Shown: positions 1-64,000 of the stretch, one piece after another
Layout of the letters: each line of letters opens with the position of its first letter
Position numbering within the stretch: position 1 is the first letter of the stretch
Notes under the pieces: generated by a model
Database searches by the model: none
What the model was told of the DNA's origin: nothing
Seen by the model: the letters and a program-made list of their open reading frames with translations, nothing else
Position numbers and translations under genes: made by a program
NCBI RefSeq assembly: GCF_020085105.1
Contig: NC_058043.1
Location: 19,644,667-19,708,666 of the forward strand
DNA from: Siniperca chuatsi
Taxonomy: Eukaryota; Chordata; Actinopteri; Centrarchiformes; Sinipercidae
Direction: 5' to 3'
DNA: 64,000 nt

Positions 1-429
1 TACAGTGAAACAGAAAAACCTTGTATTTTAGTGTTACAAAACAAAAGACCCACATAGGATTTCAAAAATCAAAAATCCCAATGTCCTGTAGGCAATGGCA
101 CTCCATCAGCTTCGGGACTAATTGTAGCAGAAGGATTCAGTGCAGTAATTGGAATGCATTTGGGATTTTAAAAAAGAGCTTCATTAGGTTAAATCAATAA
201 AGGCTGCTCTTCAAAGGGACACAGCGAGGCAGTGTTACGACTCTCCCAAGCCTCATTACATTTGAATATTTAGTAAAAATCACTTTGAGTAAACAACATG
301 GCTCTGCTTCTCTAACCTTGTAATTTGGTTTTGCAATAGCTGATTCAAGTAAGCGGCAGGCTTTCACACAACCCTCCACAACAACTCTTCCATCTTTCCC
401 AATAACGTGGGAAAATATATATAGATTTC
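1..429. other. No gene recognised
   Basis: AT-rich spacer. The only open frames are short and resemble no family I know. No repeat is recognised with confidence. Confidence 0.6.
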
Positions 430-1955
430 AACTTTAAGTTCACAGCACATTATAAGGATGCTAGGCCTGAGCCTCTAGAAGACCGGCCACTGTCAGTATC
501 CACAGTGGATGTGAGAAGAATCCTGCTGAGAGTGAATATGAGTAAAGCTGCTGGGTCTGATAACATCCCTGGCTGTGTACTAAGAACACGTGTCACTCAG
601 CTAATTTATGTTATTACTGACATTTTTAACATATCACTGTCACAGGAGATTGTTCCCACCTGCTTCAAGACAGCCACCATCGTCCCTGTAGCTAAAATGT
701 CTATAGTGGTAAATAAATACCGCCCTGTGGCTCTCTCTCCCATTCTGATGAAGTGCTTTGAGAAACTGGTTCTCCAGCACATAAAGGACAACATCAGTTC
801 CTCACCAGTTTGCTTTCAGAACCAACAGATCCACAGAGGATGCCATCTCCATTGCCCTCCACTCATTGTCTTCACACACCTTGAGAACAACATCAGAATG
901 TTGATTTCAGCTCAGCATTCAACACTGTCTCCACCATGAAACTGAATGAAAAACTTAGCACTTGAGTACCTCACTCTGTAATTGAATATTGGACTTCCTT
1001 ATAAACAGACCCCAGACAGTTCGTATTGGCGGTCACACCTACTCCACTCTAGTGCTCGACACCGGTGCCGCTCAGAGCTGTGTGCTCAGCCCCCTCCTGT
1101 TCACACTGTACACCCATAATTGCAGCCCCCAACATGGAGACAATTCTCTTGTGAAGTCTGCGGATGACACCTCCAACATCGGCCGGATTACAAACAATGA
1201 TGAGACTTCATATCGGGAGGAAATCAACAATCTTGCAGAGTGGTGCACAGAGAACAGCCTACTGCTTAACGTCAGCAGAACCAAGGAGCTGATCATTGAT
1301 TTTAGGAAAAAGGAGGCAAAGACACACAGCCCTGTCTACATGAGTGGAGCTGAGGAGGGGCAGGTGAACAGTTTTAGGTTCCTGGGAATCAGCATAACAG
1401 AGAACCTGATATGGTCCTCTTACAGCTCCACCATTGTCAAGAAAGCTCAAAAACGGCTATATTTCTAAAGGAAACTTAAGAAGGCAAAATTCCTGTGCCA
1501 AGTTCTTATTAACTTTTACAGAGGAGCAATAGAAAGCATCCTGACTAGAAACATCACAAACTGGCATGGGATGTGCTCGGCCCAGGACCGGAGGGCTCTG
1601 CAGCGGGTGATTAAAACCACTTAGAAGATCATTGGTACCAACCTGCCGAGCATCAGTGATATCAGTGAGGTGAGTTGCCTCCACAGAGCCCAAAGGATAC
1701 TAAAGGACAGTACCCAAGAGATACAGAAGTATCTGCTGTCGTACCACCAGACTACAGAGCAGCTTCTTCCCTCAGGCTGTAAATTTATCACTCAGCACTC
1801 CACCATGTAAAATAGTTTTCATTTCTGTGACTTATTTATTCACTGATCTACTGTATATATTTTTTTTGAGTAGCATAAAGGGAACTACAAAACAAAATCT
1901 CATTATACAACCCTGTGTTGTAAAATGATCAATAAATCTATCTTGTATCTTGTGT
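430..1955 (+). mobile_element. Decayed CR1/L2-type LINE, reverse transcriptase part and 3' end
   Basis: Two broken open frames (505-939 and 989-1468) encode parts of a non-LTR reverse transcriptase. The first has the motifs KAAGSDNIPG and YRPVALSPILMKCFEKL, typical of the fingers region in CR1/L2-like fish LINEs. The second carries the catalytic-core region, where the usual F/YADD box reads SADDT, followed by WCTENSLLLNVSRTKE and FRFLGISI. Further recognisable but frameshifted sequence continues to about 1800. The element ends near 1955 in AATAAATC followed by short CTTGTATCTTGT-like units, as such LINEs usually do. Stops, frameshifts and the altered catalytic box show that the copy is dead. 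The assignment to CR1/L2 (Rex1/Maui-like) rather than another LINE clade is from motif memory only. Confidence 0.85.
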
Positions 1956-3774
1956 TGACTTCCTCAGTGGCAAGGGAACTGTTTTCTCTGTAAACTTGAG
2001 CTTGCATGCCATCACTTTGTTTCTCTTTGCAACAGATTAAGAAATACTGGCCAATGTAAGGCCATTCCCCCAGACAGCTTTTCTCTCCTTGGTCTCATTT
2101 GAGACACTTTCTTCCAACCACAAACACACAGCCATATAGCTTACACCCTATTAGCCACTATATGTGTGTATCTGTTTTTTTCTGTTCCTGGTTCCGTAAC
2201 CATGTTGTCCATCACTGACTAGACTACCCTTGTGCAGACTTTAGGGGTATTCCTTGCTGCAGTCTGTTTTGTGGCATCCTACAGCCCACATCAGCTCCAG
2301 AAACACTGATTCCCTCTGTCAATGCTGTCACATGGAGTTTACTTGTTGTCAGATATTGTCTCACACCAGCCGCTGGATGATTCCAGTTAATCATCACTCG
2401 CTGGATGTAATAATCCTCGTGCTATTGCAAACACTAACACAAATACAACACATATTGGGCAACCTAGGTGTCACCAGGTGTCACTGTTCTTGTTCAGGGG
2501 TATGTCCAACAGTCAAACAAATAACTTTTCAGGTGTGACATTATCATGTCAGTCCACTGCTTCCTTCTTCAGACTGAGGAAACCACAGATACAGCAGAAA
2601 CAGTAAGATCAAATAGTCCCAGTTTAATATCAGTGACGACCTCCTGACTTACTCCCACCCTACCTGCCACAGCCCTGTTACCCATCTCCCTCCCTCCCAG
2701 TGCAGTGGTTCTTGTCACCCTTTCACATCTAGACAAACATGAAATTTAAATATTAACCAGCTCCTCAGACAAGAAATGACATACACTCCGGGACAGTCGT
2801 ACAGATGGTGGTGGCGGTGGTAGGTGGAAACCAGCTCAATGAAAGTAGATCTGTACAGCAACAATGGTCAGACCACAGCCATCTCATTAGAGATTTACAC
2901 TGTGGTGTGACTGGAGTCACATGGCATGAATGAGCCAGTGACTCAGGGCCAAAGGTTAGCCTGGAAAATTTTGATTCTTCCTGAGGGAGTAGAAAATGTT
3001 GTCAGTGTAGAAAACTGGCGAGTGTAGGCCTACTGTACATGTTTAACTGACAAATTAATGCTGTGCCCTAGTTGGCTTACATTAAGGGACTTGTTTAAGC
3101 ACTATGGACTTAAGTGGACAGAGATGGCCATTAGCCAGCTAGCCAGTTTATGACTGATGACTTCTCTGCTGAGCAACTCCATGACCAATTAGAGACGGAG
3201 GCCGGAGGGTGATGCTGTGGGGCGTAGAGAAGCTGAATGACAAAGAAAGGCATGACTGAGAATTTTCTTTCAGCCACAGCAGCTGAGAAATGTTGAGTTC
3301 ACATCAGGGTTACTGTATCATTAGATTACTGTGCTATCACCCACCTCAGGCTACAGACGGGGACATCTCTGTTCATTTGACCCAGAGCCAAAGGCATTGA
3401 AATCATTCCAGAAGTACTTTTAAGACCGCTGCATAAAACTATGACCCCCACAGTCGCACTGTCTACCAATAGCATCCTGCTTCCATCATGGAAATGAGGC
3501 AGTGTGTTCAAGCATGCCTGTTGTTCCCCAGTGGAGAATATGGTTCCATTTGGTATTTAAATGGGTCAAACTGTGGTGATTTATTCATGCTCTGCGTTTT
3601 TAGTGCCACTCAGCCTGACAGGCAAGCTCCAGGCTCAACCCCTCTGAACATAAACTCTCCCTTCTTTCACATTACCCTGATACACCTGCCAGGCTCATTT
3701 ATAGTTCCTCCAAAAAAGTAATTTAATTATTCTGTGCAAACATTATGGATAATGAGCCACGAAACTCGTATTAA
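1956..3774. other. Intergenic, nothing supported
   Basis: Unique-looking spacer with only short open frames, none resembling a known protein. I see no RNA gene. Confidence 0.5.
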
Positions 3775-4155
3775 GGTAATATATAATATAAAAGATTAGT
3801 TGATATTCAATTAGTCGATCAATTGAAAATAAATAGGCAACAATTTTGATAATTGATTAATCGCTTATGTCAGTTTTTGAAGCTTAAATGCCAAAATTCC
3901 TCTGGTTCAAGCTACTCAAATGTGAATATTTTATATTTAATATGTTCTTTGTCTTCTATGATAGTAAATTAAATATCCTTGGATTTTGGACTGTTGGGCA
4001 GACAAAAAAGCAACCTGAACACGTCACCTTGGACTCTATGAAACTGTCACTATTTTTTACATTTTATAGACCAAACGATTAATCGATTAATAAAAATAAA
4101 AAAAACGGCAGATTAATCAATAATGAACATAATGATTAGTTGCAGCTCAAATATA
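3775..4155. mobile_element. hAT-like non-autonomous DNA transposon (MITE)
   Basis: Both ends contain clustered GATTAATCG/CGATTAATC units in opposite orientation: about 3785-3870 on the left and 4072-4150 on the right. The right end finishes in TTAGTTGCAGCTC, the mirror of the GCTGCAACTAATGATTA end seen in a very common fish MITE. The 64-codon open frame inside it (3888-4082) is an accidental frame. There is no transposase. The hAT class is inferred from the general look of the ends; a target-site duplication could not be fixed by eye. Confidence 0.65.
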
Positions 4156-5049
4156 ATGTACTGTAACACATTTTTTGGTCCATGAAAGAAAAGGGAAAGA
4201 AAAGTGTCATCGCCACATTTGAAATAATTTACTGGACAGTCAAAAATTTAATATAACATAAATGTAAGACACCTAAGATGCTCTGTCCAGAAAAAAAGTA
4301 CATAACTCCACCTTCTCTGATGCCACCTAGGCTCTAGTGGACCCATGTTTGTATTTCCTCCATTAACAAGCTTTCAGACAGTGCTGTCAGATGTGAAATG
4401 TATCCAAACCCTCTCAATCTCCCTTTGAAATCTGCAGGCTAGCACTTCTGCTTTCACTGACTCCAGGTCACATGTATCAATGAGTTATACAAAAGAATAG
4501 GAGCATTGTTCTCAAACATGAAAAAATACTCTTGAGACAAACATCTACACAGCCACTGACACATAGAGTTGCATTGTGGTTTTTCACTCCTGGGAGGCGT
4601 AAATGATGGAAAGAGAGAGAAAGGAGAGCAGAATGACAGCAAGAGGTTGACCCATGATTCGCCTCCGGTGAAAGTCCTTACAAAGACCCACTCACAGTGT
4701 GACAAACAGGATGAGATTCTTATCAAGGTCACCAGACAGCTGGGCTTGCTTCCATTTCTTACACATTCATAGCCTATAGAAAGGTAATTTCTCTTTGTAT
4801 TAAAATTGTGTATAAAACATCAAAACAACGTCATCTTGCACAAAAGGTGTCACTTGAAAATGTTATATGAACAGCATTATACTCTAATTATACCATATCC
4901 CTTTAAATAAGCTTTGTCTTAAAGACTTGTGTTGGCCTCTAGAATTTAATGTGCTGCCTCACAGTATGCAAATTGCAGTGCATCTGTGTGTAATGTTTTG
5001 ACTGTGCTCAGTGCTATAAATGCCCACTAGGTTCCTTTAAAAATTAAGT
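4156..5049. other. Intergenic, nothing supported
   Basis: Low-complexity AT-rich patches and short chance frames only. Confidence 0.5.
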
Positions 5050-5185
5050 ATTTTTTAAATAGCTGCTGGTAGAGAGGTGACTGGAAACAAGGGTAGAGAG
5101 ACAAAGGTCCCCAGTGGACTCGAACCAGGGCTGTTGGGATCACATGGGAAGTGCCTTAAAACCTGTGGCCACCAGGATGCCTGGG
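5050..5185 (-). mobile_element. tRNA-derived SINE, minus strand
   Basis: Read on the minus strand, the element starts near 5175 with a tRNA-like head containing TCCTGGTGGCCAC and a good B box, GGTTCGAGTCC (plus-strand 5118-5128). It then runs into the tail CTTTGTCTCTCTACCCTTG, which is shared by many teleost tRNA-SINEs. The fold of a real tRNA is not preserved, so this is a SINE and not a tRNA gene. Confidence 0.65.
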
Positions 5186-8100
5186 ATACATTTCTTAACA
5201 CCCCAACACCATAATCATCAATCGACAACAAGCAAAAAAGCATAGCATTGGATGTTAACAATATCCTGATTATTTTTTCCAGTGTGAATGGTTTTCTCAG
5301 TCACAGAAAACATTCATGAAACTCAGAATCTCATTGGAAGAGCCAACACAGCAGTAAAATTAGATATAAATATTTTCAAAATATATAAACAAACTAGCAA
5401 TGAATTCCCTGAATGTTTAAATTATGACAGTTTGGACATTTTTTTCTGTTTCAGTTTAGTCTAATCCACCTGCAGATGCCGGGTGCAACAGGGGACCCAG
5501 CAAGTACTGATGCTGTTTTTTTAGGCCTGGGAAATCCACAGTAATTATACTAATATGGTACCCTCTCAGCGGGCTCATTTGTTTAGCTTCCAATAGAGAC
5601 GACCAGATGGTCCCTTGAGCCCTGCAGTCTTCCATATTCATGAGATGAAGTTTGACTCTGCCACCTCTGAAGGGCTGACCTCTAACCTGGACCCTTTAGG
5701 ACATCAATAGGATATGGAAGAGGGCAGAGGGAGAAGCATCACACCAGGCACACCAACCCCCACCCACAGTCCCACGGGTGAGCACCCGACCCCTCTGACT
5801 GAAGGCATTGGATGTGTGTGAACACCAGAGTGAGTCCAAGCTAGGCGAGCCTTCACACGAGTTCCCAGGCTCTGACGGGGGATCGTCTCTGGAAGTGAAC
5901 ATCTGTCCCAACTACACAGAGTCCTATACACTGAGTGGTGGCTAGGGTTTGGTGTGCAAAGACAAAAAAGTCAATAGTGTTCAAGAGCGTGGCAGTGAAC
6001 TCTGACCTCCCTGCAGGATGTTTTTCAGCATACCCAACCTCTGGGAACATTCAGTGGACTTATCAGTCAAATAAAGTAAACATAGTAACTGTAAATCAAT
6101 GGCCTGCATGACCAGCTGGCTTTTAGTCTATATCCACTCTTAGTTGACATAGTCCTTCCTCCTCCTTTACTATTTTGAAAGAGATCATTTCAATGCGATT
6201 TGAATGCAATACTAAAGGAGGGGAGAACGGAAATGTTTAGTACATCAAAATTCCACTGGATTATGTGAATCACCAAATGATGCAACACACTGTGCTTTGT
6301 TATGAAAGTACAAAAATTGTTTCAAATTATAGCCGCTACACCTGGAAGAACAGGATTTAACACGTGACGTTTCCACTCTCCAAGTGTGTAAAAAAGCACG
6401 TAATGCAAAGTTATTAACAAACAAAAGGTTATTGTGGTTTTGTAGCTCTTACTTGCTTATTTACATTTGTAAAATCTGACATCTTTTGTGTAAAATTGGG
6501 CTGTTTATGTCAACACTGATTAAGTGTGACAAATTTCAGTTATTAGATCACATTGTTCTAAACAAAGTGGTGGTGTGGAAAATTGAAGGAAATCTCATAA
6601 AATATAATCTAAGCGATAAATAAATTTTGTTCCTGTATTCCTTAAATACTATACAGGAGGAAAAAAACATCGTTACGGAAGCTGTTCCATAAACTCAAGC
6701 CAAACCCAACCCACACAGACATATTGCATGGTGGTGCTCCTGCTGTGGAAGCAGTGAACTGTTGACATAAATGTATAAGAAATACATGCAGCTTCTGTTT
6801 TTCATTCCGAAAGCGCAGCCTGAAGCCAGTTTTAATGACTACGTCTGTTTACTTGCAGCCGTTCCGCTGCTACTCATTCATTCCACATCATTGCCATTTT
6901 TGTGTGTGTGAGTCCCAGAGACTTTAGTTACCTCAACTGAGAAGCTTGTAGAGTAAGTAGTGAATTACAGTATCCAGGAAAATAAATCCCCAAATAAGGA
7001 CAAATCTATAAATGACAGCCATTTCTATTTTTTTGTTTGGTTTTATGGATTCTTTTATAGTTTCCTTAATGTGGATCCACTCCTGCAAAAATTCCCCAGT
7101 CCATTAAAGGGCGCCTGCATGTGAAAACAGTTTAATGTCTTCTGTGGCTCTGGAGGAGCTTTGCCAACTGTGAGAAACTAATCCTGATGATGTCTTGTGT
7201 TGTCATCAAGGTTGACCTTGCATTGGAATTGAGACTTCAAATGAAAATAACAGAAAGCCTGTGTTATAAAGTGGGTTGTGGAGCTTGAGAGCCATGGGCG
7301 TTGATCAGGTGTGATGGTTCAGAGTTGCATTATGGAAAGTGTAGGATCCAGGGACATTCTCGCAAATTTGACTGTGGGAGAGTTTGTGTAGTCCGTGTTT
7401 ATTTGTCCCAAACTACTTATGTACCAACTGTACTGACATGTAAGCAAGCTGTTGTAAGCTAGCTAGCAGGCTGTGTGAGTGTGCCTGTGAGTGTGTTTAT
7501 GTTCAGCACAGCCTCTGACTAAACTCCAGTTCTTTCTGGTATTTTCCTCCAGTCTCTCTCCTTTTTCATCTCATCTCTGTACATTTATAAAGCAGATTCA
7601 TAAAGCCCCAGGATAAAGTGGGAATTTTTTGCTCAAGGTAAATGCATTACTCTTCCCCTCCGTTTGTGCCACTCTGTGCGAATTTCCACTTACTCGCACT
7701 TCTTCATTGTCTTTGTATGCAGTCGAGCTGCCTCAAAATTTGGTATGGGAAATACTTTATCTAAACTCTCAAATCGAGGAAACAGGTAAAAAATCTGTAA
7801 TTTTTACAACAGCGTAAGAGAGTGTAGAGAGTGCAAAGAGCGTGTAGAGGCTACATAAGCAGTTTATTGCCTATTCAATAATGTTCTAGTTTTGAATGGT
7901 ACAAAGTAATATGATTAGATGAGAGTATATATGGCACCACACGATGGTAACCTCTGCTTTTTCTCTTTTAGCTGCAGAAATATCAGCATGGTGGTTCTTT
8001 ATTACTGATCTTATCTGGGCCTATTCGGCCGCAGTAGTTTACAGGGGCTGTGTGCCTGCTTAGAGGAGATGAGCCAGAGTGAAGATAACACTGCACATCC

Positions 8101-9099
8101 ATCTGACTAATTGGCTCTACGATGCAGCCAGAGGGAAAAAAAACTCTGATTTATAGACCCTGAGAATGCAGTTTCTCGCTTTAAAAATATCTATCTTTCT
8201 CTATCAGCTTATGCTCAAGTCTGAATTTAGAGCCCATTAACCAATTAAAAAAAATTGGTCCATGATCTCATTTAGGACATTCTGTCTGCATTGCCTAGTT
8301 AATATATGCCCCTGATAAAGACTTCGATTGCTCAAGCTCATTGTGGGCATTTGCAGCTTGCCTAGAGTTGTATTGTAGTGTAAAGCAGAAAAGAGACACA
8401 AATGTGCAAGCCCAGAGCGATGCCACCTCTGGCAGGCTCAAAGCCTTCAGATAGGCTTTGAACAAAAGAGATTCATCCATATAAGCCGATTATGTTCCTC
8501 CCAGAGATGATCATGTAACACTTTATTTTGGGTGGCCACAAATTATCCACAAATTATGCGCACAATGGGATCTAATTATACTATTCATTCATAATTTGCA
8601 GCCTTATTGTCCTAACACTCGATAAGCTTTAACAGGGACATTGTTGGTTTTCACACAAACTGTGCCCCTGAAGGAATGTCACACACAGTACTGACATACT
8701 ATCTCATGACACAGGGTAGACAGTCTTGTCTAGGCCTGTCACACCCCTCTGCACTGCCACCATGGATACATGTCACAATTTCCACCATCATGCTTGTCAC
8801 AGGGATTCCTGCCACTGTCGATACAGTCCTAGTCTTAGCGGATCCAGCAGTGGGAGTTTGTGGGAAGTGAAGGTTTGATAGCAGTGGCGTATATGTGTTA
8901 ATATCAGTATTTTATCACAAGGTGTCCGTGTCAGATCACAGAGAAAAACAACACAAAGTGAGCAAATTTATACAAATATGTACCTTATTATTGAAGAAAA
9001 CAATACCTTACCCTTCACATGCAGAAGACATGATTTAGCCAGTGCAAGTTTTCAGAAACATTTCTTCCATGTTTTCCATTGAGTTGATACGTGAACCTC
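5186..9099. other. Long intergenic stretch, nothing supported
   Basis: Nearly 4 kb with no protein-like frame. The longest open frames are about 60-75 codons, overlap each other on both strands and show no family motif. No splice-flanked coding exon is recognised. It may contain regulatory sequence, but nothing in the bases identifies any. Confidence 0.45.
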
Positions 9100-9425
9100 A
9101 CATTTAGCTACAGGTTGTTTTCAGAAGCTGTTCCACATAAACCTCTTTTATCTGTATGTTCAATATGAAGCTGAAGCCAGCAGCGGGTTAGCTTAGGTTA
9201 GCATAAAGATCGGAAACATGGGGAAAGAGTTAGCCTGGCTCTGTCCAAAGGTAATAAAATCTGCCTACCAGCATCTCTTAAGCTCACTAATTAACATTTT
9301 ATATCTCATTTGTTTAATCAATTCAAGGAGGTCATGTTTGGGACTATTTTCTTGGCCAGGTGCAGTGATTCCATAGATAAACCCTTGTAAAACCACTGCG
9401 CCTTAAAGGTGCTGGTAGGTGAATA
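9100..9425 (+). repeat. Dispersed repeat of percomorph type
   Basis: The stretch holds phrases of an abundant fish interspersed repeat: GGTTAGCTTAGGTTAGCATA, AGTTAGCCTGGCTCTGTCC, CTCACTAATTAACATTTTAT and TTTTCTTGGCCAGGTGCAG. I recognise these from teleost genomes in general. The class of element is not evident because there is no coding part. Confidence 0.5.
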
Positions 9426-10864
9426 TGGAATGTTGAACTAATCTTTAATGGTTAATAAACAATCTATCAATGCTTTACAAATCAATGGAATTTTGGGTTG
9501 CAAGGTTGTAAAAAATGCCTTTGGCTGATGCACGTCGTCCTTGACCATCAGGTAGTAAAAATCCACTTCCTCTAGGAGCAAATATGTACCTCAGTCCTCT
9601 AATGAAGAGCCCTTGAACTCACTGTGACCCTTTGGTAAAGCAATAATGTGTAGGTGTCCATGCAGACATTTCAGCTCTGACTAAGACTCACTTCTCTCTT
9701 GCAGGGATCAAGAACTGCACAGTCGATATCCCACAGATGGTAAGGGAATAATGTGATCCATGCAGCCGTTGGTGCCTCTTGACTCATTACTGGGAATGGG
9801 AGGCCTGGGGTAAATGGGGAAAAGCACAAGGTAAAGAGGTGGTAAATGATCCCACAGCTGTAGGAACAGGAGACGCTGCATTAGCCCTGTAATGAAGCAC
9901 TGAGAGGCTACAGCCTGTAGAAAGCTTTTCATTTCAGTTGGAAAGTTAAAGTTGAGGGGACTGAGTGCTGCGTGACACTGAAAAGATCAAAGCAGTGTTA
10001 GGTATCCACTATCACTGATATGGTGCTTTAGGGTAGTTCAATCAACAGGTCAATAAGACATGTTCACCCTTGACCTCACCCCATAGCTTTTTTCAATTCC
10101 TCTGCCATCTGACTTGCATGCCTCATTAAGCCCTGGAGTTGGTTTAATCAGTTTAATGACAATGAAACCATTAAGGAAAATCCATGTGCTTGTTTTGCAT
10201 GTAATTTATCATCCCAGCAAACATCCTGTAGTGATGCCATTAGTTTGTCAGGGTAGATGCATTCATTACATTTTGTTTACCACAGCTTCAACTGTACCAG
10301 TACAAGAACTAGTGTTTATTAATTACTGAGGCTGCAGACAAACCAGTGCAAGGTTACAGTAAAGTGTTACAAATGCCGCTAAGAGATTTCTAAGACTTCT
10401 ACACTGCAAAGGTCAGGTGTCCAACATCTTCATTGATAAAATCGGTGTGCTTTTACACCAAACAAAGACTGAAACATGTATTTATATGCACACACACTTA
10501 CACACACCCTGAGGTGGTACTGTATAACTGAAAAGAGCGATGGACCTGCCTGCCAATCATGTGGTTGCTCTATGATGATTGATTGGTTCCACTCAGTGCC
10601 CCCACACCATCAGTCAGAAGGAGGAGAAACTGCCTTCATCAATATTAATTTATTTTCTCATCTATATTCATATCCTCATTCATATTCATCACTGGTTACA
10701 CAGAGCAGATTAGGGAGCTTTCTGTGCTCATTGTTTGAGATGAAGAGGTGGAGGACTGCCGTGGTCTTACTAACATTGGCACCACTGTGTCTGCAGGTTG
10801 TACTAAACTTTCTCCTGAAAAGAAACTGGACATTTTTTGAAGGTTTTATTTGAGTAAACTATAT
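9426..10864. other. Intergenic, nothing supported
   Basis: The 125-codon open frame at 10476-10853 is rich in histidine and serine, lacks any recognisable motif and is flanked by AT-rich spacer. I treat it as chance. Confidence 0.45.
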
Positions 10865-11060
10865 ATATTGGTAGAAGGATGCTGAGGTTGGAGCTGCCAG
10901 GCAGGAGGTCTAGAGGAAGACCAAAGAGGAGATTTATGGATGTAGTGAGAGAGGACATGAAGTTAATTGGTGTGAGTGAAGAGGATGCAGAGGACAGGGT
11001 TAGATGGAGGCACATGATTTCCCTGAAAGGGAACAGCCAAAAGGAAAAGAAGAAGAGTTT
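10865..11060 (+). mobile_element. LINE 3' end fragment
   Basis: An open frame from 10879 encodes GRRSRGRPKRRFMDVVRED and then EEDAEDRVRWR, the last residues of many fish non-LTR retrotransposon ORF2 proteins. The DNA after it, CTGAAAGGGAACAGCC then AAAAGGAAAAGAAGAAG, is the usual 3' tail of such elements. Only the 3' end survives, as expected from 5'-truncated insertion. I cannot tell the clade firmly. Confidence 0.7.
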
Positions 11061-11319
11061 ATGCACACAATTTACACATAAAACTACTTTAATTTGTGTA
11101 GTTGTCTTGTTGTTTTATTATTTTTAAGGTGTCAAATGTGTTTTTAAAAAAATCAATACTCCCTTGTAAATTTGCTTTTTGCTAGCCTATATTGCTACTA
11201 TTGATTGTTTTTTAACAGAGGCAAATGAGTAGATTAACCTAAACAAAAATCAGGAAGTCTGAATGAGAAAAAAGGGAACAACTTGTGTGTGCATTTGCTG
11301 TTCTATTGATATAGTACTT

Positions 11320-12170
11320 AGAATCTACAGCCATATTAGCGGCTCTGTGAGGCTGTATTTGGTACTTTGAGGTAAATGCCAACTTCAGCATGCTAACATG
11401 CTCACAAAATGAGAAGTTAAGGCATAAGCTACCTGCCAACATTTAGGTTTCAAAATACGGGACTTTTTTTCAGCAAAGGCAAGGGGATTAGGTGTAAAGG
11501 TTTGTTCACAATGAACGCAAAGCAAATTTTTCGCAAGGAGCGAATTACATACAAAGTAAATGCAAAGACGGAAATTGATGTGAATTTGCACCAAGTGACG
11601 CAAATGATGCTAACTGGGTGATGCGAATGAGGCGAATTCGCCAGATTCGCCAGATTCGCCTCATTCGCATTTTCACATGAGTTGAAAATATTCAACTTTA
11701 GTGAAGAAATCCCACGTATCGCGGGTGGGAAGGACCAGGCGGAGCAGTGGGACAGCGCCACTGCTCGCTGACAAACAGCTGGAGAGAGCCGGGGGGCAGA
11801 GCTGGAGCTTATGCCGGGAGGAAAAACAAAATGGGAGAAACCCGGGAAAAACGGGAGTGTTGACAAGCACCAAAGTTATTACAATTCATCCTGAGGGAAA
11901 AATGTCAAACTCATTACGACACTAGATGAAAAGTCAGGGATACACCAAAATCATTAGGTCACATTGAGAACAAAAGGACAACATTTTGTCCCATTCCACC
12001 CAGTAGCTGCTGAGATAATTCACTGGATAAGTTAAGTATAAACTTTTGCTGGTGGCAATAAATGAAAAGTCAAGGGATCACCAAGGTCATTAGGATTCAT
12101 CGTCTAGGGACACTACAAATGTCTGTATGAAAATGAATGGCAATCGATCCAAATAAGTAACTGACCAACA
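11320..12170 (-). repeat. Dispersed repeat, copy A, interrupted by another insertion
   Basis: Read on the minus strand this matches the plus-strand repeat at 19255-19765. Shared phrases include GATGAATCCTAATGAC (plus complement near 12092-12107), the TGGATYGATTGCCAT region near 12130-12150, and the terminal GTTAGCATGCTGA...ACAGCCTCACAGAGCC part at 11335-11400. The match stops near 11430 and resumes near 11870, leaving a foreign segment between. Confidence 0.6.
11425..11875. mobile_element. Nested hAT-like insertion with a 17-bp-arm palindrome
   Basis: This 450-bp segment splits dispersed repeat copy A. Its ends are imperfect inverted copies: CTGCCAACATTTAGGTTT on the left, and on the right GGGAGTGTTGACAAGC, whose complement begins GCTTGTCAACACTCCC. 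Such ends are seen in fish hAT-type MITEs. Inside lies a near-perfect palindrome: arms 11621-11637 and 11654-11670 pair over 17 bp around a 16-base loop, which itself repeats TCGCCAGAT. The open frames crossing it on either strand are not protein-like. Confidence 0.5.
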
Positions 12171-13477
12171 GACTAACATCTCTAGAGCCATGCTGCTAAC
12201 GTGGCTAAAAATTATTTTTAAGGTAAGATACCTCCCTTATTTTTGTAAATATATTAAAGGGTTACTCACCATTTAAGAAGTAGTAATGATGGCTCCCAAT
12301 AGTAACTCAAATCTGACTCATGTAGAACCACTGTTGTTGTATTCCCCAGTGCTCTATAACTCTCTGAGTGCAGGAAGGGTTAATCTCAGCAAAGAGAAAG
12401 CCCATTCAGACAAGACAGGCCACACTCTCCCTCATCATTCATTATCACTCCCCGCGAATAATTCACTCAGCTGTCTGACTTTGATTAATCACACCACAGC
12501 AACGTAATAAGAAGAATCTGGATTCTTTAAAGATTGTCCAATTAATTTCCCCTTTTCAGGAAAGGTGTGTGTTTTTCCTTTGTTGTTCTTTTGTTCAAGT
12601 TATATTCCATCCTTCTCTCTTCCCATCTTCTCCCTTTGCCTCTCCTAACCACCTATCCTCTAGTTTCCTCTCATGTCTTCCACCTGTACTGTTCATTTTC
12701 CCCCAATCAGCCTCTAATTGGCTCCTTCACACTATGAGAAAGGCAGAGATAGAGCAGTCTGTTACACACACCCACACACAAACAACAACAACAACAACAG
12801 ACATGTGTAATGGCAGAGAGAAAACAGGAGCACGGCTGGTAAAGCGTGTTAAAAATGTACTATTGTGCTCATCATGTCTAATGACTTTGTTCCCTCACTC
12901 CCTTGTGCTTAGTATGATAACGCTCCCTGTTACCATGTGCTATACTGACACATCTTGATCCACTGAGAGACTATTTGTTCATGAATTTACCTTTCCTGCT
13001 ACACCGCACATGCCTCGCTTCTGTGTCCTTACTGTGTGTGCGCGTGTGTTTGTTGTGGGTAAACAAGCAGAAAGTTTTTCAGACAATAGACCTAATGAGA
13101 TAACTCAATAGGACTCGTGTCCTCTCCTTTTGTCTCAGCACCTCTTTTCTGTAGCTGTACTGTAACTGCTGTAATCAGCAGAAAATCCTTTTTTATCGGG
13201 TCCAGTTACAAAGCCCTCTGTCTCTCCTACGCTCAGCTGAATGAGACAGAAAGAAGAATCACTGCTCAGGCAGCAGGTGAGAGAAGCAGCACAGTGTCTT
13301 TGCAGACACAGGACAAGTACAGGACACAGAGCTGTGAACAGGCTCGTCCTCTGAGACTTTACTACACCTAACTTCCAGACTGTACTGTAATGTCGTTTTC
13401 TCTGGCTTAATATGCCCTAACGTTTATGAAAAAAAGTCATATTTATTTAAAGTACCACAGAGCAAATTCTAATAACT
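12171..13477. other. Intergenic; short AAC repeat
   Basis: No gene recognised. A short (AAC)n run lies at about 12779-12799. Open frames at 12569-12958 and 13117-13371 show no family motif. Confidence 0.5.
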
Positions 13478-14545
13478 TCTAAATTTGAGACCAGCTTCCC
13501 AGCACTGGCTTCCTATTCATGCAAGGCCTGATTTTAAAATGTTACTCTTAACATATAAAATAATAGCTAGTCTTGCTCTGCCATATTTAACAAATCTTAT
13601 AAACCCCTACAGCCCCTTACATGTTTTAAGATCTCAGCAGGCAGGCATCTTGGTTTCCAAGAACTAAGAAATATACTCAGGAAATGGAGCCCTTTCCTAC
13701 AGAGCCCCTTCTCTTTGGCATAAACCCCCAGCTGCTGTCGAGGAAGCTGCCCTCCTTGTGATTTTCAAATCCAGACTTAAAACCCTATTTATTCTCGCTG
13801 TCTTAAGAGTGTGCATAACTTTCTAAATTCGATGGGATTAAACTGTCCCTATAGTGCAGTTCAGGCTTGGCTTAGGCACATAGATATTTTACTGTAGCCT
13901 TGGTGAATAATTTTAGCAATAGTTTAGTGGATGGGGCACAGAGTCCAGCAGTCAGGGTTTTAAGTTATTGCTTTTCTTTACATGGCTCCTGCCAATGCCA
14001 TTTTCCTCTCCTCCTTTGGACTGTATTCCTTCCCTGTAATGTATGAGTTTCAGGGTCCTCTAGCCCTGCATTGTGTCTGAAGCTGCCATCCTGCTCTTCT
14101 CTCCTGGACTGTTCAAAACAGCTGACCACTCAACTCTACCTCTACCTGGTCTCCCTTGAACTCTGAATGGCATAAAACAGCTGTTGCCTACTTTTTCACT
14201 TCCTGGGACATATCACTTTGACTTATTATACTGGTCTTGATATATATATAAATGTGACTTACTATATTCCAACATTTGGACTCTGTATTTAATTTTTTTT
14301 GTTGTTGTTGTAATTTCTAATCCGTTTTAGCTCCTATTGCATCCCCAGCTGTCTGAGGGAAGATTTTTCCTTGTAGTGGCTCTCCTGAGGTTTCTTCCAT
14401 GTTTTCCTTTCTTAGTAAATATTTCTTTGTCTTCTCAGAGAGCTTTGGTTAATATGGTAGCCATTGTTAATGCACCTTTTAAAGCCTAATTAGACATTGT
14501 ATGGTATACTGGGAAATACAAATAAATTTGATTTGACTTTGCTGA
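13478..14545 (+). mobile_element. LINE 3' fragment, second family
   Basis: The frame at 13485-13667 encodes HWLPIHARPDFKMLLLTYKI, a hallmark of the C-terminal region in several fish LINE reverse transcriptases. More such coding DNA follows with frameshifts; for example, bases near 13690-13790 would read like RSFSYRAPSLWHKPPAAV. A long 3' untranslated part carries the phrase TTTTTCCTTGTAGTGGCTCTCCTGAGGTTTCTTCC and ends near 14545 in ACAAATAAATTTGATTTG. The copy is 5'-truncated and dead. Confidence 0.75.
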
Positions 14546-15961
14546 GCAGGGTATCCTCCAATAACACGAGTGGAGGGAATGATAAATCACAGAGTCTGAA
14601 CAAGCAGGAAGCACAGAGACAGCTGCTGACTCCTCTCTGGTCGTCTCCATGATACTTTAAAAAGTCCTGTACCATCTGGGTGAAAAGACAGTAGTTATTT
14701 AAATAGGGATATCAGGCAAAACTATACATAAACTGCAAACATGCTCTGTGGGTGCTGGCAACAAACACGCTAAAAAAGTTTGTCTACACACTTACAATAT
14801 GGTTCACTGTCCAAGAAAGTATTAGTGCTCAAGTACCCTTGAGCAACATTCTGAATTCATACTAGGGGAGCATTTCTGCCATTACTATAATGCCACTCTA
14901 AACCTTTGTCATTGTATTTGTCTCTCTTCCTTTTCTGACTCAGTTGAAGCTAAGTTTTTATTGGTGCAGGTAAATGTACCCCCATCCTTCCATCCACATA
15001 TGCACACACACAAAGTTGTGTGACCTTACTTCATTTGTTTCCAAGCCCCTTCATAGCTTAAAGTGTATATGATGACACTATCAGTGAATGATAAGTTTGA
15101 TTATGGTTAGTGTATCTAAGGCGTAGCTGTATTCATTGCAGGCAGTTGTAATCAGTTTAAATAACATTACATTGGATTGGATTGGATTACATGGTATTCA
15201 TGTATTGTGTAAATACAGACTATTGGGCCTGTTGGACAAAATGAGCCATTAGTTAATTTAAAACAACGATCAATGTGATCGCTGTTCAATAATACACCTG
15301 AGAACTAAAACTGCTTCTTTCAAGAGTGCAAAAAATACAAATCTTCAATTTTGCTTATGAAGTTTGAAAGCACTTAAAAAGAAGAGACACTAAACTAATG
15401 AAAATCTCTTTTTGCTTGTACACTGGTTTCTGTTTCACCAAATTATTAATTTCAGTAATAACACTGAAAAATAACTCCATTTAAAATCCACTCTCATATA
15501 CTTTTATTATGCCAAAAACAATACTTTTGTCCTTAGAGAGAAAACAGATTGTTACTGCTTGCTCAGCTTGTTTTGCTTGGTCCCCCCAAGCTCTTGTTTG
15601 CTCTGCAGCAGGAAGCATCTGATTAAAAACACAATCAGCACGACCGCAGGCCCCGTGTCTTCTAATCAAACCATAATGGGAGTTTACCATGCATTATCTC
15701 TGACTGGGATTTAATGAGACTTTAGCATGCATTATCTCAAAGTGAAATTTAATAGCAGTATCCAGGGGGCATTTGCGATCCCATCTGTATCTCTTTGCCA
15801 AGTCTGAGTCAGAGGAAACAGCAGCAGGAAAGGTGAGGCAAGACTTGTCTTGAGCTCCAGAGTGGGCTTGGATACATCCCTGCAACAGATGCTCTACCTC
15901 TGTTTGCTGTCGGGCCTGGGATAACTTTCCATCTGGTTGCTTTGCCCTTGAATGTTTGTTT
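14546..15961. other. Intergenic, nothing supported
   Basis: AT-rich spacer. A short GGATT tandem lies near 15175-15190. No coding potential beyond chance frames. Confidence 0.5.
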
Positions 15962-16140
15962 GGAACATCAAGGTGGCGCAGTGAACAGAGAGCCTGTCCT
16001 TCAACTACTGTGGAAGGCCCTGGTTTGAGCCCCTTTGGCAGCAAGCATTTACCCCGCTGAGGTGTCCTTGAGCAAAACTGTGAATCCTGTGCAGCTCCAG
16101 GGGCACAGTAAAGTAGCTGACGGGTAAAAAAAAAAAATAG
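15962..16140 (+). mobile_element. tRNA-derived SINE with A-rich tail
   Basis: The head has an A-box-like TGGCGCAGTGAACAGAG (15973-15989) and a B-box-like GGTTTGAGCCC (16021-16031), spaced as in a tRNA promoter. The body has CCTTGAGCAA and GCTCCAGGGGCACAGTAAAG, both shared with common teleost tRNA-SINEs. It ends in a run of twelve A residues (16127-16138). The 195-codon minus-strand frame that spans it is accidental. Confidence 0.75.
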
Positions 16141-19100
16141 ACTCTTTTCTCGGGTGATCGAGAAAAGAAAGAAAGAATTCATAGAAAACTTTTTTATCAA
16201 AGATTCAACAGCAAGCTGAAGAAAGTTCAGAGTAGAGAGCTGAGTAGTAAAGTTGACACAAACCTCTCCTATGCATATCATTAGACCATCCTTTTTAGTT
16301 CAAGTACAATGACAGAAAATGTCTTAGATCGCACTGATTTTCCATAACACAGACCTTTCCTTACAGTTGTGGAAAACAGGAAATGTACCATGTGTCAAAT
16401 TATTTCAACTCACCCACCACCAGTGGTCATGCAAAACAAATGTTGCTACAATAGTATTTTATAGTAACCACGTGTCATACCATGCAGCACACAGTGTGCC
16501 ATATAAGGCATGTTGTTGGTGATGAAAATGTGAGAAAATGACCTCTGAAGTGGAGAGTCCAATTGTGTGTGCACTGGTACTCTGTTCAGAGCTGTGTTGG
16601 AAAAATTGACAAATAATTGACTTTACTCTAATGGGTGCATTTGTGTTTGTGTGTTTGAGTGTGCACTCAAAAATTGTGTACTTGTTGATAATGTACCTTT
16701 GCATGACAAAACATTATCACTATTTTTTAGATAATGTCTTATGTTTCCTTCTTTAATATTTAATTGGGGCCTCTTATATGAAAACAAAAATGAATAATTA
16801 TGTTGTGAAATCAGGTGATGGACAGTTTCTCCTCCCCGACGCGTGACTCCTGTTTTGTGTGTTGCAGTATATTCAGAGAACACTGTTGCACATTAAGAAC
16901 GGCAGGAAAGTCATCACCTCAGCATGTCAGCCTGTCCATAGGTTCGCTGCTGACATTATTCCTGCAAACCCAATTAACAATATCATACCATCACCCGCAA
17001 TCCCTTGAACGCATGACAAGCAGCCATGAGGGGAGTGTGAAAGTATTAATATTTATGGCTCCATTCAGTAGTGAACAGAGAAATGGTCTAAATTAGCAAG
17101 TCTAATGCTTTGCAATGCTGTAATCCACTGCAAGGGGAGAAAATTGATACAATATCCACTATCTAAATCATCGGTGGAGTGCTGCCATCAGGGTTGATTT
17201 TAGAGCTGAGAGGCTTTATTTTGTAGTATTTACCTTGTGCTGTGCTGCACATTCAGAATGGGATGTGCCTTATGAAGCTGTATAAACTACAGATGGTTAG
17301 TGCATCTGCATTATGGCATTCATCTCTTTCTCTCCCTCTCCTCCTGTCTCATTCTCCATCCTACAAACTTTTAATGAGTCATAATCTGTGTACGGCAGTG
17401 ATTAGATTTAATGAGGTGCCAGCAACCTTGGGTTGACTCAACTCAGCTGCAACACGCTCAATAATTTGTTATAGAGCACAGCCGAGTCTTGGACCTTATG
17501 ACAGAAGCACCATGCAAGCGAATAAAGGATTAAGGCACTCAAAGTTATTTTTTTCTGTTTTGATTTCAAGGCCCTTAGTAATTGGCAGGGATGTCAAATC
17601 TCGATCGGAAAGTTGGAAAAAGAGAAACTTTCATATCAGCATTCTGTAGTCAGATTTTGTTCTTGCAGCGTCCCAGGAGTCTGAGATTCTCAAAGATATC
17701 AAAGATGGCTGTGAAGATGGAGAAGAGCAATGTGGACCTCTCAAAGGGGGGACCAGTCAGGAAAAGACAAGACAGAATTTCTGACCTGTTACACATACAG
17801 TAGTGGTATTGAGCAAATTAACAAATTTGTTATCAGTATCCCATGTATGTTGATTTTTATTTTACATACATTTTTTAGTTGTTAACTTTTGATTTTCATA
17901 AGTCAGTAATCAAAATTGTTTAGCCTTTTTACATTTTGTGACCAGATGTTGCAGTACAAGTAAATGAATGAAATGAAAGTACAGTATGTAGACATAGGAG
18001 TAGGTAGAATTAATGAATTAATTTTTGTCAAGATAAAACATGCCTACTTCAATTATTGTGACTTATGCTACCAGAGATTCATTCATTCATTTATTACAGT
18101 AACATATAAATCACCCAGAGCAACTTGATGACTAAAGACACCACAAAATGAGCAAGCAACAATAAAACACCTTCTGCGTAAACAAAAAACTGCTAATCAA
18201 CTGTGGCCTGTCTCCATATTTTTCACCATCTAACAGACTGTCATACTCATCAAACTGGTGTAGTGTAGCTTCGTTGGCATGGCTGAGTCATAAGGCCTTG
18301 TCACACTGTGTATTCAGGCAAGCTATTGCCTTCACTTCACACTTGACAAACCGGTCTCTGTCAGGCCATAGGGCGGTGTGCTGAGTGCTGCCTTTCCACC
18401 AGTAATGAGCTACTTTAGCAAATCAGCTCTAAGTGCATGTTTTCAATGGGATGCACACACACACACACAGAGCGTTGCCATGATCTCCCCGTCCTTGATC
18501 TGGGTCATGCTCTCAGCAGTTGAGAAGGGCTCTCATTTGTGTGTGTGCCTGTGTGCACTCACCCTGTGCGCTAGTTAGCTGCTGCAGCCCCAGAATGAAA
18601 GCACCAGAAATGTGGCTCCCCTGTTGTGAAATTCATCTGGTATAATGCAGTGACAAACAGCAGGGTTGAGTATGTTATACTCTGAGTATGTTATGTTATC
18701 ACGGCTTTGAGTAAAAACGGAAATAATATTGTTACAATATATAGAATCCTGTGAAACAAGCTTTCCATCTGTATTGGTTACTGTACGTACACCATAATGC
18801 ATTTTGTTCATCATCCCACACATCTCACAGGCTGTGTGTTTTTCTCAGGTAGACAGAAGCATTCAGATAAAGAAGCAAAACCACAGAATCATAAAAATGG
18901 TCCATAAACTTCTTACATTTAACTTTTACTGCGCCTCATTAAAACCAATAAACCACAAAAATTAAGTGCAATACCTAAATGGTGAAATTGCTGGATTAAT
19001 GATCAATAAATGTGTGTACTATAAGGAGAGTGAATGTCTTGTTGTTACTACCTCAACATAAAATGGAGTATAAAAAGCTAGACTGGCATTTCAGTGACAA

Positions 19101-19254
19101 GCAGGTGATCATGACATAAACGTTCATTTTTCTTTCATTTTGCTTAATTTTGCCAATAAATTAGGAGGAGTTCCTACAACAGTTGTCTTTGCTTTGTTTT
19201 AAGCAGTTTTAAACAGGTCAAGCCTACAGTATTAGCATGCACGCCTGGGGACTA
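16141..19254. other. Intergenic, nothing supported
   Basis: Three kilobases with no recognisable exon, RNA gene or clear transposon. Short CA runs occur near 18453-18468. Confidence 0.45.
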
Positions 19255-19765
19255 TTGCTTTTTGGAGCACTTTTTTAATTTGTTCACACCTTTACAACTA
19301 TATATGGATTGCCATGAAATTCTGTATAGACATTTATGGTTCCCTGATGATGAATCCTAATGACGTTTCCTCTAGCGCCACCACCAGGCTTATATTTGTG
19401 GCTTTGAGTGAAATGTCTATTCATGTCCCCTCAGGAGGAATTATAATCCTTTTGATGAGCCCTTAACTTTTTCTCTGGTGCCACAGCAGGTCAAAATTTC
19501 AATACTTCGGTTTATGACAAAATCATTTCAAAATTAGAATAAAAAATTTCCATTAGCCTCAGTTGTACTTTGTGTTTATTGCTAAGCAACAAACTTTAGC
19601 ATGCTAACAAGCTTAACTAAAATGGTGAACATGGTAAACATTATACCTACTTAACATCAGCATGTTAGCGTTGTCAGTGTAAACATGTTAGCATGCTGAC
19701 ATTAGCATTTAGCAATGCAACACTGTGCCTAGATACAGTCTCGCAGAGCCACTGGCGTAGCTGAA
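19255..19765 (+). repeat. Dispersed repeat, copy B
   Basis: A fish interspersed repeat in the orientation opposite to the 11.3-12.2 kb copy. Landmarks in order are ATGGATTGCCATGAAATT, GATGATGAATCCTAATGAC, GCGCCACCACCAGG, CCCCTCAGGAGGAATT, then the AT-rich GTTAGCATGCTGACATTAGC block and the end CAGTCTCGCAGAGCCACTGG. No coding part is present. Confidence 0.6.
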
Positions 19766-20639
19766 GACTCCAAGTTTAAACTCTATACATGTGTGTTATT
19801 CTATGATAAGACCACCAAGACAAAAAAGTCTCTACCCTAATTAATATATATGTATAATGAATTATAAAATACATTTATTTGTTGTTTGTGAGCATGGTGG
19901 TATTCTATCTGAGGCTGAGGAGGAGCAGTAGTCATGAGCGAGGAGGATACAGATATAGAAATGATGTCAGGTTACAAGACCATCAGGGAAATATGTATCC
20001 CAAGGGGAGGACAACATGTGTCATCCAATGCCACGAGTAGGCAGCCTTTCATTTTAACCAAGAGTATACCAAATGATTCCATTCATTATTTCATTCTGTT
20101 TGTGTGGATTGAAAACATACTCTTGGCACCCAATGGCATGAGTGCCCTTCATCTACTCCTTCATTGTCAAATGTGCCAAACCTCCTCTCCACCCTCTCTT
20201 CTTATGATACCAACCATCTATCTCTCTCTCTCTCTCTCTGACTCATTCCCTCAAATGGGAACCACTCCTCCACCCAGCAGAGAGATTACAGGCTGGAACA
20301 GATGAGATGAAGCGCACAGCAGTGCTGAGATATGGACCTACAGTCCACAGCAGACAGAGAAGGGGAGGATGACATTGTGCTTATGTGTGTCAAAGTTTTA
20401 TGCCAGACCTCACTACAGGTTTCTTACAATCATATGGAAAATACAGTGACTGTAAGAGCGATCATTAACAGATATTCACACAAAGCCAGAATAGTTTCAG
20501 AAGCCAAACAAAAAGCCAGCACGGTGAGTGTCCTTGCCGCCACGTCCTTGCAGGAGCAGTCAAACCAACTGATTAATGATCCAGGAGTAAGAAATACACA
20601 CAATGGCGAGCAGGTACTTTGGGAATCAATTCATCACAC
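19766..20639. other. Intergenic; TC repeat
   Basis: A (TC)10 run lies at 20220-20239. The frames 19934-20305 and 20332-20757 lack family motifs. This is probably downstream flank of the minus-strand sorting nexin gene. Confidence 0.5.
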
Positions 20640-20645
20640 TTTATT
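20640..20645 (-). terminator. Candidate polyadenylation signal, sorting nexin gene
   Basis: TTTATT on the plus strand, so AATAAA on the minus strand, about 450 bases past the stop codon of the sorting nexin gene. No closer AATAAA was seen on that strand. Confidence 0.4.
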
Positions 20646-20847
20646 TTGTGTGACCCCAGCTGATGTAGTGGCTAGAGAGCAGCACAGCCCACTCTCAGCA
20701 CAAATGTATGAGTGTAGTATAGAACACACACACACACATAATGGCCTTACCAGATGACAAGTCTACTACTAAGAAATCAGAACCATCATTTATACAGGGG
20801 GTATGAGTGTGATTGAGGAGAGACTGAGGGAAAGTAAGTGTGAATGA

Positions 20848-20848
<1 letters not shown>

Positions 20849-20897
<49 letters not shown>
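20849..20897 (+). repeat. (TG)n microsatellite
   Basis: About 24 uninterrupted TG units in the likely 3' untranslated or flanking region of the sorting nexin gene. Confidence 0.95.
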
Positions 20898-20900
<3 letters not shown>

Positions 20901-21091
20901 CAAATTATAAGGATGCAGTTTGATTATCAGGAAGGTTTGCCTTTCTCTTTTACTTACAATTCTTCATTTACACTGGATGTAATTGAACCAAATAAAGCAT
21001 CAGACTGCAGCACAACAGGATGAAGGACATGTTTGGGTTATCCCATGCTATGTTTAGACATACTGAGGATGCTTCATTAAGAGTGGGGTCA

Positions 21092-24000
21092 CTATGCCAT
21101 CCCTCTAAAGGCCTGCAGGTGCTGGTTGAACTGGTCAGCACTTTCTTTGGCTGTACGAAGCTGCTTTTCACACCACTGAACCAGAGCCTGCTGCAACATC
21201 TCCACACGCACACCCTGGAACCGCGCAATCTGGAAGAAATAATACATCCAGTACATGGGTGTCAACAAACAGGATGTTACGCAATACCCTTGCGATGGGT
21301 AAGGCATGTGGAAGCAGAGAATCCAGTTTTAAATGTGATGTTTTACCTCCTGTTTAGCCACTCCACAAATGTGATCAAACTCCGTCTCTGCTGCTTTCTT
21401 CACCTCCTCCATCTGATGAATATGAAGAGCATCATCATTATATACTTGGTCTTCATCAGAGTGAATATACAGATTGTACTTGCATCTAATGTCTTCTGAT
21501 CTCTTAGTGGTCTATCCTCTACTACTGAACCATTTCAGCAGAACGTTAATGACACCTGCTGGTCACAAGAATGCATGTACAGCTGATCTAGCAGTGCGTT
21601 CTTGTAATACATGGGTAGAGACACTCACAGCAGCCTTCTTTACAGGTTTGGCCTTCTCTGCATTCCTTATGGCAGTCTCTAACTCTACTAGTTTACAGGT
21701 TCTCCTGAAGAGCATTTCCTGCATTGGACATAATAATCATGTTACACAGTAACATGTAGATGGAGAGACAACACACATAAGTTGAACATGAAATGACTTT
21801 AGAAATAGAAGACACACCTTTTCTGCCTCCTGGTAGCGTGACTCCAGGTCCAAGCCTAGCCCAAGAGTGCTCACATTGTTCTCAGCAACATTTGTCATAT
21901 TGTTCTGTGCAGAACATTATGTGCAGATTATTTGGCAAAGCATTGTGATGTAAACCTGTTCCTATTAAAAAGGACAAACAACTTACCCTCATAGAATGAA
22001 AGACTTCTGATAATTTCACGCAAGCCCTGTAAGAAGAAGTGCTGTCAGTTTGTCTACATTCTTTCCCCATCATACTAATTTATTGTAACTTGTACGCAAT
22101 GTTCAGAGGCATTAACTTTAAGTGCATGTGATATTGGCCTGGGAGCAATACTATTATTGTCTCACTTAGAGAAAGCCTGTTTGTCAGGATCCTCCCCTGG
22201 ATCCACACAGAGATGCAGAGCAGCTGAGAAGTGCCCACAGGCCACTGCTATTTCTAAATAGAACAGGGAACACACACTAACATCACACTTGGGACTAAAA
22301 CAATTTGCGTTGTAATGTGGATGAACACTAATATACTACATATCCTCCTATAAGTATCAACTGTTGAATCTGAACACACATAAACCCCAACTAACACCAA
22401 CTTATGAGCCTTTTTGTCTGTTCTCCAAAACTTTAAATGAAAGGGTATTTTGTGAAAGCAGCAGTTTTCTTACTTTGCTCAGTTACCACCACATCTAGGA
22501 ATCTCTGCAAGAAAAACAAAAGCTCATAGGTTCAAAAGTCAAACAGGACAGTGTCTCTGGCTGTGTGAGAGAAGAAAAAAGGGAGAAGGACAAACACTCA
22601 GACAAAAACCCAACAGGTGACTGGCTCACCTCAGCTGCAGTCTTTGTACAGCCAGTTAAAACAAGGTTATGATCACGTTCACTTTGAAAGAACTCATCCA
22701 CATCCTGCGGACACAGACATTATGGCATTAAAACCGAACATACAGATGTAGAGGCTATAAATTCTGTTTGTTTCTGTTGAGTACATTTCTGTTTGAGTCC
22801 CAGTTGTGTACCTTATGGCCTTCTTTCCTCATCTCTTCCACAGCTTGACTCAGCCGGTTGAAAATGTTTTTCCTTGCTCTCTGTCTGCCTGGAGGCTACA
22901 CACAAGGACACAAATAAGCTTGAACATTTTTAGGTTAACACTGTCTAAGCACAGTATATGAAATCTTCCCAACATGAGAGTAAGTCTATAAGATAGATAC
23001 ACTATGCTAACAATAAAGTGAAACTCAGTGATCTTTTGTACCAAATTATTATTGTCTCAGCATTAGAAAATGGGTATTGGGTACATAAGTTTCAGAATTA
23101 ACACACACACACACACACACACACACACTTTTTTGATCATCCATAGATGTTTTTTGGCCCATGCCACTACAAAATCTGCTTATGCTCAATATACAGTATT
23201 CCAGACTTGATGAGAGTCTGTCTCAGTCAGACAGGAAATAACTTAATGTATCATCATCAGGACCGAGAACACGTCCAACACTGACACAAGCTGACTATTA
23301 TACAGTGAAGAGGCAGTATTACTCAGTGTGTGTATGTGTGCGTACCTGCATACATACATGCATACCTGTGTTTTAAATAATGCATTGCTTCATAAAGTGT
23401 TTAATGTTTTGTCCTTCCATTTTTTTAAACACAGACAAATGTTCCACTACGGCTGTGTCTCAATTCAGGGCCGCCTTCTTTAAAGTTCACATTCCATCAC
23501 TGATAACAGGCCCATACAAAAGGCTCCTCCAAATGTGGCTATAAGTTTGCCTGAGTGTTGAGGACACACCTGGTGTATCATGTTGGTCAAATGTTATATG
23601 AATGGACCATTAGTTCTGGTGCTATACAAGCAGATGGTGCCATGGTGAATGCTCTGCCGACCATCTCATTCGCAGGTGCAGCCATTGGCCTTCAGTCCTC
23701 CATATATTTGTAGGGTACTATACTTGTCACATGATTCTCTCCATTTTCTCTTCTGTAACAATGTTAGTGAAAGTTCAACCATTTATAATCTGTCTCTCTC
23801 GTAAAAAGGTATCACGTTGCACCCTTTTGTAACATAATTTTTTTTCTTCTTACTGGGGCTAATCATAAAAAGGGGATTTAAAAAACAGGCTGTTTATTTG
23901 TGTCTACTCACATCTGAGCTAGTCAGGAAGATCTCCACAGCTTTACTTTTGCTGAGTATGCTGTGTGCAGCAATCTGCCGGAGGAAGTTTTCCAATGCTT

Positions 24001-25649
24001 TACAGTATGGCTGCCACTCTCCTAAACCAAGAAAACCTGCAGGAAACCCATTAACATTTTGATCATAACACCTCATATCACACTCAACACTGTACAACAG
24101 AATAGATACTGAAATGGAAAATATATTTGGTTAATTTACTTTTAAATCTTAATTTTAATTAGAATTTTGTTATGGAGGTGGTCTTCAGATGTACTCACCA
24201 AGCTGTTTCATAACCTTGGCAGATGCATTCACCTGAGCCTTTGCAGGAAGAGGAGGAAACTGGAAGAAAAAAAGAGCAAAATTTCTTCTACTGTTTTTTA
24301 CAAAAAGTTTCTTTCTTTCATTAGGTGCTTGGCTTGGGAGAGGCACCTAAATAATGTGTATGTATTTAGAAATGCGCTGTGATTTACAGTTTGCACACAT
24401 TATGCCCTGGATCAGATATTACATAGCATGCGCTTGTGTAATACTTCACAAACACAACCCCGCTGCACACACTGTCATACCAAGAGGTAGTATACAAAAC
24501 ATACTTCCTGAAAGGATACTGTTGCATTTTCTTGAAATAAACATCCAAATCAGACCAAAAAGCCTCTAGTTAATTTTCTACAGGACTGGGACAGCTGGCA
24601 GAATGGCAACACTAAAATCAGCTTCCTGATTACAAAGAAAAGGAGGATGTAAAGAAAGAGATAGAAAGGAGGAAGCATTTTAAAAGAAACTAAATGTTCC
24701 CCATAAGTTGGATGGCAGTAGCACATTTTCTAACCAGTGGTTGAGTCAGTGTATGTGTATGTCATGTTACCACTTGTACTTTAATATTGCAGTTTAGCTC
24801 AAATTCTGAACACAGCCAATTCATCATTGGTGAATCTACAGTAGGCCATTAGAAAAAAAAAAGAGGACATGAAGCAGCATACACACTTCCAAAAGGAAGT
24901 CATCAACAGTTCCACAGAATCCACATTTTGGTTTGTCCCTTCACTGACTGAGCAACCAACATATTCCAGTACTAATCTTCTTGGCCTGTTATTGTCAGAA
25001 AAGTGTGCATAAGTTTAGAAGTCAAATAAGGGATTGTGTTGTGTGCAGATGAAACAAAGTACTGACTATGACTCCCTGTATCCCGGGCACATCCTCCTGA
25101 GAAAACAGGTGCTGCTGCAGCCATTCAAAATCATCATAAGTCCGGTCCACATGGTACTCCCCTGTCCCAGACAGCTAGCGCATACAAGAGAGACAACGTG
25201 TCATCCGAGCAGTCTGTTTTTGCAATATCATAATTTAAACAAATCATCTGACCTATCCTAGTGGTGTGCTGCATTAATCTAGTTCCAGTGTTAGCAATGC
25301 TTCGCTTGCAGCAAATAACAAGTACATTTTCTCACCTTTTGAGATACAATTAGGAAGGTAAGCGTGTCCCCGTCTTTCAACACCTCTGTAACCTTGATGT
25401 TATGACCATGGACACTCAGAGTAGATATCACTTCTTTTACCTCTTCCTGTAATAAAAGAAATGTGGCTAACAATATTACCAATGCAATAGCTGGGAGTAA
25501 ATTCACATTAGTTACAAATTGAATTTAAAGGCAATAAAAAACTTCACTTAGCCCACGCTGTATATGTGGATGTCTGCATGGAGTAAAAAGATGTCACATG
25601 ATACTCACAGGTTGTCAGAAAGAACATTTTCAGGCAAACTTACCATCAT
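21092..25649 (-). CDS. Sorting nexin with PX and BAR regions, SNX5/6/32-like
   Basis: Fourteen coding exons on the minus strand join in phase to 369 aa: 25649-25644, 25446-25336, 25174-25067, 24259-24199, 24036-23912, 22895-22812, 22704-22630, 22504-22474, 22253-22166, 22026-21987, 21904-21818, 21718-21629, 21412-21347, 21229-21092. Exon 1 contributes only the two Met codons ATGATG before its donor. Residues 20-137 form a PX domain (DRTYDDFEWLQQHLF, then PPLPAK). Residues 150-369 are helical with DVDEFFQSERD, EMLFRRTCKLVELE and ARFQGVRVEMLQQAL, matching the BAR half of SNX-BAR proteins. Such proteins bind phosphoinositides and curve endosomal membranes. The residue before the PX tyrosine is Thr, not the phosphate-binding Arg, and the helical hairpin insert of SNX5/6 PX domains is missing, so the exact subfamily is open. 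The exon 3 donor is a weak GTCAGT. Confidence 0.85.
23101..23128 (+). repeat. (AC)n microsatellite
   Basis: Fourteen AC units in an intron of the sorting nexin gene. Confidence 0.95.
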
Positions 25650-26139
25650 TGTCAAGCTTGTAGGTTAATGAGTCCAGTCTGTCTGTCTTGTATCTGCTTT
25701 GTAGAATGTTTAAATCTCCTTTTATCTCGATAAAAGTGCGTAAAGCTGTTAAGGTCTTTTGTCTTATGTTGGCTTTAGAGCGCTCACGCTCCAACTGCTG
25801 AGCAGGCACAGGATATCCTCTGGGTCAAAGTGCAAACTGGTCCTGTGAGAAATGGAGTAAAACAGTGCCAAATCTAAAGTGCTGGTGCAGGGAAAAAATT
25901 ACTAAATGGTTAGTCAGTAACTCAGGACCTTCGACACACCCACACAGGAAAAGTGGCATAACGGTCCAATCAGTTCCCACAGCTGTCAACCTTACAACCT
26001 CACAAGCTTGTAAACAATCACTGAACTTATAACTTATCCAATAAAAGATGCAGACTACACACAGCTACCTAAGGGTCTATTTAGCTGCATTTCTACATAC
26101 GGAGACACAGATACTGAGATAGCAATTTAATATGGAGAC

Positions 26140-26145
26140 TTTATT
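26140..26145 (-). terminator. Polyadenylation signal of the DnaJ gene
   Basis: AATAAA on the minus strand, about 70 bases past the stop codon. It lies about 280 bases before the presumed 5' exon of the next minus-strand gene. Confidence 0.6.
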
Positions 26146-26212
26146 ATCAATAAAATACAATACATTAAAACATAACAGTCATGCAGGATACAGGACAAAA
26201 ATGCTAGGATAT

Positions 26213-27280
26213 CTAGTAGTGGAGGTCTTCTTCATTATCATCCCCATCCCCAAAATAAAAGCTGAAGCCAGGTTCTTCAAAACTGTAATGTTCATATGGA
26301 CTGTCCTCATCCTCCCCATCCTGATGAAAGCTCCAGTGGAAGTATGGCTCCTCCACAAAAAGACTATCATCCAAGTCATGGAAGAGGTCTGCAAAACTGA
26401 AGGGAAAGCTTGTCTCATGTTCGTCTTCGGGATCAAAAGGGGCCCCATCTTTTAGGAACGCCTCATGGCCCACACTGTCATACAGCCTCCTCTTCTCCTT
26501 GTTGGAGAGCACCTTGTAGGCTAAAAGAGGAGAAAAATGTATCTTTGGCAGGGATACAGCAATGAAAGTACACCCAGGTGCAGTTTCATGAAGGAGGCTG
26601 TAGTTTGTGGTGCTGTTAGAATTGTATTGCATTACTGTATTATGTGTTTTAAATATTTTCCACTTCCAATTCCCAGTTATATCAATTAGGGTAGACAACA
26701 TTTTAGAATCACCTCTCAGTATAATGCAATACAGATCAACAGCACCACAAACTACAACCTCCAAAATAACAATACAGTTGAATTTCTTAAACAGTTTCAA
26801 CAAAAACTAAACCATATAACCTTCATAAAAGTAGGATTTATTACAGGGCCGTTGTATTAGACTGCATCAATACTGGGTCTACCTAAAAAAAAGGCAACGG
26901 ATTGTATTTATGAAGCCTACCTATTAAGAGAATAAAGAAATCGTTTTGAAAGCGATAAAATGCATTTCACTTGTGTAAATAACATATGCAATATAGATTG
27001 CACTATAAAAAGGTTCATTGTGTTGCAGGCATGTTTTACCTTCAGCAATCTCTCTGAAAGTATTCTCTGCGTCGGCGCTCTTGTTCTTATCGGGGTGGTA
27101 TTTTATGGCCAGTTTGCGGAAAGCCTTCTTTATCTGGCTGTCAGTTGCTGTTGGCTCAACATGGAGAGTATCATAGTAATTTCTGCTTGTCTCTGAGGCA
27201 GCAGGCAGGGCTTCAGATAAGCAGAGTTGCAGGACCACGCAGGCTTGCATCCAGTGGAAAACACGATGTTGCACTGCCAT
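26213..27280 (-). CDS. Secretory-pathway DnaJ (Hsp40) protein, DNAJB9-like
   Basis: Two coding exons on the minus strand, 27280-27040 and 26520-26213, join in phase (G plus CC) to give 182 aa. The chosen ATG at 27280 has a good context (GGGCATGG). Residues 1-28 look like a signal peptide. Residues 34-98 form a J domain, with [20 protein letters not shown], the HPD triad at 62-64 and [15 protein letters not shown]. The rest is rich in Phe, Asp and Glu, starting with [12 protein letters not shown] and ending in [13 protein letters not shown] domains stimulate Hsp70 ATPase; with a signal peptide the partner would be BiP in the ER lumen. The J domain and FADLF region fit DNAJB9/ERdj4, but the product is shorter than the roughly 220 aa of human DNAJB9 and its acidic tail is unlike it. 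There is no KDEL or membrane segment. Orthology is therefore uncertain. Confidence 0.85.
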
Positions 27281-27289
27281 GCCCGGCGC

Positions 27290-27904
27290 CTGAGCACAGA
27301 TAAGGAACTCAGACACAACTGTTTCACAAAAAAGTTTATCTCGAAGTACAGCTACCTTGTGGTTTGACAACTCATCTTCATATTTACATAAAGCTACCTA
27401 GTCTACACGGCAGTTGTGGCAGCACTCAGCAGGCAAAATAGGCTGCTCACACTGAAAAGTCTATTTCAGCCGAAATACGTACAAGACGTGGTAGTGAAAG
27501 TGCATCAGATTAAATGCAACTTCGTCCATAGCATTTCTAACTTAGCTCACCGTCTTTTAGCGTTAGTAATGCCACTGTATTCTATGAAACCTTTAAACCG
27601 TGTATTAATTATTTCCCGGTGAAAAAGTGAAAACATGTCAGTACAACTCACTATTATCACCACTAGAGGACAGAAGAACACTCAGAGGAAACGAAGCGGA
27701 AGGGGGTCGTCTTCTTCGTTGGTAATGAAAGCTGCATCAAGAAATGTGCTAAACAGCACAGGGGGCTTGTGGAATTGACAACAATAACACAAGCCTGGTT
27801 GTTGTTGTTAGCAGCTATAGCTGTGTGCATTTCAGAGAATCAGAAGAAGGCGTTTCTGAGAGTTGCTCGTCTGTTCCGTGGATCCTGCTCCTAGTTTCTA
27901 TTTG
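27290..27904. promoter_or_regulatory. Head-to-head promoter region, DnaJ gene and zc3h10
   Basis: The minus-strand DnaJ start and the plus-strand zc3h10 5' exon lie less than 650 bases apart. A noncoding zc3h10 exon probably ends at 27904 (CTATTTG before GTAAGA), and its next exon starts at 28286 after TTTTTGTCTTGCAG. On the plus strand 27484-27491 reads AGACGTGG, a 7-of-8 match to the XBP1/ATF6 element TGACGTGG. That would suit an ER-stress gene. No TATA box was seen. The transcription starts are inferred. Confidence 0.4.
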
Positions 27905-28426
27905 GTAAGACAACGTTAGCATTTAGCAAGTTAGCCAGATAACGTTCGCTAGCTAATATAAGCCTAAAATGGTGCTACGAGCACGACGGTACCATTTATT
28001 CAGGTGTATGATACTCCATAGTGTGCTTTAATTGCCGACAGCTAATCTGTGCGTTCAATTTAGCTTTGTAATATGATTCCAATTGTTGTTTTTTTGTTAT
28101 TTTACCAAAGCACTGGCTGCTGCTCATCCAGTGACAACAACAACACCGGTGCTACTTATTTACCAGGTGTCACGTGCTAATATTTCAGCCCTAGCCTTAT
28201 CCAGTTGAACCATAACGTTACATTCAAATTCGTCTGTACTTCTAAAGCTAATATCTCAACTTGGGTTCATGTTTTTGTCTTGCAGATCTTTGAATAGGAT
28301 ATTACACTACTCCAATGAAAAATTATTCATGACTTTTTTACCTGTTGTATGTGAATGTTTGCCAGGTCGCGTCAGCCCCCCTCATACACATGAGTGCTGT
28401 TTTCTCCTCGCGCTGGGCCGAGCGCT

Positions 28427-31394
28427 ATGCCTGACCGGGACAGTTCCTACCTGTCAGGTGGTGGTGGGAGTGCTGGTGGTCTGGGTGAGGAAGGAGGACC
28501 TGGGTCTGGTTTGGCAGGGGGCTCGGCAGAGGGCAGAGGAGGTTCAGGAGGAAGTGTAGGAGGCAACGTCTCTGGCTCTGGGAGTATGGGGGGAGGAGGG
28601 GCGCTCGGAAATGGCAACAGCTGTGGGAACGGTGGAGGTGGGGGGCAAGGTGCAGGACTGGCGTTGGATGGTGTCTGCAGGGACTTCATACGCAATGTTT
28701 GCAAGAGAGGGAAGCGCTGCCGCTTTAGACACCCAGACTTTAATGAGGTGCCAGACTTGGGAGTGCAAAAGAATTAATTCATCTTCTGTCATGACCACCA
28801 GAATAAGGAGTGTATGCGCTCCAACTGCCGCTTTGTCCATGGATCTAAAGAGGATGAGGACTATTATAAAAAAACAGGAGAGCTACCCCTCAGACTAAGA
28901 GGGAAAGTTGCAGCAAGACTGGGCCTGTCGCCCATGGATCTCCCCCATAGCCGTGGGGAGGTCCCCATCTGCAGAGACTTCCTGAAGGGAGAGTGCCAGA
29001 GGGGCAATAAATGTAAATTTCGCCATGTCAAAAAAGACTATGAATATGAGCCTTCCAGGGTTGGAGTGGGTGGTGTTGTGGGGCCAGGTCCCAGTGGAAT
29101 GGTGAATGCTGGTGGAGGGATAGGTGGTGGAGGAGGGGGTGCCTGTGGAGGAATGCAAGGACTTGTGGGGGGTGGAGGTGGAAGTAATATGATGGGGATG
29201 GGTTGCCCCAGCCTGGGTGGTTGCAGAGATCCAGTTATCTCAGGAGTTGGGGGAGTAGGTGGAGGTGGGATGACTGGTTGTCTGTCCATAAGTTCTTCAG
29301 GACAGCGGCGTTATGACAGGAGCGCATGCTCAGTGTATGACCCTCTGCTTGAAAGTGGGCTGTTTGATGCTAGCTCCCTGGAGGCCTCTATGGACCACAC
29401 TGCTCTACAGTTCAAGAGGCGGCGGTTGGAGGGGCTGCGCCTGGCAGATGGGAGTGGAGGTGGGCACTATGAGCTGGGACTGCAAGCCACTTTGCCGACA
29501 CGTCCTCTGGAGTACAGGTTCCTCGAGGAAGAAAACTCCCTGCTGAGGAAGAGAGTGGAAGAGTTGAAGAAGCAGGTTAGAATAAGAGATGGAAAAACAT
29601 TATTTGGATCTCTGAGAAGTCCATGCATGAAATTATACAGGACTGGCAAGCCTTTCCCACATGTATAGCACTTGTATTTCAGTATGTATTATGAAATCTG
29701 ATTTGTGTTTTTAACAACTAATACCAGACACAACGGGGTGCACAGTAACAGCCACATTTGACAGTGTAATGCAATGTCTTAACAAATAATTAATTTTATA
29801 AGCTCAACAAAGGTGGCATTTATTGTAGGCTGTTGTATCAGATTTCATTATATTGTCAAATGTACTTTGTATGCTTCCTGTACTGAATGAATTAATATGG
29901 TCCTTTCACATGATCGTGTCATGTGCCATATTATATTACATAGCCTTAAATTCAACTTACTTGCTTTAGTTTTTCATTACATTACAAATGTAACAAATCT
30001 TTAACAGCATTAGTAAACTTGGAAATGTTGATTTAGTTGTTGCCTGGTGTTTGTATTTAAAAATCTGTTTATCATTTTCAGAGTGATCACAGCCTCTAAA
30101 CATTTGTTTTAAATTTTGGTGGCAGGCCTACTTTTTTGTTGACACACTGTATTTTTAATGGGAGAGGAGCAGTGTCCAAGCCACTTATTCGATAACAAAA
30201 TTTAAAAGTTTAATATGGACCAGTCAGTGATTAGGACTGGAAGAACGTTTTATTTACAGATGAAACAAAGTTTAAGGTAGTAGTAGAAAAGTTAATGGAA
30301 ATAGATGGCAGCATGAGAGATTAATGCTTTAAATGAATGCATTCTTTATGGCTTAAACAGGATCAAGTACATGTTTACCACAGAAAAGCATCACTTTATT
30401 TTGCACAGGCATGCTAGTCCTTCTGGTGGATTTATTTTTGAGCAGTAATGACCCTAAACAAACAGAGAAATGTCAGACCTGTTTTTAAATCCAAGGAACA
30501 GCTGACTTGGAAGGGTTTTCCCTTCACAGTCACCTGACTAAAACCCCAATGAATATATTTAGGAACATCATAAGACACAGACACACTCTGGGAAGAGTAA
30601 AGGCTACTTGATCATTATGCACAAACGTGTAGAATCAATAACTGCAAAAGCTGTGATTACGGTAGTTGGTGGACATGCTAAATGTTAAGGACTTATGGCT
30701 GTCAGTAAACAATTTCCTTTTTAACTTTAAAGTAGCTATAATGTGTTTTGGTGTGGTTTCAAAAAATATATAATTAGAACCTTGTCTTTGATAAATGTTA
30801 AGAGTTCCCGGCCGTGGACTTTTTGGAATCCAGCCCATAGACATTTTTTCTTTTCTAATCCATGTCTTGTGTGTTTTTCAGGTTTCAAATCTCATTGCCA
30901 CAAATGAGGTTCTTCTGGAGCAGAACGCCCAGTTCCGAAACCAGGCCAAGGTGATGACGCTGTCCTCCACTCCTGCACCCACTGAGCAGAGTCTGGCGCC
31001 CCCTGTGGGTGCAGTAAGTTCCTATAATCATGGCATCGCCCAGACTCACACCACTCTGAGCAGCGCTGGACTGCAGCCTCGGCCTGTCACTCAGCAAGAC
31101 CTGGTAGCTCCTACCGGTGCCCCTGCAGCGCCCCCGACTAATGCTGCCCCACCTACAGCCCCTCCGCCCCACCTCAACCCTGAGATCACCCCCCTCTCAG
31201 CCGCCCTTGCACAGACCATTGCCCAAGGGATGGCACCACCTGTTTCTATGGCACCAGTATCTGTATCTGTGGCACCAGTGGCAGTGTCCATGACACAGCC
31301 TCTGCCTGGCATCACCATGAGTCACGCCACCACCCCGATGGTGTCGTACCCCATAGCGAGTCAAAGCATGAGGATCACCACTCTGCCTCACTAA
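28427..31394 (+). CDS. zc3h10: Zinc finger CCCH-type protein 10, with an in-frame TAA
   Basis: Coding exons 28427-29575 and 30882-31394 join in phase 0 and would give 553 aa if codon 117 were sense. Order: a Gly/Ser-rich N-terminus (1-80); CCCH finger 1 (Cys84 to His102); finger 2 (Cys121, Cys129, Cys134, His138); finger 3 (Cys182, Cys190, Cys196, His200); a Gly-rich stretch; a coiled coil across the intron (RFLEEENSLLRKRVEELKKQ, then VSNLIATNEVLLEQ); and a Pro/Ala-rich tail ending MRITTLPH. All of this matches vertebrate ZC3H10, an RNA-binding protein. Codon 117 (28775-28777) is TAA where the family has GAA (Glu), in an otherwise open and conserved frame. A noncoding exon probably lies upstream (to 27904). 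Position next to esyt1 fits human 12q13. The identity is firm; whether this allele makes full-length protein is not. Confidence 0.93.
28775..28777 (+). other. zc3h10: In-frame TAA in zc3h10, expected GAA
   Basis: The frame reads GVQKN, stop, FIFCHD, whereas the family has KNEFIFCHD. One G-to-T difference explains it. Reading resumes in the same frame with no shift. A product ending here would keep only the first of three zinc fingers. Confidence 0.9.
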
Positions 31395-32854
31395 CTGATT
31401 AATTGCAGCACTGTAGTACCCATAAATCAGACTGTAGCGTCCTTGACTGGGATTTTTAACGTAGATTGTCTTCTTTTATGTGTATGAGCTCAGCTGATGA
31501 CAGTACAGTGACAGTGTCTAGACCTGTAACAGTGAGGTAAAGACACTTGTACTTCTCCACCAGAGGGCAGGATAAAGATTACTTTATTCAGCCTCCCTGT
31601 GTATTCTATGACAACATCATAAATGCATTTTTTCCTACAGACTGACTGCCCTGTGAACAGCCTTTGCACCAAAAATGGCAACAAACTGCAAATATGAGGT
31701 CATCCATAGTGTTTGAACCATTTTCTGCAAGACTGCTGTGCCGTCCTTGTGGGGACATGAAGACTTTGGAAGCAGTTTGTGTTTATATTTTTGTGGATTG
31801 CTCTGGTGTAAATTAACTTTGGTACTTTGCACATTTAAAAAAAAAAGAATAACAAACACTGAATCTCGTGTTGTCTGTCACTTTGTTTACAGCTGCCTTC
31901 TGTTCACAAGTACTTTTACATTCACAGTTGACACAGGTACGATAAATAAGTCATGCACAAAGAGGGACACCGTTTCTTGTGCCAAATGTTGTGTCTCTCA
32001 TGTTAACAACCCATTACTTGAGTTGTTTGGGTGGAGTCACATTGTGTAAACTTGAATATAATACCCTGCTTCTGCTTCTTCAGTGACCTCATATCCGTGT
32101 GGCTCTTTGAACAAGAGGAATATTTGGTGTTGATGTACCATCATGCCCAGGGCTTGGTCGCTCATACCGGATTTAGGGATTGAAGAGAATGCAACGTCTG
32201 CTGTTTCAAAACAAACTGGAGCAGCATAAAGTATTGTCTTGCAGTATTGACGAGTTAACGATTTGACACGAAGCAGTGGCTAAATGACTTTATCACAATA
32301 TTTTCTTCTTGAAATTCAGCTGTTCTCCAGACAGTTATATTTACGTTTTAATAGTGAAAGTTACATTTGAATAATACCCGTAATGCCGTGCAACATCGCG
32401 GTTTTTGACAACGTAATGCTGCAGTAACAGCGGTAATTACTATAAATTTGATGACTGTCTTGCCGCAGCAGAGAAATAGTCAAAGATGCGTTTTTTATGC
32501 TTCAGTCAGTGGGCGTGTTTTCATCCAGATAACGGGACTCGGTAGAGAGCAGAGCTTGTTGTCGTCCACTTCTCCTGTACCTGCGCGTATCCAGTAAAAC
32601 TGCTCCAATTCAGCGATAACAAATACGTTTTAATATCGTTAAAGAAGATGCGACAAGGACCAACAGTAAACTAGCTAGGGGTGAGGGCAACGTGCGGCGG
32701 TGCGTTTGATCAAACGGTAGCGAACTGTTAGGTGACGTTAGGAATGAGCCGTTAGAGTAACCGTTTGGTCCTTTCGAACACACTTTAAAGCTGGATATTT
32801 TGTATCCAATGGTAACGTATTAGTGAGTATTTCTTGGCTTCAGAAGTTACCATT
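31395..32854 (+). other. zc3h10 3' untranslated region and esyt1 promoter/5' leader
   Basis: No further coding exon was seen. The first several hundred bases are probably zc3h10 3' UTR; no clear AATAAA was found. The stretch from about 32,500 to 32,854 precedes the esyt1 start and lacks an obvious TATA box. Confidence 0.5.
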
Positions 32855-35800
32855 ATGGAAAGCGACAAATCGGAGCCGAGTGAACCCAAGGGCGCCGAGT
32901 GTCCGAGCACAAGCGACTCCGAAAAGAAAGCACTCCTCGGCACAAAGAGTGCCGTGGAGACAGAAGCTCCCAAACCCAAGACCCAGGGGATAAGTGCAGT
33001 CGCGGTGCTGTGGACGTTTGGGAAATGTCTGGGAGCCTTGCTGCCCGTCTACCTGGCCGGTTACTACCGGGTCAGCACCAGTCTGTTGGTGTTCGGGATG
33101 ATGGTCTACACGGGATGGAAACATGCCCGAGAAGCCAAGGAGGCACGCCTGAAGTCAGCCATACAGTTTCTCAACAACGAGGAGGAGTACACATCCATGA
33201 AAGTGTCCAAAATCAAGCGAGACCTTCCTGCATGGGTAAGAAATGACTCTACAACTGCCAGTGTGTCTTCTGTCATCAAAAACCCTTATACAACAGCTCT
33301 CCTTCCTGAACCCACTTTGGCCTAGATTAACCCCACGTTACGTATAGCAGGGCAAAACCTTGCAGTGAACCCTAAAATCATATCACTAGCATACAGGGAC
33401 TTGCAGGGTATGACAAAGAGTTTGTTTCCAGTAAACCAGCCTAATCATAGCCTTTACGCCATTTTTAGCTGATATGGCATCACGCCAGTCTTTTAATATT
33501 GTGGACATTTTTGGGGGAATTATTTGAAATTTCTATATACTGTCCTGTTACGATCCTGGTCTCTTATCAGAAAGGGATTAGGGAAATGTTTCCATAAATC
33601 ACTTCCTCATATGCAGTAAAATACAGGCACTCTTGAGGGCAGTGTCATTTTTTCTTTTTTAAAACTTGTAAAACTCTTTTTCCTAATGTTCCCCATGAAG
33701 TATAGGTCCTAATTGGAACATGCATGCCACCAGGTGTGCACGTCCCTTTCTGTTATATGCAGTACTTTGTTCCCACATTACTTCTGCTAAGACAGTTGCC
33801 AAGTTTGCTGCATGTTTTCATTTCAAGTCTGAACTTGTTTGAAAGCATTATGGGGAAATTTCAAGTGCATTGCAACAACAACAACAACAACACTTAAACC
33901 CTCTTATCTTTTGTGCAATTTTAACTAAAGGTGGCTGAAAAATACTTTTGATTTGCATGGCATACATCCTTGAGAGTATATGTACCCAAAATGGAAATGC
34001 TGAAACCCACATCGGCATGTTTTGAATCATAACATTTAGCCACACCCAAATGAGGTTCCTGTGGATAGGTCTACTTTTTTTGAGTAAGTGATGACAGTGA
34101 TTGCTTGACTAACCACACAGTATGCATATAAAGTATTAAAATTGCATATGCATATAAAAGTATTAAAGCTTAAAGTATTCAAAAAGGGGCATCTTCATAT
34201 TGCCCTCCAGTGCTGCTCTCAATATGCAATATAAGAGATAATTAGTTAATCCCAAGACATATAAATCGAGAGGACATTTCAAGCACTCATATTAAAAGTA
34301 TTGTCAAAGATAAACCACATAGTAGCCAGATATATCATTCAAAGTGTTCTTTGAATAGACACTTGCTGCAGTTTATCTGCTTTCCTTTTCTCTTTTTGAA
34401 ATATTTGTTCTGTCTAAAACCTGGTGCAAAAAGCATTGGGATTATATCAACAGTGCTATTGATGACATTTCCAGACCTGCATAATATGGCTGAATCATTT
34501 CCCTTTCCTGTTGTGTGTTTATCATGCACTATGCACAGTTTAAGTATGTGCCCTCATTGTCTATCTTTCCTTCAGGTCAACTTTCCAGATGTTGAGAAGG
34601 TTGAATGGCTGAATAAGGTAATATATCAGTGGTTTCCTATTTCACTTCACCTTTTCACCATGTCACTTTACATAAACACACTAATTGTTCCTCCTTTATT
34701 AAGCCCACAGCAAACACACACGTCTGTCTGTTCAGTCGCCCAGCTGTTGTGCTGATTGACACTCAGTAGAGTATGCTACGTTAATAGCTGCTGCTAGCTG
34801 ATAGATGGTAGCACTGCTGCTGTTGCTGCCGTGTTCCTGAAAAGGCCACACCCCCATTAGGCTAGCCACTTTGTCTGTACTGCAGAGAGCAGGCCCAGTG
34901 CCAGGCAACCCTCTCAACATTTCCATTTCATTGCAGGCTAGCTCATAGGAAGTGGGAGGAGCTGCCCAGACTCCCAAACTAAAACTGCAGCCATTGTTTC
35001 CCCACCCCCTTTGCTCTTCTAGCCCAGAGAAACTAGGGCCAATAATATAGACATACAGAAATAAAAGTATTCACGCTAACAAGACCACGAGATCTAAGCG
35101 TCAGAGAGCAAGACAAAGTAGAGGTTTGAGACTGGTTACTGGAGGGGAGGTCAGCAGATTCCCTTCAGGCTTCATCCTCCACAGGAGCAGGCGGCTGATG
35201 ACTCACACTCCACTTATGCCAGACTATAACACACTCTGGGTTTTTTTTTCACAGTCACACAAGCACACAAGCAAACATTGCCTCTGCTTTTGTTCTTCCC
35301 CTGTCGGAATAAAGATTTAACATGTTTATGTAGCAACATTAATATTCTGTAAAAAGTGACCAAATGTCGAGCACCAGATTCATTGTGGTATATGTAAGGA
35401 CCAAAATAATGACTAACAGCTGAGGAGACTCAACTGGCTACAGCTGTCTGCCATTCTTCAGTTATTGCTTATGGAAGCCAAGGCATTTGACAGATGGTTT
35501 TGTTGCTATGTGGCTAAAATGAAAAAGTTTACTTAAAGAAGTAGTCTCTGGTTGCAGGGATGTACATTGTATATTATGTTACTTACTGTGTCTTACTAAT
35601 AAAAGCAGCTTATAACCATGTTGTTGCTGGCCTGCCTAGGTCCTGCAGCAGGTGTGGCCATTTGTCGGCCAATATCTTGAGAAGCTGCTGGTGGAAACCA
35701 TTGCTCCATCTATCCGAGCCTCAAGCACCCACCTCCAGACCCTCAGCTTTACAAAAGTGGACATGGGAGACAAGGTGATGCCATTGATAGTTTAACTACA

Positions 35801-38800
35801 ATATGACACTGCCATAAAGATTCACACAAACGATCCATGTCATTTATATTGTGCAAACAAATGTGCTTTCTGTTTGCTCCAGGCCATGAAGGTTGTAGGG
35901 ATCAAGGCACACACAGAGAATGACAAAGGACAAGTGCTGCTAGATCTGTATATTAGGTGAATTTATGTTTATCTATTGCGAGTCAACATCAGCTCTGTAC
36001 AGCTTTTTGAAGGCATTATTGTAGATTACATTTTTGTTCTTGTATCCTCAGCTATGTTGGCAATGTAGAGATCAATGTTGAGGTGAAGAAATACTTCTGC
36101 AAAGCTGGAATCAAAGGAATACAGGTTTGTCTTCTTTTCAAAATTAAAAGTATTATTTGACTGAATTATAGTTGCAGATGTTGCATAGCTAAAGGGGTAA
36201 CTGAAATATACAGACAATCTGCCAGTCTATAAGCATTTATCCATGGTTTTCAAAAACATCCTTTCTGCTTCTCTGTCTTTAGTTACATGGGATGATGCGG
36301 GTGATTCTGGAGCCTCTGATTGGAGATGTGCCCATAGTGGGTGCAGTCACCATGTTTTTCATCCGTCGTCCTGTACGTGCATCCACATTCACCTCTATTT
36401 GTCCTTTTCTTGTTGCCTCTCAATCCCCATTCCTGTGACTATCATGTATCTCAGTATAGTCACGTATGCTTTTTGTGCTATTGATTTCTCATCAATCCTG
36501 ATGGATTTGCTGCATACATTATGTCCCTCTGTCTAATCTCTTCCCAGAAACTAGACATCAATTGGACTGGACTGACTAATCTGTTGGACATCCCTGGACT
36601 GAAGTGAGTCATGCTGGAACAACCTTTCATTGGTTTACACAATACCTTATAATAAACATAACCTCACAATATAAGTGTTTGGGGTTTAGTATACAGTGAA
36701 TAGTAAATGATATAGGCAACACAACATTACATTTCCATTGAAATGCTGTTTCTCCTTTGTCTCAGTGTCATGTCTGACAGCATGATTATGGATGCCATTG
36801 CCTCTTTCTTGGTGCTGCCAAACCGCCTGGTTGTCCCCCTGGTTCCAGGCCTGCATGTGGCCCAACTACGCTCTCCTTTGCCCAGGGTAAAGCTTGAATA
36901 CACACCTACAGATAGAGGGAGACTATTGTATAATTTTAATCAGTCAACACCAGTATATTACACCTTCGTCCCTCTTTTTCTGTCTTAGGGTGTGGTACGC
37001 ATCCACCTACTGGAGGCACAGAATCTAGCAGCCAAGGACAACTACGTGAAAGGGGTTATGGCTGGCTTGTCTGACCCCTATGCCATATTGAGGGTGGGCC
37101 CTCAGACCTTCACCTCCCAACACATTGACAACACAGACTCTCCCAAGTGGGAAGAGATGTATGAGGTAAGAAGAATGGAAAGTTTGAAATTTGTATCATC
37201 GTTACTTTCCATGTACAGGTGTTGGAAGACTCAATCATATATCATTTCACTTTGTCCTGTATTTGAGGGATTAGACTGCTACAGCGCTCGGGGGAATGTT
37301 TCATTTTCATTCATGGTCACATGAGGCCACAGCCAGCTTCCATACAAATCCCTCTGTCAGTCTTCATGTCCTTGTGTGTGTCTGGTACATCAGGTCATAG
37401 TCCACGAAGTGCCTGGTCAAGAGTTGGAGGTGGAGGTATATGACAAAGACCCAGACCAGGATGATTTCCTGGGCAGGTACATATGCATAGTTCATGTCTT
37501 TTGTGTGCCTACGTTGAACCTCACATTGTCACTTTTCACCTTTCATGGCCAGTTGGAAAAAGTACAAGTATCTTTTTTTTTTTTAGAATTGTACTCTTAA
37601 CATTACAGCATCTGCTTTCTATGCTATGTTCCTTTTATTTTCATCAAAGTAGTTGTTCTTTTGTCTTTTTATTTAATTCAGTCTTGCACTCCTCCTCTAT
37701 ATAGGACCAAATTGGATTTGGGCATTGTAAAGAAATCCATAGTTGTCGATGATGTAAGTAAAAAAGCTGTTATCATTTCAGTCACAGTTTGAATAAGCAA
37801 TTGTTTGACCTTTTGGATTGTAAATGTATGCCTGTGGCTGTCTTCTCAGTGGTTCACATTGAAAGACACTCCATCAGGACGGGTTCATTTCAGACTGGAG
37901 TGGTTGGCCTTACTGCCTAGCACTGATCGACTAGAGCAGGTTTGAATCACTCATTTCCACTGATACGTTACTCTTAGGTGATTTAGATTATATTATATTA
38001 TTATAGATTTTTGTGCGCCATTCAGCGCACTCTATCTTTGTGTCAAACATTTATATAAATTTAAAAAACCTGTTTGCAATTCTCCCCCAGATCCTAAAGA
38101 GGAATGAAAGCGTTACTAGTAAGGCTGGTGATCCACCTTCTTCAGCCATCTTGGTTGTATATCTGGACAAGGCTGAGGCACTTCCTGTGAGTCAAATATC
38201 TCTACCCTCTCTGCCCATGTTCGTGCTCAGCTCAGAGCTGCTTCCTGTGTGTGGTTAAATTGAGGCAGAGCTGTAACTGCCAACTGTCTGACATTCCACA
38301 AAGTTGTTGCCTTGGCCTCTTTCCCTGTGCACTCCATTGCAGTTTGGATGAGTGTGGCTAACTTCATCTAAGGCCGTTAAACATACATTTCCTAATTTCT
38401 GTTGTTGTATCATACACAAAAAGGAACAGCAGTGACAAACTCAGTCTTTGTGGTTTCTTTCGATGCAGATTTATACTTCCTGATTATGCCATGCGGTATG
38501 GTGCCTCCTTTCAGTTATTTGTGCTGTTGCTATGGTAGCCTTATACACACTATTATTCACATCAACCATGTGTTGTCAGATTGGTAGATAAGTCTATTTA
38601 TTGCTCTGCTCTTGGTTACAGAATGTCATTGTTCACATGCCTTACTGTGTATTCATACTTGTAACTGTAACTGTGTATCTTTAAGATGAAGAAGGGAAAT
38701 AAAGAGCCCAATCCCATGGTGCAGTTGTCTGTGCAGGACATCACTAGAGAGAGCAAGGTATATCTGCTGGGAAAGTCCATTATAATACTGTATATTGTGT

Positions 38801-41800
38801 TGCATTTATTGCTATTGGTGAACATACTATTTATTCTCGCCTGTAGACTTGTTACACAACCATTAATCCCGAGTGGGAAGAAGCTTTTACCTTCTTCATC
38901 CAGGATCCTCGCAAGCAGGACATAGACATTCAGGTAACAGCTGATGAAATCAGCTACCCTGCACTAAACTTTGTTTGATATTCTGATAAACTTGTTGTGA
39001 TCTGATTATGGCTTTTCTTCATGTTAAATTAACCAGGTGAAGGACGCTGACCGTGTGCAGACGTTGGGCAGTCTGACCATCCCTTTGTCCCGTCTGCTGT
39101 CCAATTCTAATCTTTCTCTGGACCAGTGGTTCCAGTTGGACAACTCTGGATCTGCCAGTCGCATCTATATCAACACAGTTCTCAGGGTAAATGGCAGCAA
39201 GACCCATTCACCAATCCTGCACTGCATTAGACTAATTAATGAATGATAAATACATCAAATTATAGAATCAAAAATTAGGTTTTGATGAAATTTTTTTCTA
39301 ATGCATAAAGGTGTCTCAACTGAAAATAAATGAGACCGGGATTTTAGTCACATTTTATTTACCTTCTTTCTGTCTTCTCTTTTCTATTGTAACATAGACC
39401 CTGTGGTTCGATGAGGAACATATTCCATCTGATGTGTCATCTAATCTGGAGGCTGGACTGTCCAAACAGTTGCCCAAGCAGACCTCCCCCCATCCTAGCT
39501 TTGCCACAGAGGTAATGGAGGACAGAGCAATTATGACTTTGACTTAGGACTGTGTTTGTAATTGTGTTTAATGTGTTTGTAATTCTTTTCAGGGACTGCT
39601 TAGAATTCACCTGTTGGCAGGGCAGAATCTTGTTCCAAAAGATAACTTGATGGGGGGCATGGTAAAAGGCAAGAGCGACCCCTATGTCAAGATCAACATC
39701 GGGGGTGAAACATTCACAAGTCAGGTTATCAAGAGTAATCTTAACCCCATGTGGAATGAGATGTATGAGGTAAATAACATGATGTTATTTATTGAAAGAA
39801 CACAGTTTTTATTAAACATTGTAGAAGTGGCTGAAGTTTGCATGTGTTTATAAATGTCTGTTGTATGATTGGTTTGAGATAGTCCTTTGAAATTTGCGAC
39901 TTTGTTCACCCCTCAGGTGATTCTTACCCAGCTGCCTGGCCAGGAGCTGCATGTGGAGGTGTTTGATAAAGACATGGACATGAAGGATGATTTCATGGGC
40001 AGGTACAACAGCTATAAATAATTCAGCTATCAAATAATGGATTCATTAAAGATACATTCTAATCTCGCATATCCCGACATACAGGCTGAAGATCAGTCTG
40101 AAGGACATCATCGATTCTCAGTACACTGATCAGGTGGGATCTTCCTTGCAAAACACATCGCTGCAGGTTTAGCTTCAAAGAGTGTTGTCAAAATAAGCAT
40201 AAAGCCAACATGAAAGCCTGCCATACCTTAGATCTAACGCACAAGTCTCACTTAACCCTCTCTAAATACATCCTTAACATATTTTTAATATATAATGATC
40301 ACTTGCTTGATAATATGTAAATTAAGATTAGAAAGTGTTAGTGAAAATGTTATGTCTTTGCCACTGCTTCAGCAAATCTTGAACTGAATATGAATATGAG
40401 TGAAAAACTGCACAGAGTGAACATCATTCTATGTGAAAAGACAGACTTTGGGTGTTTTCATTATTGTTATGTTAACTCTATTGGCACTGTGGGATTGTAT
40501 TTACTAAATTGAAAAGACTTAACAACATTCTAAGAGAAGCATTTGGTATGTTAGATAAAAACGAGGAGAAAGAATGAGCAGCAAAAACGCCATCATAGAC
40601 TCATTGTTACTGAAAGAACTTGCACGTTGGTATCTCCCTTGTTTTGACCATACCCAGTAGTGCCTGTGTTAAAATGATTCCACTTCTTTCCTCAGTGGTA
40701 CACTCTCAGTGATGTGAAATCTGGTCGAGTTCACCTGGTACTGGAATGGGTTCCAACAGCTTCAGAGTCAGACAGATTGGACCAGGTCGGTATTCCCAGA
40801 TGAGTAATGGACCAGTGCTGGTAAGCTTGATCCATACTAACTGGTTTTTTCCTGTGTCCTCAGGTTCTTCAGTTCTTTTCCAGACAGTCCTACCAAAACA
40901 AGACAGTTCCCTCAGCAGGCCTACTGTTTGTCTTTATCGAGCAAGCAGATGGCTTACCAGTGAGTCTTTTATTACTGATGTTAAGGACGATGTCGGGATA
41001 AGCAGTTAATGTTTAAAATACATATGCTTTTATTATTATTGCCTATTTGTCTCTCTACAGGTTAAGAAGAGTGGTAAGGAGCCAAAAGTGGGAGCAGAGG
41101 TTACTCTTGGAGAAATGTCCCGCAAAACTACAGTAAGACTTCAGACTTAATTCAGTTTAGAACTGATAGTACTAAGTTTTATTGTAAGAGTGGAACGATA
41201 TCTGTTAGTAATATTGACTGACTCTTGCATCTCTAAAGGTGTGTGATCGTACCACATCACCGCAGTGGAATGAGGCATTCTGCTTCCTGGTTCGAGACCC
41301 CCGAGAAGATATTCTTGTTATTAAGGTATGCTGGGTGCAGTGCATAATCAAAGTGGAGCGTAAAGTGCATCAGCCATGCAGATGCAAACAGTGTGTTCTC
41401 TGATATATAAATACTCCTATATGAACACCCTGCATTGTGTTTCTCCAGCTCACTCACAGCTGGACCTTGCCCATTGGTTCCCTGGTGGTTCCTATCAGAG
41501 AGCTGCTGTCTGAACCCGAGCTGGTCCTGGACCAGTGGTTCCATCTGGATGGAGCCTCACCTGAGAGTCAGGTTCTTCTGAGAGCTGAACTCAAGGTGGG
41601 AGAACTCTCTGTCTGTTGCTCTGTCAGTAGTGGAATGTAACTAAGTACATTCATTCAAGTATTGTACTTAAGTACAGATTTGAGAAACTTTATACTTCTA
41701 CTCTAGAGGCAAATATTGACAGCTTTTGTTACTAGTTGCTTTTCAGATTACAATTTTTCATACCTGTTACTTTTGATACTTTAAGTAAACTTAGCTGATA

Positions 41801-44800
41801 ATACTTACATACTTTTACTTAAAGGTTATATTGATAACATATTTATGTAGATGAATATTTATAAAATAATAATACATCCACAGAGCTTTTAGAAAGGTGC
41901 GGGAAAAGTATCATTTTTCCTATAAAAAAAATATGATAATATTTTAATATGATTAAAAAATGTTGACGGATCCAAAATGAATGTTTTGTTTATCTCTGTG
42001 TGAAATGTCTGAACTTTGGTTCCTGGTTCTAACAATAACCCATAAAATTACAGTTCTGCATAATTAAGCAAAATAAACAACAACTACAGACAGCCATAGT
42101 CCTTACAACCTTAACTAATGTGTTGTCACCAGTTAGATTGTCAAAATTAGAAAAATAACAGCTTCAATCCCTGAGGAGCTACATTAGCATTAGTGACGGT
42201 TGCGTCCAGTTACCTAACGTTATAGTTCCCTCAAACAATGTAACATTATAAAAAAGATGCGTATCAGAGGGGATTTAGACGTGGACCAGGGTCTGACATA
42301 ACTGATGGCCCGGGGCCAGTACACGTTTATGCAGGGCAACATGATTGTGGCGGACTGGTCCGCTTATGAAAAGACTGTCGCTCTTCTTTAAGAATGGAGT
42401 GGATGTAGGATCCCAATATATTACCAATGTGGCATGTCAAAGGTAAATTAAAGTTCAGAACTACTGTAAATCTTCTCATTATGCAGTTAAGACCCAAAAC
42501 GTGACTGTTATTGAGGGTGTCATCTCATGTAGCTGTTAGCCCTATTATGCGACACTTCGCTGAGGTACTAGCCATGTAGCCAGCTGCGTTGAGCTCAACA
42601 GCTACAGTTCTCACCTTAATATATGGATCAGAAAATACTGACATGATCATACAGTCATCCTTTCTTCCTGTAGCTATTGTTGCTGTGTGGAGCTCAGCTG
42701 TTTTTTATAACCCACTATGAGATTTGTTTTCAGCAAGAAAACACTTCGACTAATGTTGGGTCAACACTACGCTAACACTAACGCTAGCTAACGTCAACTT
42801 TTACTCTAGCTGACTGTCTAAAGTCGAGCACTGTGGGGTTTAATAGCATCCCTACAATGTACTGTACTTGATTGGATTAAAATGTAAATATCTAAATCTA
42901 TAGCTAATGTATAATTACATGTTGCAAAATGAATTCATTACTCTATCACGAAAGATTCATCACTTGTTATGACTGAGTCTGAGTCTCACTCCACTCGACC
43001 ATGAAATATGCAGGTTGTGCAACGAACTAGCAACCACTGGAATGGAATGGGGGGGTTGCGCGCGTCATCTAGTGGCTGGATGTTATCAATAGCACCTTTA
43101 AGTTTTGAATGCAGGACTCTACTTGTAGTGGAGAATTTTCTTCTTCCACCACTGCAATCAGGACTGTTACAAAGTTGGTTAATGAAGTAAAATAATAATA
43201 ATATCAACTCAACTGCAGATGCTGATTCCTAGCAAATGTCCAGGTGCCGCTGATAAGGCTATGGTCACTTCAGTGTCAGACCCTTCCCCTGCTCAGCAAA
43301 AACAGGAGACAGACATAGTGCTGAGGTGAGAAAGTTAAATCAAAAAGTCTGTCCTTACTTTCCATTTGTCCTTTGTCTCTTGAATTTTGTATTGCTACTC
43401 TTTGTGTTTTTAGGTTAAGTTCAGTGGACGCTCCTCCTGTGGAGACTATTGTCCCTTCAGCGTCCTTACATGAAGATGTTGACGTAAAGGAAAGAGCAGC
43501 TAATGTGACTGAGGAGAAGGTGGAAGAATCACCAAGCTCTGCCATAGCACAACCTCTTCATACGTCCCCAGACCTCAGCTTTGCCAGTGAGGTAACATCA
43601 CAAAATAGTGATCTACAGTAGCAGATACATGCAACAAGGCATGGCACATTTAATAAAACAACCTAGCAGTATAAAGTTAAATGACCCCTTCCTGTAGGGG
43701 CTGCTGAGGATCATCCTTTTGGAGGCCCAGAGTCTGGTTGCCAAAGATAACAAGATGGGCGGTATGGTGAAGGGCAAGAGTGACCCCTATGCCAAGATCA
43801 ATGTTGGAGAGTTTGCATTTAAGAGTCATGTCATCAAGGAGAATCTCAACCCGGTCTGGAATGAGATGTATGAGGTGTGTATGAAGTACTGTACAGTTTG
43901 ATTTGCTCTGAGCATGATTTCAAATAAAGATATGACAATGATAATACTTAATGTTAGCCACCTCATTTTCATTGATATAACTGTTTTATCTGTGCTGTGT
44001 TCCCTCAGGTGGTGCTGAGGCCTCAGTCAGGACAGGAGGTGCAAGTAGAGCTGTATGACAAAGACATGGACAAAGATGACTTCCTGGGCAGGTAAGGGAT
44101 AATGTGGTTGTCCAACTATGACTGGGAGGCTTTATTACCTCAGCATGGTATTCAGTGGGTTGACGTGTTTACAGGCCCAAACTGTAGTTATTTGACCATA
44201 AAGATAATTTACAGATATATTACCATATGATGTATATTTGAAGAGTTTGAATTATGGAAAATGGAAAGAAATGGAAAATGTGCAAAATCTTTTTCTCTGT
44301 GAGCAGATTCAAAATCAGTGTGGCAGACATCATCCGTTCCCAGTACACAGACCAGGTTAGTATAGCATGCCTTATTGTATCTTAGTTATTGCCGTGGTGT
44401 AATCATAGGCTCATCTTAAGCATAGGTGTGCATCTCTGCTTCAGTGGTACACCCTAAATGACGTGAAGTCTGGACGTGTTCGCCTGATACTGGAGTGGGT
44501 ACCAGCAGTGTCCCATAATGCCTCTCTGGACCAAGTTAGTGCAATTTTTATCAGTAGTTTATGTTTCCTCTCTTATTCATGCCTTTATTTATAATCTTTA
44601 TCAGTGACGTTTCCTATTCCTCCCACATCTCTACTATTCCAAATATGATCCCCTGCTCAGTTCACTGTGCACGTCAATGCTGACTCATTGTAATGTATTT
44701 TTCATTTGATTCTGTGCTGCAGGTGATGCAGGTGCAGTCTCTCCAGTCTTACCAGAACAAGACCGTTCCCTCTGCAGCCCTGCTGTTTGTTTATGTGGAC

Positions 44801-47800
44801 AGAGCACACTTATTGCCTGTGAGTCCCTTGTAATTTGGTATACTGAAAGTATAGTATAATAAGTGTGCTGTCTCAGAGTTATAGATAAACAGTTTGGAAA
44901 GCACACGTTAATAAACAGATCCTCGATTGGCATACAGTGGAAAACTCTTTCTAAATATTGTTTTTGTAAGTTATTACTGGATTCAAATAAATGAAGACTT
45001 TGAGAAATAGATGCTGCCTGCTGAGCAACAATCACTGATTCTATGATGCAGTGATGTGAGTCAGGGATGTTTTATTTTTTAAAAGAAAGGGAAGTTGGAT
45101 CTCGACCCATTGTCACCTTTAATTACAGAGAGTGAATACAAACTATTCACATAATGTTATGTGTTATGTGTCTTTCTGTGTCCAGTTTAAGAAAAGTGGA
45201 AAGGAGCCCAAGGCTGGGGTCGAGCTTGTTTTTGGTAACACAACCTACAAAACCAAGGTATGAGACTGATAATGAAGATGTTAAACAAACACACACACTA
45301 TTGCTATGCCGGTCTAGGCTGCAGCTAATGAATACTTTTGTTTGTTTTTATTGTTTAATCTGTTTTTAAACAGCTGTGTTGAAAAAGACACAATGCTTGG
45401 CAGTAATGCATGCAATACCTTCATCATGGTGTTCAAAATACCAGCTGAAACTTTATTAAAGCAGAAACAGCTTTATCAAAGTGCAATGACTATATATCCT
45501 CACCCAACTTACCCCTCCTCTTTTTCTATCTGAAGGTATGTGATCGCTCCAGATCACCTGAGTGGAATGAGGCATTCTACTTCTTGGTTCGTGACCCCAG
45601 AGAGGAGATGCTCATAATGAAGGTGACTGTACTGTGTGTCTCACAATTCTCATAAGGAGTATCAGAAGCCTGCTGCCAGTGTCAAGAACATCTCCACTTA
45701 TGACTGACATTATAAATGTGTCCTCATGTCTGTAGTTGTCAAGTGCATGGGACCAGCCAACGGGATCTCTTGTAGTCCCTGTGAGAGAGCTGCTCTCTGA
45801 ACCACAGCTGGTCCTGGACCAGTGGATGCCTCTGGATGGAGCCTTACCTGAAAGTGAGATCCTGCTGAGAGCTGAACTGAAGGTAAGGGAATACACACAC
45901 ACAGGATTATTAATGGATACACAGAATAACCAACCGGAAATGTATTGTTGACAGATCCTGAGCTCACGGATGACTGAAGCGCCGCAGCCTTCTGTGACTG
46001 GATCAAAGAAAGAAGAGATGGTCGTTTCTGCTGAGCAGACATTCAATGCAGCCAGTGAGGACAAAGAAAGGTCAGAGTTGCCAACAGACATTTGAAACAT
46101 AAACAAGGACTAATAGTGTCGTGCCCATCAATGAGAGCTGAAACAGGGGGTGGGATATATGTAGCCAAACTAAAAAAAAAAGCTTATATTCCCTATTGCT
46201 AGTCCCAGTCTGGAGTCTGGCTGTGGTGTTTTGTAACAACAGTCTGTATTTTCAGATTGGTTGCAGTATCCAGCCAGTTTAAACACTCTGAAGCAGATGC
46301 CACAGCCTCCACAGAAGATGCTACTCCCGCTGAACCAGCTGCCATTCACACTGCACCTTTTACGTTCCCTGCTGCTGCTGCTGTGAGTCATAGCACATTG
46401 TATTCAGTTGTTTAAACCTGTCTATTTTCACCCTTAATAACCTTCAAGTAATTTTGCTCAGCTGGTGGAGGAACCAACAGATCCAAAAGAGCATCCCACA
46501 CAGTCAGACACTGCAGTTAAAGGAGACTTTGAACCACAAACAATACAAAAAGAAGGGTGAGCTCCACATCACAGCAAATAAGACATATTTCTTTTTTCCC
46601 CTTCATTTTTGCTTAAAATTAGAAGAATAGAAAGAAACCTGACAAGAAACATATTTAAATATCTGCACTGTGTGTGTGTGTGTGTGTGTGTGTGTGAGTG
46701 TAGTACTGGTTTAGGCAACCTTGCTCACGCCACAGTGACCAGTCTTCCTGCTGACACCCTGAAGCCAGCAGAGGTCACAGAAATCCCCAAAGCTGGTGAA
46801 GTTCTTCCACCACACACCACCCCCAACCAGGACTTTGGTAAAGAGGTGGGTTTAGTTTATGCCTTGATTTACAGAGTGGAAGTTGAATAATTTGCTTCCA
46901 CCCACTCTACAGTGGTATTTGTTCTTCTTCACTGTCCCTTTTTGATTTTATGTATATTTGCCTTACTTGAAACAATCAGAAAACACTTCCATTACCACCC
47001 TTCACCACTCTGCTTAACTGAACACTTACAGTATATGATGTTATGGTTTTCATCATGTGCCTGATAATTGATCACATTGACAATAATATCTTGCCATCAT
47101 TCATTTTGTCCTTAATCATTAGATGGTGAATTATTGATGCTGCTGGGTCTCAGCTTATCATGTGGGTTTTCTGAGTAACCTCAGCCTTTTTCCAAACACT
47201 GTGAATATGCCACTTCCTCTTGTCTTTAAATATCTTGTTAAGTTCTACTGGGGAGCTTTCAGCTTCCTCTGCTGTTTTGGTTGATCTGGTGTGTGTTCTT
47301 CTGTGTCATGCCAGCTAGAATAAAAAAAAGGAATGTCGGGACAGGAGCCTCAAAATATTGTGCCAACCATTGTATCATTTATACAATGTACAGAAGTCTG
47401 GGTTTTTTTAATTAATGAAAAAACATGAAAAATAAGTTCTCGTAAACCAAATTCAAACTAGACAAGGTAAAGGTATCCATTATCTTATAAAGGTTAATTT
47501 TAATCTACTACAGTGGCATCATTTGTTCCTAAAGGCAGTAGAATGTCAGATTAAGTAGTACTCATATGGGTCTGTTCAAAGTGTCATTTATGCAGGGCTG
47601 ATGAATTGGTTTAAATAAATCTTAAGATAGGGAACACTGAAGTTGTCTATGGGGTTCTAGTTGTCTATGTTTTTGTAAACAAAGGTTTAATGATATATTT
47701 AGATAAATTATTCTGAAACAACGATATGAGGAAGAAATGCCTGTTTTCCCAGTCGTATTCATGCTGTTTCTGGCTGTCGTGTGGAGGGCACACAAGCCTG

Positions 47801-50800
47801 TATGTATTTTAACACTTACAATCTTCATCCTGTAGGGGCTGCTGAGGATTCACCTGCTGGAGGCCCAGAATCTGGTTGCCAAGGACAACCTGATGGGGGG
47901 CATGGTGAAGGGCAAGAGCGACCCCTATGTCAAGATCAACGTGGGGGGAGTTGCATTCAAGAGTCATGTTATCAAGGAGAATCTCAACCCAACATGGAAT
48001 GAAATGTATGAGGTATGAAGTATTCTCGGTTTAAGTGTTGTATGTTGTCTGGATTTCACTGCATGCACAGTATTTTGTACAAACATGGGTTTGTGTTTGT
48101 TTTTAACAGGTGGTTTTGACTGGGCATAGCGTCCAGGAAATCAAGTTTGAAGCATTTGATAAGGATTTAGATTCTGATGACTTCCTTGGCAGGTGTGTGT
48201 CTTAAAGTTTGTTAATCAGTGACGTATATTAGTTCTCATGATAAAAAGTGTCCTGTGTACACTGATCTGCATGGTGAGAATTATAACAGAGATACACCTG
48301 TACCTTACATACTTTTAAACTGAAATGCATCAATTCATAAATATAAATAAATAGTTATGTTTTATTGTTTTTGTTTTTTTACTGTTGCATAGATTTGACT
48401 TAAATACAATATTTGACTTTGTGTGGCAGACATGTGTTTTTTTTCAAAATAAATTTAATTAAGTTTAAAGAAAATTGTTCCAGTCATAGTGGTTAATTAA
48501 TAGAATAGAATTAATAGAGGAGTATTTACTAATACCTGTAAATTATTTGTATTAATCAGTGGGGTTGATTGCTTTTCTGCTGTTGTCATTAGATAGTGTT
48601 AATATACCCTTTAATGTCGGCATAGGAAAAAATCTTGGTTTCTGTAAGTAAGACATTAAAATTAAAATCTTGTTGTTAAACATTTGCCTGTTTTCATGTT
48701 CACAGATTCAGTATTAAGCTAAATGAGGTCATCAGATCCCAGTACACAGATCAGGTTAGTCAATAATTCATAGTCTGAAGTCGTGCCACATGATTTATAC
48801 TTAACTTATAACTTATATTTATACTTTTAAACTATGTTCTGTGTCATTTCCTTATATAAAGGGTATCGCCCTGCTTCTTTAACTGACTGTCTCTGTTGCA
48901 GTGGTACACTCTGAATGATGTGAAGTCTGGGCGGGTTCACTTGATACTGGAATGGGTTCCTACAGTGTCAAATTCAGTCAGACTTGACCAGGTCGGTCCT
49001 TACTTATGTTTACAGCTCTATTGCCCACTAGCTTTAGCCTCACTCTGTTTATTCAAACATTTTTTAAACATGGACTATTGGAGTGCCTCCAGCCTCCTAG
49101 ATAATGCCGTTGAGTCGCATTCCAACACGCAGGGCACATTATTCACATTCACATAATTATCAGGCCTAACTGTCTGTGCTCCATGTCGCAGGTGCTGCAG
49201 CTTCAATCTCTCCAGTCTTATCAGAACAAAGCCGTCCCCTCTGCTGCTCTGCTCTTTGTCCATATGGAGAGAGCACACTCATTACCTGTAAGTCGCCTGC
49301 AGTTTATTATTAGTTAACAAAAATGCCTCATATAATATAACATGAATGCCTCTTTCTTCCTTGATAGTTGAAGAAGAGTGGAAAGGAACCCAAAGCAGGA
49401 GCTGAGCTTGTTCTGGGTGAAACAACCTACAAAACTAAAGTGAGTCTCTTGATGCACGGTGCTCTATAGTCAGTCTGATAAATATATTATTATTGTAATA
49501 CCACTATCTTTTCATCATCTCTCTGAAGCTGTGTGAGCGCAGTACCAGTCCTCATTGGAATGAGTCTTTCTACTTCCTGGTCCATGACCCTAAACAACAG
49601 ATGCTTGTTGTAAAGGCAAGACATTTATTTACATATAATTGTTTGAAGGATCTGCATCTCACATTTAACAGTAGTCATATTGGAGGGAATTTTTCATTCT
49701 CTCTCTCTTGCATTGCAGTTGTCCAGTGGTTGGGACCAGCCAATGGGATCTCTGGTGGTTCCTGTCAAGGAGCTGCTTGCAGAGCCACAGCTGGTCCTGG
49801 ACCAGTGGTTCTATCTGGATGGAGCCTCAACTGAGAGTCAGATCCTGCTGAGGGCTGAACTCAAGGTGAGAAAGCAAACCCCCCCCACACACACACACAC
49901 ACACACGTTGTTTCGTATTAAACAACAACTTATCAATAATGACACTATTTCCTATTCTGAATTTGTTTTCAATAGATTCTAGATTCCAAAATGGTGGATA
50001 TGATCAGTGCAGGGACTCTGCCCTGTGCTGCTTCTCGCGGTGGATCTGGAAATGGGCAGGTGAAGTTGTCTCTTTCATATGCCTCACAGCAGAGACAGCT
50101 CATCGTCATCGTCCATGCCTGCAGGTGTGCTTCCTCAAATTGTGTGCCAAAATGCTTTTAGTCAGATTGTTTTCTCACCAATGATATACTGTTTGTACGG
50201 TTGGTATAACAGCAGTTATTTGGACATTGTTTATGACAGCTAAAATGAGAAAAAATGAGCAACGCACACTTTGCACATTGCACTGTATTTACAAAGAGGC
50301 ATTATACTGCTCTAATATACTGGACCTTAATAGTCTTACGCTTTAACATGTCAAATTATTTAAGATATGCTTTCTTTTTCTGTGTACAGAGGTCTGTTGT
50401 CTCAAAGTAAGGATGGTGTAGACAGCTATGTCTCCCTCATGCTGCTGCCAGACAAAAGCAAGGCTACCAAGAGGAAGACCGCAGTGAAGAAAAGAGACCT
50501 CAACCCAGAATACAATGAGAGGTAATTCATTAATTGGGTAATTGTATTGTCTTTATATTCCTGTGCAGGTTTTTTTTTAAATCTCTGAAGATCTTTGTTA
50601 GTGTTCACGTCTAATCATTTTTGTCCATTTCTTTAAGGTTTGAGTACGATCTGCCTGTGGCTGAGACGAGATTCAGGCGCCTCAGTGTATCAGTGAAGAA
50701 TAACTCGGCCTCATTCAGGAGCCGTGACGTAATTGGACAGGTCAGTCTGAGACTCTACTTCTACCTCCATCTGCAATTCTGATTCTTAAAATGTTCCACA

Positions 50801-51723
50801 TCACACACATACATTAGCCAAAGGCTAACAAGTGACCATCAGGGTATCTAAAGAATGTCACATGTGACCACTCCACAGCACGCTTACTTTAAGGTAATTT
50901 GGGTAAATTCCCCCTAGTACAGATGTGGCCAGGCTGCATACTAGTGCTAGCCTGTCTGATAACTTAAATTCTTTGTATGACTGTTTTGAAGTGTGACTAG
51001 CTTTCAAATTCTTTCCCTCTGAAGTGCACTGAATACATGCTGAAATACTGCTTATACAGATGTTAACATGTCACTCCTGTTCTTTAGGTGCAGATCGAGT
51101 TGGCTCAGCTTGATCTGATTTCTGGTGTCACAGAATGGTAAGCAGAGCTGATTGAACTTTCTCCAGACTGCATTTATGTTTGTTAAAGTAGTGTTCTGCA
51201 TAGAATATTTAGCATCAAACACTCACCATGTGTTGACTTGAAAGGTGGCTGCAGAAATTTCATAGTTTCCTCACTGACAGAGAACGGAGGCTGTGGTTAG
51301 CTTGGATTAATGACATTTTAACGATAGAAAAAAACATACATAATCACTAAAGCATAAACCCCTTGTCCGCTATCTATACGCTCAGTTCAAACAGTGTTTC
51401 ACCAAAATATGGCTAAGTACACTGCCTCCAGTGCCTCCATTGAGGAGGCTATAGCAGTGTATTTAGCCTATTTTGAAGAAACACTGACTATTTGTAACAT
51501 ACTGAGTATGCAGTCCATATGGACAGCAGAGAAGTTGATTATCCTGCCGGAGTAGTTTGAGAAGTTTCTGTGGACGTATCACTTCATTTTCAGTTTTCAT
51601 TGTTAAATGATCACCATTAATTATATCATTGCTGATGATTTAATTCTCTCTTTAAGTCAGTTTTCATTTGATTTTCATCCCTCTATTTATTCCAGGTTCA
51701 CTCTGAAAGACGAAGCTGAATAG
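32855..51723 (+). CDS. esyt1: Extended synaptotagmin 1 with nine predicted C2 domains
   Basis: Fifty-two coding exons join in phase to 1,840 aa, against about 1,100 for human ESYT1. Exon 1 (32855-33235) gives a polar N-terminus and a hydrophobic hairpin (about 45-88) that anchors in the ER. Exons 2-8 (34576 to 36886) encode the lipid-carrying SMP domain (128-324; starts VNFPDVEKVEWLNK). C2A-C2B occupy 325-592 (exons 9-16, 36989-39186). A 38-aa linker (39398-39511) leads to three C2C-C2D modules (631-898, 994-1260, 1421-1687) separated by acidic linkers, and a final C2E (about 1715-1840; exons 49976-50124, 50390-50521, 50638-50740, 51088-51137, 51696-51723). E-Syts tether ER to plasma membrane and transfer glycerolipids under Ca2+ control. 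The start ATG is the first in frame with good context. Intron 46 uses a GC donor. The 3' end follows at AATAAA, 52464. Confidence 0.95.
36989..39186 (+). repeat. esyt1: esyt1 C2A-C2B exon module
   Basis: Eight exons of 177, 83, 49, 90, 96, 72, 87 and 150 bases: 36989-37165, 37394-37476, 37705-37753, 37850-37939, 38091-38186, 38686-38757, 38847-38933, 39037-39186. C2A has SDPYAILRVG and YDKDPDQDDFLGR, the acidic loops that bind Ca2+. C2B has QDPRKQDIDIQVKD and keeps fewer acidic ligands. The exon-length pattern is the same as in the downstream C2C-C2D modules, pointing to an old duplication. Confidence 0.9.
39593..41595 (+). repeat. esyt1: esyt1 C2C-C2D module, copy 1
   Basis: Exons 39593-39769, 39917-40002, 40085-40133, 40696-40785, 40864-40959, 41061-41132, 41239-41325, 41449-41595 (177, 86, 49, 90, 96, 72, 87, 147). 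C2C starts GLLRIHLLAGQNLVPKDN and has KGKSDPYVKINIGG and FDKDMDMKDDFMGR, with one residue more in the Ca2+ loop than copies 2 and 3. C2D starts after SYQNKTVPSAGLLF and lacks most Ca2+-binding aspartates. By position and by divergence from the other two, this is probably the original C2C-C2D. Confidence 0.9.
41625..43175 (+). mobile_element. Nested MITE-type insertions in esyt1 intron 25
   Basis: The left end reads AGTAGTGGAATGTAACTAAG and continues with the TACTTAAGTACA phrase of a common fish MITE. A matching far end, TCTTCCACCACTGC, appears near 43141-43154, 1.5 kb later. Between them lies unrelated sequence (about 41,900-43,080), including a GC-rich patch with GGGGGGTTGCGCGCGTC, so a second element probably inserted into the first. 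This explains why the intron is the longest in the second half of the gene. No transposase frame is present. Confidence 0.55.
43219..43591 (+). other. esyt1: esyt1 acidic linker 1, two exons
   Basis: Exons 43219-43325 and 43414-43591 encode 95 residues rich in Glu, Asp, Ser, Pro and Ala (for example VKERAANVTEEKVEESPSS), with no predicted fold. They separate C2C-C2D copies 1 and 2. Human ESYT1 has no counterpart at this place because the module is single there. Confidence 0.85.
43698..45882 (+). repeat. esyt1: esyt1 C2C-C2D module, copy 2
   Basis: Exons 43698-43874, 44009-44091, 44307-44355, 44445-44534, 44723-44818, 45186-45257, 45536-45622, 45736-45882 (177, 83, 49, 90, 96, 72, 87, 147). 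It starts GLLRIILLEAQSLVAKDN; the Ca2+ loops KGKSDPYAKINVG and YDKDMDKDDFLGR are intact. Its first exon differs from copy 3 at about 7 of 59 residues and from copy 1 at about 15, so copies 2 and 3 are the closest pair. Confidence 0.9.
45308..45375 (+). mobile_element. Fragment of the hAT-like MITE in esyt1 intron 33
   Basis: GGCTGCAGCTAATGAATAC followed by TTGTTTAATCTG resembles the end of the MITE at 3775-4155 in opposite orientation. Short and degraded. Confidence 0.35.
45955..46845 (+). other. esyt1: esyt1 acidic linker 2, four exons
   Basis: Exons 45955-46070, 46256-46382, 46462-46556 and 46704-46845 encode 160 residues rich in Glu, Pro, Thr, Ala and Ser, with no recognised domain. They separate C2C-C2D copies 2 and 3. 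Exons 36+37 (243 bases) and 38+39 (237 bases) are each divisible by three as pairs, but no single one is, so only pairwise skipping would keep the frame. Exon 36 has a weak donor, GTCAGA. Confidence 0.85.
46669..46696 (+). repeat. esyt1: (TG)n microsatellite at an esyt1 splice acceptor
   Basis: About 14 TG units end seven bases before the acceptor TAG of exon 39 (46704), taking the place of a pyrimidine tract. Confidence 0.9.
47836..49865 (+). repeat. esyt1: esyt1 C2C-C2D module, copy 3
   Basis: Exons 47836-48012, 48110-48192, 48706-48754, 48902-48991, 49192-49287, 49368-49439, 49529-49615, 49719-49865 (177, 83, 49, 90, 96, 72, 87, 147). It starts GLLRIHLLEAQNLVAKDN; KGKSDPYVKINVGG and FDKDLDSDDFLGR keep the acidic Ca2+ ligands. 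The seventh exon ends in AAG before GCAAGA, so this intron uses a GC donor. Copies 1 and 2 have a GT at the same junction. Confidence 0.9.
49887..49906 (+). repeat. (AC)n microsatellite
   Basis: Ten AC units after a C run in esyt1 intron 47. Confidence 0.9.
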
Positions 51724-52463
51724 TCGTTCTGCTTGCTGATGTCGTAGTACAATGATAATGACAACGTCGTCATCACTCAAGTTGGCATTGTGACACTGCT
51801 GCAGCTCACACTGATGCCTTTTGCTTCCCACCTTTGCATACAGTACCACTGTGGCAGCCTTACCTGCATCCACCCAGCTCTCTGTGTATTAACATGTAGT
51901 ATAGAATTGCACTAAACTGTATATTCACAGACATCAATACTCTCACCAAAGATAAGTAGGCTGAAGTAGCTGAGTTGATGAGAATGATGAGAATAAAGTG
52001 CAAGTTTGTTTTGACTGAAGGTTACTATATGATGAGATAATAGTTTTAAGATTGAGTGGAGCAAGTGAAAGATGAACAAGCCCAGAAAGGATGAAGTCAT
52101 ATTTTGTTGCTTTGTTTGCTTTTTTTTTTTTTTTTTTGCTGCAAGAATGTTTTAAATCTGAGATTATCTTGTTTGAAGTGCAGAAACATTTTTTAGACTA
52201 TAGTTTTTTTTAATGTATTGCTCATAAATGCTATTGCTGTTTCAGTATTTTGGATCTGTTTTATGACATGCTTACATTGGAGTTATTTTATATTTCACAG
52301 CACCCTGTGTTTGAAATTGCTTTTGAAGATCATTTTAATAAGATTTTTTTTCTACATGTATTTGTTACACCGACATCATAATTAAATCATGGTATGTTTG
52401 ATTTTGTGCATATTTCCAAAGATTATGGATCAGATCCGATACTGTTTGAAAGATGGAAACAAA

Positions 52464-52469
52464 AATAAA
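52464..52469 (+). terminator. esyt1: Polyadenylation signal of esyt1
   Basis: AATAAA about 740 bases past the stop codon, followed by a T/G-rich stretch (TTTTTGCTTTTGTGG). An earlier AATAAA near 51993 could give a shorter transcript. Confidence 0.5.
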
Positions 52470-52877
52470 CATTTTGCACATCTCACTTTTTGCTTTTGTG
52501 GAACCATTCTTTGGGGTTAGGCTTAAACATTTTTATTTATGATCTTCGTATACATTGTTTTATTACCAGCGCTACTGTACTGTGTATATTTGATCACTTC
52601 CTTCCTTTAATTGTTTGATAGAGCCAATTATTCTGCTGTGATATACAGTGGATGATTTTAATATTTAAATATCAGATATACTGTAGGTTTACTGTATATG
52701 AAAAGATCTAACCACTGGTAACTGAATAAAAAAATGAATTTAAATTGCAAATGATGCAGAGAAAAGTCAAATGTAAGAGATAAGTATTCAGAAAAATGTC
52801 TATGACAGATCATGATATTTTTTCTTTCAAAAATAAACAAAAAAAAGATCAGAGGTTTTCTTGATTTTTGCATCATC

Positions 52878-53352
52878 AGCAGTGGTGGAAGTAGTACTCA
52901 GATCTTTTACGTAAGTAAAAGTACTAATACCACATTGTAGAAATATTCATTTACAAGTAAAAGTTGATTACAGGAATACTAATAGAAAAAATGTACTTAG
53001 TGCCAAAAGTAAAAGTACTTGCAGAATCACCCATAATATAATAATGTTTGTTATTGGATTATAATTCTTGATGCATTAATGTATAAGCATCACTTTAATG
53101 TTGCAGCTGGTAAAGGTGGGGCTAAGTTTAACTACTTTATATATAAATGCTGGGTTACTAAATCTATAATAATACATCTAAATGTATTTGTTGATATTTT
53201 GTAGTAATATTCAGAATCTGTAAAGTAACTTGTAGCTAAAGCTGTCAAATAAATGTAGTGGTATAATAATTGTAGTAGTACAATATTGCCCCCTGAAAAG
53301 TAGTAAAATAAAGTAAAGTAGTAGTACCTCCAAATTCTACTTAAGTACAGTC
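52878..53352 (+). mobile_element. MITE between esyt1 and dtx3l
   Basis: It begins AGCAGTGGTGGAAGTAGTAC and then TTTTACGTAAGTAAAAGTAC, and ends with TTCTACTTAAGTACAGTC and TTGAGTAAA. These are the two ends of the abundant fish element also seen in esyt1 intron 25. There is no coding sequence. It finishes about 140 bases before the dtx3l ISRE. Confidence 0.65.
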
Positions 53353-53491
53353 TTGAGTAAAAAATTCAGAGCTGTTTATCCCAAAACCAACACGCTGATG
53401 ACTTCACTGAATAATAGAGAAAAGTCCGCAGCTGCATTTCTAATGGTGTGGAGCCTTAAATGTGACGTCACTTGTCTCACTGAGCTCCAAC

Positions 53492-53507
53492 ACTTTCACT
53501 TTCATTT
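53492..53507 (-). promoter_or_regulatory. dtx3l: Interferon-stimulated response element (ISRE) of dtx3l
   Basis: The minus strand reads AAATGAAAGTGAAAGT, containing the exact ISRE/IRF core GAAANNGAAA (plus-strand TTTCACTTTC, 53494-53503). It lies just upstream of a likely noncoding first exon that ends at 53548 (GACAAG before GTAAGA). Human DTX3L is interferon-induced, which fits. Confidence 0.7.
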
Positions 53508-53903
53508 ATCAGGAAGAAGAAACGTTCAAAGCGTAAAGCCAGGACAAGGTAAGACATATGCGTCATAAAATCATGTTTTACGTGCTGTATGTATGTTCAA
53601 AAAGTAGACATAATGTTTGTGGCATAACGTTGTGTTAAAAATGTAGGAAATAAGAAAAATGAAGGCAGGTTGTAGCCTATAAAAGTTTTCATTAGCCTGT
53701 CGTAACCGAAAGTGGAGTCGAGCCATTGCTTTCTTTTTCAACATAATGTCGACATTGGACATATCATTTCTGAGTGCGGTTTTTGCGTAAATACACCAAA
53801 TAAAGAATTGTTGGTTATTTGTAGTCTGGCAGCATGACAGCAAACATTGTTGCCATCTAGGTCACAAGTATTTGCTGTGTCTTTAAGGAAGAAGACTGTC
53901 AAA

Positions 53904-56889
<2,986 letters not shown>

Positions 56890-57259
56890 AGACTTTGATA
56901 CAAAGTGAGGAGAGTTGCTTTCACCAAAAAAAATTAAGATGATTATTTAAAACAAGCAATTACTGGAATGCACATACTATTGTATTGTATGCTGTCTCTC
57001 TTCTTCTCTTGTAATTTTTCATATTATCAGTAAGGGTTGCTTTGAGGTGCACTGGACAGCATTTACAGCTTTAGAGTTTATCGTTTAGTAACATGTATTA
57101 TCTTCACATATTAAGCATAATTTTCTTTGATAAAGGATTTCCTCCATTTTGTGTTGATTTGATAGTTTTTCAATTTATAACAGTATAAGAATGAAATATC
57201 CATATATAAATGTAACTGTATTTTATGTCTACAGTACACACCTGATTTACTGTTTGCCT

Positions 57260-57265
57260 AATAAA
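57260..57265 (+). terminator. dtx3l: Polyadenylation signal of dtx3l
   Basis: AATAAA, overlapped by a second ATAAA, about 370 bases past the stop codon. Confidence 0.6.
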
Positions 57266-57375
57266 TAAACTAAACAAACCCACACTGACTCATCACAGTA
57301 TTCTTCACTTTATCAGCACATGTTGTGAACAAAACACAAAACACATAGGTTTGTTTTCTGTACAGTTTTTAAAAT

Positions 57376-57381
57376 TTTATT
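57376..57381 (-). terminator. lrp1: Candidate polyadenylation signal of lrp1
   Basis: TTTATT on the plus strand, so AATAAA on the minus strand, about 1.7 kb past the lrp1 stop and 110 bases from the opposing dtx3l signal. Confidence 0.45.
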
Positions 57382-59116
57382 TATAACAATATCTGTTTAG
57401 TTTGTAAAGTACTCCAGCAAAAATTAAACATTATTCTCTTTCCAGAAGAAAGTCTGAGCCTCCATGCATTGTGTACTATAAAAGCTATGTGTCATTTTTC
57501 ATTAAAAAAAACACAAAAACAAGGACTAATCAAAAAACAATTCTGAAAATGCATGTATAATTTTGCGAAAATGTTCTTTAGATAAAATGATTGTACTTAT
57601 CTCTCAATTAAAGACAAAACATATACAACAGCATAAAATAACACTTGCTGACAGGTAAGCAAAATAAAAACTTGTTATTTGTAGTTACATTAAAGATTGG
57701 TGTTACTTTTCACATGCATTAAGATATGGCTGACACATTTCTGACAGCAGAAGCAGCATTTTGGGACCGAGGCTAAGCGTAAGGACGTGTCAGAGCAACC
57801 AGAATAGTAGCATTAGCAGCAGCAGGGCACAGAGGAGAGTGAGAGATTAGAAAGAGCTCAAGAAGAGCAGAGAAATGCTAAGGACCAAATGAACATAATG
57901 CACTTAAGACTGAGTCATTACAAAACTGTGAACGTACAGACTTTGATCCTCTAAAGTTAGAAAGATAAATCTAATCCCAAAGCCAGATGGATGCTATCTG
58001 GTCTTTACAAAAAAAGGACTGGAGAAATAAAAGAAATGCAAAAGACCCATCTCGATCATTTTTTCCTTCCATTTTACCATAATTGCAGCCTCCCTTTCCC
58101 TCTGTAAAAAGACCCTTTTAACAGACAACTAAATTACGCAGACATGACCCTTTCCATCAAAGTCTTGTATCTGCTATGGCCCTCCTATTACTAGCAAGCT
58201 GTGGCCTGGGCATGCACGCACAGCCAGCTGCCCACCCATGAAGGCATTCACCCTACCATCTCTTTACATCTGTTATCTCCATCCACCACTTTGCCTGGAA
58301 TGTTTAACCCATGACCAACTTCCATAATCGCACACCAAAACGCCTCTCATCCTCTCACTTCAGCAACACATGAGCTCCAACTGTCATACAATGTGATAAA
58401 AACAAACATACCTGTTTTACATCTTACGGTATAAAGCCTATAGCATACGCTATACCGTAAAATATGAATTCTGTGCAAGGAAGACAACACAATCATTTCA
58501 TGAACATTGTTCTCTGAGAAAAAATTCTGTGGAAATACTGTAGTTGCCATCTGGTATTGACATTTTACATGTGCTATACACAAACGGTGCTATCACAAAT
58601 CTGTCTCACACAATCTCGCTAAGAAACCCAGCAAGATAACATATGTACCGATTTAGAAAACTTTGAGTTTTGCCTTTCCCGCTCAAAGTCAACACAAACA
58701 ACAAACAGTTGGCACTGGTGAAATGGAACAATGTTTTTTCTTTTCTATACAATTCATACAAAAATAAAAAAATTAAAATTGCTCCAATGATAGCATCTTT
58801 TCTTCTGATTTTCTTGTTTCCATTTCATTTTGCACAGAGGTAGTGGCTATTTAGGTAAAGGGTAAGGGACAAAGTGGAAATTAAAAATCTCTCATAGAAA
58901 ATGTTATTCATTTTTGACCAGAGGAATCTCAAAAGAACAAAATATAATACTGCAATCACATACAAAAGTAGTCCTTCATTTTTGTACATTTTATACAGTG
59001 TTCACACTTTTTATCAATTTTCTCTCAAACTTTTTTATCTTTTTTTGTTTAGTTTTTCTTTAAAAGGCAAGAAGAGGGGTGTGTTTGGAATAGCGTGATC
59101 CTGGCCAATAGACAGT
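57382..59116 (-). other. lrp1: lrp1 3' untranslated region
   Basis: No coding frame of interest. The stretch is bounded by the lrp1 stop codon and the candidate AATAAA. It is AT-rich in its second half. The length is an inference from these bounds. Confidence 0.5.
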
Positions 59117-60729
59117 CTATGCCAGGGGGTCCACGAGGGGCTCCTCGTCTCCGCGTGATAGCAACTCCTTCTTCTCATCTGTGCTGGCCAGAGAGTTGCG
59201 ACTGTTGTGAGCTCCCATGTACAGAGTGGCATATACTGGGTTTGTGAAGTTGGTGGGCTGGAAAGGGTAAAAAAAATCATCCATTAGATATTATATATAT
59301 GTGTAGAGGTTATGACACGTGTGTATTAATACACATGTCCGGTATTTTCCTCTACCTTGTCTGGATCCAGTGTGAAGTCTGCGTCCAGCAGCTCCCCGGC
59401 GTCGTCATCCGGCTCACCCTCGTAGATCTTGTAGGCAGGGTTTCCAATCTCAACATTCATGGCCCCATTGGTCATCCTTTGGTGCTGGAAGCCCTTTGCC
59501 CTACACAAAATATTAACATACCTTTGTGTCTTATTCAAGTTTATAAGAGCCTAAACAGTGCAAGCAGGGACACAGCCACATTATGAAGGGAGGGAAGAGG
59601 CGCATCACATGACTCTCACCAACCAGGCTGAGGGAAAGCCACAGCACAGGCTCCAACACAAAACCAGCATTCATGTAGCCCATTACAGATCCAGACACAT
59701 TCGGCCTGGATACAGGACTGTTAATGTACATACTATCCTTTAAGATCACAATAAATCCACAATAGATCCTCTAAAATATGCTATGAATATCTGCATTGAT
59801 TATAGTAACTGCTTCTAAGTAAATGCTGGATTTTTGACATTGCATTTTCCAATCTTAGCTTGGAAGAATGCTTTCACAGTGTCCATCTCTCACTATGAGA
59901 GACACTACCACAATACAAACCACAGCACAGTACAGTAAGTACAACATGATGGACAACAGCATGACAGATCTACAGCACTGGCTAGTGCATAGACAGATCT
60001 ATTCAAGGCATATTTTCAATAGATCTGCCCTGGGGCCGCTCTGAAGAGGGCAATTAAACAGGAGAGATACTGTAGGAGCAGGATGAGCTACAGCTCCCAT
60101 GAACATCTGAGAGAATGGTGCGACATTCACCACAGGACCAAACACTGCACAGCAACCAAGACTTATGGGTAAAGGTAAGACAGAGAAAGAGAGAGAGCAT
60201 CAGGATGCAGAACTGTATGAGGGTATGGAAGGAAAGTGTAACCCTGGCAACCGTTACCGCAAGCGTCTGGAGCCGGTTTTGCCGGGCCGGCTAGACCTGA
60301 GGAGCAGAAGAGATGCCATTACAGAGAGGAGAGGAAAAGTGCAGACTGAAGAAAGGAAAGAAGGAAGAGAAAGAGGGAGGGAAAGAGGGAATACAAAGGC
60401 AAAAAGAGGTCTCGACTGTCTCTTGTTTTTAATGTGTTACTGTTACTCACCCTCTCATGCGTTTTCTATACCAGAACAACGCTCCTGAAGCCAGTAGAAG
60501 CAGCAGCAGCAGTAGCAGTAGAGGGATCACTATGGAGGCTGTGCCTACGTACACAAACACACAAACATGGGGAATTTTAGCAAAGTCTTTCCATCCTTAA
60601 TCATATCCAATTCAATAAACTTCTATTATTAATGTTGCGGTAGAAGTGTTAACTTACGTCCGCCTGAACCTGAGCCCCCATCACTGTTGGCCACAGACTC
60701 ACAGCGATGCCCTGCCCAGCCAGGTGAAC

Positions 60730-60781
<52 letters not shown>

Positions 60782-63700
60782 GAAGAGAGGAAATAGAGAT
60801 ATGCATGTATGCAATGATACATTGGAGATATTCAGACTCAAGTATTAACAATTATGGATGAAAACACTGCTCCTCACCTGCACTCTGGAAGGCGGGTGAT
60901 GGGGTTTATAGAGCACTGGCCATTTGCACAGTACTCATTTGTATCACATGTGTAACAGCTGGGCTGGACTCTTCCATTTGTGCAGCTATAGAAGACAGAA
61001 AAAACTGTGAGTAGAAATAAGAAAGACTAGACAACTTCGCATGTGTACATTTGTTTTTGTTAAATAAATTGTGTGTGTGAGCGCTCTTACCGGCAGGTGA
61101 AGTCCCCTGTAGTTATAAAATTGTTGCTGGGGATACACTCGCCGTCACGACAATAGTGACACTTGTCAATCTCACATGTGCTGCCAGTGTACTGAGGCAG
61201 ACAGCGGCACAGTTTGGAGCCATTTTCACTCTGTAGACATGTACCTTTGTTCAGGCAGTGGCCTTCACAGCTTCCTGCTCACACACACACACACACATAA
61301 ACATGTAAGTGCGCTGCTTCCCAGCCACATCATAATCTACTACAGGTACTCTGATTGCAATTCTGTCTTTATTGTTATGTTCCTCATTGGTCAGCAGGAG
61401 TATTTAAACATTTTTAAACTTGCATATCAGCTAGATAGTGGGAACACTCACTGTACTGGCACTGGTCGCCCAGGAAGTCAGGGGGGCAGCGGCAGGTTGG
61501 CTGGTTTCCAGTGCTGACTGTACAGTTGCCTCCATTTTTGCAGTAATCCTTACAGGTATGCATATTACAGTTTGGCCCCGTAAAGCCTGTCAGGCATCGA
61601 CAGGTAGGAGAGCCTGTGGAAGGACATAAACAGGGATGCTGAGAGAGAAAGAATGCACCATACTACTGGGCCAACAGAGACATAAAGGTGGCCTGCAAAG
61701 CCATTTTTAGCCTACATAGCGTTAAACTTTGTATAAACTTTAAACTATAAACTTTGTATTTAACTACAATATTATCTTATACTGTACTAGCAAAAGAAAA
61801 ATAACACAAAATGCCAAAACCAGCTTGCAATGTCCATATCTTACCTGTAGGGGAAGGTGTGCATGTGCCTCCATTCTTGCAGTAGTCCCTGCACTGGTCA
61901 ATCTCACATCGATCTCCTCCATAATTAGGCTGGCAACGACACTTAGGCTGCTTGTGGGCATTCAGGAAACAGCTGCCACCGTTCATACACTGGACCAAGC
62001 AGGGACCACTGGGAGGAGCTGTAGATGATGAAGTTTTTCAGTCACACACAATGATCTAGACACCAGTGTCTGTGTGGGTTCTGTATATGGGAGTGTGTGT
62101 TTACTTACAGATAGGAGACAGAGTGGGAGTGGGCAGCTCCACACATGTGCCGTTGTCCAGCGTGCGTCCATTGGGACAGATGCAGACTGGTCCACTGGGG
62201 CTCAGCAGACACAACCATTCACATTTCTTCCTGTCGCAGGGATTAGTCACTGAGAAAGACAGAGAGAGTTAAAATATAATTTGGTAAAATAACTAACTGC
62301 TTTAGTCCACTGTCTTTGTTTTAGTAGTAGTTTTAGTAAGCATTGCTGCTGCTTGTTTTCTACTCACGCTCTGGTTGCTTGTAGCGGTGGTACAAAACTA
62401 TATCTGTAGCATGGTTCATTCCAGTTGTCAGGTTCTCAATGGGGCCTTTGCCAAACTTATTCACTCGGAAGACGTAGTTGTTGATGTAGGTGACGCCATA
62501 GATGTAGTCCTCAAAGACATCGATGCTGAAGGGGTGATGGAGCTCTGTGTGGAAACAGAGAGGACATGGAAGCTTCACAGACAGTATACATGCCATAATA
62601 CACATTCTTGCAATGTCCACCCATATCAAATTGCAACTGAGTCCTGATTAATATTATCTACTGATCAGTAGTATGGATCACAGCACAAGCTGTGCCATTG
62701 TGAGTATATGTCACTCAACTGTTCTTAATGCTGTTTACAGCCACAACTGCATCACTGCCATTCAGCCTCACACTGCAGATCAAGGAGAGTTTAGCATCAG
62801 CCCAGTACAGGCGCTCGTTAAAGTAGTCCACCGCTAGACCTACACGAGGAGGGAGAGCAGTATTAGAAAAGGTTTGAAAGATTAAATACTTGTATTTGGG
62901 ATAGAACAGATGATTAAGGAGAAGTATTTGTGTATGTGCATGTTTTACCAGTTGGCCACTGGATGTTTTCCTCCACCAGCGTCTCTCTCATGGTTCCATC
63001 CATAGCAGCTGTTTCAATCTTGGGGTGGTTCCCCCAGTCTGCCCAGTACATTTTCCTAATGAAGGAAATGTAAAACCTCTGTTTATCACTGCTGTTATCA
63101 CCATTAAATCTCCATTTGTATTCTTGCGATTTTCTACAAGTAGCTAATTCTCTCCCAAGACCCGCTCACCCTCTCTGGGGGTCGACTACAATGGCATAAG
63201 GCTCATCGATCATGCCGGAGATGAGAGTTTTGCGGTGGCGTCCTCCACTTATCTGGGCCACCTCGATGACATCTCTACCAGAGTCAGTCCAGTACAAGTT
63301 CCCTGCCACCCAGTCCACAGCAATGCCACGAGGCATCTTCAGATCAGGGATCTGAACACAGAGAAACAGCACTAAGCACCCTCCAAAATTGAACATACAT
63401 ACTTTACCTTGTATTTTTTTATGATTACATCATATGCATGCACAACTGCAAGCACATATATACACACTTACCTCCACGTTTGTGACCCTCGAGTCACTTT
63501 GGCCTTGGTTACGGTTGCTATTGGGGGAGGAGGAAGGCAAATCATAGGACGAAATGCGCCCTGTGTGCCAGTTTGTCCAGTAAATGCGGTTCGTCTTGAC
63601 ATGCAGGTCCATGGCATCAATGCGCACGTTAGCATCACCCTGAAAGATCTGCTCATAGCGCCAGTTTGGCATGGAAGGGTCCAGACTGCGGATCTCACTG

Positions 63701-64000
63701 TCGTCAGCGATGTAGAGCACTTGTCTCGGAGCTGGGGATGCAACAAATGATTGTAGTAGAGCAGAGATGTGAAAAAATTAAGGCAAGTAAGCAAAATTCA
63801 GGATAAACAGAGTGCATACATAGATAAACATAAGCTTGGAAAGCTAACAAGTGTCACTTATGGTAGAAGTACTCACCATCAGCCTTGCATGTGTCATTGA
63901 TTCTGGTGAAGTACTTGTGGCAGCTGCACTTGTGGGAACCCTTAGTGTTGTTGCAGATGTGGGAACACATTCCAAACTGCTTACACTCGTTCTTATCTGT
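59117..64000 (-). CDS. lrp1: LDL receptor-related protein 1, C-terminal part (runs off the window)
   Basis: Sixteen minus-strand exons in phase: 64000-63877 (partial), 63731-63472, 63351-63170, 63055-62949, 62839-62720, 62544-62368, 62249-62109, 62018-61845, 61613-61452, 61274-61091, 60985-60878, 60731-60658, 60544-60451, 59500-59356, 59257-59117. Counting the N-terminal side first: an EGF repeat ([18 protein letters not shown]), the last YWTD beta-propeller ([44 protein letters not shown]), a row of EGF repeats, a membrane segment with ten leucines followed by FWYRKRMR, and a cytoplasmic tail with two NPxY motifs ([21 protein letters not shown]), a dileucine (KKELLSR) and the end DPLA. This order and tail are diagnostic of LRP1, a large endocytic and signalling receptor. 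The donor at 62720 is weak (GTTGAG). The furin motif is absent. Confidence 0.96.
60734..60781 (+). repeat. lrp1: (AC)n microsatellite at an lrp1 splice acceptor
   Basis: Twenty-four AC units. On the transcribed (minus) strand this is a TG run that reaches the acceptor TAG of the exon starting at 60731. Confidence 0.95.
63502..63513 (-). other. lrp1: Position of the furin site in lrp1, sequence not cleavable
   Basis: Codons read R-N-Q-G within [13 protein letters not shown]. The aligned mammalian sequence has R-H-R-R at this point. No other R-x-K/R-R motif occurs in this exon. Confidence 0.75.

Follow-up and report, generated by a model that had tools for sequence, protein, structure and literature searches.

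A predicted nine-C2 E-Syt1 in Siniperca chuatsi, almost certainly encoded by teleost esyt1b, with three tandem C2C-C2D modules

E-Syt proteins are defined by the presence of three or more C2 domains (PMC1976326), and fish genomes hold E-Syt1 genes with different numbers of them. In zebrafish, FAM62A1 was described with five C2 domains and FAM62A2 with nine, the latter through added repeats of a module (Craxton 2007, PMC1976326). Craxton 2010 (PMC2823689) gives the names esyt1a and esyt1b in fish genomes and attributes four extra C2 domains in esyt1b to an internal duplication. The same paper reports that, in T. rubripes and T. nigroviridis, one phase 0 intron of the duplicated section has been lost. 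Nonet 2012 (PMC3484663) compares C2 counts of 9 and 5, dates the duplication to early in teleosts, and reports the nine-C2 form in all teleosts examined. The nine-C2 architecture is thus already known, and has been in print since 2007. The first-pass annotation of the locus described here had suggested that a nine-C2 E-Syt might be new; a novel architecture is ruled out by the relevant passages of the 2007, 2010, and 2012 publications.

For mammalian E-Syt1, one review describes C2C as the main tethering region, which holds PI(4,5)P2 when bound to Ca2+. It also gives a proposed inhibition of the SMP domain by C2A, relieved by Ca2+, and a ~30% shortening of the contact distance upon a rise in cytosolic Ca2+ (PMC7889955). 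In another review, Ca2+ on C2C promotes tethering via binding of PI(4,5)P2 by C2E (PMC6141807). The two reviews disagree on whether C2C or C2E holds PI(4,5)P2. The gene name esyt1b also appears as a hub gene of a liver module in a transcriptome study (PMC12024417) and in a coho salmon selection scan (PMC8102513). PMC2751788 concerns E-Syt2. Gene-symbol searches and a broader search of the open-licence literature turned up no functional work on the nine-C2 form.

We constructed a gene model on the + strand of the window, the whole 64,000-nucleotide stretch analyzed. Bases 32000-54500 were read directly, and the exon boundaries were picked by hand and then checked by script. Spliced translation of the genomic DNA at 32855-51723 yielded 1840 amino acids from 52 exons separated by 51 introns, and the frame was open from the ATG to a single terminal stop. 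The introns were GT-AG in 50 of 51 cases, and the remaining one, directly after exon 46, was GC-AG (donor AAG/gcaaga). A tRNA scan with bacterial settings and an Rfam scan of the whole window returned no matches. The features are as follows.

32855..51723, + strand: whole esyt1b coding span, 52 exons, 1840 aa
32855..33235, + strand: exon 1, N-terminus with a hydrophobic stretch, a putative ER hairpin (translation; hairpin by eye and homology)
34576..36886, + strand: exons 2-8, SMP lipid-transfer domain (PF17047, 265.7 bits, residues 132-310)
36989..37939, + strand: exons 9-12, C2A, five aspartates retained (Pfam, alignment)
38091..39186, + strand: exons 13-16, C2B (Pfam)
39398..39511, + strand: exon 17, short 38-aa linker (translation)
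39593..40785, + strand: exons 18-21, C2C of module 1 with an 86-nt second exon (gene model, Pfam)
40864..41595, + strand: exons 22-25, C2D of module 1 (gene model, Pfam)
43219..43591, + strand: exons 26-27, 95-aa linker (only splice sites and an open frame; no homologue for comparison)
43698..44534, + strand: exons 28-31, C2C of module 2 (gene model, Pfam)
44723..45882, + strand: exons 32-35, C2D of module 2 (gene model, Pfam)
45955..46845, + strand: exons 36-39, 160-aa linker (only splice sites and an open frame)
47836..48991, + strand: exons 40-43, C2C of module 3 (gene model, Pfam)
49192..49865, + strand: exons 44-47, C2D of module 3, GC-AG intron after exon 46 (gene model, Pfam)
49976..51723, + strand: exons 48-52, C2E and stop codon (Pfam; best solved match 2dmg)

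The predicted protein consists of a hydrophobic N-terminus, an SMP domain, and then nine C2 domains. For the Pfam scan, the protein was split into nine pieces, the first of which includes the SMP domain. All nine units matched the C2 family (PF00168) above its curated cut-off of 22 bits, with scores in order of 68.3, 62.4, 95.3, 45.2, 86.3, 40.7, 87.8, 47.6, and 70.2 bits. The SMP domain lies N-terminal to C2A (residues 326-431), as in an E-Syt, and the nine C2 domains exceed the three that define this family. The second pair, C2C-C2D with a Ca2+-type C2C, distinguishes the protein as an E-Syt1 rather than an E-Syt2/3. The hydrophobic stretch of exon 1 was seen by eye, and its region showed a 56% match to the paralogue on contig C10 described below.

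Comparison with solved structures gave consistent assignments. Residues 2-266 of the 268 in module 3 (C2C3-C2D3) aligned with human E-Syt2 C2A-C2B (4npj, E 1.6e-59), and the E-Syt2 C2A-C2B structures 4npj, 4npk, and 4p42 match this module nearly end to end. The predicted fold of the module is set by this match. The best solved match of C2E was human E-Syt2 C2C (2dmg, E 1e-30), an entry titled KIAA1228 protein and identified as E-Syt2 C2C in PMC5690283. According to PMC7889955, PMC6141807, and PMC5690283, E-Syt2 carries a total of three C2 domains, in contrast to the nine in esyt1b.

Residues 1-898 were used as a query against the genome (718.8 Mb in 65 contigs, with the window on contig C2). 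The 59 matches listed were on C2, which is esyt1b itself, and on C10, C12, C13, and C19. A tblastn search with the 52 exons in 20 kb of C10 identified one C2A-C2B block, one C2C-C2D block, and C2E exons; the last exon was not found by tblastn in these 20 kb. All five C2 pieces of this paralogue scored above the Pfam cut-off, although the fifth piece comprised only the initial part of its domain. Its C2-pair blocks have exon lengths of 177, 83, 49, 90, 96, 72, 87, and 147 or 150. On its predicted domains, the C10 paralogue fits the esyt1a of Craxton, and the C12, C13, and C19 loci resemble further E-Syts. Mammalian ESYT1 and the C10 esyt1a share the order of hydrophobic N-terminus, SMP, C2A-C2B, C2C-C2D, and C2E with the gene in the window, but they have one C2C-C2D module and five C2 domains, whereas the latter has three modules and nine.

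Nine C2 domains, four of them extra, and a coexisting esyt1a with five C2 domains are features of teleost esyt1b, and the gene is almost certainly this one (earlier FAM62A2). The published teleost esyt1b has the same nine C2 domains, two further copies of a C2 pair, a five-C2 esyt1a beside it, and a repeated intron pattern. We found no feature distinguishing the present copy from it in the text of these papers. Unlike the tetraodontiform genes, which lost one module intron, this fish retains all of them.

The three modules are eight-exon blocks comprising exons 18-25 (39593-41595), 28-35 (43698-45882), and 40-47 (47836-49865). Their exon lengths are 177, 86/83/83 (modules 1/2/3), 49, 90, 96, 72, 87, and 147, and both ends of every module and of both linker blocks are in phase 0. 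Transcripts skipping one or two of these in-frame modules would stay in frame too. The gene model thereby reproduced the three in-phase blocks of the first-pass annotation, and its range of 39593..49865 runs exactly from the first base of exon 18 to the last base of exon 47. Its count of nine C2 domains agrees with the Pfam scan, and its reading that every block encodes a Ca2+-type C2 and then another C2 was borne out by Pfam and the aspartates described below. The C2A-C2B exons 9-16 measure 177, 83, 49, 90, 96, 72, 87, and 150, and these matching lengths mark C2A-C2B as the older relative of the C2C-C2D module.

We compared the modules with one another. A direct-repeat search of 39000-50500 detected nine families. 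Six of these had three copies, another two had two, and the last had four, its fourth copy lying inside the C2B exon. Over 801 aligned bases, 586 (1 vs 2), 591 (1 vs 3), and 619 (2 vs 3) were identical (73-77%), and this identity together with the Pfam scores places the repeats above chance. The corresponding protein identities were 186, 190, and 206 of 267 residues. For the pairs 1-2, 1-3, and 2-3, the Nei-Gojobori method (NG86) gave dN/dS of 0.19, 0.205, and 0.18 with dS of 1.09, 0.99, and 0.88, and YN00 gave dN/dS of 0.17, 0.18, and 0.19 with dS of 1.18, 1.05, and 0.86; dS values above 1 are near saturation. On these three pairs, each valued by both methods, the module copies are old and maintained by purifying selection. 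When exons were masked, the introns of module 1 showed no blastn match at E up to 1 to those of module 2 or module 3, and a single non-significant 24-base match (E 0.55) linked the introns of modules 2 and 3. The unmasked control for modules 2 and 3 gave seven matches with E of 0.001 or less, the strongest at 8e-56.

The gain of two modules on the fish lineage, as proposed in the first-pass annotation, is upheld by the single-module paralogue in the same genome and by passages of the papers cited above. The annotation had also regarded copies 2 and 3 as the most recent. The esyt1a module and the two C2A-C2B pairs were combined with the three modules to build six trees, and modules 2 and 3 were paired in five of them. 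Support for this pair was 97.3/97 with whole-module protein, 97.3/75 with whole-module DNA, 89.6/86 with C2C protein, 46.1/42 with C2C DNA, and 92.8/82 with C2D protein. In the C2D DNA tree, module 1 joined esyt1a (97.6/86), and modules 2 and 3 formed successive outer branches.

Of the 15 rooted topologies that can relate the three modules and the esyt1a module, eight were tested, with 2000 and then 20000 replicates. With protein, the AU test retained two of the eight topologies, both with modules 2 and 3 as sisters: esyt1a outside all three modules (p 0.87) and module 1 outside the rest (p 0.27). The milder SH test on protein retained six of eight. With DNA, the AU test kept six of eight at 0.05 (p 0.67, 0.063, 0.67, 0.051, 0.39, and 0.32), three of which break the 2+3 pair. 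The trees and the protein AU test thus side with the proposed order, while the DNA AU and SH tests leave alternatives; a latest duplication producing modules 2 and 3 is favoured by these alignments, not proven. With a dS of 0.88 between them, modules 2 and 3 are not very recent copies.

Between the genes, dS was 1.84 for the C2A-C2B pairs of esyt1a and esyt1b, and 1.72, 2.73, and 2.69 for the three esyt1b modules against the esyt1a module, all in the near-saturated range. The lower dS among the modules (0.88-1.09) fits module duplication after the split of esyt1a and esyt1b. Gene conversion among the modules would yield the same dS pattern.

We examined the residues at the presumed Ca2+-binding positions. 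Five aspartates, which we take to be Ca2+ ligands as in Syt1 and PKC C2 domains, are retained, by alignment, in C2A and in all three C2C copies, and also in C2A and C2C of esyt1a. By eye, the C2D units are without the C2C aspartates, and C2B has no loop 1 aspartates but still carries two acidic residues in its loop 3. The 86-nt exon lengthens the presumed Ca2+-binding loop 3 of C2C1 by one residue, which is absent from C2A, C2C2, C2C3, and both aligned esyt1a domains. The loop 3 of C2C1 is presumably as long as that of Syt1 and PKC C2 domains, with the other E-Syt copies here being shorter. The unequal C2C copies might differ in Ca2+ affinity and form a graded, stepwise Ca2+ ladder setting membrane distance, unlike mammalian E-Syt1 with its one C2C switch; we regard this as improbable.

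The linkers between the modules are long. The residues P, E, S, T, K, Q, A, D, G, and N make up 71% of the 95-residue linker and 77% of the 160-residue linker, as raw shares. With 0.365 nm per residue and a persistence length of 0.6 nm (values given in PMC5690283), the contour lengths are ~35 and ~58 nm, and the root-mean-square end-to-end distances are ~6 and ~8 nm, respectively. Taken together, the locus is probably best explained as teleost esyt1b encoding an ER-anchored lipid-transfer tether with three tandem C2C-C2D modules. In such a protein, the three C2C copies could act as extra Ca2+-dependent membrane contacts connected by long flexible linkers. The added contacts would raise the avidity of the membrane grip, and the linkers would allow further reach before Ca2+ draws the membranes together. 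Two more Ca2+-type contacts and two long linkers make longer reach and higher avidity of the nine-C2 form plausible, and we infer both. The first-pass annotation had proposed a wider bridgeable gap or steeper Ca2+ switching, both of them guesses. With five aspartates retained in all three C2C copies, the chances that the protein works as a multivalent, longer-reach, Ca2+-switched ER-plasma membrane tether appear to be about even.

Other explanations of the three modules were considered. Three similar blocks in tandem could arise from assembly duplication of one real module, an artifact that the first-pass annotation had itself named as fatal to its reading. With only 73-77% DNA identity, dS of 0.88-1.09, no significant intron similarity between modules, and accounts of this structure from further fish in PMC1976326, PMC2823689, and PMC3484663, we consider this practically impossible; the module divergence and the dissimilar introns rule it out. 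If the modules are real, most transcripts might nevertheless skip one or two of them by alternative splicing, and the gene would then produce a tether family whose members have five, seven, or nine C2 domains. The phase 0 ends of the modules and linker blocks mean that skipping preserves the frame. The similar purifying selection in all three module comparisons speaks against such skipping, though occasional use would fit too, and Craxton 2010 and Nonet 2012 describe a nine-domain product in the passages concerned. We consider predominant skipping distinctly unlikely.

The modules might also be tolerated spacers without a specific Ca2+ role, retained since each C2 must fold. Mice without all three E-Syts are reported as viable and fertile (PMC6141807), so constraint on E-Syts may be weak, and the C2D copies appear by eye to be without the C2C aspartates. 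This relaxed gain of domains is unlikely against dN/dS of ~0.2 among the modules, five of five aspartates in every C2C copy, and the form being reported in all teleosts examined (PMC3484663). A three-module esyt1b tether remains the reading that we prefer.

This locus adds one further fish to the described nine-C2 set; the original observation was correct, and the discovery is an ordinary one. A teleost keeping both genes has a five-C2 and a nine-C2 E-Syt1, which constitutes a natural experiment. The number of C2 domains could thereby be compared with contact-site distance and Ca2+ response within one animal.

Several features were recorded within and around esyt1b, the 52-exon gene for a predicted extended synaptotagmin with three tandem eight-exon C2C-C2D blocks (modules 1 to 3).

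406-1468, two open frames with the appearance of a retroelement remnant
26924-27397, minus strand, DnaJ-domain open frame (DnaJ match, 66.6 bits)
28778-29668, plus strand, CCCH zinc-finger open frame (CCCH matches), immediately upstream of esyt1b
within 39917-40002, C2C domain of module 1 (C2C1) with one additional codon in loop 3, which presumably binds Ca2+
inside 41596-43218, dispersed repeat (genome search) in the esyt1b intron separating modules 1 and 2
49616-49718, GC-AG intron after esyt1b exon 46 (module 3)
55145-56413, plus strand, RING finger/DTX3L-like KH/Deltex C-terminal open frame (domain matches)
62360-63777, minus strand, frames like LDL-receptor-related protein (by eye)

The intron repeat was searched against the host genome using 41700-43080 as the query. 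At least 108 matches, the query itself included, were found in this search, in which 40 of the 1823 first-look candidates were scored. One of the scored matches, 97% identical over part of the repeat, lies on the contig that carries esyt1b, at a distance of approximately 0.12 Mb. Inverted arms lie at 41817-41840 and 43080-43103 in the intron repeat, and by eye its outer ends resemble imperfect inverted repeats. Downstream of the gene, 52880-53350 starts with CAGTGGTGGAAG, which by eye resembles the outer end of this repeat.

In the Pfam scan, the second frame of 406-1468 gave a weak reverse transcriptase match (19.7 bits, below the cut-off of 29.6) and the first gave no match; the two look like the remnant of a retroelement. 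The CCCH frame is probably zc3h10, a gene that neighbours ESYT1 in human. In the Deltex-type frame, the DTX3L-like KH and Deltex C-terminal matches scored 32.4 and 32.2 bits, respectively, alongside the RING finger match. The frames at 62360-63777 look like LDL-receptor-related protein repeats, and the two frames scanned had no Pfam match at 0.001.

The extra loop-3 codon of C2C1 is absent from the other two C2C copies of esyt1b and from esyt1a, the five-C2 paralogue, and the introns of modules 1 and 2 corresponding to the GC-AG intron of module 3 are GT-AG.
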